Of a stretch of DNA of 37,406 nucleotides, positions 1 through 37,406 are shown one piece after another. The translations under genes and the position numbers were made by a program. This DNA comes from Haloimpatiens lingqiaonensis. Its GTDB lineage: Bacteria > Bacillota > Clostridia > Clostridiales > Clostridiaceae. Position 1 is the stretch's first letter, and each line of letters opens with the position of its first letter. Location: the NCBI RefSeq assembly GCF_901447495.1, contig NZ_CABDWS010000028.1:1-37406 (forward strand), given 5' to 3'. Below the pieces are notes generated by a model, which was not told where the DNA came from, searched no databases, and was given only the letters and a program-made list of their open reading frames with translations.

Positions 1-173
1 TTCAAACTCACTCGTTCCTCGTTCAGGCAATGAAAGCTTCTTAACGGGTATTCAAATTTGAAAACAAAGAATTTCTAAAGCTAGCTCAATAGTCTAAAAA
101 AATATATTTATTGTTCCCTTAAAATCAGATTTTTCAGTTCATGCATATATCATCACGGGGGGGACAGCCTACT

Positions 174-217
174 AAAGGATAATTTTCCGCCGCTTTGCTA
201 TGGAAAATCTTTAATCT
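174..217 (-). repeat. GATTTTCC...GGAAAAT hairpin arm (F module), reversed copy
   Basis: On the minus strand this reads TTAAAGATTTTCC, a short spacer, then GGAAAATTATCC. It is the same pattern as the copies at 1221-1262, 23571-23602 and 24419-24454. The arms can pair as a hairpin. No function is known; it is recognised only by recurrence. Confidence 0.6.
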
Positions 218-241
218 ATAAATAGAAAAGCGCTCATAATC

Positions 242-272
242 TTTTATTGGCGATAGCCAGGCTAAATATATA
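242..272 (-). repeat. [21 protein letters not shown] module, copy 1
   Basis: On the minus strand this reads CCTGGCTATCGCCAATAAAAG, directly after a TGATATT heptamer array. The same pair (TGATATT array, then this arm) occurs in plus orientation at 1072-1140. A third, array-less copy is at 910-940. Confidence 0.6.
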
Positions 273-278
273 AATATA

Positions 279-333
279 TAAATATCAAATATCAAATATC
301 AAATATCAAATATCAATTATCAAATATCAATTA
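279..333 (-). repeat. TGATATT heptamer array
   Basis: About seven tandem 7-bp units, read TGATATT on the minus strand, with occasional TGATAAT variants. Similar arrays lie at 1072-1103, 2489-2511 and 3186-3213. Each unit contains TGA. Confidence 0.85.
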
Positions 334-370
334 ATGTGGATTTTCTTCATTTTATTCAGAAAATCTTTAA

Positions 371-448
371 GTTATCCGATGACTACCTGCCGTAACACTC
401 CCACTTCTAACAAAGTGGGAGATAACGGCAGCTACGTCCCTGGATAAC
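371..448. repeat. Long nested inverted repeat (hairpin 1)
   Basis: Outer arms GTTATCC and GGATAAC enclose arms CTGCCGT and ACGGCAG, which enclose CTCCCACTT and AAGTGGGAG. The whole 78-base stretch folds on itself as one imperfect stem. It is followed without a gap by a second hairpin at 449-500. The 3' arm, but not the 5' arm, recurs inside the mobile-element-like copy at 22331-22493. It may be a structured RNA fragment or an end of a decayed transposable element; I cannot tell which. Confidence 0.65.
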
Positions 449-500
449 GATCTCTTAGCTTCAGTTGGAGTAAAAATTCCATCTAAAGCTAAGAGATCTG
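449..500. repeat. Palindromic module P (hairpin 2), copy 1
   Basis: Arms GATCTCTTAGCTT and AAGCTAAGAGATC pair perfectly over 13 bp, with a second pairing (TTGGA with TTCCA) inside. A diverged copy (about 74 bases aligned, including part of hairpin 1) lies in reverse orientation at 22365-22438. Confidence 0.7.
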
Positions 501-644
501 TTTATAAATAAGGGACTCATAATATTTTTTAGGCGGAGCCTTTCGAAAAGTTATATGATACTTATTAAAATAAAATAGTAATTAAAATTCCATTCATTTT
601 GCCGTAAGGCAATTGTTTATATAAATCTTAGTTTGTAGAAGAAA

Positions 645-690
645 AAAGGTAAGAAGTAGGTAAGAAGTAAAAAGTAAGAAGTAATAGTTA
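645..690 (+). repeat. TAAGAAG heptamer array
   Basis: Units TAAGAAG and TAGGTAAGAAG are repeated and grade into TAATAGTTAAGG. The array runs straight into the terminator-like hairpin at 690-715. The same hairpin is preceded by TGACAAT arrays at two other places. Confidence 0.75.
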
Positions 691-715
691 AGGATAAAAC
701 TCAAGGAGTTTTTTA
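690..715 (+). terminator. Terminator-like T module, copy 1
   Basis: AAGGATAAAACTC and GGAGTTTTTT form a short stem followed by a T-run. Related copies at 2645-2671 (minus) and 26801-26829 (plus) share the GAT/GC-AAAACTCC...GGAGTTTTT pattern. No gene obviously ends into this copy. Confidence 0.5.
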
Positions 716-753
716 TAATTAATTTGTGAATAAGTAAAAGGTAATAGTTGTGG

Positions 754-807
754 TTAAAGGGCTGATAATCCCGCAGGCCTATAGGGCGCACAATAGCCAT
801 ACTTTCA
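754..807 (+). repeat. GGGCTG module (G), copy 1
   Basis: Starts TTAAAGGGCTGATAATCCCG and continues to ATAGCCATACTTTC. The second copy, at 23437-23512, has the same opening, the same spacing and the same ...ATAGCTAGACTTTC end. Both are followed about 100-150 bases later by a GCTAAACTTCT motif. Confidence 0.6.
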
Positions 808-909
808 CTTAACCCATAAAACATTAATAACCCTAATAAATAATTTTCAATTGCATTTTTTAAAGTAGATTACCCCAACCATTTTATATAATAAGTCTTT
901 TATTATAAA

Positions 910-957
910 TCAGCTGGCTACGCCAAAAAAAACTTTTTAAGTGCTAAACTTCTGAAA
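910..957 (+). repeat. GCTGGCTACGCC arm with GTGCTAAACTTCT tail
   Basis: Carries CAGCTGGCTACGCC, then ACTTTTTAAGTGCTAAACTTCT. The tail matches TCTTTAAGCGCTAAACTTCT at 23541-23560, so the left-end mosaic and the mosaic at 23437-23672 share a longer common architecture. Confidence 0.55.
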
Positions 958-961
958 TTTT

Positions 962-1027
962 ACCTATTACTTCTTAACCCTTACTTAATTTTCAATTGTC
1001 CATTGTCACTTGTCACTTCTTACTTCC
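962..1027 (-). repeat. Mixed heptamer array (GAAGTAA and GACAATT types)
   Basis: On the plus strand TTACTTC-type units give way to GTCAATT/GTCCATT units and then back to TTACTTC. It is followed by CTCCACAAATTC, which also follows the TTACTTC array at 24460-24486. Confidence 0.65.
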
Positions 1028-1071
1028 TCCACAAATTCTAATTTAAGAAATTCCATAGGAATTTCAACATT

Positions 1072-1103
1072 AATTGATATTTGATATTTGATATTTAATA
1101 TTT
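1072..1103 (+). repeat. TGATATT heptamer array, plus orientation
   Basis: Four 7-bp units precede a GCTGGCTACCGCC arm. This is the same arrangement, inverted, as at 242-333. Confidence 0.8.
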
Positions 1104-1262
1104 CTATATTTTCGCTGGCTACCGCCAATAAAAGATTTTTTAAGCCCTTAAAAGAAAAGATATAACTACTCCATTTAATGAATCAGTTATACCTTTTCCC
1201 ACTATACCATTGCTTATATTTAATTAAAGATTTTCCGTAACGCAGTGGAGGAAAATCATCCT
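1103..1262 (+). repeat. Composite constant module ending in F arm, copy 2
   Basis: From about 1149 to 1262 this matches 24346-24454: AAGAAAAG, a TTTAATGAAYCAGTTATA block, CATATTTAATTAAAGATTTTCC and GGAAAATC in the same order and spacing. After the shared part the two copies continue with different tandem arrays. Confidence 0.7.
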
Positions 1263-1264
1263 TT

Positions 1265-1345
1265 CCTAGCACCTAGTACCCAGTACCTAGTACCTAATCT
1301 TTTACTTCTTACTTAATTGTCAATTGTCCATTGTCAATTGTCCCT
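1265..1345 (-). repeat. Three heptamer array types in succession
   Basis: On the plus strand TAGTACC units are followed by TTACTTC units and then GTCAATT units. On the minus strand these are TAGGTAC, TAAGAAG and TGACAAT types. It directly follows an F module. Confidence 0.75.
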
Positions 1346-1441
1346 TAGTTCTTAGCGTATTGTTCACAGTCCAAAATTTCAATTTTATCACGGAATTAAA
1401 GGCAGCTTTTTCCTACGGCACTTTCTTCACAATCTATTCTT

Positions 1442-2455
1442 TTAGTATATTATTCTATCACTTATTTCTTTTATAGAATTACATCCCGTAAGCACCATAG
1501 CTGATTTTAAATCCTGCTTTAATGAATCAATGTATAACTTAACTCCTTCTCTTTCTCCTCCAAAGGAAGCAGTCACAAAAGGTCTTCCTATAAGAACCGC
1601 ATCTGCTCCTAATGCTATCATCTTCAATATATCTACTCCTGTTCTTACTCCGCCATCTGCAAGAATAGTTACTTTACCTTTAACTCTCTCTGCAATTTCT
1701 GGAAGTACATCTGCAACTCCAGGAGTTTGATCTAATACTCTTCCACCGTGATTAGATACAACTATAGCATCTACTCCTGCTTCTACAGCAAGTTCTGCTT
1801 CATCTGGAGTCATTATTCCCTTTAGTATAAAAGGCAATTTAGTACTATTTACTATTTCTTTTATTTCATCTACAGTTTTTGGCATTACTGGTTTACCGTG
1901 GAGAGCTAATGTTATAAGTCCACATGCATCTATGTCCATGCCCACAGCAAAAGCTCCAGCTTCCTCTGCCATTTTTATTTTTTCTATAACATTTTTATTT
2001 TCCCAAGGTTTTATTATAGCAATACCTTGTCCATTAGCTTTTTTTAATTCTTCAAGATTAGTAATTAAAAATGAATCTACAGCAGTATCTCCAACCATAG
2101 GGTATGTTCCTGCATCTAAGCATCCATTTATAACCCAAGATATGTACTGCTCTTCAGTAAATTTTCCTCCCATATTTAAAGTAGTACCAGACACTGGTGC
2201 TGCAAATACAGGTATGTCTAATTTTTTACCAAACAACTCTGCAGAAGTATCTGGATTTTTTGCATTATGAATTACTCGCATATTAAGTTTATAAGAATCT
2301 AATGCTTCAATATTGATTTTAAAAGCATCTCCAGTACCCTTTCCACCCATACCAGGCACTTCTCCTGCACAAGCCTTTCCATTACATACTGAACACACTC
2401 TGCAGCTTCCATTTAAATTTTCCTTTGCATTTTTAAGTACATCTTTATAATTCAT
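1442..2455 (-). CDS. FMN-dependent alpha-hydroxy-acid dehydrogenase family protein
   Basis: A 337-residue TIM-barrel flavoprotein of the lactate oxidase / glycolate oxidase / L-lactate dehydrogenase family, expected to oxidise a 2-hydroxy acid with FMN in the cytoplasm. Visible motifs are LKG (211-213), the active-site stretch SNHGGR (234-239) with its base histidine and substrate arginine, and the phosphate-binding ADGGVRTG (266-273) and IGRPF (289-293). Codons for 13 more residues lie upstream in frame. I chose the internal ATG at 2455 because GGGGAGTGG sits just before it and the protein then begins MNYKDVL. An odd feature is four cysteines near the N-terminus (C18, C21, C24, C29), not needed for the flavin fold. 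The substrate cannot be told from sequence, and isopentenyl-diphosphate isomerase type 2 is a more distant alternative. It stands alone between repeat-rich spacers. Confidence 0.88.
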   Translation of the reverse strand: MNYKDVLKNAKENLNGSCRVCSVCNGKACAGEVPGMGGKGTGDAFKINIEALDSYKLNMRVIHNAKNPDTSAELFGKKLDIPVFAAPVSGTTLNMGGKFTEEQYISWVINGCLDAGTYPMVGDTAVDSFLITNLEELKKANGQGIAIIKPWENKNVIEKIKMAEEAGAFAVGMDIDACGLITLALHGKPVMPKTVDEIKEIVNSTKLPFILKGIMTPDEAELAVEAGVDAIVVSNHGGRVLDQTPGVADVLPEIAERVKGKVTILADGGVRTGVDILKMIALGADAVLIGRPFVTASFGGEREGVKLYIDSLKQDLKSAMVLTGCNSIKEISDRIIY

Positions 2456-2488
2456 ATCTTCCACTCCCCACTTTTTAGAAATAACAAA

Positions 2489-2511
2489 GATCAAATATTA
2501 AATATCAAATA
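2489..2511 (-). repeat. Short TGATATT heptamer array upstream of the FMN protein
   Basis: Three diverged units (minus strand AATATTTGATATTTAATATT) lie 34 bases before the start codon at 2455, so they are probably in or near its leader. Confidence 0.6.
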
Positions 2512-2644
2512 TTATCTTATATTATCTTAGCTTTCATACATAAATTTCAAGCTCTAAATTAAATGAATAAACATTTTTAATTTAAAATTTAGAATGTAAA
2601 ATAAAAGTTAAACTTCCAAATGAATTCCTTAAATTTTAATTTTA

Positions 2645-2671
2645 AAAACTCCTAAAGGAGTTTTATCCTTC
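2645..2671 (-). terminator. T-module terminator downstream of the DUF523 gene
   Basis: On the minus strand GGATAAAACTCC, a short loop and GGAGTTTTT form a stem and T-run, starting about 30 bases past the DUF523 stop codon. The stop and hairpin are joined by a TGACAAT array. Confidence 0.65.
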
Positions 2672-2709
2672 ATTGTCAATTCTCAATTGTCAATTGTCAA
2701 TTGTCATTT
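2671..2709 (-). repeat. TGACAAT array overlapping the DUF523 stop codon
   Basis: On the minus strand the units read TGACAAT (three times), TGAGAAT, TGACAAT, then GAAGG and the T-module hairpin. The first TGA (2704-2706) is the stop codon of the upstream gene. Confidence 0.85.
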
Positions 2710-3153
2710 ATCAATTATTTCATCTGTAATAACTTCTATTCCATTTTGCAAAAGCAATTCTGCTGTAACTCCATTGCCTTTTATTTTGTTTCCTGTAAAA
2801 GTTCCATCATATATTAGTCCACACCCACAGGAAGGGCTTTTTGCTTTTAATATAGCTTTTTTAGCTCTAACCGCCTGTGCTATTTTTAGGGTTTCATAAG
2901 CTCCTTTTATAAATTCTTTAGTAGAATCTCCACCCTTTGGATTTATAAGTTTAGCACTTCCTTCTAATACCTCTTTTCCAGTGCCGCCTTTTATTTCATG
3001 GGGTATTCTAGGTGTTGAAAGTCCTCCCAATTGCTCTGGACAAACTGGTATAGCCTTACCTTCTTTAACAAGTTCTAAAACCTTCTGGTTTAGATTATTA
3101 CCACCACTGTACTTACAGTTTATTCCACAAAGACACGCACTAACAATTATCAT
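2704..3153 (-). CDS. DUF523 family protein (TudS-like)
   Basis: A 149-residue DUF523 protein. A characterised member of this family, TudS, is a 2-thiouracil desulfurase that uses an iron-sulfur cluster held by conserved cysteines. Here the N-terminal SACLCGINCKYSGG (residues 5-18; C7, C9, C13), VCPEQLGG around C38 and SPSCGCG near the end supply candidate ligands. The ATG at 3153 is preceded by GGAGGAAGGC. An upstream in-frame TTG overlaps that ribosome site and is rejected. The stop codon TGA is the first triplet of a TGACAAT repeat array. The family assignment is firm. The reaction is inferred from the family, since DUF523 proteins are not all shown to desulfurate thiouracil. Confidence 0.85.
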   Translation of the reverse strand: MIIVSACLCGINCKYSGGNNLNQKVLELVKEGKAIPVCPEQLGGLSTPRIPHEIKGGTGKEVLEGSAKLINPKGGDSTKEFIKGAYETLKIAQAVRAKKAILKAKSPSCGCGLIYDGTFTGNKIKGNGVTAELLLQNGIEVITDEIIDK

Positions 3154-3185
3154 AACTTTGCCTTCCTCCAACTATGAAATATAAA

Positions 3186-3213
3186 ATATCAAAGTCCAAA
3201 TATCAAATATCAA
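3186..3213 (-). repeat. TGATATT heptamers upstream of the DUF523 gene
   Basis: Diverged 7-bp units (minus-strand TGATATT) end about 30 bases before the DUF523 start codon. Confidence 0.65.
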
Positions 3214-3218
3214 TTACT

Positions 3219-3279
3219 AAGTGAACTCCCCCATCAGTTGCTCACGCTGAAGTGCGAGCTTCTTGGTTAAAATTCACTT
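3219..3279 (-). repeat. Inverted-repeat fragment, possible IS200/IS605-type right-end relic
   Basis: Outer arms AAGTGAA and TTCACTT enclose a smaller GC-rich hairpin. On the minus strand the motif AACCAAGAAGCTCG... GGGAGTTCAC resembles the subterminal hairpins of IS200/IS605-family right ends. No transposase or TnpB is nearby, so this is at best a remnant. The resemblance is from memory of the family, not a search. Confidence 0.35.
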
Positions 3280-3333
3280 TATCCATAAAAGCTTAAGTCA
3301 CTCCCAAAAAATACTCAAAATACTAATTCCACA

Positions 3334-3366
3334 GATTTCCTTTAGCCCTCTAAAGAAAATCCTCCT
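3334..3366 (+). repeat. F module, diverged copy, before the octamer array
   Basis: GATTTCCTTTAG and CTAAAGAAAATC pair as a hairpin and lead through CTCC into a CTAGCACA octamer array, exactly as at 23571-23640. Confidence 0.55.
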
Positions 3367-3418
3367 GCTCTAGCACACTAGCACACTGGCACACTAGCCC
3401 ACTATTTAACGCCCTCTA
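3367..3418 (-). repeat. TAGTGGGC octamer array at the 3' end of mutS2
   Basis: On the minus strand the mutS2 stop is followed by units TAGAGGGC, (GTTAAA), TAGTGGGC, TAGTGTGC, CAGTGTGC and TAGTGTGC. The stop codon at 3416-3418 is itself the TAG of the first unit. Comparable arrays end the genes at 6027 and 23317. Confidence 0.8.
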
Positions 3419-5785
3419 CTTAATTTCTACCACCGTAACCCCAGTGCCGCCTTCTCCATAGTTTCCTAATCTATAATTTTTCACATGAGGATGTCTTTTT
3501 AGCATATCATTTATAGCATTTCTAAGCACTCCAGTACCCTTACCATGTATTATACTTACCTCTGATAACCCTGCCATGCAGGCATCATCTAAATATTTAT
3601 CTGTAGTAAACACAGCTTCCATTGCATCCATTCCTCTTAAGTCTATAGATGTAGCTACAGTGGATAATCTTAATTTAGCTTCTCTTTTTTCCTTTGCTCT
3701 CTTTATTTTCTTTTCTTCTTTGCTTTCTTTAACGTATCTTAAATCTTCTAATTTTACATTTATTTTTAATATCCCAGCTTGCACAAGAACTTCACCCTTG
3801 TTATCTGGTTTAGACATCACTGTAACCTTTTGATTTAAAGAAGGTACAAATACCTCCTGTCCTTCTTCAACAGTAGTTAATTTTTCTCCATTATCTGATA
3901 TGGTGTTTTGTATCTTATCATCAACAGATTCTAACTTATCCTTAAGTTTCTTTCTTTCTTCTTCTAATTCCCTTCTTACATCTGAAGAGTAACCCCTTCT
4001 CTCTAGTTCTCTTATATTTTTAAGTATGGAATCTGCCTCTTCTTTAGCCTCTTTTATTAATCTCTTAGCTTCTCTTTGAGCTTCCATAAGAGCTTTTTCT
4101 CTAGATTTATCTACTTTATATAGCTTTTCCTCATACTTCTCTTTTATTTTAGCTGCCTGCAGTTTAAGCATTTCTGTTTCTCTTGCATTTTGCTCTGCTT
4201 TTATACTTTTATCTTGAAGACTTTGAATTAAATCTTCAAATTGAAGAGAATCCTCAGCTATCTTTTCTTTTGAACTGGTTATTATATAATCAGGTAAACC
4301 TAATCTTCTTGAAATTTCAAAGGCATTGGATTTTCCAGGTATACCTATTAAAAGTCTATAGGTTGGTCTTAATGTTTCCACATTAAATTCCACAGATGCA
4401 TTTTCCACCCCTGGTGCCTTTAGGGCATAGCCTTTTAATTCACTATAGTGAGTAGTTGCAACTATTTTACTTCCTCTATTTTTAAGTTCATCCAATATTG
4501 CCACTGCAAGAGCTGCTCCCTCTGTAGGATCTGTTCCTGCCCCTAGCTCATCAAATAATACAAGAGAATTTTCATCTGCCTTTTCAATAATATTCACTAT
4601 ATTAGTCATATGAGATGAAAATGTAGATAAACTTTGCTCTATACTTTGCTCATCTCCTATGTCTGCAAAAACTTCTTTAAAAAATCCTATAGTAGAATTG
4701 TCCCTTACAGGAATCATAATTCCACTTAACGCCATAACCTCTAGTAATCCCACTGTCTTTAATGTAACAGTTTTACCACCAGTATTAGGACCTGTTATTA
4801 CTAGTGATGTAAATTCTCTTCCTAAATATACATCATTAGGCACCACTATATCTTTACTTATAAGAGGATGTCTTGCTTGAATTAAATCTATTACTCCCTC
4901 TTCACTTACTATTGGATTTGTACAATCATATTCACTAGCAAATTTAGCCTTTGCAAATATAAAATCTAATTCCCATACAATATCACCATTATTTCTTACT
5001 GCCACTATAGAATCATATATTCTAGAGGACAACATAGCCAAAATTCTTTCAATTTCAGCCTTCTCCTTTAGCCTTAACTCCTTTATTTCATTATTTAAAT
5101 TAACAAGACCCATAGGCTCTATAAATAATGTGGCTCCTGAAGAACTTTGATCATGTACAAGTCCCTGCACTTGACCTTTATGCTCTGCCCTCACCGGAAG
5201 CACATATCTATCCCCTCTTATAGTATATAAGTTATCCTGTAAGTATTGAGAATAGTTTCTCATCATAGAACCAACTTTATCCTTAACAGAGGACTCTTTA
5301 TCTTTTAAATTTTTTCTAATAGAATATAATGCAGAACTAGCTCTATCTGCTATTTCTTCTTCTCCAATTATGGCATTAAATATTTCATCCTCTATATTTT
5401 TAAGAGGTATAATTCCTATACATATATCCTCTATAACTCTGTAACCTTCTTCATCTTCCTTATGATATATATATTCCTTAAATCTTCTGGCACATCTAAG
5501 CATTTGTGCTATTTTAAGAAGCTGACCCGGCATTAAAGAAGCCCCTTTAGAAGCCATGCTTACAGCTTCTCTTACATCATAAACTCCTTCAAAAGGAGGT
5601 GCACCTTTTCTCACTAAAAGATCAAACGCCTCCTTAGTTTCCTCTAAATGCTCTCTAACCTCATAAACATTATCATAAGGCTGCAACTGATCTATAATAG
5701 ATTTTGCCGCTGCAGTACTTGTAAACTTCTTAACCATGTCCTTTATTTTCTGATATTCTAAAACCCTAAGCGATTTCTCATTCAT
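3416..5785 (-). CDS. mutS2: MutS2 family ATPase/nuclease
   Basis: A full-length MutS2 of 789 residues. The family has the MutS core and ATPase but lacks the mismatch-recognition domain. It suppresses homologous recombination, and in Bacillus (also named RqcU/MutS2) it splits collided ribosomes. Visible parts are the MutS core/clamp helices (about 1-320), Walker A GPNTGGKT (332-339), Walker B VLFDELGAGTDP (409-420), a long charged coiled coil (about 510-640), and a C-terminal Smr nuclease domain (about 713-789) with IDLRG (714-718) and HGKGTG (747-752). The start ATG at 5785 follows a GAGGATAG-like site. It lies upstream of no close partner, but mutS2, the U32 gene and zapA-pheST are commonly neighbours in clostridia. 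The stop codon sits on an octamer repeat. Confidence 0.95.
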   Translation of the reverse strand: MNEKSLRVLEYQKIKDMVKKFTSTAAAKSIIDQLQPYDNVYEVREHLEETKEAFDLLVRKGAPPFEGVYDVREAVSMASKGASLMPGQLLKIAQMLRCARRFKEYIYHKEDEEGYRVIEDICIGIIPLKNIEDEIFNAIIGEEEIADRASSALYSIRKNLKDKESSVKDKVGSMMRNYSQYLQDNLYTIRGDRYVLPVRAEHKGQVQGLVHDQSSSGATLFIEPMGLVNLNNEIKELRLKEKAEIERILAMLSSRIYDSIVAVRNNGDIVWELDFIFAKAKFASEYDCTNPIVSEEGVIDLIQARHPLISKDIVVPNDVYLGREFTSLVITGPNTGGKTVTLKTVGLLEVMALSGIMIPVRDNSTIGFFKEVFADIGDEQSIEQSLSTFSSHMTNIVNIIEKADENSLVLFDELGAGTDPTEGAALAVAILDELKNRGSKIVATTHYSELKGYALKAPGVENASVEFNVETLRPTYRLLIGIPGKSNAFEISRRLGLPDYIITSSKEKIAEDSLQFEDLIQSLQDKSIKAEQNARETEMLKLQAAKIKEKYEEKLYKVDKSREKALMEAQREAKRLIKEAKEEADSILKNIRELERRGYSSDVRRELEEERKKLKDKLESVDDKIQNTISDNGEKLTTVEEGQEVFVPSLNQKVTVMSKPDNKGEVLVQAGILKINVKLEDLRYVKESKEEKKIKRAKEKREAKLRLSTVATSIDLRGMDAMEAVFTTDKYLDDACMAGLSEVSIIHGKGTGVLRNAINDMLKRHPHVKNYRLGNYGEGGTGVTVVEIK

Positions 5786-5931
5786 ACTTCTATCCTCCTA
5801 CTTATTCCAAAAGCTGCCATAACGGTAACTAACACACTGTAATATTTTTCTTCTATCCTTTCATCCAACTAATTGCTAGTTGAAAGTTGAGAATCGGGAG
5901 TGGAGAGTTACTACATAAACTAACGCACTTA

Positions 5932-6029
5932 ATACTAGCACGCTAGCCCTCTAGCACACTAGCCCACTAACACTGGCACTCTAGCAAACTAGCCCACTAA
6001 CACTGGCACTCTAGCAAACTAGCACTCTA
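5932..6029 (-). repeat. TAGNGNGC octamer array with a 30-bp duplication, at the 3' end of the U32 gene
   Basis: On the minus strand about eleven octamers (TAGAGTGC, TAGTTTGC, CAGTGT, TAGTGGGC, TAGTGTGC, TAGAGGGC and others) follow the U32 gene. Two blocks, 5961-5990 and 5991-6020, are identical over 30 bp. The U32 stop codon (6027-6029) is the TAG of the first unit. Confidence 0.85.
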
Positions 6030-8423
6030 TTCTGCTCCTCTTCTAAAGTGCCCTCTAGTATAATTATTAAACTCCCCTTGCCATATTCCTTCATTAAAGC
6101 TCTTTAGAACTTTACAAGTTTCTTCGTAATTTTCATCAATAAAATCTATCCTAAAATGCTTTATACCTATTTTCTTAAGACTATCTAAATTAGGAATCAA
6201 ATTACTACTTACGCTATTATATATATGACTTCTACAAAAATCATCTGTAATTATAGGGAACTCTGCTCCAGTTCTATCCTTTATTACAAAGCTTCCACTC
6301 TTGCATTTTCCATTACAATTTTTATCACTACTCATTCCCCCCATAACACTTCCAATAGGACAATACTGACTTACCATAAGCTCTGTCTTTCCATAAATAA
6401 CGTATTGTGCTGGTATAGCTTCATTTTTTAATATATCTTTTATCTCTTCTCTGTTTAATTCTACACTTAAAGCACATAAATCCAATAAATTATCATAAAA
6501 ATTCAATGCTTTACTATTAAATATATTGAGCTTATAATCGCCTATTATGGAAGTTCTGCCTCTAAACTTATTAATTATACCTAAGTTAGCCGTTACAATA
6601 CCTAGTATTTTATCTAAATTCTTTTCTATATAATCGCAAGTCTTGATAAATTCCCCCTCTTTTAATATATTAGGTATTTTTAAATAAACCTTTTGATCTA
6701 AATCCCCTAAATTGAATTTTTCATTTTTTATAAATAAATCTATACATATACTTTTTACATGCATATCTAAAGCTGCCTTTAACTGTCCCTTTGTAGAAAC
6801 TAAAACCACGCACTGCTCAAGATTTTTCACTTCTGCTTCATTTTTATCTGTTTTTGCATCTATTTTTCCGACTATGTTTTTATGTTCATTTACGACTTCA
6901 AATAGCTTTTCCCTAGAATTTGCTTCTTTAATATTATCATATATCTCCTGAACTAGTTCACGTCTCACATTATTTATAGAAGACATTGGCATAAAACCTT
7001 CCTCATAGCAGGAAAATTCCACTGGAGAAAACTCAAAAGGTGTGTCCTTAGTTTTACAAAGATTTTCTATAATTCTTTGCTGTTCTAGCGGTCTTTTTAA
7101 TGCCCTTTGCACCACATCTCCTGTAATCTTTATTTCTTTTCCATTAAATTCTGTGCTAATTTCTATTTTTTCATCTATTTTAAATTTAACCTTTAAAGTC
7201 ATATACACTCTCTTATTATATGGATTCTTATAGTAAAGGCTTAAATTTTCTAAAAGCTCTACATCAGAAGTTTTGTAAAGAATGTCTCCCCCTTTATAAT
7301 TGCAAGGGAATATTTTAACCACATCCCCTTTATAGGCTTTTTCCACGTTGTTTCCATTTTTAATCATTTTAGATACAGTAAATCCCTTATCCCTAAATCT
7401 AACTCCGTCCTCTACCTTCAAATCCTGTTGAAGAGTAACAAATCCTGCATTATCACTTTTTCCTAATAACACCCCTGTATTTTTAGGAAAGTTATATGCC
7501 ATCATGTCCTTTCCTTCATTTTTAAACATATACCCCTTAGAAAAACCCTCTCTATTAAAAAGTTGCTTAAGCTTATTCAAACCAGAATTTACATATTCTC
7601 CATCTATATATCCTTTTTCATATATACTGTCCAAAGCATTTCTATAGATGCTAACAACTCCAGCCACATATTCCGGTCTTTTCATTCTTCCCTCTATCTT
7701 TAGTGAAGAAGTTCCACTCTGAACTAATTCCTTTAAAAACTCTAAGCTACATATATCTTTAGGACTTAAAAGATATCCTTTTTTTTCTTCCCCCGTCACC
7801 TTATTTATAATGTTATAAGGCAATCTGCATGGCTGAGCGCACCTTCCTCTATTTCCACTTCTTCCACCAATCATACTGCTCATAAGACATTGGCCAGAAT
7901 AACATATACAAAGGGCTCCATGTACAAAAACTTCTGTCTCTATATTTAAATCTTTTGATATATACTCAATCTCCTTAAGGGACATTTCTCTAGCTAAAAC
8001 CACTCTCTTAACTCCTAACGAGCTCATAAGTTTTGCCCCTTCTCCATTATGCACTGTAGTTTGAGTAGATGAATGCACCTCAAAATCTGGGAACTTATCC
8101 TTAATAATTTTTATAACTCCCATATCCTGAACTATAAGAGCATCAACCCCTATATTATACAAAAATCCTATATACTCAGTAAGTTCCTTAATCTCTTTTT
8201 CTTTTATTAAAGTGTTAACAGTAATATAAACCTTAACCCCATAAGCATGACAATAATTTATTGCATTTATCATGGTTTCCTCATCAAAATTAGAGGCATA
8301 GGCTCTTGCGGAGAATTTATTTCCCCCTAAATACACTGCATCTGTTCCTGCCTGTACTGCTGCATATAAACTTTCTAAACTTCCTGCTGGCGCTAATATT
8401 TCTATTTTTCTTTCTGCGTTCAT
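6027..8423 (-). CDS. U32 peptidase family protein with DUF3656 (RlhA-like)
   Basis: A 798-residue protein of the peptidase U32 family. It begins with the typical barrel opening ILAPAGSLESLYAAVQAG and contains the family signature EVFVHGALCICYSGQCLMSS at about residues 165-184. Several further cysteine clusters (CAQPC; CNGKC near the C-terminus) suit an iron-sulfur protein. Characterised relatives act in RNA hydroxylation: RlhA makes 5-hydroxycytidine in 23S rRNA and TrhP modifies tRNA. Length and the middle DUF3656-like region favour an RlhA-type role over a peptidase, but this is inference. The start is ATG at 8423 with GGGAGAG ahead; an in-frame TTG further upstream overlaps that site and is rejected. 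The final stop codon is part of an octamer repeat array. Confidence 0.87.
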   Translation of the reverse strand: MNAERKIEILAPAGSLESLYAAVQAGTDAVYLGGNKFSARAYASNFDEETMINAINYCHAYGVKVYITVNTLIKEKEIKELTEYIGFLYNIGVDALIVQDMGVIKIIKDKFPDFEVHSSTQTTVHNGEGAKLMSSLGVKRVVLAREMSLKEIEYISKDLNIETEVFVHGALCICYSGQCLMSSMIGGRSGNRGRCAQPCRLPYNIINKVTGEEKKGYLLSPKDICSLEFLKELVQSGTSSLKIEGRMKRPEYVAGVVSIYRNALDSIYEKGYIDGEYVNSGLNKLKQLFNREGFSKGYMFKNEGKDMMAYNFPKNTGVLLGKSDNAGFVTLQQDLKVEDGVRFRDKGFTVSKMIKNGNNVEKAYKGDVVKIFPCNYKGGDILYKTSDVELLENLSLYYKNPYNKRVYMTLKVKFKIDEKIEISTEFNGKEIKITGDVVQRALKRPLEQQRIIENLCKTKDTPFEFSPVEFSCYEEGFMPMSSINNVRRELVQEIYDNIKEANSREKLFEVVNEHKNIVGKIDAKTDKNEAEVKNLEQCVVLVSTKGQLKAALDMHVKSICIDLFIKNEKFNLGDLDQKVYLKIPNILKEGEFIKTCDYIEKNLDKILGIVTANLGIINKFRGRTSIIGDYKLNIFNSKALNFYDNLLDLCALSVELNREEIKDILKNEAIPAQYVIYGKTELMVSQYCPIGSVMGGMSSDKNCNGKCKSGSFVIKDRTGAEFPIITDDFCRSHIYNSVSSNLIPNLDSLKKIGIKHFRIDFIDENYEETCKVLKSFNEGIWQGEFNNYTRGHFRRGAE

Positions 8424-8652
8424 TAAAATCTCTCCCAATATGTAATATAATAATTATTATACACCAAATAGAAAATTCTTACTACTTATAGCTAAAATAC
8501 ACCTAATAAAATGTCTATATTATTATTTCCCAGAAAATAAATAAGGGAATGTTGCACTAAGAATTAATTCTACAATATATTATGTTAAATCCAAACTTGC
8601 AAAACATTATATTGTATGTAAATTTCTTAACGCCACAATCCCATATTTATAT

Positions 8653-9660
8653 TTAACAGTTTTCTTTTTTATCTAGCATATCTATATAGTTTCTATAAAT
8701 CTTATCTACACTTCTACCCCATTGATAATTCTCCTTAACATATTCTTTTAATTTATAATTCTTTCTTTTATTAATTGCTTCTTCTAAGGCTTGTGATATG
8801 CTATCTTCATCATAAGGATTGCAATAATAGGCCATATCCCCAAAATATTCTTCTGCACAACCCTCACTAGTAGATACTATATTGCACCCACAGGCTGCTG
8901 CTTCCAATGAAGACATACCGGGCTTTTCCACAAAACTAACCAAAGCATGGACTTTTGCAAATCTATAGGCATTGTATATATTGTAACTATCCATAAACCC
9001 TAAATACACTACATTTCTATATTTCATACATTTTTTAAAATACTCTTTATCCTTAACTTGGCCAATTATTACTAATTGAATTCCTAACTTTTCGCAAATT
9101 TTTGCTAAAAGCAACTGATTTTTTTTAGGTGATATTCTCCCAACACAAAGTACATATTTATTTAGTTTATATCTTTCCCTAAAATTATACAAAGGTATAT
9201 CCTCATGTTCCACTTCTACCCCAGTGTACACAACTTCTACAGCATCACTACATATTCCAAATTCTCTTATAAGTAATTCCTTTTCCATATAACTATTTGC
9301 AAACACTCGGTGACATCCTTTTAATATTTCCTCTCTATATAAGTAAGCTTTTTTCCACAAATTTAATTTTTCTTCATCATTTTTATATAAATAGTATTTC
9401 TCTATATCCCAATATATAGGCGATATAACTAAAGGTTTTTTATATCCATGGGCAATTTTATAGTACTTATATATCTCTCCTACCCTAGTTAAATTAAATA
9501 AATGAATAATATCATACTCCGAAAAATCACTTATATGACCATTATTTATATACACATTAACTTTCTTTTCCTTAAGATACTCACAAGTTTTTAATACCTG
9601 TTTAGAATCCCCTTCAAAATTCCTCATATAATCTTCTCTCGTACATAGCAATACCTTCAT
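8653..9660 (-). CDS. Glycosyltransferase family 4 (group 1) protein
   Basis: A 335-residue GT-B-fold glycosyltransferase. The C-terminal half has the nucleotide-sugar-binding features of group 1 enzymes: LCVGRISPKKNQ (171-182), then the EX7E motif E245...E253 in VEKPGMSSLEAAACG. The N-terminal half (GDSKQVLKTCEYL) matches the acceptor-side domain of the group. There is no signal peptide or membrane segment, so it is cytosolic or membrane-associated. Donor and acceptor sugars cannot be read from sequence. The start ATG at 9660 follows GGGGGAGGGC. It lies between zapA and the U32 gene with about 115 bases to zapA. No other cell-wall or capsule genes are nearby to show its pathway. Confidence 0.87.
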   Translation of the reverse strand: MKVLLCTREDYMRNFEGDSKQVLKTCEYLKEKKVNVYINNGHISDFSEYDIIHLFNLTRVGEIYKYYKIAHGYKKPLVISPIYWDIEKYYLYKNDEEKLNLWKKAYLYREEILKGCHRVFANSYMEKELLIREFGICSDAVEVVYTGVEVEHEDIPLYNFRERYKLNKYVLCVGRISPKKNQLLLAKICEKLGIQLVIIGQVKDKEYFKKCMKYRNVVYLGFMDSYNIYNAYRFAKVHALVSFVEKPGMSSLEAAACGCNIVSTSEGCAEEYFGDMAYYCNPYDEDSISQALEEAINKRKNYKLKEYVKENYQWGRSVDKIYRNYIDMLDKKENC

Positions 9661-9736
9661 TATGCCCTCCCCCTAATTAGTTTATCTTTTTAAATATTAC
9701 TATGCAGATAAAAAAATAAATATCACAAAATAAAAA

Positions 9737-9771
9737 TACTGCCCTAAATCTTTTACTAATTTAAGGCAGTA
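9737..9771 (-). terminator. Terminator after zapA
   Basis: On the minus strand TACTGCC..TAAAT pairs with ATTTA..GGCAGTA and is followed by TTTTTATTTT, just after the zapA stop codon. Confidence 0.85.
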
Positions 9772-9777
9772 AATTAA

Positions 9778-10374
9778 TTAACTACTTTTCTCTACACTTA
9801 TATTCATTTTCTTTTTTGCTTTAGCTAAACCTATTTGGCTTTCTAAAAGCGTATTTTCTAAATTGATTATTTTATACTTAGCAGAATGTAATTGAAATTT
9901 TAATTCTTTATTCTCTGCTTTAAACTTGTTTTTGTCATACAAATAGCTTTTAGCACTTTCCTCTAGTATAGAAATCTGATCATTTAGATTTTCTATTATT
10001 TCATTCTTCTTTTCTATTTCTTCATGGTCAGTACTAGAATTCAACCTTTTCTGAAGCTCAGAATTATACTCCTCCAGATGTGTAATTTGCTTTTTAAGAT
10101 ATTGTATTTGGTCCTTTAAAAGCTCCTCATTTTTTTCAATATCCTTTGTTTTCTGAAGAAGCTCTTTATATATACCCTCTATCTTAAACATCTCATCTAC
10201 AGAATTTAATGCAGTTAAAACAGCAGCAGCAGAAACACTTAACTTCTCATTGTTGTCCATTAAATCCTGCATTTTGTTATCCACATAAGTAGCTACCTTT
10301 TGAAGATATTCTTGACATTCTTCACCTTTTAAGTTGTATTCTAAACCATTTATTTTAACAGTAATAGTATTCAT
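9778..10374 (-). CDS. zapA: Cell division protein ZapA with extended coiled coil
   Basis: A 198-residue protein whose N-terminus (MNTITVKINGLEYNLKG, then VATYVDNKMQDL) is the ZapA domain that binds FtsZ and bundles its filaments at the division site. Bacillus ZapA is only about 85 residues. Here roughly 110 more follow, almost all a heptad-patterned charged coiled coil (about 65-185) rich in E, K, L and N. The ATG at 10374 has GAGGGTG ahead. It sits just downstream of pheT on the same strand, as in other Firmicutes, and ends at a good terminator. ZapA is a confident call; what the long tail does is unknown. Confidence 0.87.
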   Translation of the reverse strand: MNTITVKINGLEYNLKGEECQEYLQKVATYVDNKMQDLMDNNEKLSVSAAAVLTALNSVDEMFKIEGIYKELLQKTKDIEKNEELLKDQIQYLKKQITHLEEYNSELQKRLNSSTDHEEIEKKNEIIENLNDQISILEESAKSYLYDKNKFKAENKELKFQLHSAKYKIINLENTLLESQIGLAKAKKKMNISVEKSS

Positions 10375-10487
10375 TTAAACACCCTCTTAGATAAAGTGAA
10401 TATTATTTTAAAAATTATCCATATTTTATTATATTGTATCACATATTTATGCTATATAAAACACTAATAAGGGTTTACAATGAATTT

Positions 10488-12866
10488 TTATCTCAATTCT
10501 GCTCCTAATTTATACTCAAGAGATCTAAGTATTTTATCATGTACCTTGGTAACTTCCTTATCTGTAAGAGTCCTATCCTCTAATCTATAAATTAAAGCAT
10601 ATGCTACACTCTTCTTACCCTCTGGTATTTGCTTACCTTGGTATACATCAAATAATCTGTAGCTTTCTAGTAAGTTTCCACCTTGTTTTTTAATTATCTC
10701 TTCTATTTCTTGAACCAATACTTCCTCATTTACTAAAACAGCTAAATCCCTTGTTACTGCTGGGAATTTTGGAAGTGGTTTATATTTTCTTTCTAATACT
10801 GCATTTTGGAATAATATATCTAAATTCAATTCTGCCACATAACAGTTTTCACTTACTTCATAGTTTTCACATACATCTGGATGAATTTCTCCTAAAATAC
10901 CTGCACACTCTTTTCCCACATATAATGCTGCTGTTTTTCCAGGATGGAAGGCAGTATTTTCACTTTCACGTTTAAATGAAGCTTTCTCCACTCCTAAAAC
11001 TTCTAGTACATTCTCCACTACGCCCTTTAAATAGAAGTAGTCTGTATCTCCATACATTCCTATAGTAAGTATATTTCTCTCTTCTGGCAAGTTATTCTCA
11101 TCTTCATCAGCTATATAAACTTTTCCTATTTCAAATAATCTAACCTCATCATTGCTTCTTGTATAGTTTCTTTGTAATGATTCCACCATAGAAGCTATGG
11201 TAGTGGTTCTCATTATGCTATAGTCTTCACCTAAAGGATTTTTTATTTTAACAGCTTTTCTAAGTTCACTATTTTCTGGTACTAATATTTTATCGAATAT
11301 TTTAGGACTTACAAAAGAATAGCTTATAGATTGATTCAATCCACTAGAAATTAAAGCTTCTATAACTTTATCTTCTAGTTTTTGCTTTATATTTTTACCA
11401 GCTTTTGCAGTCTCGCTAGATGGCATAGTGCTCTTAACATTGTTATAGCCATATATTCTAACTATTTCTTCTGCTACATCTTCCTTTATATTTACATCTG
11501 ATCTAAAAGTAGGCACTGCTATATGAAGCATATCTCCATTAATTTGAGTATTTAAATCTAATCTATCTAAATACTCTTTCATATTTTCTTTAGATATATC
11601 TATGCCTAAAAATTTATTTATCCAATTGCAGTCTACATCTAAAGTATGGGGTTCTAATTTTTCATTATATATATCTATAGTACCCTCTAAGACTTCTCCT
11701 GCACCTAATTCTTCTATAAGGTGGCACGCTCTATTCATAGCCATTTCCACTAAATTTGGATCCAAGTCTTTTTCAAATTTAGATGAAGATTCTGTTCTTA
11801 ACACTAATTTTTTAGAAGAATTTCTTATGTTAACCCCATTAAAGTTAGCACATTCAAATATTATCTCAGCAGTATCTTCTTTTACCTCTGAATTTAATCC
11901 ACCCATTATACCAGCTAAAGCAACAGTTCTATTTCCGTCCTTTATGCAAAGCATAGTGTCATCTAATGTTCTTTCTTCTTCATCTAAAGTTATGAATTTT
12001 TCTCCATTTACTGCTTTTTCTACAACTATCTTATTTCCCTCTATGTCTCTTCTATCAAAGGCATGCATTGGTTGGCCTAATTCAAGCATAACAAAATTAG
12101 TTATATCCACTATATTGTTTATAGGTCTAACCCCAGCCTCTAAAAGTCTTTCCTGCATCCATGAAGGAGAAGGTTGTATTTTAATATTTTTAACTCCCCT
12201 TGCCATATATCTTCTGCAAAGTTCATCTTTAACTTCCACTTTTAAAATATCCTCTATATTTTCACTGCATTTACTAGTGTAGTTTAATGAAGGTTTTTTA
12301 TAGCTTACACCTAAAGTAGCTGCTGTTTCCCTTGCCATACCTAATATACTGAAGCAATCTCTTCTATTTGAAGTTATTTCAAAATCTATTAAAGCACTAG
12401 TCATCTCCACTACTTCTTTAATATCTTTTCCAACTGGAGTATCCTGTGGAAGTATCATAAGTCCGTAAACTGGTTCATCTCCTGCTATGCCCAGTTCTTC
12501 TTCTGAACAAAACATACCATTAGAAACTACTCCTCTTAATTTACCTTTTTTAATTTTAAGTCCTCCATGTAATGTAGAACCATGTAGAGCTGTAGGAACT
12601 ACATCCTGCTCCTTCATATTTGTAGCTGCTGTAACTATTTGTATAGGCTCTTCCTTTCCTATATCCACTTGGCATATAGAAAGCTTATCTGCATCTGGAT
12701 GTTTTTCTATCTTTATTAACTTTCCTGTAACAACATTTTGTATTTCATCTCCAGTTACAATAAGTTCCTCAACCTTTGACCCTGACATGGTCAATCTATC
12801 TGCTAACTCTTTTGGTGAAACATTTATATCAACATAATCCTTAAGCCATTTTACTGGTACTAACAC
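10488..12866 (-). CDS. pheT: Phenylalanyl-tRNA synthetase beta subunit
   Basis: A 792-residue beta subunit of the alpha2-beta2 bacterial PheRS, which charges tRNA-Phe. Domains in order are a small N-terminal part, an OB-fold tRNA-binding domain (about 40-150), the B3/B4 editing domain (about 205-380), B5 (about 405-475), a degenerate catalytic-like core, and the C-terminal FDX-ACB anticodon-binding domain (about 700-792, [14 protein letters not shown]). Length is normal. The start is GTG at 12866, eight bases after AGGAGGT. It follows pheS by 150 bases, a spacer that holds a short tandem duplication. It should be co-transcribed with pheS under the Phe T-box. Confidence 0.97.
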
Positions 12867-12881
12867 TCCACTCTACCTCCT

Positions 12882-12925
12882 ATTATTAATTTCCAATCTA
12901 TTATTAATTTCCAGTCTTTTATTAA
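12882..12925. repeat. Short tandem duplication in the pheS-pheT spacer
   Basis: TATTATTAATTTCCA followed by RTCT occurs twice in tandem, with a third diverged half-unit (TTTTATTAAATTCTA). It differs from the heptamer arrays in unit length. Confidence 0.55.
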
Positions 12926-13016
12926 ATTCTAATGTTTTATTTGTTCCCCAATCATCGCTGTCTGCTCTACAGTTTTTAGGCAATAATTAGATTACAAACT
13001 TCTAATAAATAATTTA

Positions 13017-14036
13017 TTAGAATTGATTTAAGAATCTCATGTCACTTTCATAAAGAAGTCTAATGTCATCTATGCCATATTTAAGCATAACCATTCTATC
13101 TAATCCAAATCCAAAGGCAAATCCACTGTAAACCTCTGGGTCTATTCCACAATTTCTTAAAACCTGTGGATGTACCATTCCACAACCTAATATTTCTATC
13201 CATCCACTGTTTTTACATACTCTGCAGCCTTTACCACCACACACGAAGCAAGTAGCATCCATTTCTGCTGAAGGCTCTGTAAATGGAAAATGATGTGGTC
13301 TAAACTTTGTTTCCATTTTATCCCCGAACATTTTCTTTACAAAGGTTTCTAGTGTTCCTTTTAAATCCGCAAAGGTTATACCTTTATCTATTACTAATCC
13401 TTCTATTTGATAGAAAATTGGTGAATGAGTAGCATCTAGGTCATCTGAACGATAAACCTTACCTGGCGCAATCATCTTTATAGGTGGTTTTTCATTCTCC
13501 ATAGTTCTTATTTGTATAGGGGAGGTTTGAGTTCTAAGTACTACATTGTCATTTATATAAAAAGTATCCTGCTCCCCTCTTGCTGGATGATCCTTTGGAA
13601 TATTTAAAGCTTCAAAATTATAATAATCCTTTTCTACTTCTGGACCTTCTTCAATAGCAAATCCCATGGATATGAATATATCTTTTACATTTTCTAATGT
13701 TAAATCCAAAGGATGTCTCTTACCAACAGTTTGTTTTTTCCCTGGCATAGATATATCAATTACTTCGCTTTGAAATCTTTTTTCTTTTTCTATTTTCTTC
13801 ATATCTTCTGTAGCCTTAGTAATTACATTGTCTATACACTCTCTAACCTCATTTGCTAATTTACCTACTAATGGTCTTTCTTCTGCTGAGAGTTTTCCCA
13901 TTCCTCTTAAAATAGAAGTTAACTCTCCTTTTTTTCCTAAATATTTAACTCTTATAGCTTCAAGTTCATCTTTACTTACAACCTTCTTTAATTCTTCTAA
14001 AGCGCTTTCCTTTATTTGTTGAAGATTCTCCTTCAT
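13017..14036 (-). CDS. pheS: Phenylalanyl-tRNA synthetase alpha subunit
   Basis: A 339-residue alpha subunit. It has an N-terminal coiled-coil arm (about 1-90) that contacts tRNA, then the class II catalytic domain with HPLDLTLE (about 112), [13 protein letters not shown] (about 153-165), the [12 protein letters not shown] stretch, [14 protein letters not shown] and the motif 3 [14 protein letters not shown]. It makes phenylalanyl-adenylate and transfers Phe to tRNA with PheT. A CxxCxxxxCxxC cluster ([16 protein letters not shown]) in the middle is a known variant feature. The ATG at 14036 follows GGAGAG. The gene lies downstream of a T-box leader with a UUC specifier, so expression should rise when tRNA-Phe is uncharged. 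Confidence 0.97.
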
Positions 14037-14185
14037 TTTTTTCTCTCCTTTCCAAAATATCTTATTTACAAGGAATAAACAGAGCTCCTTGCCTTAGTTA
14101 TATTTAACATAGTATCAATATAAATAATTTAAAATATAAAACAAATTTTTAAATTCCAAAGGAACTTTTTAATTTATTTTGCAAT

Positions 14186-14470
14186 AAAAAAACGCCCCTA
14201 AAAAAGGGACGAATATATCCGCGGTACCACCCTGATTGACTTTTTACAAAGTCCTCTCAATAATAATAACGGTTAAATCCGCTAACCACTACTATAATTT
14301 CGCAGTTAGAACTCCGAAGTGAACTTCAATATAAAAAATAAATAAAAAAACTCTCAATCCATGGTTTTTTCTCCCTGTAGAATTTTCTATATCTACTCTC
14401 TTCATCACAGTTTGTAAATATACTATTGTGAACCACTCACCACCTAAAAGGTATGAGCTTTCTTTAATAT
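14186..14470 (-). promoter_or_regulatory. Phe T-box riboswitch upstream of pheST
   Basis: On the minus strand the leader carries the T-box sequence GGGTGGTACCGCGG (14219-14232) and a terminator hairpin (14191-14211, CGTCCC with GGGGCG, then a T-run). In the Stem I specifier region, GAAG is followed by TTC (14321-14323) and then AC. The same GAAN-specifier-AC layout appears in the thrS leader. TTC is a Phe codon, in agreement with the pheS gene downstream. Uncharged tRNA-Phe should stabilise the antiterminator. Confidence 0.95.
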
Positions 14471-14477
14471 TTGTTAT

Positions 14478-14506
14478 AGTTTATCACATTTATTGCCTAT
14501 GGGCAA
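14478..14506 (-). promoter_or_regulatory. Sigma-A promoter of the pheS T-box transcript
   Basis: TTGCCC (14501-14506), a 17-base spacer and TAAACT (14478-14483). It lies just before the T-box leader. Confidence 0.6.
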
Positions 14507-14520
14507 GTGTGAAAGCATAG

Positions 14521-15303
14521 TTATTTACGCTTTTGCCTTAAAAATTCATACATCATTATAGAAGCTGCTACTGAAGCATTTAATGACTCAGCTCCACCGG
14601 GCATCGGTATCTTAACCTTCATATGAGACATATTTACTATTTCCTCACTTATACCATTGCCCTCATTGCCTACAATGAAAATTCCCTTTGACGGTAAATC
14701 TACATCATAAAAATCTTCACTTTCATTATCCAAATAGCTAGCTACAAGTTTAAATCCTTCATTCACTAATTCTTTTACTGTAGTTAAATCCTTATCTTGA
14801 ATAACAGGTATATTAAATATTGAACCCATGGTAGAGCGAAGGGTTTTATCATTATATATATCTACAGTGCCCTTAGTAACTATAACTCCTAGAGCTCCTA
14901 CTGCATGGGCTGTTCTTATTATTGTTCCCATGTTTCCTGGATCCTGTATTCTATCTGCTAATAAGTACATACCTTCCCTTTGACTAATATTCATATGTTG
15001 ATTTTTAACCACAGCTATTATTCCCTGTGGATTATCCGTGTTACTTATAAGTTTTAACACCTGCTCTGATACTACTATAGCAGTTTTAGATTCTAAGTTT
15101 AAATTTTTACACATCTCTTCCCATTTATTCATGCATTTATCAACAATAAATACTTGTTCCACTGTAAAGGAAGATTTTAATGCCTCTTCTACAAATCTAA
15201 ATCCTTCTATTAAAAAACTCTCTTTTTCTTCTCTGTATTTTTTTTCTTTTAACTTTTTTACTTCTTTTATTATATTATTATCCTTACTTTTTATTATATC
15301 CAA
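14521..15303 (-). CDS. TrmH/SpoU family RNA 2'-O-methyltransferase
   Basis: A 260-residue SPOUT-fold RNA methyltransferase. The C-terminal domain shows the family motifs: NPQGIIAVV and DRIQDPGNMGTIIRTA in the middle, IVGNEGNGIS (motif 2), and PMPGGAESLNASVAASI (motif 3), which together form the knotted SAM site. The N-terminal part (VKKLKEKKYREEKESFLIEG) matches the SpoU substrate-binding domain. The target, rRNA or tRNA 2'-O-ribose, is not determinable. I favour the TTG at 15303, since GAGGTG lies six bases ahead. A GTG three codons earlier overlaps the ribosome site. It follows ktrA by 15 bases, so the two are probably co-transcribed. Confidence 0.88.
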   Translation of the reverse strand: MDIIKSKDNNIIKEVKKLKEKKYREEKESFLIEGFRFVEEALKSSFTVEQVFIVDKCMNKWEEMCKNLNLESKTAIVVSEQVLKLISNTDNPQGIIAVVKNQHMNISQREGMYLLADRIQDPGNMGTIIRTAHAVGALGVIVTKGTVDIYNDKTLRSTMGSIFNIPVIQDKDLTTVKELVNEGFKLVASYLDNESEDFYDVDLPSKGIFIVGNEGNGISEEIVNMSHMKVKIPMPGGAESLNASVAASIMMYEFLRQKRK

Positions 15304-15318
15304 AGTTTGCACCTCAGT

Positions 15319-15978
15319 TTATTTTATTATGTTTTCCAACTTATTTATATCTTCTATGCTTCCTATAGCTACTATAATATCTCCCTCTTCTATCATATCC
15401 TCTGCTGATGGAGAAATATCTATATAGCTTCCCTTTTTAATGGCCATTATATTTATTCCATATCTAGATCTTACATTTAGCTCTACTAAGCTCTTGCCAT
15501 GCCATTCTTTGGGACTAGCTATTTCTGCAATACTATATTCAGATGAAAGTTCTATATAATCTAATATATTTGACGATACTAAATTATGTGCAACTCTAAC
15601 TCCCATATCTCTTTCAGGGAATATAACTCTATCTGCTCCTATTTTATAAAGAACTTTTGCATGCAATTTATTATTAGCCTTAGCTATTATGTGTTTTACA
15701 CCTAATTCTTTTGCAAGCAAAGTAGCCATTACACTAGACTGCATATTAGAACCAATACTTATTACAGCCACATCAAAATTTTTAATCCCCAATGCATTAA
15801 GGCTATTTTCATCTGTACAATCTGCTTGCACTGCATGAGTTACTTTATCAGATATGTCTTGTATTACATCTTCATCAGAATCCAAAGCCAATACATCATT
15901 TCCTAATTTGTAAAGAGTTTCGGCAACAGAAGTTCCAAATCTTCCAAGTCCTATAACTACATATTGTTTACCACTCAT
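15319..15978 (-). CDS. ktrA: Potassium uptake regulatory subunit KtrA (TrkA/RCK family)
   Basis: A 219-residue RCK protein. The N-terminal Rossmann fold begins VVIGLGRFG (7-15) with an acidic residue (D33) at the end of beta-2 for nucleotide ribose binding. The C-terminal RCK_C (TrkA_C) domain covers about 138-219. Such proteins form a cytosolic octameric ring that gates the KtrB channel in response to ATP/ADP and, in Bacillus, c-di-AMP. Two consecutive ATG codons (15981 and 15978) follow AGGGGTG. The second has the better spacing. An upstream TTG is too close to the ribosome site. It follows ktrB by about 10 bases, as one operon. Confidence 0.93.
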   Translation of the reverse strand: MSGKQYVVIGLGRFGTSVAETLYKLGNDVLALDSDEDVIQDISDKVTHAVQADCTDENSLNALGIKNFDVAVISIGSNMQSSVMATLLAKELGVKHIIAKANNKLHAKVLYKIGADRVIFPERDMGVRVAHNLVSSNILDYIELSSEYSIAEIASPKEWHGKSLVELNVRSRYGINIMAIKKGSYIDISPSAEDMIEEGDIIVAIGSIEDINKLENIIK

Positions 15979-15988
15979 CATAACACCC

Positions 15989-17329
15989 CTATCCAACTAG
16001 TATTTTATCCTCAGGATATTTAATTGAACTTTTCTTTTTATTTTTAGCTAATGCCAATGCTATAGTCAAAGGTCCTACCCTTCCTGCATACATGGTCAAA
16101 GCTAAAACTATTTTTCCTATTACTGTAAGTTTAGGCGTAAGTCCTAAAGTAAGTCCTACTGTAGCAAAAGCTGATGTAGCTTCATATAATAAGTACTCAA
16201 AAGGAAATCCTACTTCTGTTATTGACAATATCATAGTTACTGTTATTACTAAACCTAAACTTATTACAACAATGGCAAATGCTCTATAAACTATTTCCTT
16301 ATTTATTCTCTTCTTAAATATTTCCGTTTCTTCTTTTCCTTTTATAACAGAAACAACTGTCATAAGAAGCAATCCTGCTGTAGAAGTCTTAATACCACCT
16401 GCTGTAGACCCTGGAGAACCTCCTACAAACATCAATAGTATGGTTAAAAATATACCTGCTGTACTCATGGCAGAAGTAGATATAGAGTTAAACCCTGCTG
16501 TTCTAGGTGTTACCGCTGCAAAAAATGAAGATAAAATCTTTTCAAAAATGGATTTTCCTCTTAATGTTCCTGGATTATTGCTTTCAAATAGAAACATCAA
16601 TATGGTACCTACAACCACTAAAATTGCAGTAGCAGTAATTACAACCTTAGAATGTAATGACATTTTTCTTCTACGCTTATAATTATATAATTCTGCCCAA
16701 ACAAAAAAACCTAATCCACCTATCATTATAAGAAATGCTATAGTGATTATTACCACTGGATTATTAGCATAAGGTATTAAGCTATCTCCTGTTAAATCAA
16801 ATCCTGCATTACAAAAGGCAGATATGGAGTGGAATATACTAAAATATATACCCTTTCCTAAGCCATATTCTGGTATGAATTGCGTAGACAAGAGCAAAGC
16901 TCCCATGGACTGAATAAAAAAAGTAAAGAAAAGTACATACCTAGCTAATTTTACAATTCCCTGCAATGAGAAAGAATTCATAGCTTCTTGCATTACTAAC
17001 CTTTCCTTTAAAGTAATTCTTTTACCCAGTATCAATGCTATCATTGTTGCAAAGGACATAAAACCAAGTCCACCAATTTCAATAAGTACCATTATTACAG
17101 TTTTACCAAAATAGCTCCAGTGTACACTTGTATTTAAAGTAACAAGTCCTGTTACACATACTGCTGAGGTAGATGTAAATATACAATCTATAAATGGTGT
17201 TCTAACTCCAGTTCTAGATGCAATGGGTAAATTTAAAAGAATAGCTCCTGTAAATATAACTATTGCAAAGCCTATAGCTAATATTTGTACGGGAGTAAAC
17301 TTAGGTTTATGTTTTAATATTTCGGACAT
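15989..17329 (-). CDS. ktrB: Potassium transporter subunit KtrB (TrkH family)
   Basis: A 446-residue membrane protein with four membrane-pore-membrane repeats. The four selectivity-filter segments are recognisable: VCVTGL (57-62), NAGFD (174-178), TAGFN (277-281) and TVGLT (390-394). Between repeats lies the gate-loop sequence GGSPGSTAGGIKT (303-315), and near the end is the AGRVGP stretch (415-420). It imports K+, often coupled to Na+, under control of KtrA encoded immediately downstream. The start ATG at 17329 has GGGGTGAT ahead, and a near-consensus sigma-A promoter lies 54 bases upstream. Confidence 0.95.
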   Translation of the reverse strand: MSEILKHKPKFTPVQILAIGFAIVIFTGAILLNLPIASRTGVRTPFIDCIFTSTSAVCVTGLVTLNTSVHWSYFGKTVIMVLIEIGGLGFMSFATMIALILGKRITLKERLVMQEAMNSFSLQGIVKLARYVLFFTFFIQSMGALLLSTQFIPEYGLGKGIYFSIFHSISAFCNAGFDLTGDSLIPYANNPVVIITIAFLIMIGGLGFFVWAELYNYKRRRKMSLHSKVVITATAILVVVGTILMFLFESNNPGTLRGKSIFEKILSSFFAAVTPRTAGFNSISTSAMSTAGIFLTILLMFVGGSPGSTAGGIKTSTAGLLLMTVVSVIKGKEETEIFKKRINKEIVYRAFAIVVISLGLVITVTMILSITEVGFPFEYLLYEATSAFATVGLTLGLTPKLTVIGKIVLALTMYAGRVGPLTIALALAKNKKKSSIKYPEDKILVG

Positions 17330-17382
17330 TGTATCACCCCATTTTATGCCTATAAATTACTTTAAGCGATAATTATTCTATC

Positions 17383-17410
17383 ATTATATCACTTAAAATT
17401 TATTTGTCAA
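17383..17410 (-). promoter_or_regulatory. Sigma-A promoter of ktrBA
   Basis: TTGACA (17405-17410), a 16-base spacer and TATAAT (17383-17388), giving a leader of about 45 bases to ktrB. Confidence 0.8.
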
Positions 17411-17445
17411 AAGATATGAAATCCTTCTTTAGGCTTAAATAAAAA

Positions 17446-17468
17446 AAATGCGACACTATGCCGCATTT
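17446..17468 (-). terminator. Terminator of the infC-rpmI-rplT operon
   Basis: On the minus strand AAATGCGGCA and TGTCGCATTT pair and are followed by a T-run, starting five bases past the rplT stop codon. Confidence 0.9.
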
Positions 17469-17473
17469 TTATA

Positions 17474-17827
17474 TTATAAACTTTGTTTTGCTAATTCTAC
17501 TAATTCAGAGAATGCTTTTGGATCATTTATAGCTATTTCAGAAAGCATTTTTCTGTTCATATCTATTCCTGCAAGTTTTATTCCATTCATAAATCTTGAG
17601 TAAGAAAGACCATTCATTCTAGTAGCTGCATTTATTCTTGCTATCCATAATTTTCTGTAATCTCTCTTCTTTAATTTTCTTCCTATATATGCTTCTCTTA
17701 ATGCTCTTATAACTGATTGATTAGCAACTTTAAATAATTTGCTTCTTGAACCGTAGTATCCTTTTGCAAGTTTTAATACTTTTTTATGTTTTTTACGAGC
17801 ATTTACCGCTCTTTTAACTCTTGCCAT
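17474..17827 (-). CDS. rplT: 50S ribosomal protein L20
   Basis: A 117-residue L20 of normal length, very basic, beginning [19 protein letters not shown] with the long N-terminal extension that penetrates 23S rRNA, and the conserved [14 protein letters not shown] and NRKMLSEIA segments. It is needed for early 50S assembly. In Gram-positives it also represses its own operon by binding the infC leader. The ribosome site is AGGAGG. It is the last gene of infC-rpmI-rplT and ends at a strong terminator. Confidence 0.98.
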
Positions 17828-17859
17828 CTTAAAAACCTCCTTCTGCTTTAAGCTCTAAA

Positions 17860-18057
17860 CTATAGATATGGTAATAACTTCTTCATTACTTTTTCTTGTG
17901 ATTCAGATACGTATGAAGTTTGTCTTAAATTTCTCTTTGTTTTAGAGCTTTTTTTAGTTAATATGTGGCTTTTAAAAGCCTTAGCTCTCTTTAATTTTCC
18001 TGTTCCTGTCACTTTAAATCTTTTAGCTGCGCCTCTATGAGTTTTCATTTTTGGCAT
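17860..18057 (-). CDS. rpmI: 50S ribosomal protein L35
   Basis: A 65-residue L35 of standard size, starting [20 protein letters not shown] and ending [10 protein letters not shown]. It is a small basic protein of the large subunit. It lies between infC (19 bases upstream) and rplT (32 bases downstream) in the conserved order. The ribosome site GAGGAGG precedes ATG. Confidence 0.98.
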
Positions 18058-18076
18058 ACTAAATTCCTCCTCTCAA

Positions 18077-18595
18077 TTATGCTCTTTTTGGAGCTAAAAC
18101 CATTATCATATTTCTTCCTTCTAATTTAGCTTCCTTTTCTTTTATGCAAACATCTTCTAACAATTGATAGAAACTGTCTACTATTTTACGTCCTATATGT
18201 GAATAGTCTGCTTCTCTTCCTCTGAATCTAATAGTTACTTTAACCTTATTTCCAGCTTCCAAGAACTTCCTTGCATTCTTTGCTTTTACTTCCAAATCAT
18301 GCTCTTCAATGGTAGGACTTAATCTTACTTCTTTAATGTTTATAATATTTTGTTTTTTCTTAGCTTCCTTTTCCTTTTTGGACTGTTCGTAAATAAATTT
18401 GCCATAATCCATTATTCTACATACTGGTGGATTAGCATTTGGCGCAATCATAACTAAATCCAATTCCTTTTCTTCTGCTATGGCTAAAGCCTCTCTAGAT
18501 GAGATTATTCCTAATTGTGAACCATCATCACCTATGACCCTTATTTCCTTTGCTCTTATGTCTTCATTTACTAAATGGCTTTTATCTTTAATAAT
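18077..18595 (-). CDS. infC: Translation initiation factor IF-3, probable AUU start
   Basis: IF-3 of about 172 residues. The N-domain ([18 protein letters not shown]), linker ([12 protein letters not shown]) and C-domain ([19 protein letters not shown]... [20 protein letters not shown]) are complete. It binds 30S, rejects non-canonical start codons and prevents subunit joining. No ATG exists before the conserved start. The sequence is AGGAGGTGAAT, then ATT three times. A GTG overlaps the ribosome site and is unusable. IF-3 genes often start at AUU, AUC or AUA, which lets IF-3 limit its own synthesis. I place the start at the second ATT (18595), eight bases after GGAGG. The first (18598) or third (18592) is possible. 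Confidence 0.93.
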
Positions 18596-18624
18596 AATAT
18601 TCACCTCCTGGTGTTATTAAACAT

Positions 18625-18733
18625 ATAATAAAAGGACGGCATTTGCCGTCCTCTATATATCACATAAATATACTTATCATTTACCTTACTAGCTGTGCTG
18701 TAAGGTGAGAAACGGCTGTTTCTACTTTAAATT
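18625..18733 (-). promoter_or_regulatory. infC operon leader with attenuator (L20-type leader candidate)
   Basis: On the minus strand the leader holds hairpins AGAAAC/GTTTCT (18708-18723) and CCTTAC/GTAAGG (18684-18705). A strong terminator, GGACGGC/GCCGTCC (18634-18651), follows with TTTTATTAT, all before the infC ribosome site. A terminator ahead of infC fits the known L20 autoregulatory leader of low-GC Gram-positives. I see the hairpins and position but have not matched an Rfam model. Confidence 0.7.
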
Positions 18734-18759
18734 AAAATCTCTATTAAGTTAACAATGTT

Positions 18760-18788
18760 ATTCTACTACATTAATACTTCTGTGTCAA
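18760..18788 (-). promoter_or_regulatory. Sigma-A promoter of infC-rpmI-rplT
   Basis: TTGACA (18783-18788), a 17-base spacer and TAGAAT (18760-18765). Transcripts would start near 18753 and include the attenuator. Confidence 0.85.
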
Positions 18789-18824
18789 CACTAAATTATA
18801 AACTTTAATTCGTAATTTAACTTA

Positions 18825-18913
18825 TTCAACTTTCAGTTATAAAATAAAAATATAAAATTTAAAAACCCTCATTAATCTAATGTAGAGCTTGAACTTTATG
18901 TGCGAAAGTTGAA
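18825..18913. mobile_element. MITE-like element, short copy (89 bp)
   Basis: Left end TTCAACTTTC-AGTTATAAAAT and right end TGCGAAAGTTGAA are inverted repeats. The right part TGTAGAGCTTGAACTTTATG resembles TGTAGAACTTAAAATTTATA of the copy at 22331-22493. The interior is reduced to a few tens of bases. It sits between the infC promoter and the 3' end of thrS. Confidence 0.65.
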
Positions 18914-18961
18914 TACCTTACTATTATTGTTAATGTACAATTTTATATTGGTAACTTTATA

Positions 18962-20875
18962 TTATAAACTGTTTACTTTATTATTTATTTCTTCTTTTAT
19001 CTTACCTATAAATTCATCTATAGTGCTAGTTCCTAAATCTCCCTCTTTTCTACTTCTAATTGCTATTTTGTTCTCTGTCATTTCCTTATCACCAATCACA
19101 AGCATATAAGGAATTTTTTGAAGCTGAGCTTCTCTTATCTTATATCCTATCTTTTCATTTCTAAAATCAATTTCTACTCTTATGCCCTCTTCCTTTAACT
19201 TAGCTTCTAGCTCTTTACAGTATTCTAAGCTTCTATCAGTTATATTCATAACCTTAACTTGAACTGGTGCTAACCATGTTGGGAATGCTCCTGCAAAATG
19301 TTCTATAAGTATGCCTATGAATCTTTCAATACTTCCAAACACAACTCTGTGAACTGTTACTGGTCTGTGTTTTTCTCCATCTGCTCCTACATATGAAAGA
19401 TCAAATCTCTCTGGTAATTGGAAATCTAGCTGAATTGTTCCGCATTGCCAAGTTCTTCCTATGCAATCTCTCAAATGGAAATCTATCTTTGGACCATAGA
19501 AAGCTCCATCACCTTCATTAACTTTATACTCAAGTCCTGCTTTTTCAAGAGCAGCTCTCAATCCATTAGTTGCAGCTTCCCAATCCTCATCACTACCCAT
19601 AGAATTTTCTGGTCTTGTTGAAAGTTCTACAAAATATTGGAATCCAAACATTTTATAGAATTCATCTATTAAATTAACTACTCCAAGTACTTCATCTGTT
19701 ATTTGATCCTTAGTCATAAATATATGGGCATCGTCCTGAGTAAAGCATCTAACTCTCATAAGTCCATGTAATGCACCCGAAAGCTCATGTCTGTGAACAA
19801 GTCCTAATTCACCTAATCTTAAAGGTAAATCTCTATAAGAATGCATTCCATCCTTGTAAACTAGCATAGCTCCTGGACAATTCATTGGTTTTACTGCATA
19901 ATCTTCCTCATCAATTTTTGTAAAATACATATTTTCTTTGTAATGATCCCAGTGTCCTGATTGATGCCATAAAGCTTCATTTAATATAATTGGAGTTTTA
20001 ATTTCATCATATCCTGCTTTTCTATGCACTTCTCTCCAATAATCTTCAAGTATATTTCTAAGAATCATTCCCTTTGGATAAAAGAATGGGAATCCTGGAC
20101 CCTCATCATGTATTGCAAATAATCCAAGCTCCTTACCTAGTTTTCTATGATCTCTCTTTTTAGCTTCCTCTAGCATATTAATATATTCATCAAGCTCGCT
20201 TTGTTTTGTAAAGGCTGTTCCATAAATTCTTTGAAGCATTTGCTTATTTTCATCACCTCTCCAATAAGCTCCTGCTAAAGATAATAATTTTATAGCTTTT
20301 ACTTTCTTTGTAGACGGTACATGGGGCCCTGCACATAAATCCACAAACTCACCTTGTCTATAGAAAGAAATTACTGCATCCTCTGGTAAATCCTCTATAA
20401 GTTCTACCTTGTAATCTTCGCCTTTTTCCTTCACGTATTTTATTGCTTCTTCTCTTGGAAGTTCAAATCTCTCTAACTTTAAATCTTCCTTAACTATCTT
20501 TTTCATTTCTTTTTCTATATTTTCCATTATTTCTGGTGTAAAAGAAAAATCCGCTTCAAAATCATAATAAAATCCTGTATCTATAGCTGGTCCTATAGCT
20601 AATTTTACTTCTGGATATAATCTTTTTACTGCTTGAGCTAAAATATGTGATGCAGTATGTCTTAAAGCCCATCTTCCATCTTCATCTTCAAAAGTTGCTA
20701 TTTCTAAAGTACAATCTTCATTTATCTCAGTCATAAGTTCAGCTTTTTCTCCATTTACTTTAGCAGCTAATGCTTTTTTGTAAAGAGCTGGACTTATTTT
20801 CATAGCAATATCACTAACTTTGGTTCCTTTTGCTACCTCTATAACTTTTCCATCCTTTAATGTTACTTTAACCAT
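18962..20875 (-). CDS. thrS: Threonyl-tRNA synthetase
   Basis: A 637-residue class II synthetase of normal length. An N-terminal TGS domain covers about 1-60. The editing domain follows, with HTASH (73-77) and later CAGPHVP, whose histidines and cysteine handle mis-charged Ser. The catalytic core has KPMNCPGAM (zinc cysteine), the motif 2 region GLVHRHELSGALHGLMRVR, and motif 3 near HRVVFGSIERFIGI. The C-terminal anticodon-binding domain starts about 540. The ATG at 20875 follows AAAGGAGG. Upstream lies a T-box leader with an ACC (Thr) specifier and a consensus promoter. Confidence 0.98.
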   Translation of the reverse strand: MVKVTLKDGKVIEVAKGTKVSDIAMKISPALYKKALAAKVNGEKAELMTEINEDCTLEIATFEDEDGRWALRHTASHILAQAVKRLYPEVKLAIGPAIDTGFYYDFEADFSFTPEIMENIEKEMKKIVKEDLKLERFELPREEAIKYVKEKGEDYKVELIEDLPEDAVISFYRQGEFVDLCAGPHVPSTKKVKAIKLLSLAGAYWRGDENKQMLQRIYGTAFTKQSELDEYINMLEEAKKRDHRKLGKELGLFAIHDEGPGFPFFYPKGMILRNILEDYWREVHRKAGYDEIKTPIILNEALWHQSGHWDHYKENMYFTKIDEEDYAVKPMNCPGAMLVYKDGMHSYRDLPLRLGELGLVHRHELSGALHGLMRVRCFTQDDAHIFMTKDQITDEVLGVVNLIDEFYKMFGFQYFVELSTRPENSMGSDEDWEAATNGLRAALEKAGLEYKVNEGDGAFYGPKIDFHLRDCIGRTWQCGTIQLDFQLPERFDLSYVGADGEKHRPVTVHRVVFGSIERFIGILIEHFAGAFPTWLAPVQVKVMNITDRSLEYCKELEAKLKEEGIRVEIDFRNEKIGYKIREAQLQKIPYMLVIGDKEMTENKIAIRSRKEGDLGTSTIDEFIGKIKEEINNKVNSL

Positions 20876-20984
20876 TTTAAATCCTCCTTTTTCTTTATTT
20901 ATTCCATGACCATGCTACCTCTCCATGTATTTGGAGAATAATCATAGTTAAGCCTCTGGATAATAATCAAAAATGTTTTAGCAA

Positions 20985-21240
20985 AAAATAATTAAACTCA
21001 TCCCATATATGGGACGAGTATATCGCGGTTCCACCCAAATTGATAATAAAATAAACTTCAATTATCCACTTGAAGCCTTTAACGCTGGCAACGGCAATGC
21101 CTACTAACTTCAGCACGCTACTCAAAGGTGGTTTTCAACAATTCTTATTCAAAGGATCTTTCAGCCTATGAATCCTTCTCTCTGAGAACAGTATACTGTT
21201 TACTCTTCCTTTTCACAGTATTTTAATTAAAATATCTAAA
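20985..21240 (-). promoter_or_regulatory. Thr T-box riboswitch upstream of thrS
   Basis: On the minus strand the T-box sequence GGGTGGAACCGCG is at about 21025-21037. A terminator stem CTCGTCCCAT/ATGGGATGAG (20997-21018) is followed by TTTAATTATTTTTT. In the specifier region GAAA is followed by ACC (21130-21132) and AC. ACC is a Thr codon. The AG-bulge stretch AGAGAG lies further 5', as expected in Stem I. Confidence 0.95.
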
Positions 21241-21249
21241 ATTTATTAA

Positions 21250-21278
21250 AGTATATTACTTTTAATTTAAAATGTCAA
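21250..21278 (-). promoter_or_regulatory. Sigma-A promoter of the thrS T-box transcript
   Basis: TTGACA (21273-21278), a 17-base spacer and TATACT (21250-21255). It lies about 80 bases past the ytxC stop codon. Confidence 0.85.
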
Positions 21279-21359
21279 TAGATACTAATTATTTTTTCTG
21301 ATTATTTCCGATTATTTCTGCTCCATTTTTATAATTATCCTGAATTATTCTAATTGCTA

Positions 21360-22268
21360 CTAATTATTTTTCACATTTTTACTTAATAATTTTCTGCACT
21401 GTTCACACCCATCGCATAAGGTAACCCTGCTTTCAAATACATTTTCTATGGTATTTATAAACTCTTTATTTTTACAATTATTCGCTCCATGTATAATAAT
21501 TTTTTTAGGTGAACTTGTTACAAGCCCACTAATTATCACATCCTCCATATCAACAGCTTCAGCAATATCCTCCGCAAAACTTTCTTTTTTAAATTTGTTC
21601 ATAATATTATTTTCTTTCTCATCTTTTATGATATAGTCACCTTTATTATCTATGAATATATGTAACTTATTTATTTTATTGTCCTGCATTCCTACAAAAT
21701 ATTTAAGAAGTTTTATAAACTCATCATATTCCTTCTCTACCATAATACTTTCAATTATTTTATCAATTATTAAGCATACTTTTTTCTTAATTTCACGTAT
21801 TCTAAAGCGTAAATATCCATGTATATTTATTAAATTATTTTCCTTTATAACATTTAAGATATCTTCCTTTATTTCATTCATTCTGTTAGAAAAATAAACA
21901 GATTTTTCATCATTAATCCCTTGAAAATTAGTAAGTATATTAAACAAACTTATCTTCACTTCTTCTATTTCTTCCTTTCCTAGAAAGAAATAATCCTCAT
22001 TAAGTATATAATCTACTTCCATATAATAAAACTCCAATATTATATGATTATAAATTATTTCCATTAAATTGTAATAGATAATATCCATGGTTTTCTTAGG
22101 TAAATCACTATTATCCGAAGAAAATATTTTCAGTACATTAAATTCCTCCTCTTTCTCTTTATATATTCCTATATGTATATCTTTATTTCTTAGTCTTTCT
22201 TCAATTTCATTAATATCATATATAAGTTCTTCCTTTTCTCCTTTAAAAACTATTGTAAGTAGCAACAT
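21360..22268 (-). CDS. ytxC: YtxC-like sporulation-associated protein
   Basis: A 302-residue protein assigned to the YtxC family (putative sporulation protein) by overall character, by the YLRFRIREIKKKVCLIIDKII segment, and by its place next to thrS, as in Bacillus subtilis. It is rich in I, E and K, with alternating helix-like stretches and no clear signal peptide. Near the C-terminus it has CDGCEQC (C285, C288, C291), a possible metal-binding cluster. No biochemical function is known. I chose ATG at 22268, after GTGGGTGA; a GTG three codons upstream overlaps that site. The family call is from memory, not a search. Confidence 0.75.
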   Translation of the reverse strand: MLLLTIVFKGEKEELIYDINEIEERLRNKDIHIGIYKEKEEEFNVLKIFSSDNSDLPKKTMDIIYYNLMEIIYNHIILEFYYMEVDYILNEDYFFLGKEEIEEVKISLFNILTNFQGINDEKSVYFSNRMNEIKEDILNVIKENNLINIHGYLRFRIREIKKKVCLIIDKIIESIMVEKEYDEFIKLLKYFVGMQDNKINKLHIFIDNKGDYIIKDEKENNIMNKFKKESFAEDIAEAVDMEDVIISGLVTSSPKKIIIHGANNCKNKEFINTIENVFESRVTLCDGCEQCRKLLSKNVKNN

Positions 22269-22330
22269 TGGAATCACCCACTTTCATTTATAGTGAGAAT
22301 ATTTTTGTTTAAATTCAATTAGTAGCTTAA

Positions 22331-22493
22331 TTCAACTTTCGCAGTTATAAAATAAAAATATAAACAGAGCTCTTAGCTTCAGATGGAGTTTTTACTCCAA
22401 CTGAAGGTTAGAGATCGTTATCCAGAGACATAGCTGCCTTTTACTTCTTACCTTGTATAGTGTAGAACTTAAAATTTATATGCGAAAGTTGAA
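22331..22493. mobile_element. MITE-like element with palindromic cargo (163 bp)
   Basis: Perfect 13-bp terminal inverted repeats TTCAACTTTCGCA and TGCGAAAGTTGAA, no coding capacity. The interior holds module P in reverse orientation (22365-22438) and a short TTACTTCTTACC remnant. Copies with the same ends but other interiors lie at 18825-18913 and 35351-35507, and a left end alone at 26835-26875. Confidence 0.75.
22365..22438 (-). repeat. Palindromic module P, copy 2, inside the MITE-like element
   Basis: On the minus strand this begins GGCAGCTATGTCTCTGGATA and ends AAGCTAAGAGCTCTG. It aligns with 427-500 base for base, with about nine differences. It keeps hairpin 2 but only the 3' arm of hairpin 1. 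Confidence 0.75.
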
Positions 22494-22520
22494 TAATTTA
22501 TATTATCACTTTATTTTTTA

Positions 22521-22548
22521 TTTACAAATTTAAGTCTTGTGATAATAT
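22521..22548 (+). promoter_or_regulatory. Sigma-A promoter of the GME-like gene
   Basis: TTTACA (22521-22526), a 16-base spacer and TAATAT (22543-22548), about 60 bases before the start codon. Confidence 0.7.
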
Positions 22549-22606
22549 AAGTTATAAGTTTATATTTTACAAAATAAATTCATTTATGTATGAAAAGGTG
22601 ATTTTT

Positions 22607-23317
22607 ATGAAAAAATTTATTGTTGTAGATTTTAGAATAGATAAAGAAGAAAAGGATAATTTACAAAAGTTAGGCTATGAAGTATTATGTTGTCCCCCTA
22701 GCCAAGTATTATATAGCGCAGTATGTGGTCACCCTGATATGCTTTTGCACTTTTTAAATAATAACACTATAGTAGTACACAAAAACACTCCTAGAAATTT
22801 TATAGACACACTAGAAAAAATGAATCTGGAAGTTATTCTATCAAAAAATCCTTTAGAGAAAAGTTATCCTTACGATATTGGCTTAAATGCAGTGAATGTA
22901 GGCGATATATTTATTCACTACACAAAGTATACAGATCCATCTATACTTAATAATATAGAAGGCAAAAAAATTTTAAATGTAAAACAAGGATACACTAAAT
23001 GTTCCACTGCAATTATAAATTCTAATGCCTTTATAACTTCTGACCCTTCCATTAAAAATGTATTGGAAAAAGAAAATAAAGATGTATTATTCCTCCCACC
23101 AGGTGATATATCTCTACCCGGTTTAGACTATGGATTTATTGGTGGAACTTGCGGTTTTTTAGAAGAAGGCTTTTTAGCCTTTTACGGTGATTTAAATTAC
23201 TATAAATACGGAAGGGAAGTTATGAGTTTTTTAGAAAAATATCAGGTTAAACCTGTTTTTCTTAGGAAAGGTCCTCTTGTAGATAGAGGAAGCTTATTCA
23301 GTGGGCTAGTGGGCTAG
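22607..23317 (+). CDS. DUF6873/GME-fold-like protein of unknown function
   Basis: A 236-residue cytosolic protein, the only plus-strand gene in the window. It resembles the clostridial proteins annotated as DUF6873 family GME fold; the fold is shared with arginine deiminase and amidinotransferases. Segments GYEVLCCPPSQVLYSAVCGHPDMLLH, VKQGYTKCSTAII and GFIGGTCGFL (quoted here only to mark conserved His and Cys positions) could form an active site, but no reaction is known. The ATG at 22607 follows AAGGTGA; an earlier ATG seven codons upstream lacks a ribosome site. The last residues (SGLVG) and the TAG stop are encoded by a GTGGGCTA octamer array, so the original C-terminus may have been replaced. 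Confidence 0.7.
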   Translation: MKKFIVVDFRIDKEEKDNLQKLGYEVLCCPPSQVLYSAVCGHPDMLLHFLNNNTIVVHKNTPRNFIDTLEKMNLEVILSKNPLEKSYPYDIGLNAVNVGDIFIHYTKYTDPSILNNIEGKKILNVKQGYTKCSTAIINSNAFITSDPSIKNVLEKENKDVLFLPPGDISLPGLDYGFIGGTCGFLEEGFLAFYGDLNYYKYGREVMSFLEKYQVKPVFLRKGPLVDRGSLFSGLVG

Positions 23318-23330
23318 TGGGCTAGTGGCG
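23299..23330 (+). repeat. TAGTGGGC octamer array forming the 3' end of the GME-like gene
   Basis: GTGGGCTA is repeated three times and then GTGGCGG. The array encodes the final five residues of the upstream gene and supplies its TAG stop. The gene strand reads TAGTGGGC, the same orientation as at mutS2 and the U32 gene. Confidence 0.85.
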
Positions 23331-23390
23331 GAAAAGCTACGTTTTTCCGGCCACTAAATTCTAATTAAAGCGGAGATTTATCGTATAATA

Positions 23391-23423
23391 AATTCCAGTA
23401 AAAATTTTGTTTTTACTGGAATT
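23391..23423 (+). terminator. Terminator of the GME-like gene
   Basis: AATTCCAGTAAAAA and TTTTTACTGGAATT pair and are followed by ATTTTTTTC. It is about 75 bases past the stop codon. Confidence 0.9.
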
Positions 23424-23436
23424 ATTTTTTTCACTT

Positions 23437-23512
23437 AATTAAAGGGCTGGTAAGCCCGCAGACCGTTAGGTCGCAAAAATAGCTAGACTTTCTTCTATCC
23501 CTCGAAATCTTA
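23437..23512 (+). repeat. GGGCTG module (G), copy 2
   Basis: TTAAAGGGCTGGTAAGCCCG to AGCTAGACTTTC, matching 754-807. Followed at 23541-23560 by the GCGCTAAACTTCT tail also found at 937-952. The 23318-23705 interval is otherwise gene-free and made of such modules. Confidence 0.6.
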
Positions 23513-23570
23513 ATAAATCAACGGACCCACACCTAAAAAATCTTTAAGCGCTAAACTTCTATAATTAAAG

Positions 23571-23602
23571 ATTTTCCGTAGCATAGCGTAGGAAAATCCT
23601 CC
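23571..23602 (+). repeat. F module, copy 3, before an octamer array
   Basis: TTAAAGATTTTCC, a short spacer and GGAAAATCCTCC, leading into CTAGCACA octamers. Confidence 0.65.
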
Positions 23603-23605
23603 ATC

Positions 23606-23672
23606 TCTAGCACACTAGCACACTGACACACTAGCCCACTAATATCTAGCCCTCTGACACACTAGCCCACTA
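23606..23672 (-). repeat. TAGTGTGC octamer array
   Basis: On the plus strand CTAGCACA, CTAGCACA, CTGACACA, CTAGCCCA and a second shorter run after AATAT. It is nearly the same run as 3367-3404. It does not touch a protein gene but abuts the tRNA terminator. Confidence 0.8.
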
Positions 23673-23706
23673 AAAAAAGAACTATGCTACGCATAGTTCT
23701 TTTTTT
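23672..23706 (-). terminator. Terminator of the tRNA operon
   Basis: On the minus strand AAAGAACTATGC and GCATAGTTCTTT pair with a 3-base loop and a T-run, directly after the CCA of tRNA-Cys. Confidence 0.92.
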
Positions 23707-23780
23707 GGAGGCGCCACCCGGATTTGAACCGGGGAATGAAGATTTTGCAGACCTTTGCCTTACCACTTGGCCATAGCGCC
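23706..23780 (-). tRNA. tRNA-Cys (GCA)
   Basis: A cloverleaf with acceptor stem GGCGCTA/TGGCGCC, anticodon GCA in the loop CTGCAAA, T-arm GGTTCAAATCC and encoded CCA. It is the last gene of the five-tRNA cluster. Confidence 0.96.
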
Positions 23781-23789
23781 ATATCAAAT

Positions 23790-23865
23790 TGGAGCGGAAA
23801 ACGGGACTCGAACCCGCGACATCCACCTTGGCAAGGTGGCGCTCTACCAGCTGAGCCATTTCCGC
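23790..23865 (-). tRNA. tRNA-Gly (GCC)
   Basis: Starts GCGGAAATGGCTCAGC. The anticodon loop TTGCCAA has GCC, the T-arm is GGGTTCGAGTCCC and the CCA is encoded. Confidence 0.97.
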
Positions 23866-23872
23866 ATGGTAC

Positions 23873-23948
<76 letters not shown>

Positions 23949-23953
23949 TAATA

Positions 23954-24030
23954 TGGCGACCCAGAAGGGACTCGAACCCTCGACCTCCGGCGTGACAGGC
24001 CGGCACTCTAACCAACTGAGCCACTGGGCC
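23954..24030 (-). tRNA. tRNA-Asp (GTC)
   Basis: Starts GGCCCAGTGGCTCAG. The anticodon loop CTGTCAC has GTC, the T-arm is GGGTTCGAGTCCC and the CCA is encoded. Confidence 0.97.
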
Positions 24031-24038
24031 ATATTATG

Positions 24039-24114
24039 TGGTGGGCACAACAGGGCTCGAACCTGTGACCCTCTGCTTGTAAGGCAGATGCTCTCCCAGC
24101 TGAGCTATGCGCCC
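24039..24114 (-). tRNA. tRNA-Val (TAC)
   Basis: Starts GGGCGCATAGCTCAG. The anticodon loop CTTACAA has TAC, the T-arm is AGGTTCGAGCCCT and the CCA is encoded. It is the first gene of the cluster, 35 bases after the promoter. Confidence 0.97.
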
Positions 24115-24148
24115 ACATAATCGAGTGCTTCAATCAACTCGCATATTT

Positions 24149-24177
24149 ATAATACACAATTTCAAAGAATATGTCAA
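24149..24177 (-). promoter_or_regulatory. Sigma-A promoter of the tRNA operon
   Basis: TTGACA (24172-24177), a 17-base spacer and TATTAT (24149-24154), upstream of tRNA-Val. Confidence 0.88.
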
Positions 24178-24345
24178 CATTAAATTGACTCTTTAATACT
24201 AATTATTTTAATAATACATGAATTTCCTTCTATATATTTCGTTTTTCTTTTTACTTCTATATAATATATTCAGTTTAACTGATGAGGGTTCCTCTTTTCA
24301 TCCATTTACAAGTATAAAACTCTTTTAGAAATTAACTATAATTTA

Positions 24346-24454
24346 AAAAGAAAAGCTATACCTAGTTTGTTTAATGAACCAGTTATAGCTTTTCCAAATA
24401 TCCCATTACTCATATTTAATTAAAGATTTTCCGTAACGCAGTGAAGGAAAATCC
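24346..24454 (+). repeat. Composite constant module ending in F arm, copy 4
   Basis: Matches 1149-1262 along its length (AAAAGCTATA, TTTAATGAACCAGTTATA, CATATTTAATTAAAGATTTTCC in the same order). The 24178-24582 interval has no gene. Apart from this module and the following array I see nothing recognisable in it. Confidence 0.7.
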
Positions 24455-24459
24455 TCCTT

Positions 24460-24486
24460 AACTCTTACTTCTTACTTCTTACCTTC
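24460..24486 (-). repeat. TTACTTC heptamer array after the F module
   Basis: Plus-strand CTTACTTCTTACTTCTTACC, followed by CTCCACAAATTCC, the same flank as after the array at 1010-1027. Confidence 0.7.
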
Positions 24487-24582
24487 TCCACAAATTCCGA
24501 TTTTAAATTTTAAATTTTAAATTAAAAACATTTATTTATCTAGATAAAGCTTAAGACTTATGCTCGAAAATTCAGTTAATAA

Positions 24583-25464
24583 TTAAATGATATTCTTCAA
24601 AATCTCCCCAATGTCCTCATGAGTAAACTTATACTTTTTATTGCAGAATTGACAAACCAATTCTTCCTCTTTACCTTCGTTATATATTTCTTCTAAATCC
24701 TTTTTACCTATGCTTATTAAAGCCTTCTCCACCTTTTCTCTTGAACAATCGCATTTATATTCTGGATGAATCTCTTCTAATATTTTAAGATCCATATCCT
24801 CAAATATTAGATTTAAAATCTCCTCTACAGTCTTACCTTCAGAAAGCAATTTACTTATAGGTGGAATTTCTTCTAATCTATAAGTTATTAAATCTGCTAA
24901 AAGCTCATCCGCATCTGGCATCATTTGAATTATAAATCCACCTGCAGATTTTATACTCAAATCTTTATCCACTAAAACGCCCACTGCCACTGCTGATGGT
25001 GTTTGCTCTGATACAGTAAAATAATACGCTAAATCGTCTCCAACTTCTCCTGTGTATATAGGAACACGCCCCACATAAGGTTCTTTAAGTCCCATATCCC
25101 TTATAATTAATAATTCTCCATTTCTACCAATAGCTCCTCCTACATCTAGCTTCCCTAAGCTATTAGGTTCTAAATCTACATTGGGATTTCCTATATAACC
25201 TTTTACGTGACCATCACTATATGCAGTAACTACTATGCCCCTAGCTGGTCCTCTTCCATCTATTTTAAGTGTTAAAGTATCCTTTGAGGATTTTAACATA
25301 GTACCCATTAAGCTTCCACAGGTAAGCATTCTTCCATAAGCCGCTGCTGCAGTAGCTGCACATTCATGCATCTTTACCGCCTCACTTACAAGTTCTGTGG
25401 TATCTCCTCCTATTATTCTTACCTGACCATCCTTTGCTACAGCTCTAACTAATTTATCCGCCAT
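24583..25464 (-). CDS. hslO: Redox-regulated chaperone Hsp33
   Basis: A 293-residue Hsp33. The N-terminal domain is intact ([56 protein letters not shown]). The C-terminal redox switch has CDC (C238, C240) and CQFC (C271, C274), the four zinc cysteines. On oxidation they release zinc, form disulfides and turn on the holdase that protects unfolding proteins. The ATG at 25464 has AAAGGTGA ahead. That ribosome site is inside a perfect 8-bp hairpin (see the regulatory entry). It follows a methyltransferase gene by 54 bases, so the two are probably co-transcribed. Confidence 0.97.
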
Positions 25465-25471
25465 ATCTTCA

Positions 25472-25493
25472 CCTTTGTGCTAATTCACAAAGG
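25472..25493 (-). promoter_or_regulatory. Hairpin masking the hslO ribosome site
   Basis: On the minus strand arms CCTTTGTG and CACAAAGG enclose the six-base loop AATTAG. The 3' arm contains most of the hslO ribosome-binding site AAAGGTGA. A second, stronger site (AAAGGAGG) stands just before the 5' arm and faces a GTG-AAT-TAG two-codon frame within the hairpin. Confidence 0.6.
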
Positions 25494-25518
25494 CTTCCTC
25501 CTTTCATTCTAATATTAG

Positions 25519-26262
25519 TTATATATTTTTCTTAACTATATAAACTATTCTTTCTGTATTATCATTTATTTTATCACAAATATAATTGTCATATTTACCT
25601 ACTATATTAAATCCTATATTTTTTAAAATTTCTTCTATGTATTCTTCTTTATAAGCCTTTTCCATATGATTTTCATCAAATCTACTATATACTTGTCCAT
25701 CTCTAATGAAAAAGTTTAGATACATATGGACGATATCATCTTCTAATTCGTTTTCCCATGCATAAAAAACTTCCTCACCATCATAAATAAAAGTATTATT
25801 TCCTAGAATTTCTGTTAATTTATAATAGGAGTTTATATCAAATATAAATAGCCCCTCATCCTTTAAGGAAGATTGAACCCCCTTAAAATAGTTTATAAGC
25901 TGTTCCTCTTCTAATAAATAATTTGTTGAATCTAAGCAGCAAGTGATCAAATCAAACTTTCTATTAAGTTGCAGTTTACTTATGTCTTGGCATACGAAAT
26001 TTGCTTTTATGCCTTGTGCTCTCATTTTTTCTTCTGCTTCCACAAGCATATCTGTAGATAAATCTACTGCCCATACTTCATTAAAAAACCTTCCTACTTT
26101 TTCTGTAACATTTCCCGTGCCACAAGCTAAATCTAAATAGCTATGACACTTAATATTGTTTTGTTTGCATATGTCTATTATTTTATCACACCATTTTTGA
26201 TAATCTATATCCTCGTTTATTAATTCATCATATATATGCGCAAATTTTCTATAGCAATCCAT
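25519..26262 (-). CDS. Class I SAM-dependent methyltransferase
   Basis: A 247-residue methyltransferase with a Rossmann-like SAM site. Motif I is LDLACGTG (43-50), the acidic post-I motif is in VWAVDLSTDML, and the FDLITCCLDSTNYLLE stretch is motif post-II/IV-like. The N-terminal YRKFAHIYDELINEDIDYQKW is typical of the small-molecule methyltransferase group often found next to hslO or sporulation genes in clostridia. The substrate is unknown. I chose ATG at 26262, five codons inside the longest frame, because AAGGGA precedes it. It probably begins a two-gene operon with hslO. Confidence 0.88.
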   Translation of the reverse strand: MDCYRKFAHIYDELINEDIDYQKWCDKIIDICKQNNIKCHSYLDLACGTGNVTEKVGRFFNEVWAVDLSTDMLVEAEEKMRAQGIKANFVCQDISKLQLNRKFDLITCCLDSTNYLLEEEQLINYFKGVQSSLKDEGLFIFDINSYYKLTEILGNNTFIYDGEEVFYAWENELEDDIVHMYLNFFIRDGQVYSRFDENHMEKAYKEEYIEEILKNIGFNIVGKYDNYICDKINDNTERIVYIVKKNI

Positions 26263-26380
26263 AAAAATTCCCTTCATTTCATATAGTTTTTTACATAATC
26301 GTATATATATAATACAACATAGAGGGGTATTAGTAAAATAAATATTTTTATTTTAAGGCATTAATGCCAAGGAACAAATA

Positions 26381-26653
26381 TTAATCTCCATGATTGTTTT
26401 TATAATCATTTTTAATAATTTCTTCATTTTTAGGTATATTAAATTTTCTTTTTTTCTTTGTCATTATACCGCCTATTCTTCCTGTTTCTTCTGCTGTAAG
26501 ACCACCCCAGCCATATTTATCTACCTTATCCTTAAGTCCTAATTCCGTAGCTATTTCATACTTCATCTCTTCTCTTATTTTTTCTAAAGGCGTTAATTCC
26601 TTTTTAGCTTTTAATTTAGATTTTATTATTTTCTTTAAAGGTGTTTTGCCCAT
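26381..26653 (-). CDS. Alpha/beta-type small acid-soluble spore protein, divergent
   Basis: A 90-residue spore DNA-binding protein. The core MKYEIATELG (30-39) holds the EIA site at which the GPR protease cuts such proteins on germination, and GLTAEETGRIGGIMTKK (51-67) matches the second conserved DNA-binding segment. It differs from the usual 60-70-residue members by a longer basic N-terminus (GKTPLKKIIKSKLKAKKELTPLEK) and a charged C-terminal tail. It resembles the divergent Ssp4 type of C. perfringens linked to spore heat resistance. That similarity is recalled, not searched. The ATG at 26653 has GGAGGG ahead. Expression late in the forespore under sigma-G would be expected, but I cannot identify its promoter with confidence. 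Confidence 0.83.
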   Translation of the reverse strand: MGKTPLKKIIKSKLKAKKELTPLEKIREEMKYEIATELGLKDKVDKYGWGGLTAEETGRIGGIMTKKKRKFNIPKNEEIIKNDYKNNHGD

Positions 26654-26748
26654 TTTTATTTCCCTCCTGCAAAATATACAATTTTTATTTTAAATGCATA
26701 TCTTACACATTATTATTAACATATGAGGAAATTATATTCATACTATAT

Positions 26749-26800
26749 AATTGACAATTGAGAATTGACAATTGACAATTGACAATTGACAATTGACAAT
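26749..26800 (+). repeat. TGACAAT heptamer array
   Basis: About seven units of TTGACAA (one TTGAGAA variant), ending AATGAAG before a T-module terminator. It is the same array, linker and hairpin as at the DUF523 gene, but no gene's stop codon is attached on the plus strand. Confidence 0.85.
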
Positions 26801-26829
26801 GAAGAGCAAAACTCCAAAGGAGTTTTTTT
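26801..26829 (+). terminator. T-module terminator-like hairpin, copy 3
   Basis: GCAAAACTCC and GGAGTTTTTTT, directly after the TGACAAT array. No plus-strand gene lies upstream, so it may be carried by the repeat and not serve a local transcript. Confidence 0.6.
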
Positions 26830-26834
26830 AAATA

Positions 26835-26875
26835 TTCAACTTTCGCAGTTATAAAATAGAAATATAAAATTTGCA
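26835..26875. mobile_element. MITE-like element, left end only
   Basis: TTCAACTTTCGCAGTTATAA and following AT-rich bases match the left part of 22331-22493. A run of TAAGTAATAGGTAATAG heptamers follows (to about 26908), but no right terminal repeat is visible. Confidence 0.55.
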
Positions 26876-26945
26876 GGTAAGTAATAGGTAATAGCTAAGA
26901 AGTAAAAGTTTATATTCAAAAATTAATTTTATAATAGATAACGTC

Positions 26946-26981
26946 AAAAAAAACATGCAGCGATAATTCACTACATGTTTT
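26946..26981 (-). terminator. Terminator of the opp operon
   Basis: On the minus strand AACATGTAG and CTGCATGTT pair and are followed by eight Ts, 35 bases past the oppF stop codon. Confidence 0.9.
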
Positions 26982-27015
26982 TTCTTTTAGGCTTTTATAT
27001 TTAAATTAAGACACC

Positions 27016-27981
27016 TTAGTCAAATAAATGACATGCAACATAATGTTCCTTTTCTACTTCCTTAAGCACTGGAGTTTGCTCGTGACATATTGGTTTTGCG
27101 TATCTACATCTTTCAGCAAATCTACATCCTGGCTTTGGATTAATAGGACTTGGAACTTCGCCCTCAAGTTTTATTCTCTTCTTACTTCTTTCTATTTCTG
27201 GGTCTGGTATTGGAATTGCTGAAAGCAATGCTTGAGTATATGGGTGAAGTGGTTTTTCATACAAGTCATGACTGCTTGCAAGTTCCACTAAGCATCCTAG
27301 ATACATAACACCAACTCTATCAGAAATATGTTTAACCATTGAAAGGTCATGGGCAATAAATAAGTAAGTTAAGTCAAATTCCTTTTGTAATTGTACAAGC
27401 AAGTTAACTATCTGAGCTTGTATAGAAACGTCTAGAGCTGATATAGGCTCGTCACAAACTATAAATTCTGGCTCAATAGCTAAAGATCTTGCTATACCAA
27501 TTCTTTGTCTTTGTCCACCAGAGAATTCGTGTGGGAATCTTGTAGCGTGTTCCTTGTTCAATCCTACAAGTTGTAATAAATGATATATTCTATCCAATCT
27601 CTCTTGTCCAGTGTATAAAGCATGGATATCAATACCCTCTCCAATAATTTCACCAACAGTCATTCTTGGATTTAATGAAGCATATGGGTCTTGGAATATC
27701 ATTTGAGCTCTTCTAGTAAACTCTTTCTTTTCAGTTTTATTTAGTTTATGAATATCTACTCCATCAAATAATACTTCTCCGCCAGTAGCTGAGTACATAC
27801 CCATAACAGTTCTTCCGCAAGTAGTTTTACCGCAACCTGATTCACCAACTAGACCTAAAGTTTCACCTTTTCTTATGAAAAAGCTAACATCGTCTACAGC
27901 TTTCAAAGTAGCGTTTTTTCCCACATGGAAATATTTTTTAAGATTTTTTACTTCTAATAAAACTTTTGCATCCTTTTCCAT
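27016..27981 (-). CDS. oppF: Oligopeptide ABC transporter ATP-binding protein OppF
   Basis: A 321-residue ABC ATPase. Walker A is GESGCGKT (46-53), the Q-loop is in MIFQDPYASLNPRMTVGE, signature SGGQRQR is at 154-160, and Walker B is FIVCDEP (173-179). The C-terminal oligopeptide/dipeptide extension with CRFAERCRYAKPIC is a cysteine motif that in some family members binds an Fe-S cluster. It pairs with OppD to power peptide import through OppBC. Its ATG overlaps the oppD stop by one base (TAATG), and AGGAGG lies within the end of oppD, so the two are translationally coupled. It is the last gene of the operon. Confidence 0.95.
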   Translation of the reverse strand: MEKDAKVLLEVKNLKKYFHVGKNATLKAVDDVSFFIRKGETLGLVGESGCGKTTCGRTVMGMYSATGGEVLFDGVDIHKLNKTEKKEFTRRAQMIFQDPYASLNPRMTVGEIIGEGIDIHALYTGQERLDRIYHLLQLVGLNKEHATRFPHEFSGGQRQRIGIARSLAIEPEFIVCDEPISALDVSIQAQIVNLLVQLQKEFDLTYLFIAHDLSMVKHISDRVGVMYLGCLVELASSHDLYEKPLHPYTQALLSAIPIPDPEIERSKKRIKLEGEVPSPINPKPGCRFAERCRYAKPICHEQTPVLKEVEKEHYVACHLFD

Positions 27982-29000
27982 TACTTAACGCCTCCTGTCT
28001 TTATAGGGCTTTCTACCTTTGGTGCTAATGGATGACTTAACCAACAAGCCACTTCATGTGTTTCGCTAAGTTTAGTTACTGGAGGCATTTCCTCTCTACA
28101 TATAGGCATACAGTATTCACATCTTGCTGCGAATGGACATCCCACAGGTGGTTTTATAAGATCTGGTGGTGTTCCCTTTAATGAATAAAGTTCAGCCTTA
28201 TTTCCTAAATCTAGTCTTGGAACAGATCTTAAAAGTGCCCAAGAATATGGATGTTGTCCATTATAGAATATTTCATCCTTAGTTCCTCTTTCTATAATTT
28301 GTCCAGCATACATAACTTGAATTCTATGAGCCACGTCAGCTACCACACCAAGGTCGTGAGTAACTAATATAACTGCTGTACCTAATTTGTCTTGTAAATC
28401 TTTTATAAGATCCATGATTTGAGCCTGAATAGTAACGTCAAGAGCTGTAGTAGGCTCGTCAGCTATAAGAATCTTTGGATTACATGCAAGTGCTATAGCT
28501 ATCATAGCTCTTTGTCTCATACCACCTGAAAATTCGTGTGGATATTGTTTCGCTCTATTTTCAGCATTTGGAATGTTAACTAATTTAAGCATTTTAACTG
28601 CTTCAGCAAAAGCCTCTTGTTTATTCATGCCTCTGTGTATTTGTAAACTTTCAGCTATTTGTCTTCCTACTGTCATAGTTGGATTTAAAGAAGTCATAGG
28701 GTCTTGGAAAATCATACTGATTTCTGCTCCTCTAAGTTCTCTAAGCTCCTGTTGTGACATTTTTAATACATTTTTGCCATCAAATTCTATAACAGAACCT
28801 TCTTTTATTTCTGCAGGTGGTGTTGGAAGTAATCTCATTATAGCTTTAGATGTTACAGATTTACCACAACCAGATTCTCCAACCACTGCCAATGTTTCAC
28901 CTTTATTAAGTTCAAAACTTATCCCTCTTACTGCTTGTACTTCCCCATTGTAAGTGTGAAATGATACTTTTAAATCTTTTATATCTAGTATTTTTTCCAT
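27981..29000 (-). CDS. oppD: Oligopeptide ABC transporter ATP-binding protein OppD
   Basis: A 339-residue ABC ATPase. Walker A is GESGCGKS (41-48), the Q-loop is MIFQDPMTSLNPTMTVG (about 96-112), the signature is SGGMRQR (158-164), and Walker B is ILIADEP (177-183) with DVTIQAQ after it. The C-terminus carries the oligopeptide-ATPase cysteine motif CPFAARCEYCMPIC. It sits between oppC (16-base gap) and oppF (one-base overlap). It hydrolyses ATP with OppF to drive uptake. Confidence 0.95.
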   Translation of the reverse strand: MEKILDIKDLKVSFHTYNGEVQAVRGISFELNKGETLAVVGESGCGKSVTSKAIMRLLPTPPAEIKEGSVIEFDGKNVLKMSQQELRELRGAEISMIFQDPMTSLNPTMTVGRQIAESLQIHRGMNKQEAFAEAVKMLKLVNIPNAENRAKQYPHEFSGGMRQRAMIAIALACNPKILIADEPTTALDVTIQAQIMDLIKDLQDKLGTAVILVTHDLGVVADVAHRIQVMYAGQIIERGTKDEIFYNGQHPYSWALLRSVPRLDLGNKAELYSLKGTPPDLIKPPVGCPFAARCEYCMPICREEMPPVTKLSETHEVACWLSHPLAPKVESPIKTGGVK

Positions 29001-29016
29001 CGATTATTCCTCCCTC

Positions 29017-29934
29017 TTATTGACGTAGTCTTGGATCTAATGCGTCTCTTAGTCCGTCGCCTAATAGGTTAAATGATAACATTGTTAAACTTATCATTAG
29101 TGATGGGAAGAAAAGTTCATGAGGGTAGAACATTAAGTTTTGTTGTGCTGCTGATGCTAGAGCACCCCAGCTTGTATCTGGTGATTGAACACCAAGTCCT
29201 AAGTAACTTAGGAAAGCTTCAGCAAATATAAATCCTGGTACGTCAAATGTTATTGCAACTATCATTATACCCATTATATTTGGTATTAAGTGTTTAGCTA
29301 TTATTCTTGATGAACTTGCACCTAGTGTCTGTGCTGCAAGAACATACTCTTGTTCTTTTACTGAAAGTATTTGTCCTCTTACAAGTCTTGCCATACCAAC
29401 CCATCCAGTGATAGTCATAGCAATAACTAGTGACAATACTCCTTTTCCCATTATTAAAGATATTAATATAACTATTATTAAGTATGGTATACTTGATAAT
29501 ATTTCTACTATTCTCATCATTATATCGTCAACGATGCCTCCAAAATATCCAGACACACCACCATAAATTGAACCTACTACCACGTCTACTAATGTTCCTA
29601 GTAAACCAATTAATATAGAAATTCTTCCGCCTTTCCATACTCTAGCAAAAAGGTCTCTTCCTAATTCATCAGTACCAAACCAATGCTGAGCATTTGGTTT
29701 CATATTTATTATTGAAGAGTCTTGAGCTTCATAGCTAAATTTAGTCATAAATGGTCCAAATATACACATAAATGCTAATATAGCCAATATTACTAAAGAT
29801 GCTATAGCAATTTTATTTTCTTTCAATCTTCTCCAAGCATCCTGCCAGTAAGTCACATTGGGTCTTAATATTTCTTCGGAATCGAAATTTTCGCATCCCA
29901 TTATCTGAAACTTTTCTTTAGATAATTCTGCCAT
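29017..29934 (-). CDS. oppC: Oligopeptide ABC transporter permease OppC
   Basis: A 305-residue inner-membrane permease. The N-terminal cytosolic arm (YWQDAWRRLKENKIA) precedes the first membrane helix at about 40-60. The region before the pore (HWFGTDELGRDLFARVWKGGR) is the hallmark of the OppC group, and the EAA loop is in VLAAQTLGASSSRIIAKHLIPN. It ends with the usual short GLRDALDPRLRQ. The ATG at 29934 follows AGGAGG. The gap to oppB is 11 bases. Confidence 0.94.
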   Translation of the reverse strand: MAELSKEKFQIMGCENFDSEEILRPNVTYWQDAWRRLKENKIAIASLVILAILAFMCIFGPFMTKFSYEAQDSSIINMKPNAQHWFGTDELGRDLFARVWKGGRISILIGLLGTLVDVVVGSIYGGVSGYFGGIVDDIMMRIVEILSSIPYLIIVILISLIMGKGVLSLVIAMTITGWVGMARLVRGQILSVKEQEYVLAAQTLGASSSRIIAKHLIPNIMGIMIVAITFDVPGFIFAEAFLSYLGLGVQSPDTSWGALASAAQQNLMFYPHELFFPSLMISLTMLSFNLLGDGLRDALDPRLRQ

Positions 29935-29945
29935 AACTTTACCTC

Positions 29946-30881
29946 CTATCTGCTCTCACCATCTATTCTTATTCTTGGGTCAACTACAGAATATAGTATA
30001 TCAACTATTAATAAGGATACTATAAATAATGTAGCCATAAATATTGTTTGTCCCATTATCATTGTATAGTCTCTGTTGTTTATAGACTCAACAAAGTTAA
30101 ATCCTATTCCTGGAATTGCAAATATACTTTCTGTGATGAAAGCTCCTCCAAATAGACCAGCTATTTGAGGTCCTAAAATTGTTATAGCAGGTAATAATGC
30201 ATTTCTCAAAACGTGTTTCCATACTAATGCAACCTTAGAAACACCCTTTGCCTTTGCAGTTAATATATAATCTTGTCCAACTACATCAAGTACGCTGGTT
30301 CTCATATATCTAGCATAAGTAGCTATAGTACCAAAACTCATACCTATAGTTGGCAATATCGTGTGTTTAAATGATCCCCAACCTGTGGTTGGTAAAAGTT
30401 GATGTTTTACTGTAAAAGTATACTGTAATAATGCAGCTAAAACGAATACCGGTAGGGCTACACCTATAATTGCTATAAACATAACTATATAGTCTATCCA
30501 AGTATTTCTATTGAATGCTGCTATAATTCCTAATGTAATTCCTATAACAAGTCCTAATAATAGAGCCTGTCCTCCTAATCTAGCTGATGTAGGAGCATAT
30601 CTTTTTAATGTTTCTGAAACGCTTCTTCCTGGATAAGTTAGTGATTCACCAAAATCTCCATTTAACACAAGTCTTTTCATAAATCTTCCATACTGAACTA
30701 TAGGTGGTTGATCCAACCCATATTTAGCATAGAAATTCTTTTTAATTTGTTCTGGTAAGTTTCTTGCCATTGATGCTAGTGGGTCCCCTGGAACTGCATG
30801 TATAAGCATAAAAGTTATAGTAATGATAATCCAAAGGGTAACCAGCATATAGCCAATTCTTTTTAAGATATACCTTAGCAT
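29946..30881 (-). CDS. oppB: Oligopeptide ABC transporter permease OppB
   Basis: A 311-residue permease. It opens with RYILKRIGYMLVTLWIIITI (first membrane helix) and HAVPGDPL, the OppB-type entry. The EAA segment is TAKAKGVSKVALVWKHVLRN, and it ends SVVDPRIRI. I chose the ATG at 30881: GGAGGGG stands nine bases before it. An ATG four residues earlier in frame directly abuts the ribosome site and is less likely, and a GTG overlaps it. It follows oppA through a strong hairpin without a T-run directly after it. Confidence 0.94.
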   Translation of the reverse strand: MLRYILKRIGYMLVTLWIIITITFMLIHAVPGDPLASMARNLPEQIKKNFYAKYGLDQPPIVQYGRFMKRLVLNGDFGESLTYPGRSVSETLKRYAPTSARLGGQALLLGLVIGITLGIIAAFNRNTWIDYIVMFIAIIGVALPVFVLAALLQYTFTVKHQLLPTTGWGSFKHTILPTIGMSFGTIATYARYMRTSVLDVVGQDYILTAKAKGVSKVALVWKHVLRNALLPAITILGPQIAGLFGGAFITESIFAIPGIGFNFVESINNRDYTMIMGQTIFMATLFIVSLLIVDILYSVVDPRIRIDGESR

Positions 30882-30924
30882 TTTTTTCATCCCCTCCACA
30901 TAATATAAAAAATAAAGTTTACCA

Positions 30925-30946
30925 CAGCAAAGCCGAAGCTTTGCTG
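30925..30946 (-). promoter_or_regulatory. Hairpin with TTCG loop between oppA and oppB
   Basis: On the minus strand CAGCAAAGC and GCTTTGCTG pair around a TTCG tetraloop. There is no T-run directly after it, so it probably acts as an mRNA-stabilising or partial stop element that raises oppA over oppBCDF. Confidence 0.65.
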
Positions 30947-30963
30947 CAATAACTTTTTATAAA

Positions 30964-32643
30964 CTATTTATTTCTTCCTTCTGTGTATGCATATTTGAAT
31001 TCAGATGTTCCAAATAGAGGACTCATTAAATTCTTAACGTATTTAGCTCTGTATGTGTTTCTCTTTCTGTATACTGTTGGAGCTATAGCTGCATCTTCAT
31101 ATACTAATACTTTTTCTGCTTCTTTATATGCTTCAAGTCTTTGTTTTTCATCCATTGTAGATTGAGCTTTTTTAACTAACTCATCATATTTCTTATTAGA
31201 CCATCCATTATTTACAACTCCTGCTCCAGTTACCCACATGTCAAAGAATGTATTTGGATCGTTGTAGTCTCCTGTCCAAGCTGCACCAGCTATTTGATAA
31301 TCTAACTCATGAGTTCTTTTTTGGAATATTGGCCATTCAGCATATTCAGCTTTTACATTAACACCTAATGCTTTTTTGAACATTTGTTGTTCATATTCTG
31401 CATATGTTCTATTCCATTGGTCTGTACCACTTTCAAGTATTGTAACTGTTAACTTAGCTGGATCTGGATCCATTCCAAGTTCTTTTAATCCTTTTACTAA
31501 CAATGCTTTTGGATCTGGGTTTTCTTCTTTTAGTTTTTTAATTGGCTCTTCTCCAACTAATTCTCTAAAGTCTTTTCCACCTAATTGTAATGATGGTGGT
31601 GCCCATCCATATGCTGCTTCAGTTGTTCCATGGAATATTACATTTGACATATCTTCTCTTGTTATTGCAAGTGAGAATGCCTTTCTTATATTAGCATTGC
31701 TAAATACTTTATCCTTAGTATTAAAGAATGTATAGTTTGCTGATGGATCATATCCTTTTATGTTGTTGAATTTTCCAGTAGCATCAAATTTCTTTATCCA
31801 TTCTGGTTTAGTAACTCCTGCTGAGTCTATGTCTCCATTGTATAATGAATTATATCTTGCATTTTGATCTTTTATTATTTTTAAGTTAACTTTTGATAAT
31901 TTAACCTGTTCTTTATCCCAATACTTTTCATTCTTTTCTAGAACTACTTGGTTTTGGTGAACCCATTCTTTTATAACGAAAGGTCCGCAGAATACCATTG
32001 TGTTTGCTTCTGAACCATATTTGTCACCAGCTTTTTCAATGATATCTTGTCTTTGTGGATGCATTACTTTGAAATAAGTTAAATCAAGGAAGTATGCACA
32101 TGGTTGTTTTAATGTAATTTTTAAAGTCTTATCATCTTCTGCTTTTACCCCAACTGAATCTAAAGCAGCCTTTCCTTGAGTAGCTTCATCTGCATTTTTA
32201 ATTGGTGATAATAAGAATGCATAAGGTGATGCAGTTTTAGGATCTAAAGTTCTTTTTATACCATACTCATAATCCTTAGCTGTAACTTTTTTTCCATCTG
32301 ACCATTCATAGTCTCTTAAATGGAATGTCCACTCTGTACCATCTTCATTATGTTCCCATTTTTCAGCACCAGCAGCTTTTATAACGTCCTTACCATCTTT
32401 ATCTTGCTCAACTCTAGTAAGTCCTTCCATAACTTCTGCTAATACTTGTGAAGAATAAGTGTCAGATCCCTTTGATGGGTCTAATGTTTTTGGTTCAGCA
32501 CCTAATAATAAGTTTAGATATTGATCCTTGTCCATTTTAGAACCAGATGCACTATCCTTACTTCCAGAGCCGCAACCAATTAATGCAGTTGAAGCAACTA
32601 CACTAGCTGTTAATAATAAAGCTAACATCTTCTTGCTTTTCAC
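30964..32643 (-). CDS. oppA: Oligopeptide-binding lipoprotein OppA (operon copy)
   Basis: A 559-residue solute-binding lipoprotein of SBP family 5. The signal peptide (KKMLALLLTASVVAS) ends at lipobox LIGC with C24 as the lipidated residue. The mature part starts with MDKDQYLNLLLGAEPKTLDP, the usual family 5 entry, and the FNTKDKVFSNANIRKAFSLA region is well kept. It binds peptides outside the membrane and hands them to OppBC. The start is GTG at 32643, after AAAGGGGGA. Two paralogues lie immediately upstream. This is the copy in line with oppBCDF, with a promoter about 420 bases ahead. Confidence 0.95.
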   Translation of the reverse strand: MKSKKMLALLLTASVVASTALIGCGSGSKDSASGSKMDKDQYLNLLLGAEPKTLDPSKGSDTYSSQVLAEVMEGLTRVEQDKDGKDVIKAAGAEKWEHNEDGTEWTFHLRDYEWSDGKKVTAKDYEYGIKRTLDPKTASPYAFLLSPIKNADEATQGKAALDSVGVKAEDDKTLKITLKQPCAYFLDLTYFKVMHPQRQDIIEKAGDKYGSEANTMVFCGPFVIKEWVHQNQVVLEKNEKYWDKEQVKLSKVNLKIIKDQNARYNSLYNGDIDSAGVTKPEWIKKFDATGKFNNIKGYDPSANYTFFNTKDKVFSNANIRKAFSLAITREDMSNVIFHGTTEAAYGWAPPSLQLGGKDFRELVGEEPIKKLKEENPDPKALLVKGLKELGMDPDPAKLTVTILESGTDQWNRTYAEYEQQMFKKALGVNVKAEYAEWPIFQKRTHELDYQIAGAAWTGDYNDPNTFFDMWVTGAGVVNNGWSNKKYDELVKKAQSTMDEKQRLEAYKEAEKVLVYEDAAIAPTVYRKRNTYRAKYVKNLMSPLFGTSEFKYAYTEGRNK

Positions 32644-33064
32644 TTTTAAGTTCCCCCTTTAATACGTTTTTTATATATTTATTTTGCAGTTTATATTTTA
32701 ATAATGTAGTATAAACTACCTTATTAATCTAAATTTATATCTATCTATTATATCTATCTACTTTTATCTATCACCTATGTACTTCTTACCTTTTACCTAT
32801 TACTTCTTATTCTTACTTTTTCCCTTTATCTCAATCAATAAAATCACTTCATGTATATATTCAATTTTTATTTACAAAATTCCTTCTAAAACTTATACTT
32901 TTATTTAAATTTAATTTAATGTTTTAAATTTTTAGTCAATTAATGTTATTTCCGTGATTTTTAAAATACACTAAAATAAAATCCATACCCCTAGAGCATA
33001 TATTAAAAATTTAGAAAACAATTAGAAATTTGAATTTACATTCTTCTGTTTTTTCATTTTTTAC
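32644..33064 (-). other. Long oppA leader, gene-free
   Basis: About 420 bases between the inferred promoter and the oppA start. It is AT-rich and contains TATC-TATC runs (32738-32775) and TTACTTC/TTACC-type heptamers (32780-32818). I see no riboswitch that I recognise. Confidence 0.55.
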
Positions 33065-33093
33065 ATATTATCATAATTTTTTTTAAATGTCAA
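33065..33093 (-). promoter_or_regulatory. Sigma-A promoter of oppABCDF
   Basis: TTGACA (33088-33093), a 17-base spacer and TAATAT (33065-33070). It gives an unusually long leader. Confidence 0.8.
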
Positions 33094-33356
33094 ATTTACA
33101 CTTTACCTTTGTAAAGCTCTACATGTGCATTTATATTCATACCTTTTATCTATATTTATGAATATACTCAAGTATTTCAAATTCCATGTATATGCCCACA
33201 ACATACATTTATGCAGGTTTGTTTATTGTACATATTTCAAAAACATTTTTCATATTTAGTATTTATACAGAATATTAATTCAATACATTTTTTAAAAGCA
33301 AATATAATTTATGAAATATAGTTAATTTATTCATTCTATTTTTAGATATTAGAAAT

Positions 33357-33393
33357 CAAAAAAATGATAGCGGAAAATTCCACTATCATTTTT
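33357..33393 (-). terminator. Terminator of the second oppA
   Basis: On the minus strand AAATGATAG..GGAA and TTCCGCTATCATTT pair and are followed by a T-run, about 20 bases past the stop codon. Confidence 0.9.
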
Positions 33394-33411
33394 ATTTAAT
33401 TTTTTATATTA

Positions 33412-35103
33412 TTATCTACCAGAAGTGTAAGCATATTTACATTCTGTTACACCAAATAATGGAGTCATTAAATCCTTAACATATTTACGTCTATAAGTAT
33501 TTCTCTTAGAGAAAGTAGTTGGAGCCACAGCAGCATCTTCATATAATAATACATTTTCAGCTTCTTTATAAGCTTCAAATCTTTCTTTTTCATCTAATGA
33601 ACTCATAGCTTTCTTAACTAAATCGTCGTATTTCTTATTTGACCAACCTGTTGGAACTATTCCAGCACCTGTCATCCACATGTCAAAGAATGTGTTAGGG
33701 TCATTATAGTCTCCTGTCCAAGCCATACCTGCTACTTGATATTGCATTTCATCTGTTCTCTTTTGGAATATTGGCCATTCAACATATTCAGCTTTTAAAT
33801 TAACTCCTAAAGTCTTTTTATACATTTGTTGTTGATATTCTGCATATGTTCTATACCATTGATCTGTTCCAGCAAATAGCATAGTAACTGTTAATTTACT
33901 TGGATCTGGATCTAAACCAGCCTCTTTTAATCCTTCAGAAAGTAAAGCTTTAGCATCACTATTTTCTTCAGCTAATTTTTTAATTGGTTCTGCTTTTACA
34001 GTTTCTCTAAAATCCTTACCATTCAATTGTACTGATGGTGGACACCAAGAATATGCTGGAGCATTTCTTCCGTTAAATATAACGTTTGCCATATCATCTC
34101 TTGTTATACCAAGTGAGAATGCTTTTCTAACCTTTGCGTTAGAGAATAGTTTATCCTTTTGGTTAAAGAATGTATATCCTGTTGTTGGTAAGTATCCTTG
34201 TATGTTTATGAATTTTCCAGTACTATCAAACTTCTTAATCCATTCTTGTTTTGAAACTCCCATAGAGTCTATATCACCATTGTATAATGAGTTGTATGCT
34301 GCTGTTTGGTCTTTTATGATTTTCCAATTAACCTTTGAAAGTTTTACTTTATCTTTATCCCAATATTTATCGTTCTTTTCCATAACTATTTGGTTTTGAT
34401 GTGTCCAGTTTGTGATTTTAAATGGTCCACAATATACCTCTAGTGTATTTGCTTCTGTACCATATTTATCACCATGTTTTTTAACTATATCTTCTCTTTG
34501 AGGTAAGAATAATTTAAAATATGTTAAATCCAAGAAGTATGGACATGGTTGTTTTAATGTAAATTCTAGAGTTTTATCGTCTACAGCCTTAACTCCTAAT
34601 TGGTCAGCACTTCCTTTTCCAGCATTATATTCATCGGCACCTTTTATTGGTGATAATAAGAATGCGTAGTTAGAACCAGTTTCTGGTGCCAAAACTCTTT
34701 TTATTGAATATTCGAAATCTTTTGCTGTTACAGGTTTTCCATCAGACCAGTTATAGTCTCTTAAAGTAAATGTCCAAACTGTTCCATCTTCATTATGTTT
34801 CCATTCCTTTGCCCCTGCAGGTTTTATAACGTCTTTACCATCTTTATCTTGTTCAACTCTTGTTAATCCTTCATATACCTCTCCAAGTATTTGAGAAGAA
34901 TAAACGTCATTTGATTTTGCAAGGTCTAAAGATTTTGGTTCAGCCCCCAAGTTAAAGTTTAAATACTGATCCTTGTCCATTTTTTCTGCTGATGCTGAAT
35001 CTTTACTATTATCAGTTGTTTTTTTCTCCCCACATCCAGCTATAGCAGATGAAAGTAGAACAGTACTTCCTAACACTAAAGCTAATAATTTCTTACTTTT
35101 CAT
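33412..35103 (-). CDS. oppA: Oligopeptide-binding lipoprotein OppA paralogue 2
   Basis: A 563-residue family 5 solute-binding lipoprotein. The signal peptide and lipobox IAGC put C24 at the same place as in the other two copies. It shares MDKDQYLNFNLGAEPKSLD and most of its sequence with the copy at 35622-37319, more so than with the operon copy. Amino acids near the ligand pocket differ from place to place, which could change peptide preference. It has its own promoter (35267-35295) and terminator, so it can be made apart from oppBCDF. The ATG at 35103 follows GAGGGGGC. Confidence 0.93.
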   Translation of the reverse strand: MKSKKLLALVLGSTVLLSSAIAGCGEKKTTDNSKDSASAEKMDKDQYLNFNLGAEPKSLDLAKSNDVYSSQILGEVYEGLTRVEQDKDGKDVIKPAGAKEWKHNEDGTVWTFTLRDYNWSDGKPVTAKDFEYSIKRVLAPETGSNYAFLLSPIKGADEYNAGKGSADQLGVKAVDDKTLEFTLKQPCPYFLDLTYFKLFLPQREDIVKKHGDKYGTEANTLEVYCGPFKITNWTHQNQIVMEKNDKYWDKDKVKLSKVNWKIIKDQTAAYNSLYNGDIDSMGVSKQEWIKKFDSTGKFINIQGYLPTTGYTFFNQKDKLFSNAKVRKAFSLGITRDDMANVIFNGRNAPAYSWCPPSVQLNGKDFRETVKAEPIKKLAEENSDAKALLSEGLKEAGLDPDPSKLTVTMLFAGTDQWYRTYAEYQQQMYKKTLGVNLKAEYVEWPIFQKRTDEMQYQVAGMAWTGDYNDPNTFFDMWMTGAGIVPTGWSNKKYDDLVKKAMSSLDEKERFEAYKEAENVLLYEDAAVAPTTFSKRNTYRRKYVKDLMTPLFGVTECKYAYTSGR

Positions 35104-35266
35104 TTAAAAGCCCCCTCATTATTTATATTTATGTATTATAAAATTAATAATTATAATTATTAATTTTAAAATCTAATTTAAACATTACTGCTTTTATCTA
35201 CCAATGATTTTATTGGAATAATTAACTTCAATAGGAATCACTTACTAATTTTTGTTTGTTTTTATA

Positions 35267-35295
35267 AATATATCATACACTTTTACAATTGTCAA
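35267..35295 (-). promoter_or_regulatory. Sigma-A promoter of oppA paralogue 2
   Basis: TTGACA (35290-35295), a 17-base spacer and TATATT (35267-35272), about 160 bases before the start codon. Confidence 0.82.
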
Positions 35296-35350
35296 ATTTT
35301 TTTTACAACTTTGAGACACTTTTTTTACTTATTTTTTTTATAATTAATTT

Positions 35351-35507
35351 AGCCTTCGCAGTTATAAAATAAAAATATACACTTTGTAGGTAAGTAGTAC
35401 TCCCTACTTATTACCTAGCACCTAGCACCTAGTACCTAGAACCTTATCTCTTGCCTTATCTCTTGCCTTATATAGTGTAGAACTTAAAATTCATATGCGA
35501 AGGTTGA
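35351..35507. mobile_element. MITE-like element with heptamer cargo (157 bp)
   Basis: Left CCTTCGCAGTTATAAAATAA and right TGTAGAACTTAAAATTCATA, then TGCGAAGG, are the same ends as 22331-22493. The inner 8 bp of the terminal repeats carry a matching change on both sides (CCTTCGCA/TGCGAAGG in place of CTTTCGCA/TGCGAAAG). The interior is a TAGGTAC-type array (TACCTAG on the plus strand, 35413-35436) and a 12-base repeat (CTTATCTCTTGC). It lies between the promoter of oppA paralogue 2 and the terminator of paralogue 3. Confidence 0.75.
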
Positions 35508-35563
35508 GTAATTAATTTATTAATAATAAGATAGCAGCTTTACATTTTATTTTATAATAACAA

Positions 35564-35598
35564 AAGAGCACCTTAAATTACTCTAAGGTACTCTTTTT
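35564..35598 (-). terminator. Terminator of the third oppA
   Basis: On the minus strand AGAGTACCTTA and TAAGGTGCTCT pair and are followed by TTTTG, about 30 bases past the stop codon. Confidence 0.88.
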
Positions 35599-35621
35599 AA
35601 TAATTACTTTTTATTTACTTT

Positions 35622-37319
35622 TTATTTACTTCTACCATCAGTATACGCATATTTACATTCTACGCCACTACCAAATAATGGAGTCATTAAATTCTTAACA
35701 TATTTATATCTATAGGTATTTTTCTTTGAATAAGTAGTTGGAGCTATAACTGCATCTTCTACTAATAATATTTTTTCTGCTTCTTTATAAGCTTCAACCC
35801 TTTCCTTTTCATCTAATGAGCTCATAGCCTTTTTAATTAAATCATCATATTTCTTATTTGACCAGCCTGTTGGAACTATTCCCGCATCTGCCATCCACAT
35901 ATCAAAGAATGTATTAGGGTCATTATAGTCTCCTGTCCATCCCATACTAGCTACTTGATATTGTAATTCATCTGTTCTCTTTTGGAATACTCCCCATTCA
36001 ACATATTCAGCTTTTATATTTACACCTAAAGTCTTTTTATACATTTCTTGTTCATATTCTGCAAGAGTTCTATACCATTGGTCTGTTCCTGGGAACAATA
36101 TATTAACTGTTAATTTAGTTGGATCTTCATTCATTCCCAATTCTTTTAATCCTTTTTTAAGTAATTCTTTTGGATCTGGATTTTCTTCAGATAATTTCTT
36201 TATTGGTTCTTCGCCAACTGTTTCTCTAAAGTCTTTTCCATTTAATTGTACTGATGGTGGACACCATGCATATGCTGGAGCATTTTTACCCTTAGTTATA
36301 ACTTCAGCATAGTCATCCCTAGTAAATCCAAGTGAAAATGCCTTTCTTACATTAGCATTAGAGAACAATTTATCCTTTTGGTTAAAGAATACATAACCTG
36401 ATGATGGTAAGAAACCTTTTAAGTTATCGAATTTTCCAGTCTTCTCATATTTCTCTATCCATTCCTTCTTTGAAACTCCCAAAGAATCTATTTGTCCGCT
36501 ATATAATGCATTATAGGAAGCTGATTCATCTTTAATTATTTTAAAGTTAACTTTTGAAAGCTTAACTTGATCTTTATCCCAATACTTGTCATTCTTTTCT
36601 AGAACTATTTCGTTTTGGTGAGTCCATTTTGTCAATGTAAAAGGTCCACAGAATACTTCTAATGTATTTCCTTCAGTACCATATTTTTCACCGTGTTTTT
36701 CAACTATATCTTGCCTTTGTGGTAAGAACAATTTGAAATAAGTTAAATCTAGGAAATATGGGCATGGTTGTTTTAATGTAAATTCTAGAGTTTTATCATC
36801 TACTGCCTTTACTCCTACTGCATCTGCGCTACCTGTACCTGCATTGTACTCATCAGCACCTTTTATTGGTGACAACAAGAAAGCATAACTAGAACCAGTT
36901 TTTGGTGCTAATGTTCTCTTTAAAGAATACTCAAAATCCTGAGCTTTAACTGGTTTACCATCAGTCCAGTTGTAATCTCTTAAAGTAAATGTCCAAACTG
37001 TTCCATCTTCATTATGTTTCCATTCCTTTGCTCCGGCAGGTTTTACAACGTCTTTTCCATCTTTATCCTGTTCAACTCTTGTTAAACCCTCATATATTTC
37101 AGAGAATATTTGAGATGAGTAAATATCATTAGATCTTGATACATCTAGTGATTTTGGTTCAGCACCTAAATTAAAGTTTAAGTATTGATCCTTATCCATT
37201 TTTACTGTTTTTCCATCATCTTTATTACTTGCTGGTTTCTTTTCTCCACAGCCCACTAAAGCTGCTGATGCTAACAGTGTTGCCCCAAGTACTACTGCTA
37301 ATAATTTTTTACCTTTCAA
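35622..37319 (-). CDS. oppA: Oligopeptide-binding lipoprotein OppA paralogue 3
   Basis: A 565-residue family 5 solute-binding lipoprotein. The true start is probably TTG at 37317-37319, seven bases after AAGGGGG. The longest open frame begins 20 codons earlier but has no ribosome site, and it would put residues ahead of the signal peptide. With the TTG start, the lipobox LVGC places the cysteine at position 24, as in both other copies. It closely matches paralogue 2. The upstream promoter is near the right edge of the window. It is first in the A-A-A-B-C-D-F row. Confidence 0.93.
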   Translation of the reverse strand: MKGKKLLAVVLGATLLASAALVGCGEKKPASNKDDGKTVKMDKDQYLNFNLGAEPKSLDVSRSNDIYSSQIFSEIYEGLTRVEQDKDGKDVVKPAGAKEWKHNEDGTVWTFTLRDYNWTDGKPVKAQDFEYSLKRTLAPKTGSSYAFLLSPIKGADEYNAGTGSADAVGVKAVDDKTLEFTLKQPCPYFLDLTYFKLFLPQRQDIVEKHGEKYGTEGNTLEVFCGPFTLTKWTHQNEIVLEKNDKYWDKDQVKLSKVNFKIIKDESASYNALYSGQIDSLGVSKKEWIEKYEKTGKFDNLKGFLPSSGYVFFNQKDKLFSNANVRKAFSLGFTRDDYAEVITKGKNAPAYAWCPPSVQLNGKDFRETVGEEPIKKLSEENPDPKELLKKGLKELGMNEDPTKLTVNILFPGTDQWYRTLAEYEQEMYKKTLGVNIKAEYVEWGVFQKRTDELQYQVASMGWTGDYNDPNTFFDMWMADAGIVPTGWSNKKYDDLIKKAMSSLDEKERVEAYKEAEKILLVEDAVIAPTTYSKKNTYRYKYVKNLMTPLFGSGVECKYAYTDGRSK

Positions 37320-37361
37320 TTTAATGCCCCCTTTTGAAATATATTGAAATTTATTAATGTC

Positions 37362-37390
37362 AATATTCCATATTATCAAAAATATGTCAA
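37362..37390 (-). promoter_or_regulatory. Possible promoter of oppA paralogue 3
   Basis: TTGACA (37385-37390), a 17-base spacer and AATATT (37362-37367). The -10 is only partly consensus. A second TTGACA lies downstream, nearer the gene. Confidence 0.5.
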
Positions 37391-37406
37391 CTATGTAAAA
37401 TAAATT

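Follow-up and report, generated by a model that had tools for sequence, protein, structure and literature searches.

The DNA analysed here, referred to as the window, is contig C28 of the Haloimpatiens lingqiaonensis draft genome (3.29 Mb, 184 contigs) and is 37,406 nucleotides long. The nearest named hslO loci belong to Clostridium, with 74% protein identity. At the gathering threshold, Rfam models identify a T-box, tRNA and an L20 leader in the window, and nothing at its tandem arrays. Three tandem paralogues (30964-37379, 67-87% DNA identity over 300-base stretches) appear by eye to encode peptide transporter substrate-binding proteins. The arrays are associated with short palindromes, among them F, a 29-bp palindrome (GATTTTCC-N13-GGAAAATC) that is the core of a repeated block. 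The features of the window are the following:

24346..24424, plus strand: at the hslO/tRNA locus, the stretch of the F arm upstream of its palindrome, with hairpin GAAAAGCTATAC...GTTATAGCTTTTC; missing at this locus from the sister species G002
24425..24453, plus strand: F palindrome, GATTTTCC-N13-GGAAAATC, located by the genome-wide pattern
24454..24457, plus strand: joint CTCC (CTCCTT with the next TT)
24458..24485, plus strand: heptamer array TTAACTC TTACTTC TTACTTC TTACCTT
1149..1228, plus strand: upstream part of a second F arm, including a TATAAC hairpin, located by repeat comparison
1229..1257, plus strand: F palindrome
1258..1265, plus strand: joint ATCCTTTC after F
1266..1342, plus strand: array of eleven heptamers in a single 7-base register, drawn from the unit families CTAGTAC, TTACTT and ATTGTC: CTAGCAC CTAGTAC CCAGTAC CTAGTAC CTAATCT TTTACTT CTTACTT AATTGTC AATTGTC CATTGTC AATTGTC
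1343..1436, plus strand: right half of a large nested hairpin (TTAGTTCTTAGCGTATTG...GCACTTTCTTCACAA)
181..209, minus strand: F-type palindrome, one stem base off, joined to the large hairpin
1..180: copy of the large nested hairpin in reversed orientation, truncated where the contig begins
265..330, plus strand: AAATATC heptamer array
1071..1103, plus strand: array of TTGATAT (= AAATATC) heptamers that precedes the F arm at 1149
23570..23598, plus strand: F palindrome, loop GTAGCATAGCGTA
23607..23673, plus strand: CTAGCACA-type octamer array behind joint CTCCATCT
3334..3361, plus strand: palindrome other than F, GATTTCCTTTAG...CTAAAGAAAATC; its joint, CTCCTG, resembles that of F
3370..3404, plus strand: CTAGCACA octamer array behind the palindrome at 3334
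2645..2664, plus strand: E hairpin AAAACTCC-TAAA-GGAGTTTT, joint ATCCTT
2672..2716, plus strand: ATTGTCA heptamer array behind the E hairpin

The first-pass annotation had described a constant block followed by different arrays at different loci, and the block is real: 1150-1288 and 24346-24484 are a repeat pair with 81% identity. The units reported behind it are present as well, F at 24425-24453 being followed by CTCC-TTAACTC-TTACTTC-TTACTTC-TTACCTT and F at 1229-1257 by three unit families, eleven heptamers in an unbroken 7-base register. A shared CTCC end, also proposed, is not found, the copy at 1229 terminating GGAAAATCATCC instead; here the array sits where other copies carry the left half and core of the large hairpin. 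As for the octamers said to follow shorter F arms at 23571 and 3334, F at 23570-23598 has CTAGCACA-type octamers behind it, but the element at 3334 is a different palindrome. G002 contains a very similar palindrome-joint-octamer sequence to that at 3334 (a likeness of sequence, not necessarily of locus), and its hslO locus has a TTACTTC-type array and the same right flank, without F.

Searching the H. lingqiaonensis genome for GATTTTCC-N(5-30)-GGAAAATC gives 63 matches, and all of the 50 matches listed have a 13-base spacer; the reversed control has no match in the whole genome. A version with a spacer one base too long gave 3 matches in the window with up to 3 mismatches, against 0.24 expected, and none genome-wide when matched exactly. 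Six of the 39 genomes searched, H. lingqiaonensis included, have any match to the F pattern: there are 61 matches in G002 and 1 in G001 (both of the same genus), the latter a pattern count only, and the matches viewed in G003 and G038 are other sequences. Within the loop, positions 12 and 18 are A-T in 47, G-C in 15 and otherwise in 4 of 66 H. lingqiaonensis copies, and A-T in 29 and G-C in 26 of 58 G002 copies; such paired changes are as would be predicted for a hairpin under constraint. Convergent genes border 20 and divergent genes 2 of the 44 intergenic gaps that contain F, compared with 42 and 50 among all 265 gaps of at least 100 bp in the same stretches (genes being mechanical ORFs), indicating that F is often located at the 3' ends of genes. 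The F arm (114 bases) has no match among plasmid and phage records at E 1e-5, and one loop form of F has no exact match among viral contigs.

What follows F was tabulated for 66 copies in H. lingqiaonensis (50 of the 63 pattern matches plus 16 inexact copies, with at most 2 stem mismatches) in 29 stretches picked for holding F, 587 kb including the window, and for 58 copies in 1.56 Mb of G002, partly picked for F and partly tiled; classes were assigned by regular expressions, and at L033:6071 and L124:5922 by hand. The H. lingqiaonensis followers are a nested hairpin (21 copies), TTACTTC units (18), CTAGCNCN octamers (14), CTAGTAC units (12) and CAATTGT units (1), and the numbers in G002, in the same order, are 52, 2, 4, 0 and 0 (p = 3e-11 by Fisher's test of arrays against the hairpin, from copies that are related and not independent). 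With 63 pattern matches genome-wide, the objection that only a few copies exist fails. Several types of array do follow the arm, as the first-pass annotation held, but the commonest single follower is not an array: it is a nested hairpin of approximately 260 bp, only parts of which lie inside the window. The large hairpin has only sub-threshold matches to Rfam, of which the best, to a miRNA family (46.3 versus 119 bits), is taken as chance. Exact whole-genome counts, which are independent of the choice of samples but include overlapping matches within one array, are 24 in H. lingqiaonensis versus 0 in G002 for three ATTGTCA units, 12 versus 0 for TAGTACCTAGTACCTAG, 42 versus 0 for AATATCAAATATCAAATATC, and 11 versus 6 for three TTACTTC units. 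Much of the follower variety consists of a few subfamilies that have been copied around.

Loci of H. lingqiaonensis and G002 were compared where their unique flanks align (flank identity roughly 77-92%), taking as rows those with F on both sides and omitting F copies without a like-oriented G002 partner. There are 21 such rows, representing 20 partners because L018:2243 and L018:2533 share one; L018:11971 has two G002 candidates, of which the one nearer the shared gene was used. Sixteen rows were measured, and L023:1101, L016:4516, L024:17005, L020:2899 and L123:11544 were compared by class alone. The follower class agrees in 16 rows, including all four with octamers in both species, and differs in five. 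A CTAGTAC array in H. lingqiaonensis corresponds to a large hairpin in G002 at C4:69769 (L020:9798) and L126:13078, and octamers correspond to a large hairpin at L020:2405, L018:11971 and L023:1101, the last being anchored by its array-side flank only. The counter-proposal that each locus keeps one array type thus fails in this comparison, which is of two sister species, not of strains.

The clearest switched locus, C4:69769, is a chimera at a fixed site. Its F arm is 0.87 identical to the ortholog, with none of 65 own-genome paralogs closer and 4 of 57 other G002 copies slightly closer (0.88 at best), whereas 13 of 16 own-genome paralogs are closer than the ortholog to its right arm. It is the one locus at which the arm has cleanly been kept and the array changed. 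For the F arms of three more of the switched loci, 18, 23 and 42 of 65 own-genome paralogs are closer than the ortholog, so whole-element replacement, or loss followed by re-insertion, is possible there; at L126:13078, the right arm has 15 of 16 own-genome paralogs closer than the ortholog. The large hairpin is homogenized within the genome: in five of six ortholog pairs, 9 or 10 of 10 own-genome paralogs are closer than the ortholog, and in the sixth pair none is (the script passed over two more pairs). The hslO locus and L024:828 have an array in both species and an F arm in H. lingqiaonensis alone, and at L027:14628, L028:15038, L032:2473 and L018:9223, for example, no counterpart of the H. 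lingqiaonensis element was seen in G002.

Wherever they are present in the 12 CTAGTAC copies, CTAGTAC, TTACTT and ATTGTC units are in fixed mutual register; in the TTACTTC class the register is kept by most units, not all. The distance from F to the word TTGGCG, found in 5 of the 12 CTAGTAC copies, is 93, 93, 107 or 121 (2 mod 7) and in one case 61 (5 mod 7), and of the 16 distances found from F to the next constant word in the TTACTTC class, 10 are 53, 60, 67 or 74 (4 mod 7) and 6 have other values, which indicates that array length mostly changes by whole units. Arrays of period 7 number 189/Mb (111 arrays) in the H. lingqiaonensis stretches chosen for F, 25/Mb (9 in 360 kb) in 18 others picked by position without a listed F and therefore biased low, and 4/Mb in G002 stretches taken by tiling (3 in 800 kb); by the same rule, none was found in approximately 780 kb around hslO in 80 loci. 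In H. lingqiaonensis, periods 5, 6 and 9 occur at 0-17/Mb and period 4 at 63-94/Mb in every set, so that period 7 exceeds periods 5, 6 and 9, though less markedly where no F is listed. The arrays are tandem, intergenic and over-represented relative to other periods, as are bacterial heptamer SSRs and LSSRs.

Different followers at different loci, together with the differences between orthologs, suggest that these elements behave as swappable modules. The interpretation to which we give slightly better than even credence is that they are mosaic, non-coding, REP/MITE-like intergenic elements, the modules of which are reshuffled by ectopic recombination while the arrays are resized by units. The proposed modules are short palindromes (F and unrelated ones), a short joint in which TCC is usual (often as TCCTT), and one of two followers, a tandem array of 7- or 8-bp units or a long nested hairpin; the elements are often situated between convergent genes. 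Reshuffling may result chiefly from ectopic recombination or gene conversion among the numerous dispersed copies, hairpins and arrays providing the shared homology that marks where an exchange starts and ends, and slippage or unequal exchange could change array length by whole units. New copies and nested insertions would arise by transposition of small palindromic elements, and the array types seen in H. lingqiaonensis and not in G002 would have spread after the split through older element sites. Swapping of arrays, as the first-pass annotation suggested, is supported by five kinds of follower on one arm, mixed combinations of arm and follower, and 5 of 21 ortholog rows that differ. Follower variety, switched loci, one chimera, homogenization and mostly unit-wise length change are matters of observation; the enzymes and the direction of change are what we infer.

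It is rather unlikely that transposition alone, in which mobile palindromes insert beside arrays or within each other and arrays are never exchanged, produced these arrangements. Insertion of this kind would account for the arrays of L024:828 and the hslO locus, which are present in G002 without F, and is illustrated at L240, where two copies of a Y1 transposase region provide a filled and an empty site, flanked by ATAAA, of a double-hairpin element of approximately 136 bp that also occurs inside mosaics. This repeat (window 372-505 and 22360-22441; L240 15258-15393) has 50 matches over 80 bp in the H. lingqiaonensis stretches searched. However, the arrays of C4:69769 and L126:13078 are bracketed by an F arm and an outer arm, both of which are present in G002 too and enclose a large hairpin at the same site, so transposition alone requires a loss plus a gain at these loci. 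Furthermore, no target-site duplication is assignable to F, and visual inspection of 16 paired copies of the large element revealed none at their ends, which resemble ATAAGAATATATTGTGAAG and CTTCACAATATATTCTTAT in several G002 copies (TIR-like, by eye); TCCCC at L024:828 is a possible but ambiguous duplication.

H. lingqiaonensis has seven matches to the Y1 transposase family (PF01797). F is absent from the stretches read around six of them, and the seventh match, a broken fragment, has one F copy at a distance of 1.4 kb; in the stretches read, none of the seven is flanked by the repeat as a RAYT-type gene would be, and the repeats near two of them are other elements, not F. A Y1 transposase is not supported as the mover of F, which shows no linkage to Y1 genes at the loci that were read. 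No heptamer arrays were found in the flanks of four IS200-type copies in G002. A reverse transcriptase of family RVT_1 was rejected as the maker of arrays because the H. lingqiaonensis draft genome has no RVT_1 match at E<=0.001, the same threshold giving 7 in G001 and 2 in G002. Telomerase-like addition and a REP-type transposase are therefore unsupported, and the idea that arrays are regenerated from a template-like end, put forward in the first-pass annotation, finds no direct support.

That ordinary subfamilies suffice, each pairing of hairpin and array having arisen once and been copied around with slippage but no exchange, is improbable, although array type is strongly associated with upstream class, the 16 unchanged ortholog rows are as such copying would leave them, and heptamer repeats with slippage have long been described (accessible parts of PMC4692102 and PMC4679880). 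When the copies were clustered by upstream sequence (8 H. lingqiaonensis copies being singletons), 11 of 12 CTAGTAC copies fell in class U5 and 12 of 18 TTACTTC copies in class U4. Within H. lingqiaonensis, however, class U5 has four follower classes (10, 11, 4 and 3 copies), U3 has two (10 and 3) and U4 has two (1 and 12), mixed combinations which indicate that arm and follower have recombined; in G002, just one arm class has two followers (U5: 19 and 2). A single left side, F with a CTAGTAC array, runs into several right contexts. The chimeric C4:69769 likewise argues against subfamilies without exchange.

Reshuffling by ectopic recombination leaves one pattern that extends beyond F. The four bases after the F stem are CTCC in 26, ATCC in 19 and others in 21 of 66 H. 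lingqiaonensis copies, and ATCC in 42, CTCC in 13 and others in 3 of 58 G002 copies. The succession hairpin, TCCTT, array was found in 58 cases (a few of them plainly chance) among 3781 occurrences of TCCTT in the H. lingqiaonensis stretches, as compared with 7 to 22 cases for each of eight control pentamers. The hairpins so joined are unrelated in sequence (F, AAAACTCC, AATTTTTC, CATAATTTCA and others) and bear the same arrays; the joint leads to four array types, and F, AAAACTCC and AATTTTTC each have more than one. Recombination through the hairpin cannot by itself account for one array behind sequence-unrelated hairpins; of all the findings, their common joint is the chief one left unexplained by plain recombination, and some process may operate at the base of the hairpins.

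Such joints were sought in other Clostridiaceae genera at 16 array loci in twelve genomes, taken from exact matches in 194 genomes. Nine ATTGTCA loci from 7 genomes were read, and 6 of them, from 4 genomes, show a palindrome, TCC no more than a few bases behind it and the array after that (four joints by script rule and two by eye; three in G186); a hairpin with TCC was found at 10 of 6400 random positions in the same loci. None of 7 TTACTTC loci (5 genomes) has the TCC joint; a strong hairpin lies at a distance of 2 bases in two of them, and a weaker one at 4 bases in a third. Hairpin-TCC-heptamer joints that recur in other genera offer a searchable signature.

A quite improbable explanation is that an enzyme or replication process acting at the tagged hairpin base ((A/C)TCC; GGAK on the other strand) adds or rebuilds arrays, which would agree with the TCCTT joint shared by families F, E, G, K and others and its four array types, with the ATTGTCA joints of other genomes, and with the single 7-base register of the CTAGTAC class, but is opposed by the lack of an RVT_1 match, by the absence of F from the stretches read around six of seven Y1 matches, by the 0 of 7 TTACTTC loci with a TCC joint, and by the fact that the joint and first units could be an inherited end of the array. 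A bolder form of the idea, also improbable, is a Clostridiaceae-wide system in which palindromes tagged at the base with GGA(G/T) would be the docking sites at which a single-strand nuclease or repair process, dedicated to this task, builds or replaces 7- and 8-bp arrays; if this were true, unrelated hairpins would acquire the same array units in register.

As mosaic elements reshuffled by recombination, these repeats resemble several known kinds. MITEs are non-coding, hairpin-forming elements with inverted ends; the H. lingqiaonensis elements are likewise non-coding and hairpin-forming, and the ends of the large one look TIR-like in several G002 copies, but a target-site duplication can be assigned neither to it nor to F. 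In cyanobacteria, very small mobile repeated elements, as reportedly described by Elhai in 2008, are small dispersed repeats within or beside tandem heptamers. REP sequences are characterized in the accessible part of their description as intergenic, high-copy palindromes tagged GTAG or CGTC at one end (PMC3733652). To judge from the same portion of that text, F elements are like REP/BIME in being short, high-copy, intergenic palindromes (29 bp, within the 20-40 bp range, with 63 pattern matches) that have a fixed end tetranucleotide and form mosaics, but differ in that the tag is mostly CTCC or ATCC (GGAG or GGAT on the other strand) instead of GTAG or CGTC, no dedicated transposase flanked by F was found, and the tagged end joins 7- or 8-bp arrays.

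Heptameric repeats of Xanthomonas and Nostoc are intergenic 7-bp tandem arrays, many per genome, and those of Xanthomonas vary in length and sequence among related species while remaining mostly between the same genes, according to the available sections of PMC4692102; TAACTGA repeats are known from Beggiatoaceae (PMC4679880, and counted also in PMC4853749, each available in part). H. lingqiaonensis is similar in having many intergenic 7-bp tandem arrays, but differs from what those partial texts present (PMC4692102, PMC4679880) in having several unit families in one register, attached to palindromes via a recurrent joint; attachment to a constant hairpin was not found in the accessible portions of either account. 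Multicopy elements of four or five tandem units of 7 or 8 bp, a likeness to those of H. lingqiaonensis, are presented for Geobacter metallireducens as putative regulator sites or RNA elements in the consulted part of PMC2700814, in which array exchange behind a constant arm was not found. No report of hairpin-joined heptamer arrays in Clostridium was found by titles and abstract openings, in a search outside of which most subscription journals lie. End-tagged palindromes and intergenic heptamers are thus known kinds of repeat, and what differs here is the coupling of one arm, several arrays, a recurrent joint and array switching at orthologous loci. The reasons for the accumulation of heptamer arrays in bacteria, and the way in which intergenic repeats turn mosaic, are in our judgement old open questions; with loci comparable between sister species and arm and array scored separately, exchange, slippage and insertion become distinguishable locus by locus.

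Several other differences between the two genomes were noticed. Where H. lingqiaonensis has F with a CTAGTAC array (L125 9740-10330), G002 (L176) has, on visual inspection, a likely insertion sequence that contains a transposase ORF. Beside the hslO locus, G002 has an insertion of approximately 310 bp (L139 17552-17861) that the window lacks; its ends are inverted (GATTA...CCACAA), and 9-10 bases (ACTATATRAT) are apparently duplicated. Similar copies are in L143, L213 and L176. The stretch orthologous to window positions 16860-23324 is present in three G002 contigs, C2, C4 and C11 (L156, L150 and L139), in each case at or near a contig end, representing either assembly overlap or true repeats. 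Finally, a stretch that adjoins a Y1 transposase gene in L219 (from 1927) recurs without the gene in the L128 mosaic (from 6613), where it is likely to be a deletion relic of a transposable element, presumably of the IS605-like type.
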